Assembly: GCF_025685415.1 (NCBI RefSeq)
Contig: NZ_JAGSYB010000001.1
Span: 1,240,001 to 1,304,000 of the forward strand
Reading direction: 5' to 3'
Origin: Terriglobus aquaticus
GTDB lineage: Bacteria; Acidobacteriota; Terriglobia; Terriglobales; Acidobacteriaceae
DNA: 64,000 nucleotides
Under the pieces are notes generated by a model. It was not told the origin of the DNA and did not search any database. It worked only from the letters and a program-made list of their open reading frames with translations. Shown here piece by piece: positions 1 to 64,000 of this stretch. A program made the translations under genes and the position numbers. The number at the start of each line of letters is the position of its first letter. Positions within the stretch are counted from its first letter, which is position 1.

Positions 1-846
1 CAACTCATCGCGAACGGCGCTCTGCCGGCAGGTGCCACGGGCGCCCAAATCGCGGCGTATCTCGTCTTTGTCGCGGGCCTTGGGAACGGCAGCATCCTGC
101 AGAACACATTGTTTCTCTTTGGCGGCGGTCTCAGCGCCCTTACCTCCGGCACCGGGAGCACGAATAGCTTCGGCGTAACGCCCATCGGCGTGGCGACCGC
201 CTCTTTTCCCGCGTTGAACTTTGCCCTGCAGACCTCGCAGGCGGTCGCCCTGGACGACCTGCAGTTACGCGTCGCCGACCGGCAGACTGCAATCTTCAAA
301 GCGGGTTCGCGCTATCCAATTCAGACGGCGATCTTCAGCGACATCGCGACCGGCACGAACGCCACCGGCTCGTTGTCGTCCCTGCTTTCGCAGTACCTGG
401 GCAGTTCGGCAGCCAGCGCTCTCACGTCTGTGCCGACCATCCCGCAGTTTCAGTACGAAGACATCGGCCTGACGGTCAATGCGACGCCGCGTGTGATGAA
501 TCGCGAAGAGGTCGCCCTGAAGCTTGAGGTAAAGATCTCCGCGCTGTCCGGCAACTCCATCAACGGCATCCCCATCCTGGCCAGCCGCGACATCGCATCC
601 TCACTTTCGCTGCGTGACGGCGAAACCGTCGTCATGACCAGCCACGTTGCGGACAGCGAAGCCGCTGCGGTCACTGGCATTCCGGGCCTGAACTCTATCC
701 CCGGTCTGCGCAACCTGACTGATAGAACCGACAACGATTCGCACACCACCCTCGTGCTGCTCGTCACGCCACACATCGTGCGCCACAGCCACGACCTACG
801 CCGCGGCCCCTACGTTCCCGTGCAGAACCGACCCGACAACGAATAA
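1..846 (+). CDS. Secretin C-terminal part (type II/III secretion or pilus-like), 5' truncated by window edge
   Basis: The reading frame is open from base 1, so the start lies outside the window; about 281 residues are visible. The second half reads as a bacterial secretin gate domain: a stretch of alternating beta residues (VALKLEVKISALSG), the typical IPILASRDI and LRDGETVVM strands, then GIPGLNSIPGLRNL and a closing LVLLVTPHIV strand. Proteins with this ending form the outer-membrane channel of type II secretion or type IV pilus machines. The N-terminal repeats that would identify the machine are missing, and no secretion or pilus gene follows. It ends convergently with the mannosidase gene 57 bases downstream. 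Confidence 0.85.
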   Translation, partial: QLIANGALPAGATGAQIAAYLVFVAGLGNGSILQNTLFLFGGGLSALTSGTGSTNSFGVTPIGVATASFPALNFALQTSQAVALDDLQLRVADRQTAIFKAGSRYPIQTAIFSDIATGTNATGSLSSLLSQYLGSSAASALTSVPTIPQFQYEDIGLTVNATPRVMNREEVALKLEVKISALSGNSINGIPILASRDIASSLSLRDGETVVMTSHVADSEAAAVTGIPGLNSIPGLRNLTDRTDNDSHTTLVLLVTPHIVRHSHDLRRGPYVPVQNRPDNE

Positions 847-903
847 CCGAACGCGCGTTCATAATCTGTCGGAAGAAATGGGGCTTCAGATCGTCTCCAT
901 GTA

Positions 904-3234
904 TTAGCGATGCAGTGGGTTGGCTGACACTCCAGGGTACGAAGGCGGAGGTCCGCCAGTGTCCCAGCGAACAGGCGACGGTCCCATGGTGAGCACAAGC
1001 CGACCGCCCTGCGCGATCTCTTTGTGTCGCAGCCATGCCCGGTCGAGCCGCTGCCCATTCCACTCCGCCGCTGTGACGTACCGGTTGGTCGCTGAGGTGC
1101 CGGGCGCTACAATCACGAGATCTTTCCCGCCCGTGAGATGCAGTGTGACCTCGGGCAGCGCAGGGCTGCCGATCAGGTAGATGTCCTGCCCTGCGTTTGG
1201 AAAGATCCCGATCTGGCCGAACGCGTACCAGGACGACATGGCGCCCGAGTCGTCGTTGAAAGCCATGCCCATCTTGCCGGGATGATAGTTCTTCGCCAAG
1301 ATGTCGCGAATGTGCTCGGCCGTCTTGTCCTGGCGGCCCGCATACACATAAAGGTAGGGCGACAGAAAGCCGGGCTCATTGCCAACATCGTAGAGACCGG
1401 GGTTCGCGAAGAAACTATCCAGCCGTGCGACAAAGCGCTCGGGACCGCCACACTGTTCGATCAGACCGGCGACATCCTGCGGAACGAAAAGCGAGTAGGT
1501 CCAGGAATTGCCCTCGTAGAAGGTCTTGCTTTCCCAACTGCCCGAATCCGTGGTTTTGAACGGCTCCAGCCATTGACCGTCGCGATGCCGCGGACGAATG
1601 AACCCCTGAAAGCCTCTGTCGCTTAGAGTGTTATCCCAAAGCTTGCGCCAGTTCGCCGAGCGCGCCCGGTACTTTGCGGCGTCGTCCCGCTTTCCTAAGC
1701 CATCTGCGAGCAGCGAGATCTCGAAATCGTCCGCTGCATATTCCATCTGCTTGGAACCGGGCCGGTCCACCCCTTCTATCGAGACATAGCCCAGCGTCTT
1801 CCAGTCGTCGAGTCCACCGCGCCCTTCCTGGATCTGGTCTGGGGGCGTGCTCTCCGCATCCTTCACTTCCGCCGCGTATGCTGTCGCCCAGTCGATCCCG
1901 CCCAGTCCTTTCAGATACGCGTCCGTGATCAGGAACTCCGCATTGCTCCCGCCCTGCGTCCGTCCGGTGAAGTTGCCGCTGCGAGCATCCGGCAACCAGC
2001 CTTCATGCCGGTAGATGTCCACGAGTGAGCGCACCATGTCGCGCTCTCGGTCGGGTGCAATCAACGTCAACAGGGGTCCGGAGCTGCGAAAGGTGTCCCA
2101 AATCGCGTAGTAGTCGTCGTAGTACGGTTCGTTCGACGTCCACAGCGGATTCTCACCCGTGCGGTCTACCGGCATCAGCATCGTGTGGTACAGCGCCGTG
2201 TACAACATGGATCGCTGATCGGCGGTCTCTCCATGCACATCCACCGCGCCTAGTGCCTTGTCCCACGCAGCAATCAGCGCATTGCGTGTGCCGGTAAAAT
2301 CGAAAGCCCTTACTTCCTCTTCCGCGTTCTTCCTCGCCTGCTCCACGCTCACGAAGGAGATGCCCACCTTCATGCGCACCTCTTGTCCGCGTGTGGTTGC
2401 GAAGCTCAAATACCCGCCACTTCCGCCGCGCGCATGCACAGCCCGACTGCCCGGTTGCGGTGTACGACTGTCCGTCCATGTTCCGAATGCTCTCGCAGGC
2501 GTGTCTGTGCGCGCATCGAAATGGACCGTGTATGTCGTGGTCTGCTTGTTCCACCCGCCGGTGACGGTGGTCGAGCCGGTGACCTCTGTCGGCGAAACGA
2601 TGTTCACTTCCGAGGCAAGCACAGTCTGCCCTTCGCCAGCGCTTGCATAGGCGCTCAGGCAACGGCCCATATCGAACAGGATGTTGGCTTGCTGCGCGGC
2701 CGGATAGGTAAAGCGGTATACCGAGGTGCGCCGAGCCGCCGTGATTTCGGTCTGAATGCCGAACCTTTGCAGAGTCACGCTGTAGAGGCCGATCGCAGCG
2801 CGCTCGGCCGCACGCGGCGAATCGTAGCTGCGCGGGTCCACTGCTCCCGTCGTGGGCTGCACCAAGACGTTGCCATACTTCGCGCCGCCACCGGTCCCAC
2901 TGACATGCGTCTGGCTGAACCCACGAATCGTGCCGGTCGACGCCCATCCCGCATTCGCGTCGTTGGCACCGGCGTTCATATCAGGACCAGGCTTCGCCAT
3001 TCCGAACGGCACGGCAGGCCCAACGAAAACATTGCCGCCGGCGTCCGCGGCCGTAAATGGATCCACGGAGTGCGCGGCCGAAGGTGGCCCACTCACCTGC
3101 GCTGGTGTTGATTGCACCAGCAACCCCGCTCCGAACGCGAGCATGCAGACGAACAGGCGGTGCAAAGCACGATTGCCACGAGTCGAGCTTGCCCGTGGTG
3201 CAGCTCCGCTGTGTTCTTTCCGTCTTTTCTGCAC
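904..3234 (-). CDS. Secreted GH92 family alpha-mannosidase
   Basis: 776 residues, a usual GH92 length. The start is a GTG preceded by AGGAG eight bases upstream. An Arg-rich head and a hydrophobic stretch (LFVCMLAFGAGLLV) make a signal peptide, so the enzyme is exported. Family landmarks: NVFVGPAVPFGMAKPGPD near the start, GFSQTHVSGTGG in the N-terminal beta domain, and in the (alpha/alpha)6 domain GNEPGFLSPYLYVYAG and DDSGAMSSWYAFGQIG. GH92 enzymes are calcium-dependent exo-mannosidases acting on alpha-1,2/1,3/1,4/1,6 mannosides; linkage cannot be read here. It lies 69 bases behind the TPR gene on the same strand and is probably co-transcribed with it. Confidence 0.93.
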   Translation of the reverse strand: MQKRRKEHSGAAPRASSTRGNRALHRLFVCMLAFGAGLLVQSTPAQVSGPPSAAHSVDPFTAADAGGNVFVGPAVPFGMAKPGPDMNAGANDANAGWASTGTIRGFSQTHVSGTGGGAKYGNVLVQPTTGAVDPRSYDSPRAAERAAIGLYSVTLQRFGIQTEITAARRTSVYRFTYPAAQQANILFDMGRCLSAYASAGEGQTVLASEVNIVSPTEVTGSTTVTGGWNKQTTTYTVHFDARTDTPARAFGTWTDSRTPQPGSRAVHARGGSGGYLSFATTRGQEVRMKVGISFVSVEQARKNAEEEVRAFDFTGTRNALIAAWDKALGAVDVHGETADQRSMLYTALYHTMLMPVDRTGENPLWTSNEPYYDDYYAIWDTFRSSGPLLTLIAPDRERDMVRSLVDIYRHEGWLPDARSGNFTGRTQGGSNAEFLITDAYLKGLGGIDWATAYAAEVKDAESTPPDQIQEGRGGLDDWKTLGYVSIEGVDRPGSKQMEYAADDFEISLLADGLGKRDDAAKYRARSANWRKLWDNTLSDRGFQGFIRPRHRDGQWLEPFKTTDSGSWESKTFYEGNSWTYSLFVPQDVAGLIEQCGGPERFVARLDSFFANPGLYDVGNEPGFLSPYLYVYAGRQDKTAEHIRDILAKNYHPGKMGMAFNDDSGAMSSWYAFGQIGIFPNAGQDIYLIGSPALPEVTLHLTGGKDLVIVAPGTSATNRYVTAAEWNGQRLDRAWLRHKEIAQGGRLVLTMGPSPVRWDTGGPPPSYPGVSANPLHR

Positions 3235-3303
3235 GGGTAATCTCCTTATTCAAAGCACCATGCGCTCCAATCACCAGAACACGAGTGAGCCGGCAGCACG
3301 CCG

Positions 3304-4521
3304 TTATTTGCTGTCGGGATGCGCGAGTTTTCTCCACTCCTGCGTCTCTTGCGCACTCTTTTTTTCTTGCTGGTCGCGGAGACGGCTGTATTCGCGCTGC
3401 GCTGTCTCAGCATCGCCGGTGCGATGCAGTCTGGTGTAAACGCGCGCCAGTTCGTACCAGGAGCGCTTTCCTATCTCGCCATCTTTGTCCGCAGCGGCGC
3501 TGCGCTTCAGCCAGTCGACGGCCTCCTCGTAGCGCCCGCTCGCTGCAAGTCCTCGGCCGAGAAAGTACTCCGCGACCGGCGAATCAGGGAAGGTCTTGAT
3601 CATGGCTTCGAGGAGCGGAACGCCAGTAGCGGCGTCTCCGCGTTCGATGGCGATGCTGCCCACGTTGTACATGGCCACTGGATTTGCGGGGACGATCTCG
3701 AGTTCCTGCCGGTACGCATCCGCTGCGGAATCCAGCCGGCTGGTCGCACGGTACTCGTCGCCTAGAGCTTCCAACAGATCCGGGTTCTTCGGCTGTTGCT
3801 TCAGCGCCGCCTGGTACTCGGTAATTGCCTGAGTGTGCTCACCGACTTCTGCATAGAGCTGGGCTTGCACGCGGTGCACGTGCCAATTGTTCGGATCAAT
3901 CTTGGACATCCGCGTGTAACTCTCGCGAGCGACCTGGTTGTGTGCGCGGCCGCGGAGCTCAAGCAGGCCCAGGTCATTGGGAGCAAGCGCGACAGCGCGA
4001 TCGAACGATGCGGCGGCGAGCTCCGGATGTTCCTGCGAAAGATCCACTGTCCCCAGCCATCTAAGAGCTTCCACGTTATTAGGGTCGAGCGCGAGCTCGG
4101 CTTGAAGTTCCGTGCGGGCCTGGTCGGGCTGGTTTACCTGCTGAAGAAAAATGCCGAGGAAGAGGTGGGCGGAGGGGAGCTGCGGGTTGAGTGCGATGGC
4201 TTCGCGAAGTCTGGGTATCGCTTCAGAAACTTTGCCTTCGCGAGCCAGCAAGAGCGCCAGGTCCAGATGAACTTCAGCGAGCTTCGGCGCCAGCTCTACG
4301 GCTTGCCGAAATGCCTTTTCGGCCGCGTCCAGGTTGCCGCTGCGCAGTGCCGCGGTACCGCGCTCCACGGCGGCGCGCACCGCCGGGTCCTGCGCTCGTG
4401 CCTGCCGAAAGGAAACGCAGAGAAGCAGAAAGAGGAGCGCAGCCGCGGCGGCGCGGCAGGCAGGTTTTCGCGTGCCAGGATACACGGACTCACCATAGCG
4501 CCGAGGTTTGCAGGTTGGCAA
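3304..4521 (-). CDS. Exported TPR-repeat protein
   Basis: 405 residues from a TTG start; an in-frame GTG at 4485, three bases after GGTGAG, is a credible alternative and still keeps the hydrophobic export segment (ALLFLLLCVSFRQARAQ). The rest is about ten 34-residue TPR units, recognisable by LDAAEKAFRQAVELAPKLAEVHLDLALLL and similar helices. TPR proteins are protein-binding scaffolds; no catalytic motif is visible. It precedes the GH92 gene and is divergent from a LacI regulator 87 bases away, so it is plausibly part of that regulator's sugar-response unit. Its partner is unknown. Confidence 0.85.
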   Translation of the reverse strand: MPTCKPRRYGESVYPGTRKPACRAAAAALLFLLLCVSFRQARAQDPAVRAAVERGTAALRSGNLDAAEKAFRQAVELAPKLAEVHLDLALLLAREGKVSEAIPRLREAIALNPQLPSAHLFLGIFLQQVNQPDQARTELQAELALDPNNVEALRWLGTVDLSQEHPELAAASFDRAVALAPNDLGLLELRGRAHNQVARESYTRMSKIDPNNWHVHRVQAQLYAEVGEHTQAITEYQAALKQQPKNPDLLEALGDEYRATSRLDSAADAYRQELEIVPANPVAMYNVGSIAIERGDAATGVPLLEAMIKTFPDSPVAEYFLGRGLAASGRYEEAVDWLKRSAAADKDGEIGKRSWYELARVYTRLHRTGDAETAQREYSRLRDQQEKKSAQETQEWRKLAHPDSK

Positions 4522-4608
4522 TGCGTGCCGCTGAAGTGCACCAGGGAGGGCAAGCCGCGCGCTATCATGCCAACAATCGTCGTTGCGTCACACCCGGAGC
4601 CCTGCCGC

Positions 4609-5634
4609 ATGAACATCACCGCCGTTGCACGGAAAGCGCGTGTGTCCACGGCGACGGTCTCTCGCACGATCAACGGATCCAGCAGCGTGCAGGCCGGGAC
4701 CGCCGAACGCGTTCGGAAGGCGATCGCGGAACTTGGTTTTCATCCTGACATCAATGCGCGCGCTCTCGGGTCGGGCCGCTCCAGCCTCTACGGGCTGATC
4801 ATTTCGGACATCACCAACCCATTCTTTCCGGAGCTGGTCAAAGCCTTCGAAGACGCCGCGGTGGCACACCACAAAGAGGTGTTGATCGCGAACACGGGAT
4901 ACGACCCCAAACGGCTGGACATATGCGTGAAGCGGATGCTGCAACGTAAGGTCGATGGCGTGGCGATCATGACCTCGGAGATGGATGACGCTCTGCTGGA
5001 CGTGTTCCAGAAGCGCAAGATCCCTCTGGTCCTGCTGGACGCCCACCCGGCAAGCCCGGGTGTCAGCAGCGTACGCATCGATCATTCCGCTGGCATGTTG
5101 CAGGCAGTCCAGCACCTGGCCGAACTGGGGCATACACGCATCGGCTTTATAAGCGGACCGCTGAACCTACCGTCAGCGCGGGAGCGGCATACAGCGTTCC
5201 AGGCGGCCTGTAAGCAGTTCCGCATACGGCTGATGCCGCGCCGGATGACGCAAGGTGATCACCGCGTCGACGGTGGTTATAAAGCGATGCAGCAGCTTCT
5301 TCAGACCAACACCGACCTGACAGCGGTCGTCTGTTCCAACGACCTGACCGCGATCGGCGCGATGGAGATGCTCTTTGAGAGCGGCCTTCGCGTTCCAGAG
5401 GACATTTCAGTCGTCGGCAGTGACGACATTTTATTGAGCGCTTACACTCGCCCGGGCCTGACCACGGTGAATGTGCCGCGGGAAGACCTGGCAGGAGCGG
5501 CCTTTCGCAGTCTGTTGTCTTACACGCTGGGCGCCGACGTGAACGTTGTGGGACAGGAGCACATCTTTACGCCGAAGCTGGTCTGTCGCGGATCGACTGC
5601 GGCGAATGCTTCGAGGTCTGACGAAGAGCCATGA
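4609..5634 (+). CDS. LacI-family transcriptional regulator
   Basis: 341 residues. The open frame runs upstream to 3796, but only antisense to the TPR gene; the ATG at 4609 has GGAG nine bases before it and starts directly with the LacI helix-turn-helix (MNITAVARKARVSTATVSRTI). An ATG at 4567 would add 14 residues. After the hinge helix (residues about 45-60) comes a type 1 periplasmic-binding-like sensor domain with IISDITNPFFPELVKAFE, GFISGP, VVCSNDLTAIGAM and SVVGSDDI. Such proteins bind a palindromic operator and are released by a sugar. Best candidate target is the palindrome at 6794-6807 before TonB receptor 1. Translationally coupled (ATGA) to the next TPR gene. Confidence 0.93.
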   Translation: MNITAVARKARVSTATVSRTINGSSSVQAGTAERVRKAIAELGFHPDINARALGSGRSSLYGLIISDITNPFFPELVKAFEDAAVAHHKEVLIANTGYDPKRLDICVKRMLQRKVDGVAIMTSEMDDALLDVFQKRKIPLVLLDAHPASPGVSSVRIDHSAGMLQAVQHLAELGHTRIGFISGPLNLPSARERHTAFQAACKQFRIRLMPRRMTQGDHRVDGGYKAMQQLLQTNTDLTAVVCSNDLTAIGAMEMLFESGLRVPEDISVVGSDDILLSAYTRPGLTTVNVPREDLAGAAFRSLLSYTLGADVNVVGQEHIFTPKLVCRGSTAANASRSDEEP

Positions 5635-6671
5635 GCGCAGCATCTTTCCGCGTTGGTTGCTCGATCGCGCTGGTGCTGTTCCAGACGGCTTTGCTGAGTG
5701 CGCAGTTGACACCTGCGTCCACCGTGGCCGACGACGCAGGCTGCCGAAAAACCTATGCCGCGAAGGAGTTCCAGGCCGCTGCCAACTGCTTTGCCGTGAT
5801 CGCCGCAAGGAAGGCCGATCAGCCCGAAGAAGCAAGCGGTGCGCTGCTGATGGAAGCGAAAAGCCTGCTTCATGCGAACCAGCCAGATCGCGCCGAGGCT
5901 GCGCTGCGCGCAGCAGTAAATGCGGCTCCGCAAACAGCGGAAAGTCTGTACCTGTTGGGACTCCTGCTGGAAGAGCGAAACCAGCCGAAGGAGTCGCTCG
6001 AGATTTACACCAGGGCAGCGGCGCTGCAACCCCCAAACGGAGAGCAGCTTCGGATAGTTGCGAGGGATTACGTACTGCTGGATAGCTACAAGGAAGCTGC
6101 TCATTGGCTTCAGAAGGCGGTGGCCTTCAGTCCAGGGAACGCGGAAGCCTGGTACGACCTCGGGCGCGTGCACATGCACGATGGTCGCTATCCGGATGCG
6201 GTAACGGCTCTGAGGAAAAGTCTTGCCATCCAGCCAAGCGCGAAGGCAGAGGATAACCTCGGCATCTGCCTGGAAGCGGAGAACCAGTCCGACGCCGCCC
6301 TCTCCGCCTACGCGAAGGCGGTCACGCTCGCCGATGCCGAGCCGCATCCGAGCGAGCAACCGTTTGTGGATTACGGCAAGCTCCTGGATCATCGCAACGA
6401 ATTCAGCACGGCACTGCCTCTGTTGAAGCGCGCGGCCGATCTGAATCCGAAGAGCAGCGCCGCATTCGCGGAGCTGTCTCGTGCCTACAGCGGCGCGGGT
6501 CAGACAGACGCTGCTCGCTCGGCCATGGAAACAGCGGTCAGGCTGGATTCCGGCAATTCGCGGCTGCATTTCCAGCTAGGCCGGCTGTATCGGGCTTCCG
6601 GAAGAACGGCCGAAGCACAGCGTGAGTTTGAACTCAGCTCAAAGCTGTACGGAGAAAAATCCGCGGAGTAG
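5631..6671 (+). CDS. Exported TPR-repeat protein, coupled to LacI gene
   Basis: 346 residues. The ATG overlaps the LacI stop codon (ATGA), so translation is coupled. Residues 1-25 form a signal peptide (hydrophobic SIALVLFQTALLSAQ). The remainder holds about eight TPR units (QPDRAEAALRAAVNAAPQTAESLYLLGLLLEE; AEAWYDLGRVHMHDGRYPDAVTALRKSL). No enzyme motif. Coupling of a sugar regulator to an exported TPR protein directly ahead of a TonB receptor suggests a role in glycan capture or receptor assembly, but this is inference. Confidence 0.87.
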   Translation: MSAASFRVGCSIALVLFQTALLSAQLTPASTVADDAGCRKTYAAKEFQAAANCFAVIAARKADQPEEASGALLMEAKSLLHANQPDRAEAALRAAVNAAPQTAESLYLLGLLLEERNQPKESLEIYTRAAALQPPNGEQLRIVARDYVLLDSYKEAAHWLQKAVAFSPGNAEAWYDLGRVHMHDGRYPDAVTALRKSLAIQPSAKAEDNLGICLEAENQSDAALSAYAKAVTLADAEPHPSEQPFVDYGKLLDHRNEFSTALPLLKRAADLNPKSSAAFAELSRAYSGAGQTDAARSAMETAVRLDSGNSRLHFQLGRLYRASGRTAEAQREFELSSKLYGEKSAE

Positions 6672-6745
6672 CGGGATTGAATCGTTTCGACAGGCGAGCA
6701 TCCGCCGCGTTGCAAGTTCGCTTTCGGCTCCTCCAATCGATGGAG

Positions 6746-6774
6746 TTGACATGCCTTCAAATGGCCTATTAGTC
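6746..6774 (+). promoter_or_regulatory. Probable promoter of TonB receptor 1
   Basis: TTGACA (6746-6751), a 17-base spacer, then TTAGTC (6769-6774). The -35 box is perfect and the -10 box is poor. The site lies about 150 bases before the chosen receptor start, and the LacI-type palindrome sits roughly 20 bases after the predicted transcription start. Confidence 0.45.
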
Positions 6775-6793
6775 TTGCGCCCGATCCTGAAAA

Positions 6794-6807
6794 TGTAACC
6801 GCTTACA
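6794..6807. promoter_or_regulatory. LacI-type operator TGTAACCGCTTACA
   Basis: Inverted repeat with half-sites TGTAA/TTACA around a central CG, the form expected for LacI-family operators. It lies downstream of the TTGACA promoter, where a bound repressor would block transcription. The nearest LacI gene (4609-5634) ends 1.16 kb upstream on the same strand. Confidence 0.6.
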
Positions 6808-6897
6808 CCGGGACAGGTGGGGCGGCGAACAACAGCAAATTCGGTCAAGGTACGACGAAGCGCGATCTTGAATGCGCGTGTGCTTTTGGAGGCAACA

Positions 6898-9800
6898 TTG
6901 AGGTTCGCAATCAAAATATCTCGTGTACTTGTAGGAGCACTGCTGCTGATCTTTGCGGCGGTGTATGCCGGTGCGCAGACGAATCAGGGGCAGATCGCCG
7001 GCAACGTGCTGGACGCCAGTGGCGCTGCAGTAGCGGACGCTGTGGTCACCGCCAAAGGTGATCAGACCGGCGCAACCTATACAGCCAAATCGACCTCGTC
7101 CGGGAACTACCGCTTCCCTTCCATCCAGCTCGGCCGCTACACCATCACCACAACCGCGCCTGGTTTCAAATCCACAGTCAGCACAGGCGTCGAGGTACGC
7201 GTCGGCACCGTGACCAGCCTGGACATCAGCCTGGCAGCCGGTGGAGCGAATGAGTCGGTCACGATCACTGCTAACGCCCCCTCGGTGGAAGCAGAGTCGT
7301 CGGATGTTGGCGGCACGGTGAACACGCGACAGATCGTCGAATTGCCTCTCGCTTTGGGTGGCGTTGGCGCAATGCGCGCCCCAGAATCTTTTGTGTTCCT
7401 CATCCCTGGCACAGTCGGACCGGGTTCCGGCAACAGCAACAATGGCATCTTCATCTCGCAACTCGGCGGCGGCCAGAACTTCGGCAACGAAGTCCTGCTG
7501 GACGGTGCGTCCCAGACACGTTCAGAGAACGGCTCCTCGTTTGACGAAGAGGCGCCTTCGGTCGAAGCCATCTCGGAGTTCAAGGTGACTACTTCCACTC
7601 CGGAAGCTGAGTTTGGACGAACCACCGGCGGCATCGAGAACTTCGTGACCAAGAGTGGCAGTAACGCCTTCCATGGCACAATTTTCGATATCTTCCGCAA
7701 CGAAGATCTGAACGCCAACAACTGGTTCAACAACGGATATAAAGCCTTCTACACCGCCAATCCCACACAGGGATCCGAGTCTGCCTACAACCGTCCCAAC
7801 GATAAGCAGAACGATTACGGCGGGAACTTCGGCGGACCTGTCTCCATTCCCCACCTGTACAACGGCCGGGATAAGACGTTCTTTTTCTTCAACTGGGAGC
7901 AGTACCGGCATACATTAGGCGGGCCGATTACGAGCACCGTGCCCACGGTTGCGGAACGGGGAGGAAACTTCAGCGACCTGTTGGGTTCACAGAAGCTGGA
8001 CAACAACGGGAAGCCAATCCTGAATCCCTGCGATGGAACCCCGCTGTACAACGGTCAGATCTTCGATCCCAACACGACCCGCACGGTCAACGGAATTCAG
8101 TGCCGCACGGCTTTCGCCAACAACACGATTCCGCAGGGCCGCATCAGCCCGCAAGCGCTGAAGCTGCTTAGCTACTATCCCGTTCCGAATGCGAGTGGCG
8201 TGTCCAACAACTACACGCTTACCACCTCTTCGCCACTGACCAACACTACCTATAGCGTCCGGGTTGACGAGAACATCGGCGCCAAGGACAAGATCTACGG
8301 CTCGTACAACACGCGCGAGAATACGCGCTTCAGTCCGCAGAATTTCCAATTGCCCGCTCCTGTGACGCCAAACGTGCAGACGCAGGATTTCATCACGCAC
8401 TTCGGACGCGGTGGTTGGGATCACATCTTCACACCCAACGTGCTGAACCACCTGAATCTGGGGTACAACCGTTCCAATTCGATCAACGGCTCCATCTACC
8501 TGCAGGGTGGGACGAACTACTCCAGCCAGCTTGGCATTCCGGGGCTGGTCACCGGGTTCCCTCTGGTCAACATCACCGGCTACGTAAGCCTTAGCCGCAA
8601 TCAGAACGACGACAACGTCGACAACGGCATCCGGGTCAACGACTCCCTGAGCTGGCAGAAGGGCCGCAACAGCTTCAAGTTCGGCGTGGATTACCGGTAC
8701 CAGCAGTATTCGTCCATCGCCAATGACGTTACTAACGGGTACTTCAACTTCAACGGCAACCAGACCAAGGCAGCGCGAACCAGTCCCTACCAGGACGGCA
8801 CCGGCCTGGGTCAGGCGAGCTTCCTACTTGGTCTGTACGACTCGGCGGGAATCACGATTCCGAATCATCAGCCGCGCTGGATCAGCAATTACTGGGCAGG
8901 CTTCTTCCAGGATGACTTCAAGGTCAACAGCAGCCTGGTGCTGAATCTCGGTGTCCGGTACGACATCGACCAACCCCGTCGCGAAGCGCAGAACAACACG
9001 TCAAACTTCAGCCCAACGGCCATTGATCCCTACACCGGAACGCCGGGCGCGCTGGTATTCGCGACCACCTGCACGAACTGCAACAAGCGCTGGGCGGACA
9101 CGTGGACCAAGGACATCGCTCCACGCATCGGCTTCGCTTACTCACCGGCCTCACTGAACAACAAGTTCGTTCTGCGTGGTGGTTTCGCCGTCCTCTACGG
9201 TCCGCTGCAATACAGCGACTTTGGTGGCGCGACGACAACGGGATACAACAGCCCGGTGAACCTCAACTCGAACGGCTTCGATCCAAGCTTCAACTTGAGC
9301 TCAGGTCTCGGAAACGTTTCGTTTGCCCCGAACCTCGATCCCGGCTTCTATGACAGCCGTGATTCGAGCGCACCGCGTAACTTCAGCAATTACATCAAAC
9401 CGTCCTACGGGCGCCCTCCGATGATCGAGCAGTGGAATCTGCAGGTTCAGCAGGAGCTGGCCAAAGACCTGATCTTCACCCTCGGCTACATCGGGAACGA
9501 GGGAGCGCATCTCCGTTCCGGCATCGAGAACGTCAACAATACCTCGCCGTCCACTTTCATCCGGGGCGACGAACTCACCCGTACCTTCGGCTACGAGGCT
9601 CCGGCTCTCGGCACCGCCAAGCCCTACGCGGGATTCAACAACAACGCCAACTATTTCCAGGCACTTCGGCCATTCCCGCAGTATGACTACATCGCGACGG
9701 ACTGCTGTCTGCAGAACGTGGGTCACTCGTCCTACGACGCGCTCATCGCATCCCTGGAGCGGCGCTTCTCGCAAGGTTTGAATCTGCAGGCGTCGTACAC

Positions 9801-10653
9801 CTGGTCCAAGCACATTACCAACGCGGATTCGTCCTTGCCGGGCATCAATGCCGGCGTCAATCAGGAGCAGGATCCCTCTAATCCAAAGAGCACGAAATCA
9901 CTGTCCATTCAGGACATCCCGAACACCTTCGTGGTCAGCTACATCTACGAGCTGCCGTTTGGAAAAGGCAAGGCGTTCGGCAACTTCCACAATCCCCTAC
10001 TTCGCGCGGCAGTCAGTGGGTTTGAGATCGGTGGAGTCCAGCGGTACCAGTCGGGACAGCCGACCTCCTTTGGCGGCGCCACCGGTATTCCTGGTTTCCA
10101 GAACTTCATTGAGTTCACGCGCGTCCCGGGTTCGCAGCTTGCCAGCCCCGCACGGCGCGGACACATTGACCCGTTCCGTCGCTTGAAGGCGGGCAATCCT
10201 AACAACTTCTACTCGGACCCGAACACAGACAGCGAGTTCAACGGTCCGACCAACACCGGCAACGCCGCCCAGTCACAGTTCCAAAACGCGCCGGCGTTTC
10301 TCGATCAGAACAATCCTCAGATCCGCATCGCGCGAGCGCAGGTTGCGTGCGTTGCACCTGGAACCGTGGTCACGCCCAACTGTGACAACGGAGGTTTTCT
10401 CTTCGGCAACGTTCCACGTGTGACGGGTGAAATCCGGAACTACCGCTACTACAACGAGGATTTCAGCTTCCTGAAGAAGACGCCCATCGCTGAAGGCGTT
10501 GTGTTCACCCTGAAGGTCGAGTTGCTCAACGCCTTCAACCGTCACACCTTCTCAACCCCAGACACCGAACCGAACGATACGACCTTCGGCGTTCCAACCG
10601 GAACCATCAACGGACCTCGTCAGATGCAGATCACCGGCCGTATTCAATTCTGA
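6898..10653 (+). CDS. Oar-like TonB-dependent outer-membrane receptor 1
   Basis: 1251 residues from a TTG start with GGAGG at 6888-6892, five bases upstream; this start opens straight into a signal peptide (RVLVGALLLIFAAVYAGAQ). A GTG at 6817 also fits the frame but adds an unlikely polar leader. Residues about 27-110 are a carboxypeptidase-regulatory beta-sandwich (GQIAGNVLDASGAAVADAVVTAKG). Then follow a plug region (QNFGNEVLLDGASQ; FGRTTGGIENFVTKSGSNAFHG) and a long 22-strand-type barrel ending in the aromatic BAM signal IQF. Such receptors import oligosaccharides or peptides in Acidobacteriota. The leader has a LacI-type operator; a strong hairpin separates it from the next TPR gene. Confidence 0.93.
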   Translation: MRFAIKISRVLVGALLLIFAAVYAGAQTNQGQIAGNVLDASGAAVADAVVTAKGDQTGATYTAKSTSSGNYRFPSIQLGRYTITTTAPGFKSTVSTGVEVRVGTVTSLDISLAAGGANESVTITANAPSVEAESSDVGGTVNTRQIVELPLALGGVGAMRAPESFVFLIPGTVGPGSGNSNNGIFISQLGGGQNFGNEVLLDGASQTRSENGSSFDEEAPSVEAISEFKVTTSTPEAEFGRTTGGIENFVTKSGSNAFHGTIFDIFRNEDLNANNWFNNGYKAFYTANPTQGSESAYNRPNDKQNDYGGNFGGPVSIPHLYNGRDKTFFFFNWEQYRHTLGGPITSTVPTVAERGGNFSDLLGSQKLDNNGKPILNPCDGTPLYNGQIFDPNTTRTVNGIQCRTAFANNTIPQGRISPQALKLLSYYPVPNASGVSNNYTLTTSSPLTNTTYSVRVDENIGAKDKIYGSYNTRENTRFSPQNFQLPAPVTPNVQTQDFITHFGRGGWDHIFTPNVLNHLNLGYNRSNSINGSIYLQGGTNYSSQLGIPGLVTGFPLVNITGYVSLSRNQNDDNVDNGIRVNDSLSWQKGRNSFKFGVDYRYQQYSSIANDVTNGYFNFNGNQTKAARTSPYQDGTGLGQASFLLGLYDSAGITIPNHQPRWISNYWAGFFQDDFKVNSSLVLNLGVRYDIDQPRREAQNNTSNFSPTAIDPYTGTPGALVFATTCTNCNKRWADTWTKDIAPRIGFAYSPASLNNKFVLRGGFAVLYGPLQYSDFGGATTTGYNSPVNLNSNGFDPSFNLSSGLGNVSFAPNLDPGFYDSRDSSAPRNFSNYIKPSYGRPPMIEQWNLQVQQELAKDLIFTLGYIGNEGAHLRSGIENVNNTSPSTFIRGDELTRTFGYEAPALGTAKPYAGFNNNANYFQALRPFPQYDYIATDCCLQNVGHSSYDALIASLERRFSQGLNLQASYTWSKHITNADSSLPGINAGVNQEQDPSNPKSTKSLSIQDIPNTFVVSYIYELPFGKGKAFGNFHNPLLRAAVSGFEIGGVQRYQSGQPTSFGGATGIPGFQNFIEFTRVPGSQLASPARRGHIDPFRRLKAGNPNNFYSDPNTDSEFNGPTNTGNAAQSQFQNAPAFLDQNNPQIRIARAQVACVAPGTVVTPNCDNGGFLFGNVPRVTGEIRNYRYYNEDFSFLKKTPIAEGVVFTLKVELLNAFNRHTFSTPDTEPNDTTFGVPTGTINGPRQMQITGRIQF

Positions 10654-10670
10654 CGAGAGAGCAGCAAGGT

Positions 10671-10700
10671 CGGCGGGAGCACGCAACCGTGCTCCCGCCG
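10671..10700 (+). terminator. Strong hairpin between TonB receptor 1 and TPR gene
   Basis: Perfect 13-bp inverted repeat (arms 10671-10683 and 10688-10700, loop CAAC). It is followed by ATTGCATTTC rather than a pure T run, so it may be a leaky terminator, or an mRNA-stabilising hairpin that lowers expression of the following TPR gene relative to the receptor. Confidence 0.7.
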
Positions 10701-10737
10701 ATTGCATTTCACGGCTCCAGTGGGTCTAACTGTGCGG

Positions 10738-11829
10738 ATGAGATATGTGACAAGTCGACATGCCGTGTTGTCCCGCGTTCGTCTCCTTGTGATCGGCTCT
10801 TGCTGCTTTCTCACTGCTGCCGCGCAGGACCTGTCGCACCAACGGACAGCCAAGGAGATCGATGCTTTGGTGCGCGAGGCAAAGGTAGAGCGCGACTCCG
10901 GGCAAACGGTAGAGGCCGAGGATCTGTTGCGGAAGGCTCTCGCCGCCGATCCGCAATCGGTGCCCGCCAACAATGCCTTGGGCGATCTGCTGTTCCAGCG
11001 TCGTCGTTTTCCGGAGGCCATGGAGCGCTTCGAAGCCGTCCTGCAGGTCAGCCCGCGAGATGCTGAGGCGCGCAGTGGAGAAGAAAAGGCAGCGCTCGCC
11101 CTGGCGCTTCACTACAAAGCTTCGGGCGACGCCGACTCTTGCGTGAGAACGCTTGAACACGCCAGTGCGGAGGTCCCCGGTGATGTCGTGCTTCTGACGG
11201 ATCTTGGTATTCAGCAGCAGCAGATGGGCCGGTTGAAGTCTGCGCGAGAGACTCTCAAGGCGGCGCTTGCCACCGGCCCGGAAGACCCTAAAGCCATGTA
11301 TGCGCTCGGTCGTGTCGCGATGGACCTGCAGGACTTCCCCGCCGCAGAGCAGCAATTCCGGGCTTACTTACGATTGCGGCCCAACGACGCCACTGCCCAC
11401 TACGGCCTGGGCCGCGTTTTCCAGATGCAGCAGCGCACCGATGCCGCCGCGAAAGAGTTCGAGACTTCTCTCCAGCTCCAGCCCGAGCAGGCCGAGTCGC
11501 GGTTTCAACTGGGCCAAATGGCCATGGAGGCAAATCGCGACGCCGAGGCGGCTTCCGACTTCCAGCAGGTCGTAGAGCGCGTTCCGTCACATGGCGGTGC
11601 GCTCACCGGTCTTGGCTTCCTGGCATACCGGCGCAAGAACTACACGGATGCGGAGCGCTGGCTCTCGCGCGCCATCGCTGCTTCGCCGGACTACCAGCCC
11701 GCACACTATTACCTGGGCCTTACCTTGCGGCGCCTTGGCCGCCAGCAGGAATCGGAAAGAGAGCTGCGTGTGGCAACAGACCTTGTCAGGAAGCAGCAAG
11801 ACAAGAGCGCACCGGTTCCAGCGCCCTGA
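10738..11829 (+). CDS. Exported TPR-repeat protein downstream of TonB receptor 1
   Basis: 363 residues from the ATG at 10738; a TTG at 10702 is in frame but lies only two bases after the terminator hairpin. Signal peptide of about 29 residues (VRLLVIGSCCFLTAAAQ). The mature part is TPR repeats, e.g. QTVEAEDLLRKALAADPQSVPANNALGDLL and AMYALGRVAMDLQDFPAAEQQF. No catalytic motif. It sits 84 bases after the receptor, repeating the receptor-then-TPR order seen at 35-40 kb. Convergent with the GH51 gene. Confidence 0.86.
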   Translation: MRYVTSRHAVLSRVRLLVIGSCCFLTAAAQDLSHQRTAKEIDALVREAKVERDSGQTVEAEDLLRKALAADPQSVPANNALGDLLFQRRRFPEAMERFEAVLQVSPRDAEARSGEEKAALALALHYKASGDADSCVRTLEHASAEVPGDVVLLTDLGIQQQQMGRLKSARETLKAALATGPEDPKAMYALGRVAMDLQDFPAAEQQFRAYLRLRPNDATAHYGLGRVFQMQQRTDAAAKEFETSLQLQPEQAESRFQLGQMAMEANRDAEAASDFQQVVERVPSHGGALTGLGFLAYRRKNYTDAERWLSRAIAASPDYQPAHYYLGLTLRRLGRQQESERELRVATDLVRKQQDKSAPVPAP

Positions 11830-11868
11830 TTCCTTTTTCGGGGAAGAAGACCGCACGGGTGCGGAACG

Positions 11869-13920
11869 TCAGCGCTGAAGCGGCAGGTGCATCACAGTGA
11901 CGCTGGCATTCGGAAAGGTGTAGTGCAACTTCCTTGACGCTGGCCGCTGGTCAGCAACGGGGGCAATCCGCTGCGGGTTCTCCTCATCATTCTCGTCCAG
12001 GATGCTGCTGCCGTGGATCGTACGAATGTGCGCAGTGCCCTTCACCGGCAAACTGCCGAGATCAATTTCAGCCTCCATAGCGCGGGTCAGGTGGCGATTC
12101 ACGCATGTGAGCAGCACTTCGCTTGCGTTCTCGGGTTCGCTCGCAACGCAGTCCAGGTAAGGCACGTCCGCGATCTCCGGCAGGCGCGTGATGCCGTGGC
12201 TAATCGTGTACGTGCCGCCGTCGCTCACAACGTCGAGCAGCGTATGCGGCTGCGCCTGCGCGTACTCGCGCAACACGTAGTACGCGGGTGCACCGTACAC
12301 CTGGCCGCGCTTCTTCCAGATGCCGCCGAACTCCATGATGCCCGTCATGTCAGAGATGGAGAGCACGCCCGCATTGCGCATCAGCATGTTCAGGAAGCCT
12401 CCCGCAAACAGCGCGCCGCCCATGTTGGTGAAGTTGGGACTACTGCGCTGCTCCGAGATCATGAGCCACTCGGTGAATGCCACGCGAACGTCTTTGTGCC
12501 CGGCCGCGGCGGCCTGCTGCTGGATCTGGTGCATGCGGGGAGCAAGTCCCCACGGAAGCGCAAGCGCCGCCATGCTTCTGAAATCCGCGTCACCACGCAA
12601 CTGCGTTGAATCTGTGACCACGAAGTGCGTCGACAGGTAGTTGAACGTCCCCGGCGCATTCGTAAGCTGCCGAGCATTCCAGTCGTGGAAGGAATCTTCA
12701 TCGCCGCCTGTTGCGATCAGCCTGGCTCTGGGATCGGCAGCACGCACAGCCTGACTGGTCGCGAGCGTCACGGCGGCGATGCGTTCCGGTCCCGGGTAGG
12801 CGATCTGGAAGTCCCCCCACAGCTCATTGCCCAGTTCCCAAAGTAGCCCGCCATGGTGGTCGCCCCAGTGCGCATTCACATAGCGCACCCATTCGGCATC
12901 CGACTCGGGCGTGCCCGTGCCAAGGTTCAGTGCTATCTGCGGGCTAGCGTGAATCAGTTCACAGAAACGCAGAAATTCGTCGGTGCCGAAGGTGTTGTAT
13001 TCCGGAATCCCCCAGGATGGATTGATCACGGACACACGCTTGTCCGTGGGGCCAACTCCGTCATGCCAGTCATAGGCCGATGTGAAATTGCCGCCGAAAC
13101 GCACGATTGGAGAGTGCAGGTCGCGCGCCATTTGGATTTCATCAGGATCCATACCGTCGATCGCATCGGCCGGGAACAGGGACACGGAGTCGAACTGCGC
13201 ACGAGCGTCATCGTCCAGTGCAAGCACCAGATCTACTGGCTCCAGCCTCGCCACCTCATTGGGCTTCAGACTGAGGCGAACTTCATACTTGGTCCACTCC
13301 GGCTTATCCGCCACCACCTGTGCCGAAGCCAGAATCTTGTCTGGCTGGTTGTGCCGCCGCAGCGATACAGAGACGTTGCCGTTGCCGCGAACGTGCTTGA
13401 CCCAGAGCGATGCGTTGTAGGTGTTCTGGCGCTGCGGAGAGAGATAGACACGCTGACGGATGCCGACCGTCTTGCCCGGTAATGCCATCACCAGCAGCGA
13501 CTGATTGGAGTTTGCCGCGTCGCCACGGACTGGAAGATAGCGATTGCCCTGCCGCTGATCGAGCGGCTCCCACGGCAGCGGAAGGCCAAGCTCAGAAGCT
13601 CGGCGAAGCTCCGGTCGTTCGCGAAGCATGGCTGCGATGTTGCCAGCGGACCAGAGCCCCTCTTCCAAGGATGGGTTCTCGACAACGTCGGCCCAGAGAC
13701 CGCCATAGGTTGAATGCCCGATCGGCTCCAGAAAGCTCCCGAATAGTGTTGCCGGGATCACCTGCGGCTGAGCCCGAGGACTCACGTGAATGTGGGTGAT
13801 GTCCGGTGGATTTGCCGACTCTGTTACCTGAGCCCGAGCTCCTGTTCGAGGCGACAGCAACACAGCGATCACGACGAGTGCCCTGGCGGAATGGCGACCT
13901 ACAAGCTGACGAGCGAGCAT
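11869..13920 (-). CDS. Secreted GH51 alpha-L-arabinofuranosidase
   Basis: 683 residues with a signal peptide (ALVVIAVLLSPRTGARAQ). Order: N-terminal strand FGSFLEPIGHSTYGGLWADVVENPSLE, a CBM4_9-like beta insert around residues 120-250, then the (beta/alpha)8 barrel. The acid/base Glu is in WELGNELWG and the nucleophile Glu in VAFTEWLMISE; the family's C-terminal beta domain follows. The enzyme releases arabinofuranose from arabinoxylan or arabinan. GGGAGG lies about ten bases before the ATG. The promoter region carries two adjacent palindromes (13943-13977). No regulator gene is adjacent. Confidence 0.93.
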   Translation of the reverse strand: MLARQLVGRHSARALVVIAVLLSPRTGARAQVTESANPPDITHIHVSPRAQPQVIPATLFGSFLEPIGHSTYGGLWADVVENPSLEEGLWSAGNIAAMLRERPELRRASELGLPLPWEPLDQRQGNRYLPVRGDAANSNQSLLVMALPGKTVGIRQRVYLSPQRQNTYNASLWVKHVRGNGNVSVSLRRHNQPDKILASAQVVADKPEWTKYEVRLSLKPNEVARLEPVDLVLALDDDARAQFDSVSLFPADAIDGMDPDEIQMARDLHSPIVRFGGNFTSAYDWHDGVGPTDKRVSVINPSWGIPEYNTFGTDEFLRFCELIHASPQIALNLGTGTPESDAEWVRYVNAHWGDHHGGLLWELGNELWGDFQIAYPGPERIAAVTLATSQAVRAADPRARLIATGGDEDSFHDWNARQLTNAPGTFNYLSTHFVVTDSTQLRGDADFRSMAALALPWGLAPRMHQIQQQAAAAGHKDVRVAFTEWLMISEQRSSPNFTNMGGALFAGGFLNMLMRNAGVLSISDMTGIMEFGGIWKKRGQVYGAPAYYVLREYAQAQPHTLLDVVSDGGTYTISHGITRLPEIADVPYLDCVASEPENASEVLLTCVNRHLTRAMEAEIDLGSLPVKGTAHIRTIHGSSILDENDEENPQRIAPVADQRPASRKLHYTFPNASVTVMHLPLQR

Positions 13921-13942
13921 TCTTCAAGAGCCTCCCGGAAGC

Positions 13943-13963
13943 GTCGCAATTATAGATTGCGAC
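13943..13963. promoter_or_regulatory. 21-bp palindrome containing the likely GH51 -10 box
   Basis: GTCGCAAT-TATAG-ATTGCGAC: perfect 8-bp arms around a 5-base centre. On the minus strand the centre spells CTATAATT, so a consensus TATAAT -10 box is embedded in the palindrome about 30 bases before the GH51 start codon. A protein bound here would occlude RNA polymerase. The matching -35 region is poor. Confidence 0.6.
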
Positions 13964-13977
13964 ACAGTCGGTCTGTG
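13963..13977. promoter_or_regulatory. Second palindrome CACAG-TCGGT-CTGTG
   Basis: Perfect 5-bp arms separated by 5 bases, abutting the 21-bp palindrome and covering the spacer/-35 region of the GH51 promoter. Possibly a second regulator site; short enough that chance is not excluded. Confidence 0.35.
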
Positions 13978-14094
13978 CTCAGGGAACAGCTACACAAAAC
14001 CCAAACCTGTTTCCAAGATCCTGCCAGCAGCTTTACCGGACACGACTCCAGCATAAATGGGCCTTTCTCGCTGCCGAGCGATCCGGGTTCTCTT

Positions 14095-15492
14095 CTAAAT
14101 CCCGAAACGCTGTAGCTTCTCGTAGAGCAGCCGACGTTGGATGCTCAATCTGCGTGCCGCCTCGGACTTATTTCCTCCGGAGAGCATGAGGGCGCGTTCG
14201 ATCAGGTAACGCTCCCACCTTGCGGTCGCCTCGTGGAACGGCAGTTCTTCCCAGGACTTGAGATCTGCCTCGCCCTGTCGTACTGGGGGGCGCAAGTAAT
14301 TCTGCAGCCTCGCCTCGGTGATCGGTCTGCCGGCTGCTTCCACCGCTGCTTTATTCATCAGTTGCTCTAGCTCGCGTACATTACCCGGAAAAGAGTACCC
14401 CTCCAGGGCTAGCAATGCAGATGAATCGAGCGCGGAGGTTGGCATCCTGTTCAGGGACGCGAACCGTTCGAGGAAGTATTCGGCGAGTAGGCCGATATCA
14501 GCTTTCCGAGCTCGCAACGGCGGAAGCTCGATGTGGTACGCATTGAGGCGGTAGAACAGGTCGGAACGGAACCTGCCGTGCTCGACTTCCTGGGTCAAGC
14601 TCCGATTGGTCGCTGCGATCACGCGCACATTGGCCTTCGCCGCCCTGGTCCCGCCGACACGTTGATATGTCCTCTCCTGGAGGACACGGAGCAACTTCGG
14701 CTGTACAGCCAGCGGCATTTCCCCGATCTCGTCGAGGAAAAGCGTGCCGCTCTCCGCCTGCTCAAAGCTACCCATCCGTTGCGACGTAGCGCCCGTGAAA
14801 GCTCCGCGCTCGTGGCCGAACAACTCAGATTCCACAAGCTCCTCGGGGATCGCTGCGCAGTTCACTGCGACGAACGGCCCTTTCACCCGTGGACTGTTGC
14901 GATGGATGACTTTCGCGACTACCTCTTTCCCGGTTCCAGTCTCCCCTTCCAAAAGAATCGTGAGGTCGGTCTGAGCCACCTGACCAACGCGCTTGAATGC
15001 TTCGATCCAAGCCGGCGATTTGCCAACAAGCTGTTCGCTGCCATTTGCAACTGTGGACGGAGCAATGGAGAGCCGACCGTCGCGAAACCGTTCTCGCTGC
15101 AAACGTTCAAGACTTCGCTGCAGAACAACATGCTCTAAAGCACGATTGAGACTTGCGAGCACTACATCGACATCGATGGGCTTCACAAGAAAGTCGTAGG
15201 CTCCAGCTTGCATCGCCTGAACAGTGCTTTCGGCGTCGCCGTAGGCCGTAAGCACAATCACTGGAATTCGTTGCTCGGCATCATGCTGCTGCATGGCCCG
15301 GAGCACGTCCAGGCCGCCAAGCGGTGACATACGCCAGTCGCAGAGTGCAACGTCAGGAGCCTCTTCACTCAGAATCTGTATGGCCTCGTGACCGTTCGAG
15401 GCTTGCAGCACTGTGTGGTCTTCACCGGCCACTAGGTCGGAGAGTGTCTCGCGAAGGTTCTGGTCGTCGTCGATGATGAGTACGGTAGCCAT
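14095..15492 (-). CDS. NtrC-family sigma-54 response regulator
   Basis: 465 residues. The receiver domain (1-120) has the acidic pair IIDDD, phospho-acceptor Asp52 in CDWRM and Lys104 in LVKPID. The AAA+ domain has Walker A GETGTGKE (183-190), the sigma-54 contact loop GAFTGA (230-235), Walker B LFLDEIGEMP and the R-finger region. The Fis-like HTH is at the C terminus (GGNKSEAARRLSIQRRLLYEKL). It follows its kinase with only three bases between stop and start. It should activate promoters with -24/-12 elements; one such promoter lies across the divergent intergenic region at 17341-17357. Confidence 0.96.
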   Translation of the reverse strand: MATVLIIDDDQNLRETLSDLVAGEDHTVLQASNGHEAIQILSEEAPDVALCDWRMSPLGGLDVLRAMQQHDAEQRIPVIVLTAYGDAESTVQAMQAGAYDFLVKPIDVDVVLASLNRALEHVVLQRSLERLQRERFRDGRLSIAPSTVANGSEQLVGKSPAWIEAFKRVGQVAQTDLTILLEGETGTGKEVVAKVIHRNSPRVKGPFVAVNCAAIPEELVESELFGHERGAFTGATSQRMGSFEQAESGTLFLDEIGEMPLAVQPKLLRVLQERTYQRVGGTRAAKANVRVIAATNRSLTQEVEHGRFRSDLFYRLNAYHIELPPLRARKADIGLLAEYFLERFASLNRMPTSALDSSALLALEGYSFPGNVRELEQLMNKAAVEAAGRPITEARLQNYLRPPVRQGEADLKSWEELPFHEATARWERYLIERALMLSGGNKSEAARRLSIQRRLLYEKLQRFGI

Positions 15493-15495
15493 GGC

Positions 15496-17130
15496 TCAGC
15501 GCAGTCGTGTTGGCAATTGGATTTGGATAGAGGCTCCTTCCGCCTTGTTTGCAATCGTAAGAGACCCGTCGAGTGCGTGGATGATCTCCCGCGTGATGGC
15601 GAGGCCTAGACCGGTGCCTTGGGCGCGCGTGGTGAAAAAGGGTTCGGTAGCGCTCTGCAAGCCTATGGCAGAGAAGCCGCCGGCATTGTCCTCTACGAGG
15701 ATGAGCGCTGTTCCATTGTGTTCACGGCAACGTACGTAAATCCAAGGTTCCGCAGTATGCCGATCTTCATGCTGGTGCACCGCGTTCTCGAGGAGATTAT
15801 CGAGCACCTGGTTGAGACGCGAAGAGTCCATGATGGCTGGAATACGATCCTCCCCGATGTAGCGAATATCGACATTGGGGAAACGAGCCCGCCATCGCAG
15901 CACGGCCTCCGTACACAGCACCGCAAGGTCGGTATCGATGAGATTGAGGTGAATCGGCCGTGAAAAGTCGAGTAGCCTCTCGATGATCGCATCGAGACGG
16001 TCCACTTCTGCCAGGATCACAGCCGTCCCTTGACAAGTAAGTTCTTCCTGGGTCTTGCGTTGCGCCATCTGTGCCCGCAAGCGAATCGTCGCGAGCGGAT
16101 TTCGTAACTCGTGCGCAACCCCAGCGGCAAGTTGGCCGATAGCAGCCAAACGTTCGCTCTGCCGTACCCGCACTTGCAATTCACGTTCACGAGCCATCTG
16201 GCCCCGCAACGCCGCCGTGAGCCGATCCAGACCGTCAAGCACGCGATGAAACTCTGCCAGTCGAACGTTCGCAGGGTGTGGCTGTTCGTCGAGATCGGAC
16301 TCCATCGAGGTGAGGCGGTTCAGCACAGCGTCCGTCCCTGCACCGACCTGCCGGAGAACGAAGAAAGCGAAGAGCACGGTGACGCAGGCGGTGAGACCAA
16401 AGCCAAAGGCGCTCCATAACAGTTCCCTGCGGCGGTCTGACTCCGCGCCGGGGATGCGTCGCATTAGCCAAGCTGCTCCCGATGGACCGCCTGTGCAAGC
16501 CTTGGACTCGCAAATTGGAACGGCAACGAACAGAACTACATCATGGGGACCGTGGAACTGATCTTGTTGCAAGCTTCTCGATGTGTACGCGGCCGCTGTG
16601 ATGTTGAGGATTTCCGGCGTCTCACGTGCGGGAAGAGCGGCGGGGTCACCGGGGCCTTCATGGGTCGGGAAAGCGTACCCGATCAACTGGTTGTCAGCCG
16701 CGCGATAGAAGCCTCCCTCAATACCTGTGTCATCAGCGAGAACCTTCGCGGTGATCTGCTCTAGGCCCTTCTCTTGAGGCGACCGCGGACGGGGTGGTGG
16801 GGGAGGCGGTCCAGGTAGCGGGGGCGCCTCACGTGGCGGGGCAGCCGCAGGAGGCTGCGGCCGGATTGTAAAGGCCTCGATAGCCTTTACCGAGACACTT
16901 GGATCTGGACGGTTCTCGTAAGCCTCTGCCAGGGTTCTGGCTACCGCCGAGAGATGCTTTTGAGATCGTGCGACAGCATTCGCTTGTGTTGTCCGCAGAA
17001 CCCAGACAAGGATCAAGAGCGTCGAAGCAAGAAGAACAACGACGGTTCCCGCGAGCAGCGCGACACGCCCGCGCAAGCTCGGCGCGTGCCAGGCCAGAAC
17101 GCTTTCATGGTTGTGACGCCCTTGACTCAT
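15496..17130 (-). CDS. Membrane sensor histidine kinase, partner of the NtrC-type regulator
   Basis: 544 residues. TM1 about 23-45, a periplasmic domain about 46-237, TM2 about 238-260, a HAMP-like linker, the DHp helix with the phospho-acceptor His340 (GVAHELRNPLATI), then the ATPase domain with N-box NLLENAVHQH, G1 VEDNAGGF and G2 GTGLGLAI. The periplasmic part contains a Pro-rich run (residues 91-118) similar in composition to the tail of the secreted protein encoded divergently. The signal sensed is unknown. Same operon as the response regulator. Confidence 0.94.
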   Translation of the reverse strand: MSQGRHNHESVLAWHAPSLRGRVALLAGTVVVLLASTLLILVWVLRTTQANAVARSQKHLSAVARTLAEAYENRPDPSVSVKAIEAFTIRPQPPAAAPPREAPPLPGPPPPPPRPRSPQEKGLEQITAKVLADDTGIEGGFYRAADNQLIGYAFPTHEGPGDPAALPARETPEILNITAAAYTSRSLQQDQFHGPHDVVLFVAVPICESKACTGGPSGAAWLMRRIPGAESDRRRELLWSAFGFGLTACVTVLFAFFVLRQVGAGTDAVLNRLTSMESDLDEQPHPANVRLAEFHRVLDGLDRLTAALRGQMARERELQVRVRQSERLAAIGQLAAGVAHELRNPLATIRLRAQMAQRKTQEELTCQGTAVILAEVDRLDAIIERLLDFSRPIHLNLIDTDLAVLCTEAVLRWRARFPNVDIRYIGEDRIPAIMDSSRLNQVLDNLLENAVHQHEDRHTAEPWIYVRCREHNGTALILVEDNAGGFSAIGLQSATEPFFTTRAQGTGLGLAITREIIHALDGSLTIANKAEGASIQIQLPTRLR

Positions 17131-17218
17131 CGACTATGTGCACTGCAAGAACGGTTCCAAAGCTCCCATGTCATTTTCGCTGTGTTCACACGCTTCGATC
17201 AAAGGGCGACTGAGCTGT

Positions 17219-17258
17219 TGTACGGAATGAGCACACCTAGCTGGACGGAATGCGTACA
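17219..17258. promoter_or_regulatory. Twin dyad sites, probable enhancer for the NtrC-type regulator
   Basis: Two 17-bp imperfect dyads: TGTAC-GGAATGA-GCACA (17219-17235) and TGGAC-GGAATGC-GTACA (17242-17258). Their starts are 23 bases apart, about two helical turns, and they share the core ACGGAATG. They lie roughly 85-125 bases upstream of the -24 element, a normal place for sigma-54 enhancers. Confidence 0.55.
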
Positions 17259-17340
17259 AGAACGAGCCCGTCATAAGGCAAGAGAGACCCTGCGCAGGAG
17301 TAAATCATTCCGAAATCGCCGGTTTCAGCAGAAGTACGGT

Positions 17341-17357
17341 TTGGCAGCGCAGTTGCC
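17341..17357 (+). promoter_or_regulatory. Sigma-54 (-24/-12) promoter
   Basis: TTGGCAGCGCAGTTGCC matches YTGGCACGrNNNTTGCW, with GG at 17343-17344 and GC at 17355-17356 exactly ten bases apart. Predicted transcription start is near 17368, just before the ribosome site GAGG (17370-17373) and ATG 17384. An NtrC-type activator is encoded divergently. Confidence 0.75.
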
Positions 17358-17383
17358 TTGATGGATGCAGAGGTGCGGCACCA

Positions 17384-18078
17384 ATGGATTATCGGATCTT
17401 CTCTATTCCACTCCTTCTCGCGGCGGCTTCTGTCGGCGCGCAAGCTCCCCCAGCCCAGTTCCAGCTACGGCTGCAGCAGCGTCAACCATCACAGGCCATG
17501 TCTCCCGTTTCATGGCGGGGCCTGGCGATCGTCCTCAAGGCTTCCTCCTGCGCAACGGAATCTATGTGACGTTTTCACCTGGTCTGGCTCAGCGACTTCC
17601 GACGACCTTGAGCAAAGGAGCCCCCGTCCGGGTAGAAGGTGATGAATTCTCATATGCGGGCAACAAGACCATTCAAGCGCGGACAGTCACCATCGGAGGT
17701 GTTTCCTATGCCGATGCTGCGCCCATTCCCGGGTTTCCTGTGAACCCTGGCCCTAATGGATCAGCTGCAGGCGCACGCCCGGCAGGGCCGCCGCCTCTAC
17801 CTCCACCGCCGCCCGGTCCGCGAGAAGCTCGGCGTGCCCTTCTGCCTCCAGCTGCGCCTGGTCCGCGTGATGCTCGTCCCGGCCCTCCGCCACCATCTGG
17901 CGTGTCCGCTCCTCCACCTCCACCTGTAGCGGCAGGCGGCCCTGCGGTGCCTGGACCTGGAGCCGTGCCTCCTCCGAGACCTGCTGCGCCGGACGGAGCC
18001 GCACCCCCACCCACCGCAGGTTCAGCTCCGGCACCAGCTACGCCTCCGGTTCCACCATCAGTCCCGCGGGGTATCTAG
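17384..18078 (+). pseudogene. Secreted OB-fold-like, Pro-rich protein; frame broken by -1 shift in a C5 tract
   Basis: ATG 17384 has GAGG ten bases upstream and starts a good signal peptide (MDYRIFSIPLLLAAASVGAQ) in one frame, but that frame stops at 17569. The mature protein is in the -1 frame: STITGHVSRFMAG, GFLLRNGIYVTFSP and KGAPVRVEGDEF resemble small bacterial OB-fold domains, followed by about 110 residues rich in Pro/Ala/Gly (PPPLPPPPPG etc.). The switch point is the C5 run at 17447-17451; one extra C would restore a single frame of about 230 residues. It could be a real frameshift mutation, phase variation, programmed slippage or a sequence error. First gene of the sigma-54 operon. 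Confidence 0.65.
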
Positions 18079-18109
18079 CTCATAGTCGGCACCTATCTCT
18101 TCTTTAAAC

Positions 18110-18136
18110 CTGCCGAGCTCTAACGGAGCTCGGCAG
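18110..18136 (+). promoter_or_regulatory. Intra-operon hairpin, 11-bp perfect stem
   Basis: CTGCCGAGCTC (18110-18120), loop TAACG, GAGCTCGGCAG (18126-18136). No T tract follows, so it is not a classical terminator. It lies between the secreted-protein gene and the Lys-rich protein gene and could attenuate, or stabilise the 5' end of, the downstream message. Confidence 0.6.
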
Positions 18137-18160
18137 CCTAATAGCGCAAAGGAAACATCG

Positions 18161-18700
18161 ATGCCCATCCCGCCGAAAAAGGCTGCGAAGAAAGCAGCCA
18201 AGAAAACTCCTGGCCACCACGATCCACTCAAAGATGCACGACGAACCTTCGAACATCTCGGTCGCGTCCAGGCCATCGCGAACCTTGCGCAAGCCGAAAG
18301 TGAGGCTCTTCGCTTCCTTATGCATTCTGCGGACATCGCCCTTCGCGCTGAGCGGTACAAAGATTCAGCAGACCTGCTTCGTGCCGCAGAGCATCTCTGC
18401 TTCGCAACGCTGAACAGCAGCTCGACGGAACAAGTCAGTAAGGAACTGAAAGCGACGATTGCAGCCGAGTTTGAGCACCTCCTGCACCGCGCGGAAGATC
18501 ACGCAGCCCATCACGAAGCTCCTGATGCTGTTGTCGAGCTTAGAAAGCGGTTGACCGAAGACGCGAAGGCAGCCTTGAAGCGTGGCTCCTTCCGTGCGGC
18601 GCTCGAGTACGCACGGGGTGCAGAGGCGCTGGCGCATGTGGACGAGTTGGACGGCTTAGATCTCCCGGCTCCCACAGCTCAGAAGCGGCTACGAGCGTAG
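18161..18700 (+). CDS. Small Lys-rich-head helical protein, function unknown
   Basis: 179 residues; AAGGAAA lies six bases before the ATG. The N terminus (KKAAKKAAKKTPGHH) resembles the basic tails of histone-H1-like and other nucleic-acid-binding bacterial proteins. The remainder is predicted all-helical and polar (LGRVQAIANLAQAESEALRFLMHSADIALRAERY), without signal peptide or membrane segment. I do not recognise a family. It stands two bases before the MFS gene in the sigma-54 operon. Binding of RNA or DNA is only a guess from the basic tail. Confidence 0.75.
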   Translation: MPIPPKKAAKKAAKKTPGHHDPLKDARRTFEHLGRVQAIANLAQAESEALRFLMHSADIALRAERYKDSADLLRAAEHLCFATLNSSSTEQVSKELKATIAAEFEHLLHRAEDHAAHHEAPDAVVELRKRLTEDAKAALKRGSFRAALEYARGAEALAHVDELDGLDLPAPTAQKRLRA

Positions 18701-18702
18701 CA

Positions 18703-19962
18703 ATGAGGACCTCTGCTGCGGGAATGATCGTCGCGAAAGCCGATAACGCGAGGCGCCCCAGCGTACGAGCGCTCGAATGGACCAACTTCTTCCTTGCCGA
18801 CGTGCAAGCTGGGCTTGGTCCATTCGTGGCTGCCTATCTCGCCAGCATCGGCTGGCAGGCGGGAGCTGTAGGCAAAGCGTTGACCTTCGGTGGAATCGTA
18901 ACGGTATTGTTGCAAACACCGGCAGGCTGGATTGTCGATCGAGCGAAATGGAAGCGAACCATCCTGATTCTTGGCAGCCTCGTTCTCGCGCTTGGAGCGA
19001 TCTTGTTTGCCCTATCTGGGCGTGCAAGCGTTGTCTATACGGCGCAAGGGCTCATCGGCCTTGCAGGCCCATTCCTTGGGCCCACGGTGGCCGCGATCAC
19101 AATGGGACTGGTCGGGTCGGAGCTTTTCGATTGCCAGTTTGGTCGCAACCAGGGATTCAATGCAGGCGGCAATCTCTTCGCCGCCGCCGTCATTGCGGCG
19201 ACATCGCACTTCCTTGGAAATCGAGCCATCTTCTTCGCCGTAGCGATCCTGGTCCTTCCAACCATCCTTTCTACGTTAGCGATCAAGAAAGACGACATCA
19301 ACTTCGATTTGGCTCGTGGCGGGAGCGAAGGCGAGAAGGAAGGCGGCAGCAGCAAAGAAGTGCGGCTGAAGCTGGCGAAGGACCACGTCCTTCTCGCCTT
19401 TCTTGGCTGTGCCTTTCTGTTTCACTTCGCGAACGCAGCCATGCTTCCTCAGCTTGGCGAACTTCTGGCGCACGGTTCGGCGAAGGCAGCTGCTCCGTTC
19501 ATGGGCGCTTGCATCGCAATCACCCAGGTCGCGATGCTGTGTACGGCTGCTTACTTCGGGCGCTTCGCCAATCAACATGGCCGCAAGCAGCTTCTGCTCT
19601 TCGGCTTTGGTGTGCTCCCCATCCGTGCGGCTCTCTACACGGTCTTCCATGCCGTGCCTGCACTGCTTGCTGTCCAGGTGCTCGATGGCGTTGCCAACTC
19701 CATCTTTGGCGTGGTGTCCATCCTTGTGATTGCGGACCGCACTCGCGGCACTGGGCGCTTCAACCTGGCACAAGGTGCACTCGCCACCGCTGTTGGTCTC
19801 GGGGCGGCTCTGAGCAACACCTTTGGTGGAATGCTCATGCAGCACGCGGGCTACCGGATCTCATTCTTAGCACTGGGCGGCGTGGCCTGCTTAGCGTTCC
19901 TGCTTCTGCTCACATCCGTCCCGGAAACATCAGACGGGCGGCAACAAACCGCTCGCGCTTAG
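18703..19962 (+). CDS. MFS transporter
   Basis: 419 residues, about 12 hydrophobic segments, with typical MFS features: TPAGWIVDRAKWKR after TM2 (the motif A region) and a mid-protein soluble loop (residues about 195-230, DLARGGSEGEKEGGSSKEVRLK). N-terminal EWTNFFLADVQAGLGPFVAAYLA marks a subgroup often seen in Acidobacteriota and Proteobacteria. The substrate cannot be read. The start at 18703 is two bases after the previous stop; an ATG at 18724 is possible. Seven bases separate it from the phosphodiesterase gene. Confidence 0.9.
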   Translation: MRTSAAGMIVAKADNARRPSVRALEWTNFFLADVQAGLGPFVAAYLASIGWQAGAVGKALTFGGIVTVLLQTPAGWIVDRAKWKRTILILGSLVLALGAILFALSGRASVVYTAQGLIGLAGPFLGPTVAAITMGLVGSELFDCQFGRNQGFNAGGNLFAAAVIAATSHFLGNRAIFFAVAILVLPTILSTLAIKKDDINFDLARGGSEGEKEGGSSKEVRLKLAKDHVLLAFLGCAFLFHFANAAMLPQLGELLAHGSAKAAAPFMGACIAITQVAMLCTAAYFGRFANQHGRKQLLLFGFGVLPIRAALYTVFHAVPALLAVQVLDGVANSIFGVVSILVIADRTRGTGRFNLAQGALATAVGLGAALSNTFGGMLMQHAGYRISFLALGGVACLAFLLLLTSVPETSDGRQQTARA

Positions 19963-19969
19963 GAGGTCT

Positions 19970-21121
19970 ATGACTCAGACAACGGATTCTCCCTTCCAAC
20001 CCCTGCCATTGAACAAGACTTCGACGGTTAGCTGGATTCATATTGGCGACCTCCACATGGTTAAGGAAGGCGAGCAGAACGAGATTGATCTCGGCCGCAT
20101 CGTGGATACGATCAACCGTCTGTTCTCGGACGGCAGCGTCAACTTCGTCTACCTTCCGGGCGACATCGCGGACGATGGTAGTGCCCCCGCGTATCGGGCT
20201 GTAAGGAAGCACCTCGATCGGCTCAAGATTCCATGGTTTGGCATCGTGGGTGACCATGATGTTCATGAGAAGAGCTTCGAGAACTTCACATCGTTCATCT
20301 CGGCGAGCCTCTACGGCGGCTTCATCCTGGGCGGCTACCGCTTTCTGCGCCTGAACGCATTCGGTGAGCCTCGACCGGACTCGTTCACCTTGAGCGAAGA
20401 ACAGTTGGCATGGATGGAAGCAGAGCTGGCGGCCGCCGAACAACTCAAGCAAAGGGTTGTTCTCTTCCTGCATTGCTATCCGAGCGACCTGCTGCAAGGG
20501 GGCGACGCACTTCGCAAGATGCTGCAGAAGTATCCTGTGCTGCTGATCGACATGGGCCACACCCACTACAACGAGATCAGTAATGACGGAACCGTTCTCT
20601 ACAGCGCAACGCGCTCTACCGGTCAGGTGGAAGAGGGTGCGGTCGGATTCTCGCTGACCACGATCGACGACGATGTAATCAGTTGGCATTTCGTGAAACC
20701 GGACGACGCAGGTTTAGTTGCGATCACCTCGCCCTCTGACCATCGACTGCTTACGGCCAGAACGGCAGCGGCACCGAAGAAGTCTTCTATCGAGGTCGCC
20801 GCGAAAATTTGGGCAGAGGGTGGGCCTACTGCTGTGAGCGCCGTGTTCTCTGGAGAAGAATTGCCTTTGCGGCTCAGCGAGGACGGGCTATGGAGGGCCG
20901 TGATCGACGGGCACCGTCTTGCAGATGGTCTTCATCAGCTGACGGTGAGCGCTGTCATGGAGAGCGGCTCAGCGTTGTCGAGTTCCATTCAACTTGCTAT
21001 TGGTGACTTGCCCCTACGCGAGGTGAAGCACATCGATCACGAGAACAGCATCGGAGAGTGGTCCGAACGTGGCCTTCTCGATACACAACTGGGTCCGAAC
21101 AAGAACGGAAGGAAGTGGTAG
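19970..21121 (+). CDS. Calcineurin-like metallophosphoesterase (CpdA-like)
   Basis: 383 residues with a perfect GGAGG four bases before the ATG. All five metallophosphoesterase motifs are present: HIGDLHM, YLPGDIADDG, GIVGDHDVH, LFLHCYPSD and DMGHTHYNE. This is the class III cyclic-nucleotide phosphodiesterase arrangement, although the usual GNHD is GDHD here. The catalytic domain takes about 250 residues; a beta-rich C-terminal part (residues 265-360) looks like an appended sandwich domain. No signal peptide. A phosphodiesterase inside a transporter operon under a two-component system is unusual; the substrate is unknown. Confidence 0.88.
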   Translation: MTQTTDSPFQPLPLNKTSTVSWIHIGDLHMVKEGEQNEIDLGRIVDTINRLFSDGSVNFVYLPGDIADDGSAPAYRAVRKHLDRLKIPWFGIVGDHDVHEKSFENFTSFISASLYGGFILGGYRFLRLNAFGEPRPDSFTLSEEQLAWMEAELAAAEQLKQRVVLFLHCYPSDLLQGGDALRKMLQKYPVLLIDMGHTHYNEISNDGTVLYSATRSTGQVEEGAVGFSLTTIDDDVISWHFVKPDDAGLVAITSPSDHRLLTARTAAAPKKSSIEVAAKIWAEGGPTAVSAVFSGEELPLRLSEDGLWRAVIDGHRLADGLHQLTVSAVMESGSALSSSIQLAIGDLPLREVKHIDHENSIGEWSERGLLDTQLGPNKNGRKW

Positions 21122-21128
21122 GCGCACG

Positions 21129-22397
21129 ATGATCACGACCGTTCTCATCCTGTCGATCTCTGCGCTCAGCATCGCGCTCATGTTGCTTCGTCCCAAGAAC
21201 CTCCCTGAGGTGTACTGGGTGGGAGCCGGAGCGATTCTGCTCGTAGCGCTGAGACTCGTTCCGTTGAAGCTGGCAGGCAAAGCTGTTGCCGAAGGCAGCG
21301 ATGTGTACTTCTTCTTAATCGGAATGATGCTGCTCTCAGCTCTCGCGCGGGAGAATGGCGTCTTTGACTGGGTGGCATCCACCTCAATTAGCGCAGCAAA
21401 AGGTTCGTGCAGCAGGCTCTTCCTGCTCATTTACGGTGTCGGTACTATCGTCACGATCTGCATGTCGAACGACGCAACGGCAGTCGTACTGACGCCTGCT
21501 GTGCTCGCCGCCGTGAAGAAATCCAAGGCGAAGCCCTTGCCGTTCCTATTCGCGTGCGCAATGATCGCGAACGCCGCATCATTCGTGCTGCCCATCTCAA
21601 ATCCCGCCAACCTGGTGGTCTTCCACGCAGGCCTCCCCTCGTTGGGCCGTTGGCTGGCATCCTTTCTCTTGCCCTCGGTTCTGTCCATCGCGGTGACCTT
21701 CCTTGTGCTCCGCTGGTATTTTCGGAAAGACATCGGCGGAGAACTCGAACAGCCGAAAGAAAAGGCGTCCCTCCGCGCTAGCGGAAGACTGGTCCTGTGG
21801 GGGCTAGGCTTGGTCGTCGTGGTCCTGCTGGTCTTCTCGTCGCTCAAGAAAGACCTGGGGTTGCCGACCTGCATTGCAGCCCTTTGCGTAACCGCCGTCG
21901 TTTGTATCAGAAATCGCTGCAACCCGCTGCCCCTGGCAAAAGAGGTGAGCTGGTCGACGTTGGGTCTGGTCGCTGCTCTCTTCGTGCTGGTCGATGCAGT
22001 AGAGAGTGTCGGAGCGTTGAGAGTCACAGAATCTGCTCTGCGGCACGCTGAAGCGCTTGGCACTCATCTCGGCTCGCTCGTGACTGCTCTCGTGGTGGCT
22101 GTTGCCAACAACCTCCTAAACAATCTTCCACTCGGTCTGATCGCTGGCGCCACCATTACCGCAACGCACACCAAAGGCTTGCTCAGCAACGCTGTCCTCA
22201 TTGGTGTTGACCTGGGGCCGAATCTTTCCGTCACGGGCTCTCTCGCAACGATCCTCTGGCTTATGGCCTTGAGGAAAGAAGACATCGATGTCAGCGCGTG
22301 GGACTTCCTCAAGGTAGGAGCCATCGCGATGCCCGCGGCTCTGCTCGCCAGCATGGCTGGCGCCTTTCTCATGCACGCCGTCGTACCCGCTCAGTAA
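21129..22397 (+). CDS. ArsB/NhaD-type ion transporter
   Basis: 422 residues from the ATG at 21129 (an upstream GTG overlaps the previous gene). About ten to eleven hydrophobic segments. ArsB/CitM superfamily signatures: CMSNDATAVVLTPAVLAAVKK after TM3, and PISNPANLVVF, with a second NNLLNNLPLG element in the C-terminal half. Relatives extrude arsenite or exchange sodium/protons. No arsR, arsC or arsA is nearby, so arsenite is not supported by context. Seven bases after the phosphodiesterase gene. Confidence 0.85.
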   Translation: MITTVLILSISALSIALMLLRPKNLPEVYWVGAGAILLVALRLVPLKLAGKAVAEGSDVYFFLIGMMLLSALARENGVFDWVASTSISAAKGSCSRLFLLIYGVGTIVTICMSNDATAVVLTPAVLAAVKKSKAKPLPFLFACAMIANAASFVLPISNPANLVVFHAGLPSLGRWLASFLLPSVLSIAVTFLVLRWYFRKDIGGELEQPKEKASLRASGRLVLWGLGLVVVVLLVFSSLKKDLGLPTCIAALCVTAVVCIRNRCNPLPLAKEVSWSTLGLVAALFVLVDAVESVGALRVTESALRHAEALGTHLGSLVTALVVAVANNLLNNLPLGLIAGATITATHTKGLLSNAVLIGVDLGPNLSVTGSLATILWLMALRKEDIDVSAWDFLKVGAIAMPAALLASMAGAFLMHAVVPAQ

Positions 22398-22412
22398 CTT
22401 CAGGAGAAAACT

Positions 22413-22859
22413 ATGAACGCTGGTTGGATCTTTCCTTTCATCATCCTCGGTGGCGCACTGCAGACCTGTGGCGCAGCCATGAACGGTCAATTGAACAAGT
22501 CGCTCGCGAATCCATATCTCGCTTCGACGGTCTCATTCCTCGTTATCACCTTCTTCTTTATGGCGCTTTTCTTTGCCGTTCCCCATCCGTTGCCCACAAT
22601 CGCGAATTTGCGCGAAATGCCCTGGTGGGCGGTCTTTGGTGGATTAGTCGGTGCGGTGCAGGTATTTGCCGGTCTGACGCTCGTAAACAAAGTCGGAACG
22701 GGAAACTTCATGGCGCTGACAGTCTCGGCAGCGCTGATCACTTCGCTGGTCGTCGATCACTTCGGCTGGTTCAGGATGGACATCCATCCGATCACTTTGA
22801 CGAAACTGGGCGGCGCAGTCTTGCTCATCACGGGAGTGGTCTTTATCACCCGCCGATAG
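22413..22859 (+). CDS. DMT-family small membrane transporter (DUF606/YdcZ-like)
   Basis: 148 residues with CAGGAGAAA seven bases before the ATG. Five hydrophobic helices; MNAGWIFPFIILGGALQTCGAAMNGQLNK and the FGGLVGAVQVFAGLTL stretch fit the YdcZ/DUF606 half-size drug/metabolite transporters. These probably dimerise; cargo unknown. Last gene of the sigma-54 operon. No clear terminator follows. Confidence 0.87.
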   Translation: MNAGWIFPFIILGGALQTCGAAMNGQLNKSLANPYLASTVSFLVITFFFMALFFAVPHPLPTIANLREMPWWAVFGGLVGAVQVFAGLTLVNKVGTGNFMALTVSAALITSLVVDHFGWFRMDIHPITLTKLGGAVLLITGVVFITRR

Positions 22860-23266
22860 TGACAAAGTTCATTTCTGTAGGGTTTGTACGCAGATTCAGA
22901 GTCCAGAGACGCGATACCACCTCATAGGCGCCGTAGGCCTCAACGATCCCGCCGCCGATGCCGGTTTCTCCTTGGGCATCACGGTCCCTAACGCCGCCGG
23001 CTTCGCCATGCATGGCATTTGTCCATTTGGACGGGGCCGAAGGACTCGTCAGGACAAGGGTCGCCTGACACCACCGGCCTTTGCATCGGACCCGCCATGC
23101 TGCTTCGACATCGCGAGACCGACTTCAATCAAGAAGTCCGGCCCTACGGGTGAGTGCCAAACCGGGTTTCTAGCTCGCTAAGCATCACGAAGGTGGTATT
23201 TCCAACCACCGTGCAGAGTTGAAAACCTCTTGTGGTATGCAACAACGTCCCTACGAGAGAGTCGAG
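22860..23266. other. Intergenic stretch before cellulose synthase
   Basis: About 400 bases with no convincing gene. It holds two short stem-loops, GTCAGG/CCTGAC (23048-23069) and GACTTC/GAAGTC (23121-23138), plus a GGTGG/CCACC pair around 23192-23210. I tried to fit a c-di-GMP riboswitch here and could not. A short open frame around 22925-23180 has no recognisable domain. Confidence 0.5.
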
Positions 23267-26200
23267 ATGCATCCAGCAAAAAGCGGTTTGCGCTTTTTGA
23301 TCGTATGCATTTGTACCTTCTTCTTGTTTGAATTCGTCAGCTTATACCTGAGCTGGCCGAAACAAGCGGTGCTTGGCGGACTTACTGTGCTCGCGGCCAT
23401 CACGCTCAACCAGCCTGGCAAGTCTCGCTTGCTGACTCTCACGCTCATGCTGCTTTCGATCGCCGTGACCCTGCGGTACGGATGGTGGCGAGCGCGCCTC
23501 GTGATCGGCTACTTCTCAGACGAGTCGAATCACCGTTTTTCGGTTGATGCGGTTCTGATGCTGATCCTGCTTTCAGCCGAGATCTACACCGTCTGCATCA
23601 TGGTGCTCGGTTACATGCAGACGTGCCAACGGCTTCAGCGGCGCCCGGTTCCCCTGCCCCACGATGAGAGTCTTTGGCCCCATGTTGATGTTCTGATCCC
23701 GACCTATAACGAGCCCCTCTCCCTTGTCCGATACACCGCTCTTGCCGCGATCAACATCGACTACCCAACCGACAAACTGCATGTCTACATCCTGGATGAT
23801 GGGACGCGCGAGGAGTTTCGCGCCTTCGCCGAAGAGGCGGGAGTCGGCTACGTGGTCCGCGAGAACCATGATCACGCAAAGGCCGGAAACATCAACCATG
23901 CTCTGAAGGGTCTTACTTCACCGCTGGTCTCCATCTTCGATTGCGACCACGTGCCGACACGGTCTTTTCTGCAACTCACCGTGGGCTGGTTCCTCGTGGA
24001 AAACAAGCTCGCGATGCTACAGACACCGCACTTCTTCTACTCGCCTGACCCATTTGAACGAAATCTGCAGCAATACAAGTCAATCCCGAATGAAGGGGAG
24101 CTCTTCTACGGAATCATCCAGGACGGCAACGACCTGTGGAATGCCACCTTCTTCTGTGGATCGTGCGCAGTCATCCGCCGATCGGCGCTGGACGAGGTAG
24201 GCGGCATTGCAACGGAGACGGTGACGGAGGATGCGCACACCTCCCTCCGCATGCAGAAGCGAGGTTGGAGCACAGGCTATATAAACATCGCCCAGGCTGC
24301 AGGACTGGCAACAGAAACGCTGGCGGGACACATTGGGCAGCGTGTGCGTTGGGCTCGCGGCATGATCCAGATTCTTCGCACAGAGAACCCGCTGCTGGCT
24401 CGCGGCATGAACTGGGCACAGCGGCTCTGCTACTTCAACGCCATGATGCACTTCATGTATGCCGTGCCGCGACTCATCTTCCTGCTCGCACCACTTGCTT
24501 ACATGCTGGCCGGCCGTACCATCATCCCGGGCTATTGGCTTGCCATCCTGGCGTATGCGTTGCCTCACCTCATCATCTCGAACATGACCAACTCGCGAGT
24601 GCAGGGGGAACATCGCCATTCGTTCTGGAATGAGATCTACGAGACAGTTCTGGCGCCCTACATTCTGCTGCCCACCGTTCTGGCGTTCATCAATCCCAAG
24701 CTGGGTAAGTTCAACGTCACGGACAAGGGCACGACGCTCCAGGAGACTCGATTTGATCGGAAGGTTGCGGCACCAACCACGTGGTTATTGCTGCTGAACT
24801 TCGCGGGAGTGCTTGCGGCGCCCTATCGTTATCTGGTGCTTGACCCGGAACACCCAGGCGTCGTTCTCAGCAATCTGTTCTGGATTCTGTTCAACATCGT
24901 CATCCTGGGCGTTGCCGCCGCCGTTGCGCATGAGCAGAAGCAGCGGCGCGCTTCGGTACGCATCCCGCTGAAGGTGCGGGTACTCGGTAAGACAGCCGGC
25001 GGTGTCGCGCTACAGGGCGAAACCGAGGACATGTCCGTTGGCGGAGCCTCCATCCTGCTGACACCCGGTGCCCCACAGATGCAAGTGGGCGAAACATTCC
25101 AATTATCGTTTCCCGCGCAGACAGGTGCCTCCACGGTCACTACGACAGTCACCGACGTGGAAGGATTGCGCGTACGCGCGCAGTTTTCCAGTCTGTCCCT
25201 GGAGGAAGAAGAGACGTTGACGTGCGCTCTGTACTCCCGCGCGGATTCTTGGCTGTCTGTCCGGGAACGCGCCGAAGTCGATCGGCCGCTGGTGAGCTTC
25301 TGCCGGATCATGCGGCTCTCAGTCACTGGCCTGCATCAGGTGCTGCTTGGATTGCTACCGAGACGCAAGCGCAGGATCCCTGTGCCTGCGGCTGTCGCAC
25401 GGACAGCGTCCATCCTGCTTTTCTGCCTGCTTACTCTGCTTTCCGCCCGTGCCAGCGCGCAGCACAATCCGCTGACCACACCGGCAAACAGCTTGCCTGT
25501 AACGACAACCCAAACGCCCGCGGCGGCGGCCTTCCGGCTTCGCTTCAAGGACATGGGTGTGACCGACGAGGTGGAGTTCCGAGGATCACGCGCCTACTAT
25601 TCCCTTCACTTTGTGCTTCCGCATACATCGCTCCCGAAATCCGCTCAGATGTTTGTTGGGTACCGATTCAGTCCGAAAGTCAGCGGCTCCGTAGCGTCGA
25701 TCCAAATTGCGCTGAACGGCACTCCACTGCAGACCCTTACGCCAGAAACGCCGTACCAAAAGACCGGTGCGTACCGGGTCACTCCCATTACGATCCCCGC
25801 CGAACTGCTCATTCGGGATAACGAACTCACCTTCCAGTTCAACGGCGGCACGGATTTCGAAGCTCCTGTGCAGGGCCGCCAGGCTGTTTCGGCCAGCCTT
25901 GCCGGCGCTTCCGAACTGGTCATCAGCAATGAGCCGTTGCAGTTCAAGCCGGACTTCGCCTTACTGCCGCTTCCTTTCTTCGACAGCGGTCTGCAGAACA
26001 CCACCAATGTTCAGTTTGTGTTCCCCACACCGCCCGATAAGAAGACGCTACAGGCCGCCGGAGTTGTAGCCTCGTGGTTCGGCATCCTCGCCAGTGCCAA
26101 GCCGATACGATTTCACGTCGTCATTGGGGATCCACAGCCAGGAAATGCTGTCGTCTTCGTCAACCGGTCCAGCAAACGGGATCTGCTGCAGAATGACGTT

Positions 26201-27634
26201 CCTGGACCCTCGTTGCAACTGAGACCAAACTCTTCCGATCCCAATGGAACCATGCTGGTGGTAGCGGGAGACGACGGTGACCAACTGTTGAGTGCGGCTT
26301 GCGCGCTCTCGCTACGCAGTCAGCACGGCGACGACCTGAACGTACAGAGGATCGGCGACACGATTCGTTTGCGAGATTTCGATTTGCCCGCGCCGCGGAA
26401 AGTAGACGATGCACCACGTTGGCTACCTACCGGCAAGCTAGTGGATCTAGCAACGTCCAGTTCTCAAGGCAGCTTGAAGTCGGACGGGTCCAAGCCGGTT
26501 CCCCTCTACTTCCGGCTCCCTCCTGACCTTTACTACGGCGAGACCGAAAACCTGAATCTACAGCTGCGTTACAGCTACAACTCAGGTGCTATTGCAAGCG
26601 ACGCTGCACTGAGAACGTACATCAACGGAGCGTTGATCAACGAGGCTCCACTGCCGGATGGCAGTGGAACCGTGCACCGTCAGCGACAGGCTCTGCTGCC
26701 AACAGCCAATCTTCGCCCGTTCACGAACACGTTGAATCTGAATTTTGACTTTGGGCCTCTCGGCGTAGGTTCCTCTGGGCAAACCAGGGCAGGCCTGCTG
26801 CAGAGCGCCTCGTTGGACTTGCGCGGGCTTGCACACTGGATTCAGTTGCCCAATCTGGAGCTGTTTGCAAACGCCGGCTTCCCGTTCACCCAGTATGCCG
26901 ATCTCTCACACACGGTGGTCATGGTGCCTCGGAGTCCGACCGATGCGGAGGTGACGCTGTTCTTGGATATGCTAAGTCACTTCGGCCGGCAGACCGGGTA
27001 CCCTGCGCTGCGTGTCGAAGTCGCGACCCCAGGTGACACCTTTCGGGAAGACCGCGACTACCTGATCCTCGGCTCCTATGGCACGCAATCCGCGTGGGCC
27101 ACGTTGAACGAAAGCCTGCCCATTACACTCGGCGCTTCCGGGAACACACTCCAAACGGCAGACACCAACGTTAGTCGTGCGCTCCGGTGGTTCTACGGTC
27201 TGACTGGTACTACGCCTGCGGACCAGACGATTCAGCCGCACATCGATGAGGCAGACGCAATTATGGAAGGAATCGGTTCACCCGGCGCCCAGGGTCGATC
27301 GCTGGTCGTGGTCGCTCTCCGGAACTCTTCTGTCGAAGAAGCCTTCATGGACCGGTTTCTCGACCGCTCGCAGTCCAGCGAAATCTCCGGAACGGTCAGC
27401 TTGTTTAAAGGAACAAGGTTCCTGTCCTACGACCTGGATGTACCCCGTTATAACGTGGGCTCAATTACGCGGTATGCCGCGATGCGCGTGTGGCTGACCG
27501 AGCACTTCTGGGTTCTGCTTGGCGTGGTCGTTGGGTGCTCGCTGATGCTCGCGGGCTGGACGCGCGAGCACCTGGATTCGATCGCGACAGATCGGTTGCA
27601 ATCAGAACATTCCGAGCCCCACGCTTTGGCATAG
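23267..27634 (+). CDS. bcsAB: Fused cellulose synthase BcsA-BcsB
   Basis: 1455 residues from ATG 23267 (GAGAGAG five bases upstream); an in-frame ATG at 23237 and a TTG at 23219 are alternatives. The BcsA half has several TM helices and a GT2 domain with LDDG (residues 177-179), DCD (225-227), TED (320-322) and QRVRW (358-362), then a C-terminal PilZ domain with RRASVR (560-565) and DMSVGG (588-593), both c-di-GMP contacts. After a linker and a hydrophobic segment (about 710-730) the BcsB half follows, ending in a C-terminal TM anchor. It makes and exports beta-1,4-glucan at the inner membrane. No bcsZ or bcsC is seen next to it. Confidence 0.95.
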   Translation: MHPAKSGLRFLIVCICTFFLFEFVSLYLSWPKQAVLGGLTVLAAITLNQPGKSRLLTLTLMLLSIAVTLRYGWWRARLVIGYFSDESNHRFSVDAVLMLILLSAEIYTVCIMVLGYMQTCQRLQRRPVPLPHDESLWPHVDVLIPTYNEPLSLVRYTALAAINIDYPTDKLHVYILDDGTREEFRAFAEEAGVGYVVRENHDHAKAGNINHALKGLTSPLVSIFDCDHVPTRSFLQLTVGWFLVENKLAMLQTPHFFYSPDPFERNLQQYKSIPNEGELFYGIIQDGNDLWNATFFCGSCAVIRRSALDEVGGIATETVTEDAHTSLRMQKRGWSTGYINIAQAAGLATETLAGHIGQRVRWARGMIQILRTENPLLARGMNWAQRLCYFNAMMHFMYAVPRLIFLLAPLAYMLAGRTIIPGYWLAILAYALPHLIISNMTNSRVQGEHRHSFWNEIYETVLAPYILLPTVLAFINPKLGKFNVTDKGTTLQETRFDRKVAAPTTWLLLLNFAGVLAAPYRYLVLDPEHPGVVLSNLFWILFNIVILGVAAAVAHEQKQRRASVRIPLKVRVLGKTAGGVALQGETEDMSVGGASILLTPGAPQMQVGETFQLSFPAQTGASTVTTTVTDVEGLRVRAQFSSLSLEEEETLTCALYSRADSWLSVRERAEVDRPLVSFCRIMRLSVTGLHQVLLGLLPRRKRRIPVPAAVARTASILLFCLLTLLSARASAQHNPLTTPANSLPVTTTQTPAAAAFRLRFKDMGVTDEVEFRGSRAYYSLHFVLPHTSLPKSAQMFVGYRFSPKVSGSVASIQIALNGTPLQTLTPETPYQKTGAYRVTPITIPAELLIRDNELTFQFNGGTDFEAPVQGRQAVSASLAGASELVISNEPLQFKPDFALLPLPFFDSGLQNTTNVQFVFPTPPDKKTLQAAGVVASWFGILASAKPIRFHVVIGDPQPGNAVVFVNRSSKRDLLQNDVPGPSLQLRPNSSDPNGTMLVVAGDDGDQLLSAACALSLRSQHGDDLNVQRIGDTIRLRDFDLPAPRKVDDAPRWLPTGKLVDLATSSSQGSLKSDGSKPVPLYFRLPPDLYYGETENLNLQLRYSYNSGAIASDAALRTYINGALINEAPLPDGSGTVHRQRQALLPTANLRPFTNTLNLNFDFGPLGVGSSGQTRAGLLQSASLDLRGLAHWIQLPNLELFANAGFPFTQYADLSHTVVMVPRSPTDAEVTLFLDMLSHFGRQTGYPALRVEVATPGDTFREDRDYLILGSYGTQSAWATLNESLPITLGASGNTLQTADTNVSRALRWFYGLTGTTPADQTIQPHIDEADAIMEGIGSPGAQGRSLVVVALRNSSVEEAFMDRFLDRSQSSEISGTVSLFKGTRFLSYDLDVPRYNVGSITRYAAMRVWLTEHFWVLLGVVVGCSLMLAGWTREHLDSIATDRLQSEHSEPHALA

Positions 27635-27946
27635 GAGCCGCTTCAGGAGAGAGCCGCAACGCGCTCGGCTGATTCCGGGTAGAGCGCTCTCGCTCTTTGG
27701 ATCAGAGCCTTAGTTCCATACAGAAGTTGAGAGAACGTGCCACCTAAACCTGGTTCGGCGCTCTCGTTTTTGAAGCGCCCCCGGCCGAGACACCCTGCCT
27801 CGAATGTCGCAATCTGACGTGCCACAAAGCTGGGATTACAAACCCCAACCGTTCTTCGGATGATGAGTCGAGCGAGAACCATCTGCTCGACGCGGCGCTC
27901 TCGCGTGTCCGATTTGCAGTTCTTTTTGAGGAGTGATCCCCCTGTC
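27635..27946. other. Intergenic region with two hairpins after bcsAB
   Basis: Contains AGAGCG-CTCT-CGCTCT followed by TT (27681-27698), possibly a weak terminator, and GGCGCT/AGCGCC arms (27757-27779). A minus-strand open frame of 132 codons crosses it but resembles no family. Confidence 0.4.
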
Positions 27947-30900
27947 ATGCCTTGGCCAACAAAGTTGCTACGCAAGCTGATCCGGGAGGGCCTTAGCAGC
28001 TCCCGGAGATCGTTCCATCGGCTCACCGCTGCCATGTTCATCGTGTCGGCTTGCGCTCACACACAGGCCCAAACCATTCCTGGGCAAACTGCCGTGGGCA
28101 CGACGCGAGCACCCTTTCCCGTGCAGGTCATGCTTGCACAGGGTGGTACGGTGGCCACGACGGCCGTCGTAACGGGCGGAGCGACGGGCCTGGACTTCAC
28201 GCTTTCCGCAAACAGCTCTGCAGGCTACTGCAGTGCAACCACATATTCGCCAGGGCAAACCTGCCTGGTCGATGTGGTCTTCGCGCCGCGCTATCCGGGC
28301 ATTCGCATGGGTGCCGTTGTGTTGCGGGATGGAAACAATCAGGTCATTGGCACGGCGCAGGTCTCCGCAGTCGCCACGGGTGCTCTTCCGGTGCTCTTCC
28401 CCGGACTTACATCGACGGTCGCTGGAAACGAAAACTTCCTGTACCAAAGTCCGGGCGTTAGCGACGGCATCCCGGCGGTCACAGCCCCGATCCAGTTGCC
28501 GAAAGGCGTGGCGATCGACGCGCTGGGGAATCTGTACATCTCCGATTATCTGAACTACCGCATCCGGAAAGTCACAGCGAACGCGGCCGGAACGCTGGAT
28601 GCGAGCTCCATCATCACCACGGTCGCTGGCAACGGCAATCCAGGCTTCACCGGCGATGGTGGACCGGCGACCTCCGCCAGCATCGCTTCGCCGACAGGCT
28701 TGGCAATCGACGGAGCTGGCAACCTCTACTTCGCGGACACCAATAACGACGTGATCCGCAAGATCGACACCGCGGGAACCATCACCACTGTCGTGGGTCA
28801 GGCTCGTAGCGCGGGGTACACCGGCGACGGCGGGTCGCCTACGATGGCAACCCTCGATCACCCAGAGGGTGTGGCGATCGACTTGCAGGGCAACCTGCTC
28901 ATTGCGGATACCCACAACAATGTGATCCGCATCGTCACTCTGGAGGCAGCCTCCCCCACGATCTCCACGTTGCAGACGAGCCAGCTAAATCTGCCCAGCC
29001 AGATTGCTGTTCGACCAGACGGTTCGCTGCTGGTTTCAAACACAGGCAGCAACCAAATTCTTTCGGTGCAATCCGGCGCCACAGCGACGGTGATTGCAGG
29101 TTCTGGTGTGCGTGGCTATGCCGGCGATGGCGGAGCAGCCACTGCCGCGCAACTCAATCAGCCAGTCGGAGTCGCGATCGATCCGGCGGGCAACATCTAC
29201 ATCGCCGACCAGGGAAACAACCGCCTCCGTGTGGTCAGTTCCACTAACCAGCAGATCTCAACGGCTGCGGGTACAGGTAGCGAAAGCTTCGCAGGCGATT
29301 GCTCAACAGATCAGACTCCGGCGCCGAACCTGTGCGGACCTCAAACGAATGCCTCGTTCAACGGTCCCTGGAGCGTGCAGTTCTCGCCCGGAGGCGACCT
29401 GTACCTGAGCGATCCGTTCCACAACCGCATACGTCGGTTCAGTGGGTCCAACGTCCTGGCGCGGTATGCCACCATTCGCAACCTCAAGATTTCGCCCCCG
29501 CAGACAATTACGGTACGGAACGTTGGCAACGCCCAACTTAGCCTTACAGCACCTACCTGCACCGACACCAAGATCGACGGCGCACCACCGGTGTGCGCCT
29601 ACCCCGCTTCGGCTCCCGCGACGCTGGCGCCAAACGATGGCTTGTCCATTCCAGTGGACTACACGCCCAACGTACCCGGCCCCTTCCCATACAGCGGCAC
29701 GGGCAGCATGCAGATCAACGTCGCCAGCGCCACACCGGTACTCTCGCCGCCTGTCATCAACGCTCAGGCGCAGGTGCTGGACGTGAACCCGACGACGACG
29801 ACGCTCACTTCCGCGAGCAATCCGGGCCTGGTCAATACACCGATCCACTTTGTAGCAACGGTGAGCAACAACAACGCCGGAGCATTCAGCGGCAACGTAA
29901 CTTTCACCGTCGATAACGCCACCATTTGCTCGTCCGTAGCGCTGAACGGCGTTACTGCGGCCTGCGACATCACCTTCACCAGCCTGGGGCATCATTCAGT
30001 TGTCGCGACCTACTCCGGTGATGCGCAGGATGCGGATTCAACGTCGGCTCCCGTGGATCAGGTGATCAAGCTCTCACTGGATTCGCACTCAGCAGTCGTG
30101 CCATCGCCCAATCCGCAAGTGGTCACGAACGCGGTGCAGTTCACCTTCACTGCAGTAGCTCCAAATGGCAGCCCGGCGCCAACTGGCACCGTCACCTTCA
30201 GCGAGGGCGGCACAGACCTGATCACGGTGGCTCTCTCCTCGGGTGTGGCGACGTATTCGACCACGACACTCTCCGTGGGCACGCACACTGTTGTCGCCAG
30301 CTATTCCGGCGACAGCACATACATGCCCTATCAGTCCACCGCGACTGAGACGATTACGACGGCATCGACCACGACCCTGCTCAGCACCAGCGCAACGCCT
30401 GTCTACTCCGGTCAGAGCGTGACGTTTACGGCAGTGGTGAACCCCACCATCACAACCACCCTCACCGGCACCGTCACCTTCATGGATGGCGCTACGGTCC
30501 TCGCCAGTTCTGTTCCCCTGAACGCGCAGAATCAGGCAGCCTTCACGACCACTGCCCTGTCGACTGGTTCTCATACCATTCGCGCGGTTTACAGCGGAGA
30601 CGTGAACAACGCGACCAGCTCGAGCGTCCCTCTGTCCGAGCAGGTCGATCTGATCGGTACGAGTACGACGCTGCTCTCTTCTGCGAATCCGCTGCAGGCG
30701 GGCGCTGTCCTTCATCTCTCCGCACAGGTCACGATCGCCGCGGGCATGCCCGCTAATGGTCCCATCGCAGGCAGCGTTCTCTTCCGCGATGGCACGGCTG
30801 TGCTGTCCACCGTGCAGGTGGACGGCAACGGTTCAGCCACCCTGGACGTGAGCGCACTGTCCGTCGGCTCACATCTGCTGACCGCAACGTATAGCGGCAG

Positions 30901-33472
30901 CGCGCAGTATGCACAGAGCTCGGGAACCCTGACCCAGACGGTTCAGCAAACCGGCACCACCACGGTGGGTGCCGCACAGACGCCGGTCGCGCTGGCGGGT
31001 CTTCCGGTAACACTTACGGCCACAGTGACCAGCACAACGGGAACACCCACCGGCACTGTAACGTTTCAGGACGGTGGCACAACCATCGGAAGTTCTCCGC
31101 TGAATGCGCAGGGCCGCACCAGCTACACGACCAGCAATCTCCCCGCAGGTACGCACACCATCACAGCCGTTTACCAGGGAGACTCCAACTATACCCCGTC
31201 CACGTCGAACCCCTTCTCGCAGCAGATCAACAAGGCGGCACCGCAACTTACGTTGTCGGGCCCAGCCAGTGCTGTCAACGTAACCACTTCCGCCACGTAC
31301 ACCGTGGGCCTCACCACCCCGGGCGCCACGCCTACGGGAACCCTGACCTTGTACGACGGCACCAATGCGATCGGGTCGCAGCCGATCAGCGCTGCCGGCA
31401 CGTTTACCTTTGCGACTAGCTCGCTGACCGTAGGTCAGCACAGCATCACTGTGAGCTATAACGGCGACCTGAACACGCAGAGTGCTGTGTCGAACGCGGC
31501 GCTCACCACCGTGCAACTCGCGCCCAGTACGGCAGTCCTGGTAACGAGTCAGAGCCCTGCGATCGTGGGCTCGTCCATAACACTCACAGCAACGGTCACG
31601 AGCGTCACGCCGAACGTAACCGGCAGCGTCCAAATCCAGGATGGCAACCAGATTCTTGGAAGTGTGCCGCTGGCGAACGGCGTCGCAGTCTTCAACACGA
31701 GCACCCTGCCCTTCGGTGTACACACGCTGTCCGCCATCTACAGTGGTGACGCGAACCACGCCACGGCAACCTCCACCAGCTTGCGGCAGGCAGTGATCTA
31801 CCAGGCAGTGCTGGCGGTGACGGCAGCACCGAACCCCGCGTACACAGGTCAGGATGTGGTGCTCGCGGCGAACGTGGCCCCTGTGAACGGCACTGTACCT
31901 ACGGGTACATTGACCTTTCAGGACGGCGGTGTGCTTCTCGGTTCGGTGCACCTGGATGCGAGCGGAGCAGCGGTCCTCCACAACTCCACACTTGCTGTTG
32001 GGAATCACGCAATCACGATCCTTTACAGCGGAGACGACAACTTCTCGAGTGGCAGCGCTGGGACTTCTCTCACCGTCCGCAATTCGTTGACGCAGACTTC
32101 TCTCCAGGCGAGCGCCAATCCCTCCACATACGGTGCGCCGCTCACCCTGTCGGCCGCTGTTACCAGTTCAGGAGGACCAGCGACAGGCACGGTGCGCTTC
32201 CTGGAAGGAACCAGCGTCGTTGGGGCAGCGACATTGGATGGAAGCGGCAATGCAAGCTTCCAAACGACCACTCTTATTCCGGGACCTCACTCGATCGTTG
32301 CTCAATACGTCGGAGACGGACGTGCCGGAGCATCCACATCGAACCCGATCAGCTTCCTGGTGAAGCAGCGGACAACGCTCGTCATCTCGGCTGATAACAA
32401 TCCCGCTCTCACGTTGGATCGCATCGTTCTGCACGCTACGCTCGGCTACAACAACAGCTTCCCGGCCACGGGCAGCGTCACCTTCTTTGAAGGAGGTACG
32501 CCGCTTGGCACTGCGCAGTTGAACGCCAGTGGTGTCGCGACGGCTACCATCGCAGCGTTGCCGACCGGTACGCACTCCATCACCGCGTCTTATTCCGGGG
32601 ACGACAGCGATTTCGCGGCGACCGCCGCCACCTTCTCTCAAAACGTGACGATACGGTCGACGATGACGCAACTCAGCGCATTCGCTTCCAACAAGGACGA
32701 TCCGCAACAGATCACCTATATCGGAATCGTTCAGTCGCCAACACTGTCCAGCGTTGCTGGCCCAACTGGAACCATCTCGTTCTACCGCGGAACCACGTTG
32801 GTCAGCCTTGCTCAGTTGGATGCCAACGGGGTCACCCGCATCACGGTGGAGTTGCAGGCAAACACCTCGGCAACCCTAACCGCCGTGTACAGTGGCGACG
32901 CCAACTATGCTTCGTCTACATCGAATCCGTCAACTACCAACCCAGGTCCGCCGACACAGTTCCTGCTCAGCGTCAGCAACACGAATCTGAAACTGCAGAG
33001 CAGCCAACGACAGACCGTAACAGTCACAGTGGCATCAATCTCCGGATTCAACGACACGATGAATTTGGGCTGTGTCGGCCTGCCTTACGCGGCAACTTGC
33101 ACCTTCGATAAACCAAGCATGAAGCTGGCTGCGGACGGCAGCGCCAGCATGAATCTTGTGATCGACACCGGCGATCCGCTCGGTGCAGGAGCGCAAGCCG
33201 CGGTCCATTCACCCGAGTTGTTCAGCCGGTCGAAGGCAGCCCTCTGTGGTCTGCCGCTCGCCGCCATGCTGCTGTGTGGCTTCCGGCGCAGAAGCGTTCA
33301 CAAGCTGCTACTCCTCACGCTCGCAGCAGCCATCACCCTCGGTGCCGTGGGCTGCGGAGGTCTCAAGATCAACAGCACACCCGCTGGCAGCTATAGCTTC
33401 CAGGTGACCGCGATCGGGCAAGGGACGCGAGCGCAGGAGGCCGTGACGGTGACGCTCGCGGTGACACAATGA
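27947..33472 (+). CDS. Giant exported NHL-propeller plus eleven Ig-like repeat protein
   Basis: 1841 residues from ATG 27947 (GAGGAG 13 bases upstream); the frame opens earlier at 27860 without a better start. Signal-like segment near residues 25-43 (FHRLTAAMFIVSACAHTQAQ). Six NHL blades at about residues 145-510 (e.g. GVAIDALGNLYISDYLNYRI, GLAIDGAGNLYFADTNNDVI), a HYDIN-like spacer, then eleven 90-residue Ig-like domains, each closing with a motif like HTVVASYSGDSTY. Near the end a hydrophobic pair broken by FRRRS is followed by GAVGCGG, then a final beta strand set. Likely a cell-surface adhesin or matrix protein. It follows bcsAB, and the next gene overlaps its stop. Confidence 0.9.
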   Translation: MPWPTKLLRKLIREGLSSSRRSFHRLTAAMFIVSACAHTQAQTIPGQTAVGTTRAPFPVQVMLAQGGTVATTAVVTGGATGLDFTLSANSSAGYCSATTYSPGQTCLVDVVFAPRYPGIRMGAVVLRDGNNQVIGTAQVSAVATGALPVLFPGLTSTVAGNENFLYQSPGVSDGIPAVTAPIQLPKGVAIDALGNLYISDYLNYRIRKVTANAAGTLDASSIITTVAGNGNPGFTGDGGPATSASIASPTGLAIDGAGNLYFADTNNDVIRKIDTAGTITTVVGQARSAGYTGDGGSPTMATLDHPEGVAIDLQGNLLIADTHNNVIRIVTLEAASPTISTLQTSQLNLPSQIAVRPDGSLLVSNTGSNQILSVQSGATATVIAGSGVRGYAGDGGAATAAQLNQPVGVAIDPAGNIYIADQGNNRLRVVSSTNQQISTAAGTGSESFAGDCSTDQTPAPNLCGPQTNASFNGPWSVQFSPGGDLYLSDPFHNRIRRFSGSNVLARYATIRNLKISPPQTITVRNVGNAQLSLTAPTCTDTKIDGAPPVCAYPASAPATLAPNDGLSIPVDYTPNVPGPFPYSGTGSMQINVASATPVLSPPVINAQAQVLDVNPTTTTLTSASNPGLVNTPIHFVATVSNNNAGAFSGNVTFTVDNATICSSVALNGVTAACDITFTSLGHHSVVATYSGDAQDADSTSAPVDQVIKLSLDSHSAVVPSPNPQVVTNAVQFTFTAVAPNGSPAPTGTVTFSEGGTDLITVALSSGVATYSTTTLSVGTHTVVASYSGDSTYMPYQSTATETITTASTTTLLSTSATPVYSGQSVTFTAVVNPTITTTLTGTVTFMDGATVLASSVPLNAQNQAAFTTTALSTGSHTIRAVYSGDVNNATSSSVPLSEQVDLIGTSTTLLSSANPLQAGAVLHLSAQVTIAAGMPANGPIAGSVLFRDGTAVLSTVQVDGNGSATLDVSALSVGSHLLTATYSGSAQYAQSSGTLTQTVQQTGTTTVGAAQTPVALAGLPVTLTATVTSTTGTPTGTVTFQDGGTTIGSSPLNAQGRTSYTTSNLPAGTHTITAVYQGDSNYTPSTSNPFSQQINKAAPQLTLSGPASAVNVTTSATYTVGLTTPGATPTGTLTLYDGTNAIGSQPISAAGTFTFATSSLTVGQHSITVSYNGDLNTQSAVSNAALTTVQLAPSTAVLVTSQSPAIVGSSITLTATVTSVTPNVTGSVQIQDGNQILGSVPLANGVAVFNTSTLPFGVHTLSAIYSGDANHATATSTSLRQAVIYQAVLAVTAAPNPAYTGQDVVLAANVAPVNGTVPTGTLTFQDGGVLLGSVHLDASGAAVLHNSTLAVGNHAITILYSGDDNFSSGSAGTSLTVRNSLTQTSLQASANPSTYGAPLTLSAAVTSSGGPATGTVRFLEGTSVVGAATLDGSGNASFQTTTLIPGPHSIVAQYVGDGRAGASTSNPISFLVKQRTTLVISADNNPALTLDRIVLHATLGYNNSFPATGSVTFFEGGTPLGTAQLNASGVATATIAALPTGTHSITASYSGDDSDFAATAATFSQNVTIRSTMTQLSAFASNKDDPQQITYIGIVQSPTLSSVAGPTGTISFYRGTTLVSLAQLDANGVTRITVELQANTSATLTAVYSGDANYASSTSNPSTTNPGPPTQFLLSVSNTNLKLQSSQRQTVTVTVASISGFNDTMNLGCVGLPYAATCTFDKPSMKLAADGSASMNLVIDTGDPLGAGAQAAVHSPELFSRSKAALCGLPLAAMLLCGFRRRSVHKLLLLTLAAAITLGAVGCGGLKINSTPAGSYSFQVTAIGQGTRAQEAVTVTLAVTQ

Positions 33473-34110
33473 GCGCTTCGCGGCCGCAGCGGACCGCATA
33501 TCTGAGAAGGATTCCGCGAACACTGGGAACGCTCGACGGATTACTGCGAACGTTAGCGTTCCTCGTCGTCTGCATGCTCGGCTCACGCACGGCAATGTCG
33601 CAGGCTCTGCCAACTGCGACCGGTCCTGGATCGAACATCACGCTCGGTGGAGCATTCTCGATCTACCAGGAGGACTACGGGAAGCAGTACCTCGGCGGAG
33701 CCTCCATCTACACCGACATCCATCCTTACTGGCGCTACGGCATTGAGGCCGAGGCGCGCTGGCTGAGACTCAACCAGTCCGAAGAAGTGACGGAATCGAC
33801 GTATCTGGTCGGGCCGCGTGTCATCGTGAGTCCCCATGCGCGGGCGTTTGAGCCCTACGTGAAGATGCTCTTTGGTGCTGGCCGAATCTCGCTTCCCTTC
33901 CATTACGCCCAAGGTGGCTTTCTGGCCTATGCGCCAGGAGGCGGAGTCGATTACTCGCTGAATAACACCGTGAAGGTGCGTGTCATCGACTTCGAATATC
34001 AGCGCTGGCCGGACTTCCCCTACGGAGCTCTGAGTCCTTATGGAATCAGCTTCGGCATCAGCGTCAGACTCAATCCCATGCGCCTGCTACCTTCGGGCAC
34101 TCACAGGTAA
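33469..34110 (+). CDS. Outer-membrane beta-barrel protein coupled to the giant Ig protein
   Basis: 213 residues; ATG overlaps the previous stop (ATGA), so translation is coupled. Arg-rich head, hydrophobic LRTLAFLVVCMLGSRTAMSQ signal, then alternating amphipathic strands (ITLGGAFSIY, YGIEAEARWLRL, FEPYVKMLFGAG, GISFGISVRL) typical of an eight-stranded OmpA/OmpW-like barrel. No OmpA peptidoglycan domain. Coupling to the giant repeat protein suggests it serves as that protein's outer-membrane anchor or export helper; this is inference. Confidence 0.8.
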   Translation: MSASRPQRTAYLRRIPRTLGTLDGLLRTLAFLVVCMLGSRTAMSQALPTATGPGSNITLGGAFSIYQEDYGKQYLGGASIYTDIHPYWRYGIEAEARWLRLNQSEEVTESTYLVGPRVIVSPHARAFEPYVKMLFGAGRISLPFHYAQGGFLAYAPGGGVDYSLNNTVKVRVIDFEYQRWPDFPYGALSPYGISFGISVRLNPMRLLPSGTHR

Positions 34111-34338
34111 GCGGTCCGTGCGGCCAGCCCCACGGCCGCTCTCTTCGACACTCGGCTGTTGACTCGCTCCAGATGGGATTGCCCGCTTCTTCTGGCCGCA
34201 GCCTTCGTTAGCAAGATCATTCAAGTCAGTTACGGCCTGCGGAGGTGACCTAGGCACAATCCAGACACACCGGATCCCAACGACAAAGGCGAGCCACTCG
34301 GCTCGCCTCATCTGTGTCATGTTGAATGATTTGTTTTG

Positions 34339-34439
34339 GTGAGCTCTGGGGCTCGAACTCAGGACCAGCGCCTTAAAAGGGCTATTCGAAATCGTACTTC
34401 GGTGCACTCCGCTACACCTACTGAGATGAGTTTTCTCAC
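34339..34439 (-). pseudogene. tRNA-like remnant, 3' half resembles tRNA-Lys(TTT)
   Basis: On the minus strand a T-arm can be drawn (CTGAG-TTCGAGC-CCCAG, one A:C mismatch, 34346-34362), preceded by TGGTC and an anticodon-loop-like CTTTTAA. The ends GTGAG/CTCAC could pair as a partial acceptor stem. The segment between D-arm and anticodon is about 20 bases too long and the anticodon stem pairs poorly. It is probably a decayed or disrupted tRNA rather than a working one. Confidence 0.35.
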
Positions 34440-34839
34440 TTTTCGCGCCTTTTTGTAAATTCTTTTCGCAGCTAAGCGATGCACAGGAGTGTAGACATAG
34501 CCGTGCAAAGTCGTCCCCAGTGGTGTCCCCTTCTACATGCCATCAACCTGCTGCCCGCGCTTTGAACGTCCCGCTGCAGGACCAGCAGATGTCCTCGCTT
34601 CCCTGTCTTAATGCGCGACTCGCGTCCAAGAGGTAGCATTGCGCTGCTCCTCTTCGAGGTGCACATACCGCATTCATGTTCAGTTGCGGTCGGAAGGTTC
34701 GGCATGCCCTTCCAGGCTTAAGGGCGAAGAGGTCGACGGTCCGATAACGCATCTTCCGTATAGCGCCTTATAGCCGCTCAACAGTGGCGTGAGATTCCCG
34801 CCAATCAGAGCTGTCAGGTTCTGCGAATGGGGGGCGGGG
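34440..34839. other. Gene-poor stretch, nothing recognised
   Basis: About 400 bases between the tRNA-like remnant and the dead transposase. Only short open frames without domain resemblance. The setting (tRNA-like sequence plus IS remnant) suggests an old insertion site. Confidence 0.4.
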
Positions 34840-35060
34840 ATGAGCGAGCGCGACTTTCGGCGTTAAGACGTTCTGAACGAGGTGCAGTCCGGCAGGCGGT
34901 CGGTGGGGCAGCGGCTTCTGTGTTGGGCATCAGCAAGCGGCAGGCGTACCAACTGCAGAGCCGGTTAGAGCAGCACGGCGGGTTCGGGCTGGTCACACGG
35001 GGCCAAACGTCGAACCGGAGCCATAACTCGCGCGTCGAAAGTTCGCGTTTGAGTCGGTAG
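34840..35060 (+). pseudogene. ISNCY-type transposase, N-terminal remnant
   Basis: ATG 34840 reads MSERDFRR, then a stop, then DVLNEVQSGRRSV; after a frameshift it continues AASVLGISKRQAYQLQSRLEQHGGFGLV and GQTSNRS. This is the N-terminal HTH start seen in ISNCY-family transposases (a MSERDLRR-like head, then a GISxRQAxRL helix). The catalytic core is absent. It is dead: one stop, one frameshift and a 3' truncation within 220 bases. Confidence 0.6.
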
Positions 35061-35230
35061 AGACCGACCACGGCGATTCCGCGTCCTCACCTACTCGAAG
35101 CAGCAGACTGCACTTGTCCGGGCAAGGTGAAGGCTTCCTGGCGACACTCGATGATGCTGTTGAGAAGTTGCGTTTTCCATCGCAGCCTAGCTCGAACAAC
35201 ATGCCGACTTAGGACGTAGATCCCCGTTGC

Positions 35231-35259
35231 TTGACATTTCCCCAAATCGACAATATGGT
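35231..35259 (+). promoter_or_regulatory. Promoter of TonB receptor 2
   Basis: TTGACA (35231-35236), 17-base spacer, TATGGT (35254-35259). Good sigma-70 form. Predicted start near 35266, about 70 bases before the receptor ATG. Confidence 0.7.
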
Positions 35260-35285
35260 TATCGCCGTTCCAAGTGAGAGCGATT

Positions 35286-35301
35286 AGACAACCGTTTGTC
35301 T
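35286..35301. promoter_or_regulatory. LacI-type operator AGACAACCGTTTGTCT
   Basis: 16-bp inverted repeat with half-sites AGACAA/TTGTCT and a central CG, about 20 bases after the predicted transcription start of receptor 2. A copy with one mismatch is at 43274-43289, inside the LacI gene and before the GH30 promoter, which makes that LacI protein the likely binder. Confidence 0.7.
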
Positions 35302-35334
35302 TGCTCCGCTCGGGGGACACTGCTTCGGAGGCAC

Positions 35335-38300
35335 ATGAAAAACAACTACTTGGTCGCTACGCTGGGTGTCGCCGCCATCCTGCTTTCTCCCGCGGGTGCC
35401 GTAGCGCAAAGCGCGAACGCCGGCGATATCCGCGGAACCGCAACAGACGCATCGGGAGCTCTCTTACCTGACGTTACCGTGACCGTGACCAACACCGGTA
35501 CCGGCGTAAGCAAGACCCTGACAACGAACAAGGACGGTCTGTACGACACCGGTCCGATCGTTACCGGCAATTACAGCGTCACCTTCATCAAGGACGGCTT
35601 CTCCAGCCTGAACCGCACCGGGTTGAATCTGGACGTCTCTACGATCACAGTGGATGGCAAGCTCACCGTCGGTTCGACCAGCGACACCGTCAACGTGAAC
35701 ACGGATGTGGCCCTGATCCAGACGGAAACCGGCGAACAGTCCGCAACGTTGTCATTCCAATCGATGAACCAGTTGCCCAACGTTGGCGGAAACGGTCCTA
35801 GCTGGGAGAATTTCACAACACTGATCGCCGGCGCTGCCGCTACACCATCCGCCCCACTCGGCAACTCACCTGGGCAGTCGGTTTCAGTAAATGGCAATCT
35901 GCCGTACAGCTCCATTCTCTCGGACGGCGCGGAGTCCACGCTGCCCAGCTCCGCCAATGCAGACGTCTACGTCTTCGAAACGGTCCAGGAGGTCAAGGTA
36001 AGCACGTCGGCCTTCTCCGCGCAGTACGGCGTGGGTGGCATCCTCTTCAACCAGATCAGCAAGGGCGGCACCAATCGCTTTCATGGCTCGGCGTATGAAT
36101 ACAACCAGAACGACGCATACAACGCCCGCCCGTACAGCTTCACCAGCGTCCCTAATGCCAAGAATCGCGTCCGCTTCAACAACTTTGGCGGCTCCATCGG
36201 CGGTCCAATTTTGAAGGATCGTGCCTTCTTCTACTTCAACTACGACCAGATCAACAACAACTCCGCGGTGAACGCGCTATCGTCGGTGCCCACCCTGGCG
36301 CAGCGCGCCGGCGACTTCTCTGCCCAGTTGATCCCGGGCATCACGTGCGCCCCCACCACGGCAGGCGGAAACAGCAGTCCGGGTTGCATATATGACCCGA
36401 ACAGCACAACCGTCGTGAACGGCGCGATCACGCGGACACCGTTTTTGAACAACCAGATCCCGACCGGTCGCTTCGACAAGGTAGCCGCAGCCATCCAGGC
36501 GTTCTTCCCTGCCCCCAACCGTCCAGGCACGGTGCAGACTGCATCGTTCGCGAATGGAAAGTACACGCCCGGCTTCACCAGCAACAACTACTACTACCAA
36601 GGCACCCAGTCGAACCCTTACAAAAAGTACTTCGGCCGCCTCGACTTCAACCTGAGCGATAAGAATCGCCTTACCGCAACCGTAGCGAAGCGCGACAATC
36701 CTGCCTTCTTCATTGGCCAAGACATCTGCCCCATCAACTGCTACGCTGGCGACGTCGACAGCACCAATGCGCAGATCACCGATGTTCATAGCTTCAGCAG
36801 CAACTTCATTAACGAACTGCGTCTGGGCTACACCAACCAACTGAACTTCTTCGTTGGCCAGAGCTTCGGTGGTGGCTACCCCAGCAAGCTTGGCTTCCAA
36901 TTTGCCAAGGCTGACGGTTTCCCGCAGATCAACTACAACAGCGGTTTGCTTGGACTTGGGCCCGGCATTAACGCCATCTACAAGGAGCACGTCTTCGATC
37001 CCTCCGACGTGGTCACGTTGATCCGGGGTCGCCACATACTGCACTTCGGCGGCGAGTTCCTGATCAACGAAGACAACTCAACGGCCTGGGGCAATCTGAA
37101 CCCCGGAACCTTCGGCTTCACGGGCGACTACACCAAAGGCTCGCTCAACGACAAGAATTCCGGTCTGGACTATGCCGACTTCCTTCTGGGTACGGCGCAT
37201 GACTGGAGCGCTCAGGTGCAACCGGAGTACGCCGGTCGGCAGAAGACGCCTCAGGTCTTTGTGCAGGACGATTGGAAGGTCCGGCCGAACCTGACACTGA
37301 ACCTCGGCCTGCGCTACCAGGTGCAGCTCGGCTGGAAGGATGCGAAGAACGACCAGGCGACGTTCGATCCATCCATCACCAATCCCGCAACCAACACGCC
37401 CGGTGCCATCTGGTTCGCCGCAAACAAGACCAACGGACGCACCGCTCTGCAGCAGAACAAGTACGACATCGTTCTGCCTCGCGTGGGCTTTGCCTACACC
37501 GTGCGTCCTGACCTGGTCATGCGCGGTGGCGTTGGCCTGTACTCCTATAACTGGAGCCTGGATCAGTACGGCCAGGGTCAGGGCCAAGCAATCCTATCAA
37601 GCGGCAACGCCTCCGACAGCACGAATGGCACGGCATACGTGACAACGCTCGCTGGCAATGGATCGAATCTTCCCTTTGCCCTGCAAAGCACGGACCCGGC
37701 AAGCAAGAATGGGCAGAGCTTCAACTACGTCCCATACAACACGCCGGTCGCACGGTCGTTGCAGTACAACTTCGGCTTTGAAAAGCAGTTCGGCGCCGAC
37801 ATGGCCGTTCAGATCGCGTACGTCGGCAACAAGAGCTATAACCTTGTCTTTCCGTCCGGAATCAACCAGCTCACACAGGCCGGGTTGCAGCAGGCGAAGG
37901 CAAACCCAAGCCGGGCGCAGTCGTTTCGGCCGTTCCCGCAGTATCAATCTCTGAGTGGGTACCAGACCGGCGCTAATTCCAACTACAACTCGCTTCAGGT
38001 CTCCATTACGAAGCGCTTCTCGCACGGCTTCAGCTTTGACACGAACTATGTCTGGTCCAAGTTCCTGGACGATATCGACTCTTCGGGCTGGGGTAGCCGT
38101 GCGGGTACGCTGCAGTACCAGGACCCATACAACTTCCACGCCAACTACGGGCCGTCTAACTTCGACATCCGCAATGCGTGGAAAGGCAGTGTGATCTACC
38201 AGCTTCCCTTTGGCCTGAACCAGCAGTTCCTGAACCACAATCGGTTCGCGGACGCGGTGATCGGTGGATGGCGCGTGTCGAGCACCTTCCAACTGCAGGA

Positions 38301-38715
38301 CGGGAACCCATTTACACCGACCATCAACTCGCAACAGACCAGCGACTTCGCACTGTCGGGCGGCTCCAACTTCCGTCTGCGTCCGAACCTGGTCGGCAAT
38401 CCCAATCCTGCCCACCGTACCCTGCTTCAGTACTTTGACACCAACGCTTACGAGCAACCCGCTCCCTACACCTACGGTAACGTGCACCGTAATAGCCTCT
38501 ACGGTCCTGGCTATGAGAGCTTCAATGCTTCCATCGGCAAAACCTTCCACTACACCGAAACCATCGGCCTCTCCATACGTGCCGACGTCAACAACATCCT
38601 GAACCATCCCACCTTCGGTGTGCCCAACACGGACCTAACCAACGGCGGTGGCCAGATCACTTCCACCAGCAACGCCGCACGCAACATGCAGTTGAGCGCG
38701 CGCTTCGCATTCTAG
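35335..38715 (+). CDS. Oar-like TonB-dependent outer-membrane receptor 2
   Basis: 1126 residues. ATG 35335 has GGAGG three bases upstream and begins a signal peptide (LVATLGVAAILLSPAGAVAQ). Carboxypeptidase-regulatory domain at about 25-110 (GDIRGTATDASGALLPDVTVTV), plug-like region (QYGVGGILFNQISKGGTNRFHGSAYEY), then a long barrel ending in ARFAF, the terminal Phe being the BAM signal. Likely importer of a glycan fragment. It is under a TTGACA promoter with a LacI operator and is followed, after a terminator-like hairpin, by TPR and CRTAC1 genes. Confidence 0.93.
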   Translation: MKNNYLVATLGVAAILLSPAGAVAQSANAGDIRGTATDASGALLPDVTVTVTNTGTGVSKTLTTNKDGLYDTGPIVTGNYSVTFIKDGFSSLNRTGLNLDVSTITVDGKLTVGSTSDTVNVNTDVALIQTETGEQSATLSFQSMNQLPNVGGNGPSWENFTTLIAGAAATPSAPLGNSPGQSVSVNGNLPYSSILSDGAESTLPSSANADVYVFETVQEVKVSTSAFSAQYGVGGILFNQISKGGTNRFHGSAYEYNQNDAYNARPYSFTSVPNAKNRVRFNNFGGSIGGPILKDRAFFYFNYDQINNNSAVNALSSVPTLAQRAGDFSAQLIPGITCAPTTAGGNSSPGCIYDPNSTTVVNGAITRTPFLNNQIPTGRFDKVAAAIQAFFPAPNRPGTVQTASFANGKYTPGFTSNNYYYQGTQSNPYKKYFGRLDFNLSDKNRLTATVAKRDNPAFFIGQDICPINCYAGDVDSTNAQITDVHSFSSNFINELRLGYTNQLNFFVGQSFGGGYPSKLGFQFAKADGFPQINYNSGLLGLGPGINAIYKEHVFDPSDVVTLIRGRHILHFGGEFLINEDNSTAWGNLNPGTFGFTGDYTKGSLNDKNSGLDYADFLLGTAHDWSAQVQPEYAGRQKTPQVFVQDDWKVRPNLTLNLGLRYQVQLGWKDAKNDQATFDPSITNPATNTPGAIWFAANKTNGRTALQQNKYDIVLPRVGFAYTVRPDLVMRGGVGLYSYNWSLDQYGQGQGQAILSSGNASDSTNGTAYVTTLAGNGSNLPFALQSTDPASKNGQSFNYVPYNTPVARSLQYNFGFEKQFGADMAVQIAYVGNKSYNLVFPSGINQLTQAGLQQAKANPSRAQSFRPFPQYQSLSGYQTGANSNYNSLQVSITKRFSHGFSFDTNYVWSKFLDDIDSSGWGSRAGTLQYQDPYNFHANYGPSNFDIRNAWKGSVIYQLPFGLNQQFLNHNRFADAVIGGWRVSSTFQLQDGNPFTPTINSQQTSDFALSGGSNFRLRPNLVGNPNPAHRTLLQYFDTNAYEQPAPYTYGNVHRNSLYGPGYESFNASIGKTFHYTETIGLSIRADVNNILNHPTFGVPNTDLTNGGGQITSTSNAARNMQLSARFAF

Positions 38716-38732
38716 TGATCGCTGCTAAATGG

Positions 38733-38768
38733 GCGGAGGCGGGCCGACTTGGCCGCCTCCGCTTTCTT
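38733..38768 (+). terminator. Terminator-like hairpin between TonB receptor 2 and TPR gene
   Basis: GCGGAGGCGG (38733-38742) pairs with CCGCCTCCGC (38753-38762), followed by TTTCTT. Sits 18 bases after the receptor stop. Same arrangement as the hairpin at 10671-10700. Confidence 0.75.
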
Positions 38769-38798
38769 GTTCCGTCTAAACTGTTGCGAGAGGACTTG

Positions 38799-40022
38799 AT
38801 GTACCGTATGCGTCCATCGCGAGTTGCGTCTCAGCGCCTCGTGCTTGCTGCTGCATTGTGGACCTGCAGTGCGCACGGACAAGCGGCAGCAGGCATCGCC
38901 ACCTCATCGGCCCAGCAGCACCTGCAACAGGCTCACGCATTCCTCGCACAGAAGCAACCTGCAAAGGCCATCCCGGAGTTCCAGGCTGTCCTGCAAGTAG
39001 ATCCGAACAACGCCGACGCTGTCGGCAACCTTGGCGTGCTCCTATACTTTGTCGGTGACTACGCCCATGCCGAACCGTTGCTCGAGCGCACGGTCGCAAC
39101 GCAGCCCGTGCCAAAGCTGAAAGGGCTGCTCGGTCTGGCGCAGCGCCGCAGCGGTCAGCCCGAAGCCGCGCGCGCAACGCTCACGCAGGCCTTCCCCGCC
39201 CTGCTCCAAGGCCAGGATGCCTTTGTGCGCGAAGTCGGTCTGGAGCTTGTCGAACTCGACTCTGCCGCTGGAGACCTGCCAGCAGCAGCAGCCGTGATCG
39301 CGCAGTTGAAGGCCAGGCTGCCCGCGGATGCCGGTGTGCTCTACGCCGCTTATCGCGTCAATACCGACCTGGCAAACGAGGCCATGCTGCAGCTCTCGCT
39401 GGTCGCGCCAAGCTCGGCAGAGATGCATCGTGCCATGGCACATGAACTCTCACGCGAACGCGACCTCAAAGGCGCCATCACCAACTATCGTGCTGCCATG
39501 GCTGCCGACCCGAAGATGACCGGCCTGCACTTCGAACTGGCAGAGGTCTTACGCCAGTCGCCCGAACCGGAGCTGAAGGCCGAAGCCGAACAGCAGTATC
39601 AGCTTGCCGTAAAAGCCGACCCTTCCAACGCACAGGCACTAACGCGGTTGGGAGACTATGCTGCGGACCGGAGCGAGCACGATAGCGCAATTACGTACTA
39701 TCGCTCTGCCCTGAAACTCGCACCGCAGGACTCCAACGCAAACGTCGGTTTAGCGCATGAGCTGGTCGAGACAAACCATCCCGACGAGGCTCTCGCCCTG
39801 CTGCTGAACGCCGAAAAGGCAGACCCCACTGACACCCTGGTGCACTTCCGCCTCGCTGCTCTGTACCGCCGCCTCAAGCGTCCGGACGACGCGCATCGCG
39901 AGGTCGCCGACTACGAACGCTACAAGGCCATGAAGGATAAGCTGCACGCGGTCTATAAAGAGATGCGGGTAAACGCGCCGGGCCGCGGATCGGAAGACCA
40001 GACGCAGGGAGCCAAGCCGTAG
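38799..40022 (+). CDS. Exported TPR-repeat protein downstream of TonB receptor 2
   Basis: 407 residues; ATG 38799 has GAGAGGA about five bases before it, and an ATG at 38808 is close behind. The frame opens upstream at 38715 but that part includes the terminator hairpin. Export signal RLVLAAALWTCSAHGQ. Eight to ten TPR units (PAKAIPEFQAVLQVDPNNADAVGNLGVLL; DDAHREVADYERYKAMKDKL at the end). No catalytic motif. Two bases separate it from the CRTAC1 gene, so the two are one unit. Confidence 0.87.
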   Translation: MYRMRPSRVASQRLVLAAALWTCSAHGQAAAGIATSSAQQHLQQAHAFLAQKQPAKAIPEFQAVLQVDPNNADAVGNLGVLLYFVGDYAHAEPLLERTVATQPVPKLKGLLGLAQRRSGQPEAARATLTQAFPALLQGQDAFVREVGLELVELDSAAGDLPAAAAVIAQLKARLPADAGVLYAAYRVNTDLANEAMLQLSLVAPSSAEMHRAMAHELSRERDLKGAITNYRAAMAADPKMTGLHFELAEVLRQSPEPELKAEAEQQYQLAVKADPSNAQALTRLGDYAADRSEHDSAITYYRSALKLAPQDSNANVGLAHELVETNHPDEALALLLNAEKADPTDTLVHFRLAALYRRLKRPDDAHREVADYERYKAMKDKLHAVYKEMRVNAPGRGSEDQTQGAKP

Positions 40023-40024
40023 CC

Positions 40025-41728
40025 ATGCGCTTCGCCTCCAGGCTTCAAGCCGCGCTCTGCCTGGCGGCCATGCTGCTGCTCACTGCGCAAGCGCAGTCGC
40101 CCACCGCACCAGTACTCGTGGACGTCACAGCCTCTACCGGCATCCACTTTTCCCATCTGTCCAGCCCAGAGCAGGCCTACATCGTCGAGTCCATGAGTGG
40201 CGGTGTTGCCGTACTGGACTACGACGGCGACGGCTGGCTCGATATCTACTTCACCAACGCGCCAAGCGTTGCGATGGCACTGAAAGGCGAGCGAGCCAGG
40301 AGCGTTCTCTACCGCAACAATCATGACGGCACCTTTACCGACGTGACCGACAAAGCCGGTGTAGGCTACCCGTGCTGGGCCATGGGTGCCGCCGTGGCAG
40401 ACTACGACAACGACGGCAAACCGGACCTGGTCGTCAGTTGCTTTGGCGGGATAGTGCTCTACCACAATCGCGGTGACGGAACCTTTGAGAACGTGACCGC
40501 GAAGAGCGGCCTTGGCAAAGACCAGGGGTGGGCCACCGGTGTTTCGTTTGGCGATTACAACGGCGATGGCTGGCCCGACCTGTTCGTTCCGCACTACGTC
40601 GATCTCGATCTGCACGACCTCCCAAAGTTCGGCTCCGAGCGTACCTGCCAGTACCATGGCGTCGCCGTGCAATGTGGTCCGCGCGGGCTAAAGGGCTCGC
40701 CCGACACGCTCTATCGCAACAACCGCGACGGCACCTTTACCGAAGTCGCCGAGCAGGCTGGCGTAAGCGATCCTAAACACTTCTTCGGCCTAGGGTCTCT
40801 GTGGACCGACTTCGACACTGATGGCAAGCTCGACCTGTTCGTGGCCAACGATGGTCAACCGAATTACCTGTACCACAATCAGGGCGATGGCCACTTCAAA
40901 GAAGTCGCGCTGGATGCAGGCGTGGCGCTGAGTGAGAACGGAGTCGAACAGGCGAACATGGGCATTGCCGCGGCAGACACTCGCGGCAACGGCCGCGTCG
41001 ATGTCGCGGTCAGTCACTTCAGCGACGAATACATGACGCTCTACCGCAACGAGGGTTCGCTCAACTTCACCGAGGCAGCTCATTCCACCGGAATCGCTCA
41101 TGCCACAGAGAAGTACGTCGGCTGGGGCACGGCATTCGTCGACCTGCAGAATCGTGGCATTCTCGATCTGTTGCTAGTGAACGGGCACGTGTATCCGCAG
41201 GTAGAGCAGATCGCTCAGGGCATTCACTACAAAGAGCCGGGCATCATCTTCCAAGGCATGCCGGATGGAACCTTTCGCGATGCGACTGCGACACTGGGAC
41301 CTACCTTCGGCGCTCCGCAGGTAAGCCGCGGCCTGGCCGTTGGCGACCTGTTTCATCGCGGAGGTGTCGAGGTTGTCGTGGAGAACCTGGAAGGTGGGCC
41401 GCACATTTTCAGCACCCGGCCGAACCCGGCCAACCACTGGCTCAGCCTCCAGCTCGAAGGCGACACAACCAACGTGAGCGCGCTCAATGTGCGTGTGCGC
41501 GTCACGGCCAACGGCCGCACCCAAACGCTGGAGCCGCGCTCCGGTGGCAGCTATCTCTCGCAGAGCGATCTGCGGCTGCACGTCGGCCTTGGCGCTGCAA
41601 CCACCGCCGATGTCGAGGTGCTTTGGCCGGGAGCGCCGCAGGTTTTCCACGCCGTCAAAGCCGACACCTTCTACCGCCTCCATCAGGGCAGGCAGTTGGT
41701 CGTGCAGCAGTTCGCTCCAGCCAAGTAG
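40025..41728 (+). CDS. CRTAC1-type FG-GAP/ASPIC-UnbV repeat protein
   Basis: 567 residues with signal peptide (ALCLAAMLLLTAQAQ). Repeated calcium-binding FG-GAP/VCBS loops such as LDYDGDGWLDIYF, ADYDNDGKPDLVV, GDYNGDGWPDLFV and TDFDTDGKLDLFV form an integrin-alpha-like beta propeller (about 30-440). The ASPIC/UnbV domain closes the protein (RVRVTANGRTQTLEPRSGGSYLSQSDLRLHVGLG). Role in bacteria is not established; calcium-stabilised surface binding is likely. Directly follows the TPR gene. Its stop is only three bases from the stop of the convergent GH30 gene. Confidence 0.92.
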   Translation: MRFASRLQAALCLAAMLLLTAQAQSPTAPVLVDVTASTGIHFSHLSSPEQAYIVESMSGGVAVLDYDGDGWLDIYFTNAPSVAMALKGERARSVLYRNNHDGTFTDVTDKAGVGYPCWAMGAAVADYDNDGKPDLVVSCFGGIVLYHNRGDGTFENVTAKSGLGKDQGWATGVSFGDYNGDGWPDLFVPHYVDLDLHDLPKFGSERTCQYHGVAVQCGPRGLKGSPDTLYRNNRDGTFTEVAEQAGVSDPKHFFGLGSLWTDFDTDGKLDLFVANDGQPNYLYHNQGDGHFKEVALDAGVALSENGVEQANMGIAAADTRGNGRVDVAVSHFSDEYMTLYRNEGSLNFTEAAHSTGIAHATEKYVGWGTAFVDLQNRGILDLLLVNGHVYPQVEQIAQGIHYKEPGIIFQGMPDGTFRDATATLGPTFGAPQVSRGLAVGDLFHRGGVEVVVENLEGGPHIFSTRPNPANHWLSLQLEGDTTNVSALNVRVRVTANGRTQTLEPRSGGSYLSQSDLRLHVGLGAATTADVEVLWPGAPQVFHAVKADTFYRLHQGRQLVVQQFAPAK

Positions 41729-41731
41729 TTG

Positions 41732-43156
41732 CTACCAGACGTAGGTCGCCACGGCACCGGCTGGCAGCGTCGTCTGCGCCTGCTTGCCACAATTGCGAAT
41801 GGCGAAGTGCGCCTCATCCGCCGTGGTGTTACTCACAATCAGAACTCGATTACCACTCGGCGTTACAAACGCGACGTGCGGCAGCGTGCCGGGTGAAGCG
41901 GAACTCACTCGCACAGACCCCGGCGGAACAAATTCCGACGCATGCGCCGCCGTGTAATAGGCCTCGTGCCGCGTCACGGTATCGCCGTCCAGCGTCATCG
42001 CACCCACACAGATCGGACAGCCACCGTCACTCGTATGCGGACCGTTCTGTGGGTCAGCTGCCAGGTTCCACAACAGCACATTGCGGCTCCAGTTCTCAGG
42101 CGCGCCGATAATCAGCCGAGCTACCGGCTCCGCAATGGCAAGCTCAGGGTGACCCCGCTTCGGGATGACCATCTGCTCCGTAAAGTACAGGTTCTTGTTG
42201 GGGAACGCGTCATGCACCTGCGACATCGCATCGACCGTGCCCAGGTACAGGTGGAATCCCGTCCCATCGGTATACCGGTACGCCTCAGGATCCTTCAAGA
42301 GATCGATACCGTACTCCGGATGATCGCAGTTGTGATCGAAATCGATGATCTTGGTCCTGAGGCCGGAGCGTGCGATGGCAGGCCCAAGATGTTTCCCGAT
42401 GAACTCGGCCTCCTCGGCTGAGGTCACAATCATGCTCGGCGTGTTCTTCGGATTCTCCGGTTCATTCTGGGGCGTGATCGCGTTAATGGTAATGCCATGC
42501 CGCTGCATCGCCTGCACGTAGTCCACCAGGTAATGCGCATAGACCTCGTAGAACTGCGGCTGCAAACTGCCGCCCTTCACCGCACCGTTGTCTTTCATCC
42601 ATGCGGGTGCCGTCCACGGCGAAGCGACGATGTGGAGATGCGGCTGGATGACGAGGATCTCCCGCAGAACCGGAATCACATCCTTCTCATCCTCCGCCAC
42701 CGAGAAGTGCTGCAGCTCCGCGTCGGTCTGACCTGCAGGCATATCATCGTACGTGTAGACATGGTCATTCATGTCAGACGCGCCGATGGACACCCGCACG
42801 TAGCTAGTGCCGATACCGCCCTTCGCGTCGAACAGTTCGTGCAACAGCGCCGAGCGCTTCGCGGCCGACATTTTCATCAGCAGCTGCGCTGATCCACCGG
42901 TCAAGGCGTGGCCAAAGCCGTCCATTGTCTGAAAGCGCTTCGTATCATCTACGACAATTGCGTCGCTCGCTATCACGTCTGCCTTCTTCCATCTGAGGAC
43001 AGGCTTGCGGGCCAGCAGATTTGCGCGATCGGGAGTCGTCAGCCAAATCCCGGCCGCCTTCTTTGACTGTGCGGGTGCGACCGCCGGAAGGTACAAGGCT
43101 GTGATGGCAAGGCTACCCGCAACCGCGGATCGAAGGGTGTGGGACCACTGCTTCAT
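41732..43156 (-). CDS. Secreted GH30 beta-glucosidase/beta-1,6-glucanase-like enzyme
   Basis: 474 residues; AGGA lies before the ATG. Signal peptide ending PAVAPAQ. Family GH30 landmarks: QTMDGFGHALTGGSA, SYVRVSIGASDM, ASPWTAPAWMKDNGAVKGG, acid/base Glu in TPQNEPE, nucleophile Glu in LYFTEQMV, then the C-terminal beta domain. Closest in layout to glucosylceramidase and endo-beta-1,6-glucanase subgroups; exact linkage cannot be read. Own promoter at 43231-43259 overlaps the LacI stop codon, with the LacI operator just upstream. Confidence 0.92.
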   Translation of the reverse strand: MKQWSHTLRSAVAGSLAITALYLPAVAPAQSKKAAGIWLTTPDRANLLARKPVLRWKKADVIASDAIVVDDTKRFQTMDGFGHALTGGSAQLLMKMSAAKRSALLHELFDAKGGIGTSYVRVSIGASDMNDHVYTYDDMPAGQTDAELQHFSVAEDEKDVIPVLREILVIQPHLHIVASPWTAPAWMKDNGAVKGGSLQPQFYEVYAHYLVDYVQAMQRHGITINAITPQNEPENPKNTPSMIVTSAEEAEFIGKHLGPAIARSGLRTKIIDFDHNCDHPEYGIDLLKDPEAYRYTDGTGFHLYLGTVDAMSQVHDAFPNKNLYFTEQMVIPKRGHPELAIAEPVARLIIGAPENWSRNVLLWNLAADPQNGPHTSDGGCPICVGAMTLDGDTVTRHEAYYTAAHASEFVPPGSVRVSSASPGTLPHVAFVTPSGNRVLIVSNTTADEAHFAIRNCGKQAQTTLPAGAVATYVW

Positions 43157-43230
43157 AGGTCATCCTGGGCAAAAGATCGCAAGCAATTTAGCGCTTGAGA
43201 CGCATATGCATGCCGGTGCCGAACCCTTCC

Positions 43231-43259
43231 ATTGAGCACCTCGAAGTACGAGCTGTCAA
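43231..43259 (-). promoter_or_regulatory. Probable GH30 promoter overlapping LacI stop codon
   Basis: On the minus strand TTGACA (43259-43254), 17-base spacer, CTCAAT (43236-43231). The -35 box contains the LacI stop codon TGA. The -10 box is weak. The operator at 43274-43289 ends 14 bases upstream of the -35 box. Confidence 0.45.
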
Positions 43260-44335
43260 CCCACATCGAGTTGAGACAACCGTTTGTTTGGCTGCTTCGC
43301 CTTGCTCGGTGCCACAGCCGTGGACTCGCGCACAATCAAGCTCGGCTCCAAGCAGACCAGCTCCGGAACACTCTCGCCGGCCAGCTTCCTCAGCAGCGCC
43401 GAAGCAGCCTCGTGTCCCAACCGCTGCAGCGGTTGGCGCACCGTGGTAAGTCGAGGGATCTGATATTCCGACGCGGGAATGTCATCGAAGCCAACCACCG
43501 AGCAATCGTTCGGCACCCGCAAGCCTGCGTCCGTCAGCGAACGGATCACACCCATCGCCGAGATGTCGTTGAAGCAAAGAACTGCCGTAAAATCGCGCGT
43601 GCGTTCCAACAGCTCCTTCATATCGGGATAACCCAGTTCCGGCGTGATGAGATCTTTCTCCAGCCGGATCGTCAGCCTTTTCCTCACCGGGATGCCAAGC
43701 TCGTCGGCCGCCCGCAGTGTCGCTTCCCAACGCGTGTCCGAATCAGAACTGAAGCTCTGCCCGCGCATGAAGACGATCCGGCGATGCCCCAGTGCATACA
43801 AATGCTTGAGCGACGCACGCGCTGCGGCGCCCTCATCCAGAATGACACTCGTCACGTTCGGCAAAGCAACGTGATTTGCAACACAAACTGTTGGAACGGC
43901 CGGCGTCTCCTCGAGGCGTGTGTCGATCGTAAGAAGGCCTTCCGCTCCGCGCGCATGCAGCAGCTTGGGGTAGGTATGAACCAGATCCCTGCGGTGTCGG
44001 TGATGCGCGGTAAAGAAGAAATAGTTCTCCCGCATCAGAACTTCCGCCATGCCGTTTAGTACCTGTGAGTGGTATCCATCCCCCATCTCCGGTAGGAGGA
44101 TACCGAGGGTTTGCGTCTTCTTGCTCCGTAGTGACCGTGCGATGTGGCTTGGCTCATAACCGAACTTTGCGGCGGCCTCCCGGACACGCTGCCGGGTCGC
44201 CTCCGGAATCGACCGATTCGGCGTGTCATTCAGCACAAACGAGACGGTCCCAGGATTCAATCCGAGATACTCACCAAGCATCTTCAGGCTGACCGTTTTG
44301 CCGGCTTTTGGAACGTCAGGACCTTGTTTGCTCAT
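43256..44335 (-). CDS. LacI-family transcriptional regulator
   Basis: 359 residues from ATG 44335; a GTG at 44362 is in frame. HTH is offset by an 18-residue polar head: VSLKMLGEYLGLNPGTVSFVLN, then the hinge helix region (YEPSHIARSLRSKKT). Sensor domain with GILLPEMGDGYHSQVLNGMAE, ALGHRRIVFMRG, AVLCFNDISAMGV and VVGFDDIPASEYQIPRLTTVRQP. Expected to bind an inverted repeat; two near-identical copies sit before TonB receptor 2 and inside the 3' end of this very gene, upstream of GH30. The head before the HTH is longer than usual. Confidence 0.93.
   Translation of the reverse strand: MSKQGPDVPKAGKTVSLKMLGEYLGLNPGTVSFVLNDTPNRSIPEATRQRVREAAAKFGYEPSHIARSLRSKKTQTLGILLPEMGDGYHSQVLNGMAEVLMRENYFFFTAHHRHRRDLVHTYPKLLHARGAEGLLTIDTRLEETPAVPTVCVANHVALPNVTSVILDEGAAARASLKHLYALGHRRIVFMRGQSFSSDSDTRWEATLRAADELGIPVRKRLTIRLEKDLITPELGYPDMKELLERTRDFTAVLCFNDISAMGVIRSLTDAGLRVPNDCSVVGFDDIPASEYQIPRLTTVRQPLQRLGHEAASALLRKLAGESVPELVCLEPSLIVRESTAVAPSKAKQPNKRLSQLDVG
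43274..43289. promoter_or_regulatory. LacI operator copy inside the LacI coding region
   Basis: AGACAACCGTTTGTTT matches the receptor 2 operator at 15 of 16 bases. It lies in the last codons of the LacI gene (the QPNKRLSQ segment) and directly upstream of the GH30 -35 box. Confidence 0.6.
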
Positions 44336-44612
44336 CGTGAAACCCAGTCTAGCCAAGATCACGGAAGATTAGACGTCTGACGGATGAGGGCACTCGCCGG
44401 TAGCGACGACCCGCACTCCTGCTAGTGATAGCCCCTTGCGCGGCCACCCTGAATTTCCCGTGCCAATGACGGTGCTCTCGCCCGGCCTAGCGGCTTCGAT
44501 ACGCAGCGATCTGCCTGGCAATCAGCAGTGCTTTCGAATGGGCATCCCTGCTTCTATCTTGATCACGGTGTCCGCCGTGCCTCAGCAACTGCTTACACTC
44601 GCGCCCTGCCGC

Positions 44613-46484
44613 TCACTGAGCGTTGTGCGGCAAACAGACGGCATACATGTACCAGGCCGCGTGCGGAAGCCACTCCTCGGTCCAGCGCCAGTCTTCGTCT
44701 TTGCCGGTAACGGCGAATCCCTGATTGAACGCGATGCCGTCTCGATCATCGTCTGCCGCGGTCACTCCGTTCACGACCGCGCCAGGTGCGCCGGTGTACT
44801 TCCACGAGCGAAAGAACATATAGCGCGCATCGCCGTGTCCGCTGCCGAGCAGCATGCTTGTGTCATAAGGATTGCGCCCCAGTATCCAGTGGAGCTGATC
44901 GTTAGCATAGCCCTGCAACTGCTTCTGGAAGCTCGGGTCGTCTGGAAATAATGGAGCAGCTGCGCGTGCGGCTGCGGCAAGAGAGGCGATGCGGGCATTC
45001 TCACCCTGCCACCACGGAGCAGCCTCAGAGTCGTGGGGGAAGAAATATGCAGCTCGGATCGTGCCGTCCCCCATGCGGATGACCTGGCGGGCATAGCCAA
45101 ACGGATTGTTCACGGCGTGGGTCAACTCCATCTCTGCGGCAAGCGAGCGATGGATGACCGCTTTGATCTCGGTCTGCTCAGCCGCAGGAGCGATCTTTGA
45201 ATACGCCAACAAGGCAACCACAGGCATGCCTGCATCGGAAGGGTGGAAGAAGGGGCGGGTGCCCGCATCGGCCCGCCAATACTTCAGCGAGCCGTAAGTT
45301 CCGAAGCGCTGCATCAGACTAGCTGCGCGCGTCTGCGCCGCCTGCAGGTACATTGGACGGTTGCTTGCCCGGTACAGCTCTGTTGCCGCGAGCAGGGCGC
45401 AGTAGTCGTCCAGAATGTTCTCCCTGCCGTCGTTCAAGAGCGTGCGGTTATTCTGAGCAAGGAATGCGAATGCTTCCTCAGCCTTTTGCAGGTACACCTT
45501 TCGAGTGAAGTCACCGTCCTGGGGCATGGTGCTGGCGAGCGCGAGAGCTGCAATAGCAACACCGCCACCCGCGCGGAAGCTCGCCTGGTAGGCGTATGGA
45601 CCCGTTGCGGCCTGCACTTGCTCCGTGGAGTCGGAAGCGTCTTTCTTGAGCTGCGTGCGCCAGTTTGGATTGCCCACTTCCCGATCGGCCGCCAGCTTGT
45701 CTTTGCCCGGCGCGCTCAGGCTTTCGAGAAATGAGCCGCTAGGCTGCTTCATACGCACGAGAAAGTCTGCTCCGAACAGACCTTCATCCAGCATCCTGCG
45801 GCGTTCTTCTGAGAAGTTATCGTTCTGCCGCGCGGTGAGTTCCTTGTATCCCGCAAGCGACGCCCAGGCCACCAACGGGACCTGCTGCGGGTTGAAGTAC
45901 GACGTCAAGTTCTGGTGCGACAGGTGGATTCCGTAGTCCCCGGTCGCGTCGTACCAGCCGCCGTGCAGGTCCTCTACTCGTTCCGTGCCGGGGATGCGCA
46001 GATGCCGATCTGCGCGATCCAGGTCACCGCTGCTGCGCTGCCCTTTGAAGTAGAAGATGACGTTGGAAAGCGTGTCGCGCTCCAGCAGGTCTGGCGCGAC
46101 TTCGAACGGAGCGGAGGCACCGACCACCCGATCTCCCCGCATGGCCTGCAGGATGTAGCTACCCGGACGTTTCCATTCAGAGAAGTCGACAGAGGACAAC
46201 GCCTCCAGATGCCAGTGATCCACGGATCCGGCGGGCGCAGCCTTTCCGCTGAAGACCACCTCTCCCGTGTGTGAATCGACCAGGCGGAAGCTTGTGGCCT
46301 CGGCCGGACCGGGGCGGTAGTTCAGCAGGAACGCCTGCTTGGGCGTGTCTGGTTCATATCCGACCTGGTCCACCAGGACGCGGGTCTGGGCCGCAAGCGG
46401 CAACGCTCCTGCAACCAGGCAAGTGGCAATGCAGGCGTTCCACGCACGTGCCACCCTGTACCGCCTCCCCTGCAAAATCGTCAT
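44613..46484 (-). CDS. Secreted GH9 endoglucanase-type enzyme
   Basis: 623 residues; GGAGG five bases before the ATG. Signal peptide ACIATCLVAGALPLAAQ. An N-terminal Ig-like CelD_N domain (about 35-130, VLVDQVGYEPDTPKQAFLLN) is followed by the (alpha/alpha)6 GH9 barrel. GGWYDATGDYGIH carries the usual paired catalytic Asp residues, WILGRNPYDTSMLLG the family's LGxNP stretch, and WTEEWLPHAAWYMYA the likely acid Glu. Acts on beta-1,4-glucans or related beta-glycans outside the cell. Divergent from TonB receptor 3. Confidence 0.9.
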   Translation of the reverse strand: MTILQGRRYRVARAWNACIATCLVAGALPLAAQTRVLVDQVGYEPDTPKQAFLLNYRPGPAEATSFRLVDSHTGEVVFSGKAAPAGSVDHWHLEALSSVDFSEWKRPGSYILQAMRGDRVVGASAPFEVAPDLLERDTLSNVIFYFKGQRSSGDLDRADRHLRIPGTERVEDLHGGWYDATGDYGIHLSHQNLTSYFNPQQVPLVAWASLAGYKELTARQNDNFSEERRRMLDEGLFGADFLVRMKQPSGSFLESLSAPGKDKLAADREVGNPNWRTQLKKDASDSTEQVQAATGPYAYQASFRAGGGVAIAALALASTMPQDGDFTRKVYLQKAEEAFAFLAQNNRTLLNDGRENILDDYCALLAATELYRASNRPMYLQAAQTRAASLMQRFGTYGSLKYWRADAGTRPFFHPSDAGMPVVALLAYSKIAPAAEQTEIKAVIHRSLAAEMELTHAVNNPFGYARQVIRMGDGTIRAAYFFPHDSEAAPWWQGENARIASLAAAARAAAPLFPDDPSFQKQLQGYANDQLHWILGRNPYDTSMLLGSGHGDARYMFFRSWKYTGAPGAVVNGVTAADDDRDGIAFNQGFAVTGKDEDWRWTEEWLPHAAWYMYAVCLPHNAQ

Positions 46485-46529
46485 TCATTCCTCCTGCCGC
46501 GATGCGAGTGTGCCTGTGTGAAATTCCGC

Positions 46530-46558
46530 TTGCAATATTCGTCTTCCCATCCTAATCT
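46530..46558 (+). promoter_or_regulatory. Probable promoter of TonB receptor 3
   Basis: TTGCAA (46530-46535), 17-base spacer, TAATCT (46553-46558). Start of transcription expected near 46565, about 80 bases before the ATG. An imperfect palindrome (CTAA...TTAG, 46587-46601) lies about 20 bases further on, like the operators of receptors 1 and 2 but much weaker. Confidence 0.45.
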
Positions 46559-46646
46559 TCACGTCATCCGACCCTTACAATCTTTTCTAACGTTTCATTA
46601 GCAACTCGAGCGACGTATGTGCTCGCAGCATCTCAGGAGATTCTTC

Positions 46647-49600
46647 ATGGCTCGTAGGTGTTCGCTCCAGCTCGCCGCAATCCTGGTCATTCCGTCCGCA
46701 GCGCTCGCCCAAACCGTTACCGGTTCCGTTCGTGGCACCGTTCTAGATCCAACCGGAGCAGCGATCGTCGGCGCGCAGGTGACTGCGATCAACACGGCGA
46801 CCGGGGTAGCCACAGCCGCTAAAACGGAAAAGAACGGCGACTACTCGCTGCGCTTCCTGCAGATTGGCAGCTACACCATCACAGTGACCGCGCCCGGCTT
46901 TGCGGAGGCAAAATATGGGCCGTTTCAGCTGAGCATCGATCAAACGGCCAAGATCGATATTCCGCTATCGGTGAGCGGCAACTCGGCCACGGTGGAAGTG
47001 GATACCGGGACCCAGCCGATTCTGGAGACAGAAGCTCCCACGCTGGGCGAGACCTTCACGACGAACGCAATCAACAGCCTGCCATTGAACGGACGCGACT
47101 TCTCTCAACTGACGGTCTTCACTCCAGGCGCCATTTCGACCAACTACGGTGCCTTCGGTGGTCAGAACTCAATCGAACGCAGCACCGGTGCCGACAACGA
47201 GCCCAACGTGAATGGCAACCGGCAACAGTCGAACAACTATCTGCTGGACGGCCAGGAAATCAACGAAAACCTGAACAACACCATCGGGTACTCGCCCAGC
47301 CCTGACGCGCTGGATCAGGTACGCGTGATCGCCGCAAACGCCAACGCGGAGTTTGGCAATGTAAATGGCGGTGATGTGGTGATGGTCACAAAGAGCGGCA
47401 CCAACTCCTTCCACGGCAGCGTGTTCGGCTTCTTGGAAAACCAGAATCTGAATGCAAACAGCTGGACCAACAAGCGCTCTGGAACGCCGATCAATCCATA
47501 CACGCAAGCGATCTTCGGCGGAACGCTAGGCGGCCCGATCTTCCGGGACAAGGTGTTCTTCTTCATGGATTACCAGGGTGCGCGTCAGCATAGCGGTGGT
47601 CTGGGCACGACTCACGTAGCGCCGGCAGCGCTACGCACCGGCGACTTCTCCGCCCTGTTGCGTGGCAGCAGTCCCATCCAGCTGTACAACACACAGAACG
47701 CAGGTGGCCCTGTTCCCTATGCGAACAATCAACTTCCAATCACCAACCCGGTGGCGCGCTTCCTGTTCAGCCACCCAGAGGTGTATCCCCTGCCCAACAT
47801 CCCGGGCGCCAGCGACGATCCGCTGTCACAGGTAGACAACTACAGCGGGCTAAGCAAGAGCTACCAACGAAACGACCAAGGTGACATCAAGATCGACTGG
47901 CACTTCCGTCTGAAAGATGTGCTTTCTGGACGGTATACCCAGGGCATCGCACAGGACGCCACGACGGCAGTTCCCCTTGCTGTGCAGTTCCCGTCTGCAT
48001 CGGACTACCCCGATCACCTGTTCACAACCACCTGGACGCACACGTTCAGCCCGTCTGTGGTCAACGAATTACGGGCGTCATACTCGCGCATCCGTTTCAA
48101 CAGCGGCGTCACGACTGATCCGAGCGGCATCTTCGGCTTGAACGGCAACCAGGTAGTCGGCATTCCGAGTGCCGCGCAGCAGACAGCGGGGTTCAGCGCG
48201 CAGCAATTCTCGACTGGGTCCATCAGCAATTTCGGTGCAAACCCAACGCCGGAGATCTTCATCGACAACGTGTTTCAATATGCCGACAACCTGACATGGC
48301 AGCGTGGACGCCACCTATTTAAGTTTGGCGCACAGATCACCAGATACCAGCAGAACAGCTTTTACCCTGGCAACAACGGCGTGCTGGGCTATTTCCAATA
48401 CACCGGCCAGTTCACGGCGGATCCAAGCAGCAGCAGCACCAATATCCCATTTGCGGATTTCGTGACCAATAACGTGTATGAAGCCGCGGTCGGCCAGGTA
48501 GTCGGGCGCACGGGACAGCGGCAGTATCGCGACGCGTACTTTGCGCAAGACGATTTCAAAGTGAGCGACAAGCTCACGTTGAACCTCGGCGTGCGTTACG
48601 AGTACGATCAGCCCATCTACGAGGTCAACAACAAGCAGGCGAACCTGAACCTGCAGACAGCGGCGATCGAGTACGCGGGCGTGAACGGGAACAGCCGAGC
48701 ACTGTACAACCCCACATACACCAACATCATGCCGCGCATCGGCTTCGCCTATCAGGTCACCCCGAGGTTTGTGTTGCGCGGCGGCTACGGCATTACGACG
48801 TATCTGGAAGGCACCGGGGCGAACCTGAGACTGACACAGAATCCGCCGTTCCATAACGACTTCGACAGCATCGCAACCGTACCCGCGTTCAACGGTGGCG
48901 TTTATTCTCCTGGAACTCCGTTGCACGCGAGCAGCGGCTTTCCTACGACAAATCCCCCGGTCACAACCTTCTACGCCTGGAAAAAGAATCTCCAGCCGGC
49001 GTCGATCCAGGAAGCTTCTCTGACGACAGAATATGAGCTGACCCGAACCTCATCGCTCCAGGTTGGATTCGTGAGCGAGCTTGGCCACCACCTGACTGAT
49101 CCCGTGTACGCCAATCAGCTTGCCTCGCCTACCGCAACGGCACCATACGCCAGCGTGGTTGGGCAAGGCGGTGTGGTGAAGGTCACGGACTCGCAATCTG
49201 CAATGAATTACGAGGCGCTGCAGGTCGTGTTCCGTCAGCACGTCAAGGCCGGCCTGGAGCTCACCGCCAACTACAGCTACGCAAAGTCGCTGACCGATGA
49301 CATCGGATATTACGGCACCAGCAACACGCAGCAGCAGTATTATCAGCAGAACGCCTACGACCTCGCCGATGAGTGGGGCCCATCCGGCTCGGATGTCCGG
49401 CACGCATTGAGCGTCACCGGCACCTATCAGGTCCCGTTTGGGCGCGGCCAGCGCTTCGGAAACAAAACCAACTTCGCGCTGGACGAGCTATTAGGTGGCT
49501 GGAAGTTGAGCGGGACAAACGTGACATACTCTGGATTCCCGGTGACCGTCACGTCCAACGCCAACTACTCTAACCTTGTCTTCGCCTATACCGGTGCGGC

Positions 49601-50009
49601 ACGCCCTGACCAGATAAATCCGGTCACGATTCACAATCGTTCGGTCGACCACTGGTTCGGCACCGATCCCGCAATGGTCAATTCCTGCGGCTCAGACCAG
49701 CGCACCGTCCTGGTTGGATCGACCGTCGTGAACTGCGTCTACGCCTCGCAGTCCGCCAATCACTTCGGCTCGGTACGGCCGGGTACATTGCGGGCTCCAG
49801 GGTTCCTGAACTTTGACTTTGCTTTGCAGAAAAGCTTCCGGATCTACGAGTCGCACCGGCTCGACTTCCGGTCAGACTTCTTTAATGCCTTCAACATCGC
49901 AAGCTATGGCAATCCCGACAACAGCATCAACGATCCTAACTTCGGCCAGATCACGTCGACCCGTTCTACCGAGCGTCACATCCAGTTCGAACTGAAGTAC
50001 GCCTTCTAA
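46647..50009 (+). CDS. Oar-like TonB-dependent outer-membrane receptor 3
   Basis: 1120 residues from ATG 46647 with AGGAG seven bases upstream; the frame extends to 46617 but that start lacks an RBS. Signal peptide LQLAAILVIPSAALAQ. Carboxypeptidase-regulatory domain (GSVRGTVLDPTGAAIVGAQVTAI), plug-like region with LPLNGRDFSQLTVFTPG and FGNVNGGDVVMVTKSGTNSFHG, and a barrel ending KYAF. The LPLNGRDF motif is common in Acidobacteriota receptors. Divergent from GH9, hence probably takes up the products of that enzyme. No TPR gene follows; a full terminator does. Confidence 0.94.
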   Translation: MARRCSLQLAAILVIPSAALAQTVTGSVRGTVLDPTGAAIVGAQVTAINTATGVATAAKTEKNGDYSLRFLQIGSYTITVTAPGFAEAKYGPFQLSIDQTAKIDIPLSVSGNSATVEVDTGTQPILETEAPTLGETFTTNAINSLPLNGRDFSQLTVFTPGAISTNYGAFGGQNSIERSTGADNEPNVNGNRQQSNNYLLDGQEINENLNNTIGYSPSPDALDQVRVIAANANAEFGNVNGGDVVMVTKSGTNSFHGSVFGFLENQNLNANSWTNKRSGTPINPYTQAIFGGTLGGPIFRDKVFFFMDYQGARQHSGGLGTTHVAPAALRTGDFSALLRGSSPIQLYNTQNAGGPVPYANNQLPITNPVARFLFSHPEVYPLPNIPGASDDPLSQVDNYSGLSKSYQRNDQGDIKIDWHFRLKDVLSGRYTQGIAQDATTAVPLAVQFPSASDYPDHLFTTTWTHTFSPSVVNELRASYSRIRFNSGVTTDPSGIFGLNGNQVVGIPSAAQQTAGFSAQQFSTGSISNFGANPTPEIFIDNVFQYADNLTWQRGRHLFKFGAQITRYQQNSFYPGNNGVLGYFQYTGQFTADPSSSSTNIPFADFVTNNVYEAAVGQVVGRTGQRQYRDAYFAQDDFKVSDKLTLNLGVRYEYDQPIYEVNNKQANLNLQTAAIEYAGVNGNSRALYNPTYTNIMPRIGFAYQVTPRFVLRGGYGITTYLEGTGANLRLTQNPPFHNDFDSIATVPAFNGGVYSPGTPLHASSGFPTTNPPVTTFYAWKKNLQPASIQEASLTTEYELTRTSSLQVGFVSELGHHLTDPVYANQLASPTATAPYASVVGQGGVVKVTDSQSAMNYEALQVVFRQHVKAGLELTANYSYAKSLTDDIGYYGTSNTQQQYYQQNAYDLADEWGPSGSDVRHALSVTGTYQVPFGRGQRFGNKTNFALDELLGGWKLSGTNVTYSGFPVTVTSNANYSNLVFAYTGAARPDQINPVTIHNRSVDHWFGTDPAMVNSCGSDQRTVLVGSTVVNCVYASQSANHFGSVRPGTLRAPGFLNFDFALQKSFRIYESHRLDFRSDFFNAFNIASYGNPDNSINDPNFGQITSTRSTERHIQFELKYAF

Positions 50010-50023
50010 ACGGGCCTCCTAAC

Positions 50024-50063
50024 AAAGAGGGCCGGAGCTTCTGCTCTGGCCCTCTTTTCTTTT
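50024..50063 (+). terminator. Rho-independent terminator after TonB receptor 3
   Basis: AAAGAGGGCCGGAGC, loop TTCT, GCTCTGGCCCTCTTTT: near-perfect stem with one mismatch, followed by TTTTCTTTT. Also ends transcripts of the convergent ThuA genes from the other side. Confidence 0.85.
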
Positions 50064-50081
50064 GCGAAGGAAGGAAGGAGG

Positions 50082-50858
50082 TTAGCGCAGCGGCTTCTTC
50101 TCGCCTACCGCTTCTACCGCTTGCTGCAGCAACCTATTCTGTACAGGGCTGTCGAAGATGCGAGCGCCGTGACCCATATTGATGTAGAGCATCCGGTACT
50201 GTGTATTGGTCCAAACCACAGGCACATCTCCCTGGGTCAGTATGTCTTTCAGTCCTAGCGGATAGTTCTCCTGAGAGAGCGAGGCCAGTACCTTGACCTT
50301 CGGATTGTCACGTGGGTTCGGCAGCCACGAGTACCATTCGTTCGCCGGAGCCTGGTAGCTCTCACCGAATCCTTGGGTGATCGTACTGGTGGTCGATTCG
50401 ATCGTAAGCCTAGCTGGCAGGGGCGGCCAGTTGTTGCCATAAAAGACAGCTCCACCCAAGAAGCTGACAAACCATGGCCACCCGGAACTGGCGTCGTTAT
50501 AGGCCGAAGCATGGAAGCCGACCCAGCCGCCGCCGTGCTCCATGTAGCGCTGAAAGGCCTGCTTTTGCGCTGGAGTGTGTGGCTCATCGTCGAGCCAGAC
50601 AACGAGCTGGTACTGATCCACGTTGCTGTCGTTCAGGTCGTTCCAGTTGGTTGTTGCGGTCCAGCTCCAACCGTCGCGCGCGGCAACACCAGCGTAGAAG
50701 CGCAGAGCATCATGCGCGAAATCGACGTGGTCGCCCTCGGTTTCTTCCGTGTAAAAGGCGAGGGCGCGAAACTTCGGCTGGGTCTGCGAACGAGCCGGCT
50801 GCGCGAAGGCAATGGCCGCGAGGGTCAGAGAAGGAAGAACCCTGCGAGGAGCTTTCAT
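50082..50858 (-). CDS. Exported ThuA-like protein (second of a pair)
   Basis: 258 residues; ATG overlaps the stop of the preceding gene (ATGA), giving coupled translation. Signal peptide LPSLTLAAIAFAQPARSQ. ThuA (trehalose-utilisation-like, class I glutamine-amidotransferase fold) features: RALAFYTEETEGDHVDFAHDALRFY, YQLVVWLDDEPH, MEHGGGWVGFHASAYN, FYGNNWPP, then VPVVWTNTQYRMLYINMGHGARIF. Biochemical role of exported ThuA proteins is unsettled; links to sugar metabolism are by genome context. Confidence 0.85.
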   Translation of the reverse strand: MKAPRRVLPSLTLAAIAFAQPARSQTQPKFRALAFYTEETEGDHVDFAHDALRFYAGVAARDGWSWTATTNWNDLNDSNVDQYQLVVWLDDEPHTPAQKQAFQRYMEHGGGWVGFHASAYNDASSGWPWFVSFLGGAVFYGNNWPPLPARLTIESTTSTITQGFGESYQAPANEWYSWLPNPRDNPKVKVLASLSQENYPLGLKDILTQGDVPVVWTNTQYRMLYINMGHGARIFDSPVQNRLLQQAVEAVGEKKPLR

Positions 50859-51676
50859 TTCTGAGCCGCCCATGTGATTGCATTGTGAAACATCTGGGTG
50901 AACGCGGTGTTCTGAAACAGCTCAGGATGATGCCCCATAAAGAAGTACACATTGCGAGCCTTCTTCTGCGGGTTGGTCCAGATCACCGGGTGATCTCCCA
51001 TTTTGATGGAGGTGTCAGGGCGATAGCTGTCTTCATCCACGCGTGCAAGCACTTGGACATTGGTTCTGGGACTCTGCGACCAGGTGTACCATTCTTCATT
51101 CTGAACAGCGAACGTGCTGGGAACGGAACGCATGACGGGGTGCTCGGGAGCTTCTACGTGTACGGTCGCGGTCGCAAACGTCCTGATGTAATCCTTGAAG
51201 AGAATGCCGCCCATGAAATCCTGAAACCAGGGCCAGACCGAAAAGCCGTCAAAGCTACCCAGCAGGCTCGCATGATGAAAACCGATCCAACCGCCCTTGC
51301 CCTCGTCGATGTAGCGCACAAAGGCGTTCTGAGCGTCTGTTGTCCAGTTATACGGCGGGTAATTCAATTGCAGGAACAAGTCGCAGTGACTCAGCAGGCG
51401 ATCGTTGATGCGATTCGTGTTTTCCAGGTATTCCACCGTGAACCCGTCGCGGCGCGCCTCGCGCGCTAGCCACACCTTTGCAGCATCGACAAACGGCTTG
51501 TGTATCCCACCCTTTTCTGCCAGTGCAACGACACGAAAGGGTCGCGCGGCCCGCTGCGCAATCGCTGTTCCGCCCAGGAGTGTCGCGAATGCCAGCAGGA
51601 AACAGAAAGAGAGAAGCCGCGTGCGTCGTGAGAGCGGAGGCGATGCGGGATCGTCAGTGATCTTCGGCCGAAGCAT
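50855..51676 (-). CDS. Exported ThuA-like protein (first of a pair)
   Basis: 273 residues from ATG 51676; the frame opens further upstream to 51868, but that part runs antisense into the YncE-like gene. Signal segment LLSFCFLLAFATLLGGTAIAQ. ThuA fold: RVVALAEKGGIHKPFVDAAKVWL, CDLFLQLNYPPYNW, IDEGKGGWIGFHHASLL, GGILFKDYI, HPVIWTNPQKKARNVYFFMGHHPELF. Divergent from the YncE-like gene with a palindrome between them. The paralogue follows by overlap. Confidence 0.85.
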   Translation of the reverse strand: MLRPKITDDPASPPLSRRTRLLSFCFLLAFATLLGGTAIAQRAARPFRVVALAEKGGIHKPFVDAAKVWLAREARRDGFTVEYLENTNRINDRLLSHCDLFLQLNYPPYNWTTDAQNAFVRYIDEGKGGWIGFHHASLLGSFDGFSVWPWFQDFMGGILFKDYIRTFATATVHVEAPEHPVMRSVPSTFAVQNEEWYTWSQSPRTNVQVLARVDEDSYRPDTSIKMGDHPVIWTNPQKKARNVYFFMGHHPELFQNTAFTQMFHNAITWAAQK

Positions 51677-51684
51677 GTTGTCAG

Positions 51685-51705
51685 AATACGGTCTTGCGGC
51701 GTATT
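51685..51705. promoter_or_regulatory. Inverted repeat AATACG-N9-CGTATT
   Basis: Perfect 6-bp arms with a 9-base spacer in the divergent region between the ThuA pair and the YncE-like gene. Possible operator; no regulator is adjacent. Confidence 0.35.
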
Positions 51706-51768
51706 TGTAACGTTGAGAAAGATACGGTTCTCTACATTCGATGTTGAATGGAAAGGCGAGAAAACCCG

Positions 51769-52860
51769 ATGATGGCGCCACATTATGTACATCGGAAATT
51801 GGGATCTTCTGCGGCTGCCGTTCTAATGGTGGCCTTCTTGTGCAGCGCTGTTCACCGCCTCGATGCACAGGTGAGCCAGCCAGCAGAACGGCAGATTACA
51901 CCGGCAGCCCTGGAGATAGACGGACAGGCTCGTCGTCTGTACGCCGCCGATGCCGGCGGCAATCGCTTGTTGAGTCTGGACTTGAAGACAGGCCAGCAGA
52001 CTTCGGTTGCAGTCGGACAAAGGCCGATCGGTGTGGCCATGGACACTGTCGCGCACCGAGGCTACGTGGTCAACGCGGGGAGTGGAACCGTCAGCGTCGT
52101 AGATCTGCAGGCGGAGCGAGTCGTCGCCACAGTCCGGACAGACATCCATCCGTATGCAATCGCCGTCGACAGTCGTTTGCATCGTGTATACGTGAGCAAC
52201 GTGTTCAGCAATCAGCTCACGATGATCGACGGAGCAACCAACCAAGCCACGGTCCTCAAGGCCGGTTCGCAGGATGCGCTGCTTGCGGATGCGCAGGCGC
52301 ATCAAGTCTGGCTGTGCAGTTACGAAAGCGACCACCTTGCTCTGCTGGATGAGGCGAACCTGGCGATTCGGTCCATCCCTTCGGTGAACCACGTTTGGGC
52401 TTTGATACCCGGTTTGAGAGAGGGTGAAATCTTCGCTGTCTCAATCGGCAGTGATGAGCTGCTTCGGATCCTTCCCGGTGAAAACGCAGAGAAGGTCAAG
52501 GTCGGCAGCATGCCTGACGCGCTCGCGATCGACAACGATCGTCATCGCATTTACGTGGCGAACTACGCGGACAACACAGTGACTGTGCTGGATGCGGATA
52601 CCCTGAAGACCGTCACGACTGTACCGGTGGGTCACACTCCGCAGGCGCTGGCCGTGGATATTGTTCGGCAACGCGCTTACGTGGCAAACACTCACGACAG
52701 TACCGTCTCCGTGTTGGATACCAAAGACAATCGCGTGATTTGGACCGTACCTGTCGCGGGAGTTCCGTACGAACTCAAACTTGATCCTGAGAGCGGTGAC
52801 GTCTTTGCTGCAACGTTCGGCAGTGTCCCCTTTCGAAGGGTAGTGCTTGAAGGCAAGTGA
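51769..52860 (+). CDS. Exported YncE-like beta-propeller protein
   Basis: 363 residues from ATG 51769 (GGCGAG about eight bases upstream; an in-frame ATG at 51748 is possible). Signal peptide AAAVLMVAFLCSAVHRLDAQ. Seven blades of the YVTN/YncE type: RRLYAADAGGNRLLSLDL, HRGYVVNAGSGTVSVVDL, HRVYVSNVFSNQLTMIDG, HRIYVANYADNTVTVLDA, QRAYVANTHDSTVSVLDT. Such propellers bind ligands or DNA fragments in the periplasm. No enzyme motif. Convergent with the ROK repressor. Confidence 0.87.
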   Translation: MMAPHYVHRKLGSSAAAVLMVAFLCSAVHRLDAQVSQPAERQITPAALEIDGQARRLYAADAGGNRLLSLDLKTGQQTSVAVGQRPIGVAMDTVAHRGYVVNAGSGTVSVVDLQAERVVATVRTDIHPYAIAVDSRLHRVYVSNVFSNQLTMIDGATNQATVLKAGSQDALLADAQAHQVWLCSYESDHLALLDEANLAIRSIPSVNHVWALIPGLREGEIFAVSIGSDELLRILPGENAEKVKVGSMPDALAIDNDRHRIYVANYADNTVTVLDADTLKTVTTVPVGHTPQALAVDIVRQRAYVANTHDSTVSVLDTKDNRVIWTVPVAGVPYELKLDPESGDVFAATFGSVPFRRVVLEGK

Positions 52861-52921
52861 TGAGCCGGCACCGGTCCTGTTGGGTTATACACAGCTCCTG
52901 GGACCAGAGGTGTCCAGATCG

Positions 52922-54121
52922 CTACGCAACGTCCGGAATAAGGATCGACGGCAGCGCTTCAAGCGCGAGGGCGATGGCACCCCACAGGACAGCTTCATCC
53001 CCCAGTGTTCCCGCCGCTACGTCGGTCACTGCAAACTCCACTCCCTCCAGCTCCTTGCGCACTGCAGTCAACATTGCTGGATGGCTTCCAACTTCACCGC
53101 CAAGCAGGATGAGGCCCGGATTCAGGATCAGAGAAAGATTGATCAGGATGTCCGATATGAGCTGTGCACGGCTCCGAACCACTGCAAGGGCATCTGCATC
53201 GCCCTCATTGGCAAGATCCAGAATTTCGCGTGCAGTCATCTTTTTCGTCTGCGGCCGCGATCCGGCTATGGTGGATAACCACTCTTGTACCAAGCCAAAC
53301 TCCGTAACAAGCTCTTCCAGTTCCCCGAACTCTTGCCCGGTCGGTTTACGACGGGAAAGATGAGGCAGTCGAAGATATCCAATCTCTCCCGCGCACCATT
53401 GGGCACCGTGGTGGATCTGCTGCTGCAGCACGATTCCGGCACTTACATTAGGGCCGATGCTGACGTAGACAAAACTGTCCTGGTCAAGAGCGGCACCGCC
53501 GTATCGTTCACCCTGGGCGGCCAGATTCGCGTCATTCTCAATCACGATCCGGCAACCAAAGAGTTTCTCGAGCATGGTGCGCAACGGCACAGACCGCCAG
53601 TCGTCCATGGTGCTGACGAAAACAACCGAACCGTCCTGCACATTCGTCACCGCTGGCACGCCGACCACTAACGCAAGCAGTTGCTTGCGCGCTATCCGAA
53701 GCTGCTTCAGCACTTCGCGCATCGTTTCCTGGATCAGACGGCAGACACGTTCCGGGCTGCTTTGCCCGCGAAGAATCTTGACTGAATGGCGGCACAGGAC
53801 AGTCCCGTCCAGATCGGTCACTAGAAAGGCCAGCTTGCTCGAGGTGATCTGCACGCCAGCAAGACACCCATGGGCCGCGTTGAAGCGGATGATGTCGGGT
53901 GGCCGCCCGCCTTTCGACTTGCCTTCGCCGCTCGGCAACACCAGATTGGCGGCAACCAGATCTTTCACCACGTTCGTCACGGTAGGCGCTGCAAGCCCCA
54001 GGGCGCGCACGATATCAGCGCGGGAACAGGAACCCATCTGCCGCAGCACCCGAAGGGTGTTCACGGCATTCATGTGGCGCAGCACAGACGGTCTGCCGAG
54101 ATGAGGAACGTTTTGCTTCAC
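52922..54121 (-). CDS. ROK-family transcriptional repressor (NagC/XylR-like)
   Basis: 399 residues from a GTG. N-terminal winged HTH (NTLRVLRQMGSCSRADIVRALGLAAPTVTNVVKDLV, about 20-60), then the ROK sugar-kinase-like domain. The ATP loop (DLDGT instead of DxGGT) is degenerate and IENDANLAA retains the sugar-site Asn/Asp; the CAGEIGYL stretch replaces the usual GExGH zinc context. This fits a regulator rather than a kinase. It lies behind the SIS gene (131-base gap), divergent from the sugar transporter, kinase and GH20, so it probably controls the amino-sugar genes. Confidence 0.9.
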   Translation of the reverse strand: MKQNVPHLGRPSVLRHMNAVNTLRVLRQMGSCSRADIVRALGLAAPTVTNVVKDLVAANLVLPSGEGKSKGGRPPDIIRFNAAHGCLAGVQITSSKLAFLVTDLDGTVLCRHSVKILRGQSSPERVCRLIQETMREVLKQLRIARKQLLALVVGVPAVTNVQDGSVVFVSTMDDWRSVPLRTMLEKLFGCRIVIENDANLAAQGERYGGAALDQDSFVYVSIGPNVSAGIVLQQQIHHGAQWCAGEIGYLRLPHLSRRKPTGQEFGELEELVTEFGLVQEWLSTIAGSRPQTKKMTAREILDLANEGDADALAVVRSRAQLISDILINLSLILNPGLILLGGEVGSHPAMLTAVRKELEGVEFAVTDVAAGTLGDEAVLWGAIALALEALPSILIPDVA

Positions 54122-54252
54122 AGGAAACGGAGCGGCCTTGCAGACTCAGTCTAAGGGAGCCGGGTACGGCCACCAAGCGCGAAAGTACAGGCGACAGACC
54201 GCGGCCCAGACGACTGCTGCAGCGCTGAGACGGACGTACGGTGAGCCGGAAA

Positions 54253-55353
54253 CTATTGCTCCATGACGCCGTACTGAAAGCGTGGCGGCAACCGGCATCC
54301 CATGCGCTCCACCATCGCCAGTGTCAGCGCCTGGGGCACCAGCAACGAGGTAATCCCCTCCCACGGCTCCGCCACGGATTCAATGTGCACGGGGAGAAGC
54401 TGCTCGGTTCGACGATGCTGCTGTGACGAGACCAGGATGACCTTGCCGCCGCGGCGAATACACTCCTCCGCAAGTTTGAGGCCAAGCTCCGGCGCGCGGC
54501 CCAGCGCCAGAATGATAGCCAAGTGAGATGCGTCTACATCAAGATTAGGGCCATGCCGAAAGCCTGCTCCGGTATGTGGCGCTGCGCGGAACCCGCTCAT
54601 CTCGCGGATGCACAGCGCGCTCATCACCGCGGCTCCGTAGCCTGCACCCCGGCCCACAATCTCGATATTGGCCGCACCGGCACAGAAGCCATCGAGCTCC
54701 TGCCGCATGCTGAAGATCGGTTGGAGGGCGCGAGCGAAGACTGCCACCGCATGCTCGGCATCGCTCTGCCACGGAACACCCAGGATCTCAGAAGCCATGA
54801 TGATGGCTGCCGCCGTGCTGTTCGTATACGTTTTCGTCGCGTTGCCGTATTCGGGGCCCGCGATAATCGGCAGCCGATGCCTCGCTAACTCCCAGCAGGT
54901 GCTCGCAGGGTTGTTGCAGATGAGCCCCATGGGCCGACCCGCACCGACTTGGAACAGCTTGACCAGTTCCGCACTCTCGCCGGACGTAGTGAGAAGCACC
55001 GACAGACTTTGCCCGTACCAGGCGGGCAGACCGAAATGCAACCACTCGCCCGCGTCCACCGAAAACGCGGGCCGTCCGTTGGATTGCAGGAGCGCAGATG
55101 CGCTGATCGACGAGCAAAAGGACGCTCCCATGCCGATCAACAGAATAGGACCTGGGCGATCCACGGCAATAGTGCGGAACCATTTGAGCTCTTCCGTGAT
55201 CTGCGGATCGCTGCGATAGCTCTGCAGGAGCGCCTGCAGAACTTCGGGCTGCTGGCGACACTCCAGCTCCAGGATCTCCGTGCCCGTGGCACGCAACAAC
55301 TCCGGCGCGGGTTCAACGCCTGCGATCCACCGAACTGGCTTCGCATCGCTCAT
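54253..55353 (-). CDS. SIS-domain sugar-phosphate isomerase/deaminase-like protein
   Basis: 366 residues. Two SIS domains like the isomerase half of GlmS and AgaS: GPILLIGMGASFCSSISASALLQ, VLLTTSGESAELVKLF with TSGES as phosphosugar loop, then IEIVGRGAGYGAAVMSALCIREM and FRHGPNLDV. It lacks the glutaminase domain, so it should act on an amino- or keto-sugar phosphate without ammonia transfer from glutamine, for example a GlcN6P deaminase. Divergent from the sugar MFS gene, upstream of the ROK repressor. Confidence 0.87.
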   Translation of the reverse strand: MSDAKPVRWIAGVEPAPELLRATGTEILELECRQQPEVLQALLQSYRSDPQITEELKWFRTIAVDRPGPILLIGMGASFCSSISASALLQSNGRPAFSVDAGEWLHFGLPAWYGQSLSVLLTTSGESAELVKLFQVGAGRPMGLICNNPASTCWELARHRLPIIAGPEYGNATKTYTNSTAAAIIMASEILGVPWQSDAEHAVAVFARALQPIFSMRQELDGFCAGAANIEIVGRGAGYGAAVMSALCIREMSGFRAAPHTGAGFRHGPNLDVDASHLAIILALGRAPELGLKLAEECIRRGGKVILVSSQQHRRTEQLLPVHIESVAEPWEGITSLLVPQALTLAMVERMGCRLPPRFQYGVMEQ

Positions 55354-55455
55354 GTGCGGCTCACCTTTTCTTCTATGCCGTTCCTAATTCTTCATTATAA
55401 AGTCAAGCAGTAGCAGGAAGTGCCAGAGTGCGTGCTGGTTGCAGAATGGAGCGCT

Positions 55456-56850
55456 ATGACGGAGACAAACGTACCGCATTGGAACGTTGACCGGAGCTTT
55501 GTGCTTCGTGTTTCCGTCATCGCTGCTCTGAGTGGCTTGCTGTACGGCTATGACATGGGCATCATCGCTGCTGCCCTTCTTTACGTGCGCAACACCTTCG
55601 ACCTGAGCGCAGGGATGGAAGAGGCGGTGGTGAGCGTCGTACTTCTGGGCGCAATGCTGGGTGCGCTGCTTGGCGGCACCGTTGCCGATCGCATCGGTCG
55701 CAAGAAGACTCTGGTGCAGGCTGCGCTGATTTTTGTGTGTGGTTCAGTGCTGGCGCCTCTCTCTCCGAATGTCGGCGTCCTGATTGTTGCGCGTGCGGTA
55801 CTAGGCCTGGCAATCGGCTTCACCTCGGTGACCGCGCCGGTATACGTTTCCGAGTTGGCGCCACCACAATCCCGCGGTGGGCTCATCGGCCTGTACCAGC
55901 TCGCTCTTACGTTGGGCATCGCCATTGCGAATCTGGTCGGATACTTTCTTTCTGGCCAGAAAGCCTGGCGGCTCATGTTCGGCATCGGCGCGGCGCCGGC
56001 CATTCTTTTTCTCATGCTGGTCCTAAGCGTTCCAGAGAGTGCACGCTGGCTCGCGTCGAAGCAGCGCTTTGAGGAGGCAGCAGCTGTCATCCGCAGCTAC
56101 GCGGCCGAGCCCGCGGCAACATGGCTCTTGCAGGAAATCCGACAGAGCGTGGCTGCCAAGCTCGATCAGAGGTGGGCTTCGCTGTGGAGCCCCGGCATTC
56201 GCAAGCCGCTGGCAATTGCGGTCTCGTTTACTGTGCTGCAGCAGATCACCGGCATTAACACGATCATTTACTACGGGCCGCAGATCTTCGCCATGGCGGG
56301 ATTCGGTTCAGATCAGAGCGACATTCTTGCGACCTTTGTGGTCGCGGCGGTGAATGTCCTGGCGACCTTGATCGCACTGGCGCTTGTGGACCGCATCGGG
56401 CGAAAGCCGCTTCTGTATGGCGGCGTGAGCGGGATGATGGTCTCGCTCGTGGCAATTTCTCTCGCCTTCCACTCCGCTTCGGGCAGGCTCCTGGGCACCG
56501 TCGCTATCGTCTCGCTTATCGCCTACATCCTGTGCTTTGCCGCCAGCTTGGGGCCGATCGCGTGGATCCTGGTCTCAGAAGTCTTCCCGCAACGCGTTCG
56601 CGGCCGAGGTGTGGCTGCGGCAACGCTTGGCTCCGGCTTGGCAAACGCTGCGGTCTCGCTCACATTCCTCTCGCTAATTCACGCCGTCGGTAGCCCTGCG
56701 ACCTTCGCTCTCTTTGCCCTGTTCTGTCTGGTGACTCTGGTGTTTGTTCGCTTCGGAGTGCCAGAGACGATGGGCCGCGAGCTGGAGAGCATCAGCTTTG
56801 CGCCGACGGCCGACGCGCCCGCCTACGATCAACTTGAACCGAGCCACTAA
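55456..56850 (+). CDS. Sugar-porter-family MFS transporter
   Basis: 464 residues; GGAG six bases before ATG 55456. Twelve TM helices with sugar-porter signatures: GYDMGIIAAALLYV in TM1, GGTVADRIGRKKTL, PVYVSELAPPQSRGGLIGLYQL, PESARWL at the end of TM6, QQITGINTIIYYGPQIF in TM7, and VPETMGRELE at the C terminus. Proton-coupled uptake of a monosaccharide; neighbours suggest N-acetylglucosamine or a related hexose. Followed by the ROK kinase at 13 bases. Confidence 0.93.
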   Translation: MTETNVPHWNVDRSFVLRVSVIAALSGLLYGYDMGIIAAALLYVRNTFDLSAGMEEAVVSVVLLGAMLGALLGGTVADRIGRKKTLVQAALIFVCGSVLAPLSPNVGVLIVARAVLGLAIGFTSVTAPVYVSELAPPQSRGGLIGLYQLALTLGIAIANLVGYFLSGQKAWRLMFGIGAAPAILFLMLVLSVPESARWLASKQRFEEAAAVIRSYAAEPAATWLLQEIRQSVAAKLDQRWASLWSPGIRKPLAIAVSFTVLQQITGINTIIYYGPQIFAMAGFGSDQSDILATFVVAAVNVLATLIALALVDRIGRKPLLYGGVSGMMVSLVAISLAFHSASGRLLGTVAIVSLIAYILCFAASLGPIAWILVSEVFPQRVRGRGVAAATLGSGLANAAVSLTFLSLIHAVGSPATFALFALFCLVTLVFVRFGVPETMGRELESISFAPTADAPAYDQLEPSH

Positions 56851-56863
56851 GGATTCCCGCACG

Positions 56864-57853
56864 ATGCAGCACGCAACGGAAACCATACGACATTCTCTGG
56901 CTCCTGCGACCCAGGGCTACGTGCTTGGCGTTGACATCGGTGGCACGAACCTCCGGCTTGCGCTCGCATCGCGAAAGGGCAGGATCGTGTCGCGTTTGTG
57001 CACTACGACGGTGGGCACCCGTAATCCAGAAGACGTGTTGCGGCAGATTGTGGATGGTGCGGACATCATGCTGCAGGAACAGGGCCTGGGTCGGCAGCAT
57101 CTCCGCTGCATCGGAGCAGGCGCGCCCGGCATCACGGACGTGGACAACGGCGTCGTCGTCGCTACCTCCTACCTGTTTGGCTGGAAGGATGTGCCGCTGG
57201 CCCGGCTCCTGGAAGAAGCTCTGCATGTGCCCGCCGCCATCGACAACGACGTGAATCTCGCGACCCTTGCGGAAGGTTGGGCCGGTACAGCGAAAGGTGA
57301 AACCGACTTCGTCTTTCTTGCGGTTGGCACCGGGATTGGCGCGGGCATCATGCTGCGTGGTGCGTTGTTGCGCGGTAAAGATTGGCTAGCCGGTGAGATC
57401 GGCTACATGGTGGTCCCGGGCACAAGTGAGGCACCCGATGCACCCGGCATACCGGGCGCGCTGGAGCGAGTATCGGGTGGCGAAGGGATCCGAACGGTGT
57501 GGGGGGAACATTGCAGTGCAAGGGGTATGAAGCAATCGCCAGAGGTAACGACGGCAGAAATCTTCGAACTCGCGCGGAACGGTGACGAGTTCTCACAGTC
57601 GATTGTGGAGCAGTGCGCAACTCCCCTTGCCTACGCCATTCACAATATGGCGCTCGTGCTCAATGTGCCGTTGGTCGTGATGGGCGGCAGTGTTGGCACG
57701 AACCCAATGTATCTTTCCGCCGTACGTGCGGCGCTGCAAAGGCGCTCGCATCGCAGTACTCCCGTGCTGGGCGCGAGCGGGCTGGATCGCGATGCACAGC
57801 TCATCGGCGCGGTGCGCTTGGCTATGAGCAAACTTGCCGACCGACAGCGCTGA
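56864..57853 (+). CDS. ROK-family sugar kinase
   Basis: 329 residues from ATG 56864; the open frame extends upstream into the transporter gene. ATP loop LGVDIGGTNLRLAL, sugar site IDNDVNLATLAEGWAGTAKG, AVGTGIGAGIML and LAGEIGYM. The HTH of the repressors is missing, so this is an enzyme: glucokinase or N-acetylglucosamine kinase. The classical CxCGxxGC zinc motif of ROK kinases is not visible, as in some family branches. Overlaps the frame of the GH20 gene and precedes it by 43 bases. Confidence 0.9.
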   Translation: MQHATETIRHSLAPATQGYVLGVDIGGTNLRLALASRKGRIVSRLCTTTVGTRNPEDVLRQIVDGADIMLQEQGLGRQHLRCIGAGAPGITDVDNGVVVATSYLFGWKDVPLARLLEEALHVPAAIDNDVNLATLAEGWAGTAKGETDFVFLAVGTGIGAGIMLRGALLRGKDWLAGEIGYMVVPGTSEAPDAPGIPGALERVSGGEGIRTVWGEHCSARGMKQSPEVTTAEIFELARNGDEFSQSIVEQCATPLAYAIHNMALVLNVPLVVMGGSVGTNPMYLSAVRAALQRRSHRSTPVLGASGLDRDAQLIGAVRLAMSKLADRQR

Positions 57854-57896
57854 GCAGGTACGCTACTGGGAACACCACAACTTAGTCTTGCTATCC

Positions 57897-60107
57897 ATGA
57901 GGTCAGCGGTGCCCATGCCAGGATTTCTCCGAGCCAAGCAGTTCCACTCTTCGTCCCTCCTCAGCCAAATCCTCATGCTGACCATGTCGGCACCCATGCT
58001 GGGACACACTGCGGCGGGGCAAAGCAAGGCGTCGGTCCCGCCCGCGTCTGCTTCGCCTCTCCGGCAAAACGTCACGGTTCCAGCACTCATGCCTCTGCCT
58101 GCGTCATGGACGACTGGCACCGGTTCCATGCAGATCGACGCAGGCTTTCAGGTGGTACTCACCGGTTATCGCGAGCCGAGGCTCGAGCGCGCTGCACAGC
58201 GTCTTCAGCAGCGCATCGCTCGCAAGACCGGGATCAGCTTTCTTCCGCAGTCAGACGGAAAGCATCTTGCATTGACCGTAAGCACCGCTGGAGCCAGCAA
58301 GGCCGTGCAGGAGCTGGGAGAGGATGAGTCTTACGTACTGAAGGTGAGCACGACTGGAGCAACGTTGACCGCACCGAACACCTTGGGCGTGCTGCGAGGG
58401 ATGCAGACCTTCCTACAGCTCATCCACCTGGGTCAGAGCGGATTCGTAGTGGACAACACACTCGTCCGCGACCAGCCACGCTTTCCCTGGCGCGGGCTCC
58501 TTCTGGATTCGTCGCGGCACTTCCAGCCAATCGCAAACGTGCTCGAAGAGTTAGACGCCATGGAGATGGTCAAGATGAATGTTCTCCACTGGCACCTGAG
58601 CGACGATCAAGGATTCCGCGTAGAGAGCCTGCATTATCCAAAGCTCCAGGGCATGGGTTCTGACGGACACTTCTACACGCAGCAGCAGATTCGCGAGGTC
58701 ATCGAATACGCTCGCGACCGCGGCATTCGCGTCGTGCCGGAGTTCGACATGCCCGGCCATGCGAAATCGTGGTTCGTGGGGTATCCGGAGCTAGCGGCTA
58801 TGCCGGGCCCTTACGGAGTCTTACACCACATCACGGCGGAGGAATGGGAGCATCCCGATCCCAGGCAGGATCCTGCCATGGACCCGACCAAGGAAGAGGT
58901 ATACCGATTCCTGGATAGCTTCGTGGCAGAGATGGCTGCTCTGTTTCCCGACGCCTACTTCCACATCGGTGGGGATGAATGCGACGGCAAGCAGTGGGAT
59001 GCAACGCCGCATGTTCACTCGTTCATGAAAGCGCATAGCCTCAAGGACAATGCGGCGTTGCAGGCATACTTCACGGGCCGAGTGCAGCAACTGGTCACCA
59101 AACACGGAAAAATCCCGGTGGGATGGGACGAAATCCTGCAACCCGACACGCCGAAAAACGTGGTCATCCAGTCTTGGCGCGGACAACGCAGTTTGTTCCA
59201 GGCGGTCTCGCGAGGCTACCGCGGCATTCTGTCTGCCGGGTACTACATCGACCTGAACCAGCCTGCCGGGCAGCACTATCTGGTCGATCCGGCTGTGCTC
59301 CCTTCACCCGATCAGCGAGATCCCACCGCACGGGGCGAAGTGGTGCCGGAGCGCCTGTCCCCTCAGCAGGAAACAGCCATTCTGGGCGGCGAGGCAACGG
59401 AGTGGACTGAGTACATCTCGCCGGAAACCCTAAGCAATCGTATTTGGCCTCGCCTCGCAGCGATCGCCGAACGCCTCTGGTCGCCGCAGGCGAACCGGGA
59501 TGTGAGCACGATGTACACGCGGCTGGATTGGATCTCGCACGAATTACGTCTCCAAGGCATTCAGAACGGCGGTGTGCTGACGCCCATGGTGGAGCGAATA
59601 GCCAATACGACCGCGGTCGATCACCTGCTTGCACTGGGCGCGATTGTGCAGCCGCCGCTCGACTATCAGCGCGAGAGTTTGCCGGGGCAGAGCTACGACG
59701 AGTTCCGTCCGCTGATCCACTTGGTTGATGCGATACCAGCTGAAAGCACTGCGGCCCGTCATTTCGCCCTTCTGGCCCACGCCATTGCTACGGGTACCGC
59801 GACGACTGCAGAGCACGTGGAAGCACGCCAGTTGCTGACGCGGTGGTCTCATTTGGATGCTGACGAAGCGGCTTGGATGAGCAACAATGAACTCACGGCG
59901 GAGTTGGTTCCCGTATCTCGGTCTGTAGCACGAACGGCGGAGATCGGCCTCGCGGCGCTCGATTGCATCGAGCACACGCGTTGTGAGGCCACCGAAAGCA
60001 AAGATCAGAAGCTGGCTGAGCTGAAGCGCCTTGAGGTGCTTACGCCTGCCGCCCTGCGCAACATGATCGCGGTGTCCTCGAGCGAGTTGGTGAAAGCCAC
60101 CCCGTAG
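57897..60107 (+). CDS. Exported GH20 beta-N-acetylhexosaminidase
   Basis: 736 residues from ATG 57897; ATG 57915, preceded by GAGG, is equally possible. Export segment near LLSQILMLTMSAPMLGHTAAGQ. N-terminal GH20b domain (about 60-180), then the catalytic barrel: RFPWRGLLLDSSRHF, MNVLHWHLSDDQGFRVE, RVVPEFDMPGHAKSW, and HIGGDECDGKQW with the catalytic Asp-Glu pair; VGWDEILQP and WRGQRSL follow. Removes terminal GlcNAc or GalNAc from chitin oligomers or glycoconjugates. Last intact gene of the amino-sugar unit. Confidence 0.94.
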   Translation: MRSAVPMPGFLRAKQFHSSSLLSQILMLTMSAPMLGHTAAGQSKASVPPASASPLRQNVTVPALMPLPASWTTGTGSMQIDAGFQVVLTGYREPRLERAAQRLQQRIARKTGISFLPQSDGKHLALTVSTAGASKAVQELGEDESYVLKVSTTGATLTAPNTLGVLRGMQTFLQLIHLGQSGFVVDNTLVRDQPRFPWRGLLLDSSRHFQPIANVLEELDAMEMVKMNVLHWHLSDDQGFRVESLHYPKLQGMGSDGHFYTQQQIREVIEYARDRGIRVVPEFDMPGHAKSWFVGYPELAAMPGPYGVLHHITAEEWEHPDPRQDPAMDPTKEEVYRFLDSFVAEMAALFPDAYFHIGGDECDGKQWDATPHVHSFMKAHSLKDNAALQAYFTGRVQQLVTKHGKIPVGWDEILQPDTPKNVVIQSWRGQRSLFQAVSRGYRGILSAGYYIDLNQPAGQHYLVDPAVLPSPDQRDPTARGEVVPERLSPQQETAILGGEATEWTEYISPETLSNRIWPRLAAIAERLWSPQANRDVSTMYTRLDWISHELRLQGIQNGGVLTPMVERIANTTAVDHLLALGAIVQPPLDYQRESLPGQSYDEFRPLIHLVDAIPAESTAARHFALLAHAIATGTATTAEHVEARQLLTRWSHLDADEAAWMSNNELTAELVPVSRSVARTAEIGLAALDCIEHTRCEATESKDQKLAELKRLEVLTPAALRNMIAVSSSELVKATP

Positions 60108-60139
60108 AGCTGTTGCAAAGTTATGTGAATCTTCCCGGT

Positions 60140-60640
60140 ATCAAGATGGTGATCAACAATCCCCGATCGGGGGTAATTCAGCAGTACCTCCGGCCAAGGC
60201 CACCATGCTTGCGGCAGGTACGACGATCCCGATTCGCCTGAATGGTGAGATCGACACAAAACCGCCAAGGCTGGCGACACGTTCCAAGGAACAGTTTTTC
60301 CGCAAATGTGCTCTCGGGTGCGACCGTCGCGATCCCGACCGGAACGCCCTTGACCGAGTGTGTCGTTGCCGCCAAGTCCGCAGGCCGACTCAGCGGTGCG
60401 GCCGAGTTGTCCCTCGTGCTGGTCAGCCTGCAGCTCAACCGCCAGTCCGTCGCCATGACCACGCACGAGCTTTCCAGCAATACCGACGGACGTGGAACCA
60501 GCACCGTTGCGCGAACGGGTGGAGGGACGGCGCTGGGCGCGATCGATCTGCGAACGGGCACCCTCCACTATCTGCTCTGTGCCCGTTCTGCTGATGTGCT
60601 GAAAGAACGCGAGCAGCAACGTGAGCTTCCGTCTCACTGA
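60140..60640 (+). pseudogene. Frameshifted envelope-type protein remnant
   Basis: One frame gives SAVPPAKATMLAAGTTIPIRL and NGEIDTK; after a shift near 60260-60290 another gives SANVLSGATVAIPTGTPLT, VVAAKSAGRLSGAAELSL and GTSTVARTGGGTALGAI. This order resembles a conserved Acidobacteriota envelope protein with a Gly-rich tail. The tail itself is destroyed. Also carries the palindrome CCCCGATCGGGG at 60161-60172. Confidence 0.5.
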
Positions 60641-60659
60641 ACAGAAGAGAGCACCCGGT

Positions 60660-61403
60660 AGAGGGTCGATTCGACTTTGTCCACTGGAAGGAGATCAACC
60701 GCCGACTTTTCCAAGACGTTTATGCGTGGGCTGGACAGCCAGGCCAGAACTTCGACGCAGACAAGCAGGAATACGAGGGCGGCAAAGCCTATGCCTTCAC
60801 GCCATCCGCGAAGATCGAAAGGGGAGCCCGCCGCATCTCGGGAAGTTGGCCGACAACGATCATCTCCGCGGACTCTCGCGCGAAGACTTCGTACCGGCGC
60901 TGGCGCAGCTGCACGGAGAGCTAAACCAACTTCACACCTCCCCGAAGTCAACGGCCGCACGCAGCGGTTGTTCCTGGAGCAGCGTGCAGAGCGCGCAGGC
61001 CATCGCGTGGACCTCAGCATAGGAACGCAACACTGATCATGGAGGCCAGCATCGCCCAGACGAACGGCGTGCACGGAATGATGGAGCGATTCATCGCAGA
61101 GGCGGTCGACCCGCAGCGCGTGAAGGCCATGCGCGAAGCCCTGAACCATCTCAGCGAGGTAAAGACCGCGAGTTTGTCGCCAGTCTCTACATCGCCGTCA
61201 CGGAGCCAGGGGAGAAGTACAAGGGTGTGCTCTACGACCAGAACGGGCGTGATTACATCACGCGGACCAATGCTCAAAGCTTATCGTCGGACATGCGGTC
61301 GATCTTCCAAGAGGCGCCCAGGGCCCGCAAGCGATCCAACTCACCGCAACAGACGGCCATAAGGCGAGCATTTCACCCGACCTGCCCGGAGGCAAAGGGC
61401 TAG
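60660..61403 (+). pseudogene. Fic-family protein, multiply frameshifted
   Basis: Three frames must be joined: FDFVHWKEINRRLFQDVYAW, then LADNDHLRGLSREDFVPALA and LHGELNQLH, then EVNGRTQRLFLEQRAERAGH, followed by MMERFIAEAVDPQRVKAMRE and EFVASLYIAVTEPGEKYKGV. These are the Fic-domain helices and the NGRTQR part of the active-site loop. The HPFxxGNGR loop is itself broken by the frame change. Fic enzymes transfer AMP to proteins; this copy cannot be functional. Confidence 0.6.
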
Positions 61404-61770
61404 GTCTGAGCAATTTCTAGGGCAGCCGACCGGCCTTTCTTCCGTCCTGAATTTACCGCTTTCTTTTTTTCTCATTTGTACAAAGCCGCCGCCGAGGGCT
61501 CGGGGAATGTGGGAGACGCCGGCAGCATCGGAGTTTTCCAAGGAACGCTAAAGGTTGGGACAGCTTCACCGCTCCACGCTTTGCGCGGCTCTGTCATTTC
61601 CACGATCCCCTGTCGTGAGTGACGAGGATCCGACTTATCAGGACCGCTCATTTTCGGCACGGGCTCCAATGATTGTCTTTGCGCGCCTTTTGTTTAGGCA
61701 GGGTCTGAAAACACACCAGAAGCGTGACGGCCACCAGATCCCTTTCCATAGTCCATTAGAGTGGAAGGTG
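61404..61770. other. Spacer between Fic and TetR remnants, nothing recognised
   Basis: About 370 bases without a supportable gene or repeat. Contains a T-rich run at 61462-61470. Confidence 0.4.
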
Positions 61771-62340
61771 ATGCCGCGTCCTTAAGGTAGGCGACAAACG
61801 CACGGAGATCATCCAGGCAGCGATTCAGAAGATCGCCCAGGAAGGTGTGTCGGCATCCACTGCGAGCATCCCGAAAGCTGCCAAGGTTGATGAAGGTTCG
61901 CTGTTCCGCTATTTCGCGGACAAGGACACACTGCTAAACGAGGTGTACCTCGCGATCAAAAGCGATATGAAGCGATCGCTCACAGAGCCGTTTCCGACGA
62001 AGAGTTCGCTGAAGAAGCGAGCAGAGCACCTGTGGAATGGATAGCTTTCCTGGGGCGCCGCGTAATCCGTCAAGGATCAAGCTCTGACGCAGCTCACCAT
62101 GTCCGATCGCATCACGGAGCAATCAAGGCAGCAGGTTCTGAGAGCATACTCGTGATGCCCACTGTCCTGGAAGTGATCGCATCCGGCAGACTTCATACCC
62201 TGCCACGGACGTTCGCATAGGCACTGTTCGTCTCCATTGCAGACGCGACCATGTTATGCATGATTCAGGATGCGGGTCGGGCGGATAAGTACAGAGCGGC
62301 CGGCTTTGCCTCTTTCTGGAGCGCCGCAACCGAAGCGTAA
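61771..62340 (+). pseudogene. TetR/AcrR-family regulator, frameshifted
   Basis: The first codons (MPRP, ATG 61771) end at a stop; the next frame reads KVGDKRTEIIQAAIQKIAQE, GSLFRYFADKDTLLNEVYLA and then LKKRAEHLWNG-stop. Further shifts give ALTQLTMSDRITEQ, LEVIASGR, and SIADATMLCMIQDAG to FASFWSAATEA-stop. The HTH and ligand-domain order is that of TetR, with at least three frame breaks. Not functional. Confidence 0.6.
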
Positions 62341-62968
62341 TCGCCGACTCTGCCCTGTCGGCTGTCTTGCACTTGGCGGGAGGCTTACAGTTAGCGCGCT
62401 GACATGACCCGATGCACCTCGTCACGCAACGTTGGAGCGTGTAGCGCCGACCCTGTTTGCATACATGCAACGGTCCCGCCAGGACGAACGCGAACCCTCA
62501 GTGGCGCAGCATAGCCGTGCGGTGTGGAAGCGTTTTCCTCACGGCTCGTACGACGGACAAGGGTGCCTCTGCTGTAGCCCGGATACAGCGTGAAGTTTCC
62601 TCAGCGAAGGTGCGCTTCGGAACCGTTGGACTTGGCGAGCCAGCAGTCGGTGCACACCTTCGCCGAGAGACTATTCTCTTCGTGGGCCCAAATTTCAGCC
62701 GCCAAAGATCGATTGTTCAGCTACTACTTGCATTCTGGAGCTGAGCAAAATCGGTTCTGTCTCCCTAACGCTAGATTGCGTCTGGCTTGGATGGCTTGGG
62801 ACTGACCACTTCTCGTGAAGGGACTTGAACCGCTACACAGGCTGAGGTACTTTGCACTTAATGCCTCTCAGACTAGCAGAGAGAAAACGTCCGCTTGGTG
62901 TCACTAGGGGCCGCTCGCTTTGCCAAAGCTTTGATCCGGCACCAGCCTTCCAGCACACGGAACACCTC
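62341..62968. other. Gene-poor stretch before the kinase gene
   Basis: Over 600 bases without a supportable gene. A minus-strand segment near 62822-62842 (GGTTCAAGTCCC) looks like a tRNA T-arm, but no cloverleaf can be built around it. Confidence 0.4.
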
Positions 62969-64000
62969 TCAGCTCGTTTCACGCAGGTGGTGTGCCGGCA
63001 ATCGGATTACACAGCGAGCACCGGTCTGCGTGTGCCTGTCAAATCGGATCTCCCCTCCAGATCTTTCGACAACCAGCTTCGCGATAGACAAGCCGAGTCC
63101 GGTGGACTGGGATTCATGCCCGTTCTTACTTGAACCAGTGTAGAAGCGGCCGAACACTGCATCCACCTCCGCTAATGGGATGCCCGGACCTTGATCTTGA
63201 ACGACCACCTCGATCGTTCTGGACGCGGTGTCGGAAACGGAGTACGTAATCTGCACCGTGGAATCGACGGGAGAAAACTTGATTGCATTGTGAACCACGT
63301 TCATGATCGCGCTGCGGATCAGGCTTCGATCGCCCGTAACAACGGCGTTGTGCTCTTCGTCGCGAACACTTGTAACGAGCCGGATGCGGCGTTCTTCCGC
63401 AAGGACCTCTAGTACCTCCGCGACCTCATGTACAACGTCCACTAGAGAAAATCGGTTGGGTCCGACTGCTCCCGCCCTTTCTGCCCGGGCCAGCAGAAGC
63501 AGGCCGCTGATCGTCTCGTCCAAGCGGGAGGCTTCCTCCAGCATGCTGACCACCGCTTCTTTACCACGCTCACTCGTCGCGGGCTGTTGCAGTGAGACTT
63601 CGCCTACCGCGCGGATTGCAGCAAGCGGCGTTCGAAGCTCGTGCGCGGCGTCTGCGGTGAAGCTGTTCAGCTGTTGAAATGCTTGCTCAAGCCTGTCGAG
63701 TAGTTCGTTGAAGGCCTGCCCCATGTGTCCTAGTTCGTCGTTCGCATCGGCGATACGCAAACGGTCATGCAGGTTGCTGGCAGTGATCTGTTTCGCTTTG
63801 CGCGCCATCTCTTCCAGGGGAACGAAAGCGCGCTTGGCGATCTGGTAGCCTGCGATGCCAGCGAGGATCAACGCCACCGGAAAGGCTAGCAGCAGGATGC
63901 CGAGAAACTGCTTCATTCGCTGATGGAACGGCACCAGGCTATAGCCAAGCCGAATAAGCAGCACGTGCCCTTGCAACGTGTGCAAATGGCTGATCAGTGA
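62969..64000 (-). CDS. Sensor histidine kinase (CusS/heavy-metal-sensor-like), 5' part outside the window
   Basis: 343 residues visible; the frame is open to the window edge, so the N terminus with TM1 and most of the periplasmic loop is missing. Visible order: end of sensor loop, TM2 (FLGILLLAFPVALILAGIAGY), HAMP (FVPLEEMARKAKQITASNLHDRL), DHp helix with phospho-His in FTADAAHELRTPLAAI, N-box MNVVHNAIKFSP, G1 VQDQGPGIP, F-box VFGRFYTG and G2 STGLGLSIAKLV. The HAMP/DHp sequence fits the heavy-metal sensor kinase group. Its response regulator should be encoded just beyond the window edge. Confidence 0.93.
   Translation of the reverse strand, partial: SLISHLHTLQGHVLLIRLGYSLVPFHQRMKQFLGILLLAFPVALILAGIAGYQIAKRAFVPLEEMARKAKQITASNLHDRLRIADANDELGHMGQAFNELLDRLEQAFQQLNSFTADAAHELRTPLAAIRAVGEVSLQQPATSERGKEAVVSMLEEASRLDETISGLLLLARAERAGAVGPNRFSLVDVVHEVAEVLEVLAEERRIRLVTSVRDEEHNAVVTGDRSLIRSAIMNVVHNAIKFSPVDSTVQITYSVSDTASRTIEVVVQDQGPGIPLAEVDAVFGRFYTGSSKNGHESQSTGLGLSIAKLVVERSGGEIRFDRHTQTGARCVIRLPAHHLRETS

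Follow-up and report, generated by a model that had tools for sequence, protein, structure and literature searches.

LacI-family regulators and their operators have been described in several bacterial phyla, with 1281 LacI regulons from 7 phyla in PMC4052901, although its main text never names Acidobacteria. In that set, coding sequence contains fewer than 1% of the sites, and distances between sites peak at 13, 22 and 32 bp. In the gal system of E. coli, PMC4693257 places the GalR sites OE at −60.5 and OI at +53.5, 113 bp apart. Our literature search, which covered open-licence papers, found no operator-level LacI regulon for Acidobacteriota. PMC2978694 and PMC11897816 added nothing decisive.

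Here we analysed a locus of Terriglobus aquaticus lying within a stretch of 64,000 nucleotides, referred to throughout as the window. We propose with good confidence that a local LacI-family regulator controls a receptor-TPR-CRTAC1-like operon and a GH30 hydrolase gene through the genome's only two strong operators (Table 1). By sequence, the basis for this is the identity of the two sites, their genome-wide uniqueness, the conservation of the motif upstream of receptor and GH30 homologues, and its linkage to LacI; binding by the 43256–44335 protein is suggested by that genomic association. On such comparative evidence a local LacI regulon, itself a known kind of system, is real and well supported here.

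Table 1. Features of the proposed regulon, in positions of the window.
Feature	Positions	Strand	Remarks
Predicted receptor-operon promoter	35231–35259	+	TTGACA, 17-bp spacer, TATGGT; consensus match only
Operator 1	35286–35301	.	AGACAACCGTTTGTCT; centre about +27.5 from predicted receptor start
Outer-membrane receptor	35335–38715	+	PF25183 barrel and carboxypeptidase-regulatory-like domain; ATG 35335, GGAGG just upstream
TPR protein	38715–40022	+	Second gene of putative receptor operon
FG-GAP/ASPIC-UnbV (CRTAC1-like) protein	40025–41728	+	Third gene of putative receptor operon
GH30 glycoside hydrolase	41732–43156	-	Assigned by Pfam
Predicted GH30 promoter	43231–43259	-	TTGACA (43259–43254), 17-bp spacer, CTCAAT
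Operator 2	43274–43289	.	AGACAACCGTTTGTTT; AAACAAACGGTTGTCT read towards GH30; 14 bp upstream of −35; in last lacI codons
LacI-family regulator	43256–44335	-	359 aa; ATG 44335 chosen over mechanical GTG start 44362

The first gene of the putative operon had been called a TonB receptor in an earlier interpretation made from the DNA letters (the sequence-only reading); the label is likely to be right, but the protein matched no TonB-specific Pfam family at the threshold used. The closest solved relative of the GH30 protein was 5ngk (259 bits), deposited as a glucosylceramidase and presumably a Bacteroides beta-1,6-glucanase. Upstream of GH30, the lacI stop codon (43258–43256, minus strand) does lie within a perfect TTGACA, as had been claimed. 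The predicted −10 box of this promoter is weak (3 of 6 positions), and the promoter elements TTGACAGC and TGCYCAAT were conserved in the same-genus genomes G161 and G162. The regulator contains a periplasmic-binding-protein-like sensor domain (PF13377, 115.3 bits; PF00532, 73.2 bits). Its helix-turn-helix matched PF00356 at 25.6 bits against a cut-off of 27, over profile positions 15–46 only; a PSTVS helix and YQPSxIARSL hinge were visible in the alignment of homologues, and solved LacI and PurR chains aligned across the helix-turn-helix and hinge region. Named relatives of the protein include those of Bryocella elongata (62%) and Acidipila sp. EB88 (57%), which suggests a place for the genome in the Acidobacteriaceae.

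The two 16-mers were identical at 15 of 16 bases, at the positions that the sequence-only reading had reported, and had 7 and 6 of their 8 base pairs palindromic, respectively. Agreement at this level is not by itself rare: 15/16 was reached by 131 pairs of 16-mers separated by over 1 kb in the window. Two of these 131 pairs were near-palindromic at both places, and among them a central CG was found in the pair of operators 1 and 2 only. An even palindromic operator with a central CG, the form described for the LacI family in PMC4052901, is present at both window sites. Without mismatches, the pattern AGACAAMCGKTTGTYT occurred at these two sites only in the whole 4.16-Mb genome. Allowing up to two mismatches added two further places, which we rejected as extra members of the regulon because they were inseparable from the reversed-pattern control (four forward and two reverse matches). 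The genome search for further copies that had been suggested earlier likewise returned the 12-bp core ACAAHCGDTTGT at the two window sites only across the 4.16 Mb, and the control had no match in the whole genome. With a weight matrix built from 69 non-redundant sites, both window sites being in this training set, the two scored 26.6 and 26.3 of a possible 29.2, and no other 16-mer of the window exceeded 9.7. The weight-matrix scan detected no partner operator up to 250 bp away from operator 1 or operator 2 (highest scores −5.7 and −2.5), no site at the divergent GH9 and second receptor pair in the window, and no operator at the window lacI's own promoter. The two palindromes are very probably operators of the adjacent LacI protein.

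We then compared related genomes. The exact pattern was present in 16 of 150 sampled genomes of the family, that of the window included, and its reversed control in 2 of 150. Each of the 16 had a LacI match at E ≤ 1e-60, as did 96 of the 150 genomes overall; the pattern was absent from all 54 that lacked such a match. Of the 15 other exact-motif genomes, 12 had a site no more than 10 kb from a LacI homologue (G029, G033, G034, G070, G073, G094, G098, G116, G119, G123, G130 and G142); in the other three (G017, G040 and G051) the exact site was away from such a LacI. In a separate named collection, sites were found in the fetched flanks of 6/11 LacI homologues with at least 50% identity, 0/14 at 45–50%, 1/15 at 40–45% and 0/40 below 40%, with 0/80 for the reversed-sequence control. 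A search of the family at one mismatch, which matched 49 of 150 genomes, was discarded, as the reversed control was also frequent. That the sites belong to a different regulator, or that their likeness is due to chance, we consider highly improbable: the genome does encode two other LacI homologues at E ≤ 1e-60, three of 15 genomes carry the motif apart from this LacI, and the reversed control is common at one mismatch, but the motif is unique in the genome and enriched both before the same classes of gene and near LacI homologues of at least 50% identity. Conservation across Acidobacteriaceae thus supports placing the two window sites in one LacI regulon.

The same motif marked the proposed target genes in relatives. 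A palindrome matching at 14/16 or better between −400 and +20 preceded 16/29 receptor homologues (gene-body control, 0/29) and 12/30 GH30 homologues (gene-body control, 1/30), and the reversed-pattern control gave 0 upstream of either. These counts include the window's own genes and refer to the best 30 GH30 and 30 receptor loci with given loci among the matches listed; one receptor locus, L223, was left out as it had too little upstream DNA, leaving 29. The palindrome was absent before 13/29 receptors and 18/30 GH30 genes, the latter including those of G148 and G128, which belong to the same genus as the window. Neighbours of sites were collected from 96 fetched loci plus the window, with the duplicates L109, L111 and L115 dropped, and 15 of the 26 neighbouring open reading frames unlike window proteins were scanned. 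Seven encoded GH3 proteins, three GH5 with a ricin-type lectin, two pectate-lyase-like proteins and one an alginate-lyase-like protein, and the remaining two were non-hydrolases (an amidase and a cytochrome). An efflux-protein gene (L078) contained one exact site and a cytochrome gene adjoined another, so some exact matches, such as that in L078, are probably due to chance.

Operator 2 does sit in the final codons of lacI, from which the sequence-only reading had argued that coding sequence doubles as regulatory sequence. This is true locally in the window, but comparison within the genus (19 genomes, 8 of them with a LacI match at E ≤ 1e-90) argues against a conserved device. In G161 and G162, LacI is 76% identical and the order of lacI then GH30 is kept. 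The palindrome of G161 is again within the final lacI codons, whereas lacI of G162 ends 3 bp before it; in G155 the site is 17 bp past the lacI stop and followed by a GH3 gene, and G160 has a weaker site, 434 bp past the stop and ahead of a GH3 gene. An operator within the regulator gene, ahead of its stop, was therefore found in the window and G161 and not in G162, G155 or G160, and the overlap of the stop codon with the −35 box was missing in both G161 and G162. The earlier proposal had looked for orthologues that encode the same residues without preserving the palindrome as the evidence against it; G162 presented the reverse, as it is without the residues yet keeps the palindrome. The palindrome held its position relative to the next gene where LacI ends earlier (G162 and G155), and in the alignment of the lacI 3′ end through to GH30 from the window, G161 and G162 it stood out together with GGTTGACAGC and TGCYCAATG. 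The C-terminal tail of LacI was unconserved in the homologue alignment. We rejected conserved dual-use coding on the evidence of G162, G155 and this tail. Outside the genus, in two further genera, the GH30 site directly adjoins the stop codon of the CRTAC1-like gene (−1 and 0 bp; L071 and L080). Measured from the end of the lacI stop codon in four genomes of the genus, that of the window among them, the site begins 34 or 22 bp upstream in two, within the gene, and 3 or 17 bp downstream in the other two, so that the coding overlap is best read as incidental, a by-product of lacI being packed closely against the promoter of GH30.

It had also been proposed that receptor, GH30 and lacI form one regulon. 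The receptor and GH30 have sites that would place them in it, but lacI has none at its promoter, and the site at its 3′ end could act on lacI only as a roadblock. Such an arrangement is described for E. coli, where LacI bound at O3 gives a truncated lacI transcript and an SsrA-tagged protein (PMC3711431). By analogy, LacI at operator 2 might block lacI transcription before the stop codon, producing a stopless transcript and a tagged, degraded product. Operator 2 begins 34 bp ahead of the end of the lacI stop codon and, unlike several relatives with a site ahead of lacI (L054, L057, L110, L131 and L146 among others), the window has no operator at the lacI promoter; both features would suit this form of self-control. 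We nevertheless think it unlikely, given that dimeric E. coli LacI blocks only faintly at O3, according to PMC3711431. The arrangement is, moreover, unconserved, with the site past the stop in G162 and G155 and 434 bp past it in G160, and there is no second operator near operator 2. The window protein aligned to E. coli LacI residues 2–335 only, and this alignment stops short of the tetramer helix.

We investigated the position of the operators relative to the predicted promoters. The receptor operator is centred at about +27.5, downstream of the predicted start, and the GH30 operator at about −57.5, upstream of both the predicted start and the −35 box. As the operators are on opposite sides of the predicted promoters, an equal-sign response of receptor and GH30 is not to be assumed. 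In the fetched loci there were 56 operator–promoter pairs in 33 sequence clusters, giving 39 representatives (one per cluster and side, taken by order); the promoters used had an exact TTGACA, a spacer of 17–18 bp and a −10 box that ended in T and matched at 3 or more of 6 positions, within a range of −60 to +110. No operator centre among the 39 representatives fell in the interval from −8 to +52 relative to the −35, where 13.9 would be expected if centres were uniform over −60 to +110. Relative to the −35, centres clustered at −21/−22 and −32 to −35 upstream, and at 53–58, 63–67, 72–79 and 85 downstream; the representatives had outlying spacings at −58 and −9, to which a separate spacing listing added −15, −37 and −54. 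A 10.5-bp periodicity was present upstream (R 0.68, P = 0.0002, n = 17) and downstream (R 0.62, P = 0.0001, n = 22), with a joint P below 1 in 20,000, for which the clustering only partly corrects shared ancestry. Between orthologous GH30 promoters, the distance from operator to −35 was 14 bp in the window versus 24 bp in G161 and G162, and some relatives' GH30 genes had the downstream geometry instead (L072, L073, L082, L112 and L114).

Some relatives carry two sites across one promoter, with 10 of 19 listed pairs 93–112 bp apart, and flanking pairs on one face were seen in, for example, L071, L080 and L232. A flanking operator pair, as in a GalR-type loop, was absent at both window promoters. 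The lack of a local partner for either operator, together with the frequency of paired sites in relatives, might suggest that a single DNA loop joins the two window operators, 8 kb apart, through the regulator. However, the pairs of relatives span about 93–112 bp across one promoter and not kilobases, and the tetramer helix is unmatched in the window LacI; we regard a loop of this length as very improbable.

We infer repression as the main sign of control, with LacI most likely repressing both receptor and GH30 and a sugar cut from the GH30 substrate releasing it. At the receptor promoter, a LacI dimer bound some 28 bp past the start would block either initiation or elongation. At GH30, the dimer would sit about 58 bp before the start, on the polymerase's helical face, and may act by contact inhibition, as at the GalR external operator, or may help activation, and the lacI C-terminal tail would simply happen to run across operator 2. 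Alternatively, position could set opposite signs, with LacI repressing the receptor operon from the downstream site and activating GH30 from the upstream one. The window centres of +27.5 and −57.5 fit this, as do the two zones of relatives' operators with none on the core promoter, and the weak GH30 −10 box would suit an activated promoter. CcpA follows such a rule in PMC3463425, sites upstream of the −35 usually activating and overlapping or downstream sites repressing, dependent on helical face; yet the same paper cites a repressing upstream site (lev), and for GalR bound at −60.5 PMC4693257 describes repression of one promoter and activation of the other. Relatives' sites on both sides of a promoter also fit looping better, and the five loci named above have GH30 genes with downstream geometry. 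Control of opposite sign is possible, but we think it doubtful.

Repression at both promoters remains our preferred reading. More speculatively, operator placement in this Acidobacteriaceae LacI regulon may be helically quantised: upstream sites would lie about 57 or 68 bp from the start, downstream ones about 18, 28, 38 or 48 bp from it and none on the core promoter, and evolution would shift them by whole turns (a distance to the −35 of 14 bp or of 24 bp at orthologous GH30 promoters). The side would set the sign or the loop, so that one LacI could drive receptor and hydrolase oppositely, and in this lineage operator 2 would cut lacI transcripts short as well. We advance this combined proposal tentatively, as a minority view. 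Helical-turn placement across relatives is nonetheless more interesting and testable than the coding overlap, and the natural series of helical-turn spacing changes offers a test of LacI action from upstream sites. An acidobacterial LacI regulon now has a motif, targets and a testable regulator; its likely targets are the receptor-TPR-CRTAC1-like operon and GH30, joined in relatives by GH3, GH5-lectin and pectate-lyase-like genes. As the close relatives show, compact packing can be enough to place an operator within a coding end.

The locus resembles several described systems. With the LacI sugar regulons of PMC4052901 it shares a 16-bp even palindrome, a central CG, a regulator adjoining its targets, and hydrolase and uptake genes, but the intersite peaks there are at 13, 22 and 32 bp compared with about 100–110 bp in the window's relatives. 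As with E. coli lac O3 (PMC3711431), an operator is located in the 3′ end of the regulator gene, upstream of the next operon's promoter; E. coli lac, however, has partner operators and a tetramer, whereas the window has one operator per promoter and an overlap that is unconserved. The GH30 operator, about 58 bp upstream, is like gal OE, and the flanking pairs of relatives, at about 93–112 bp, are close to the 113 bp of gal (PMC4693257). Unlike gal, the window has only one site at each promoter. CcpA and its cre sites in Bacillus subtilis (PMC3463425) likewise combine a LacI-family protein, upstream and downstream sites, and helical spacing. CcpA is global and dependent on a co-factor, whereas the window regulator would serve a local, two-site regulon.

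No site for the LacI-family regulator of the window was found in the GH9 and second outer-membrane receptor pair beside lacI. The adjoining group, from the ThuA-like genes to the sugar transporter, is possibly a second sugar locus. The window also holds a single 1471-aa ORF that is apparently a fused BcsA-BcsB protein, and a second pair of near-palindromic 16-mers, TGCGCGTACTCGCGCA and TGCGCGTACGCGCGCA, which are identical at 15 of 16 bases.

Coordinates of the features discussed (in the window unless a relative is named)
Feature	Position	Arrangement
TGCGCGTACTCGCGCA	12257-12272	
TGCGCGTACGCGCGCA	25167-25182	
Cellulose-synthase-like glycosyltransferase + PilZ + BcsB	23219-27634	single ORF
Receptor-TPR-CRTAC1-like genes	35335-41728	
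GH9 gene, second outer-membrane receptor gene	44613-50009	divergent; adjoin lacI
Two ThuA-like genes, beta-propeller, ROK regulator, SIS-domain gene, sugar transporter	50082-56850	
Hydrolase cluster, relative's locus L074 (G094)	8383-19747	

The order receptor-TPR-CRTAC1-like, apparently a receptor unit of acidobacteria, recurs in many relatives (for example at loci L056, L060, L071 and L080). The L074 cluster comprises GH30, an alginate-lyase-like gene and two genes that each combine GH5 with a ricin-type lectin. Several predicted sites lie within it, and the LacI homologue of this locus consists of two separate matching pieces.

Two predicted sites, 43 bp apart, lie upstream of the receptor homologue in both L106 (genome G148) and L107 (G128), centred at about +28.5 and +71.5 from the predicted start. 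Their spacing differs from that of the 93-112 bp pairs, which flank one promoter in other relatives.
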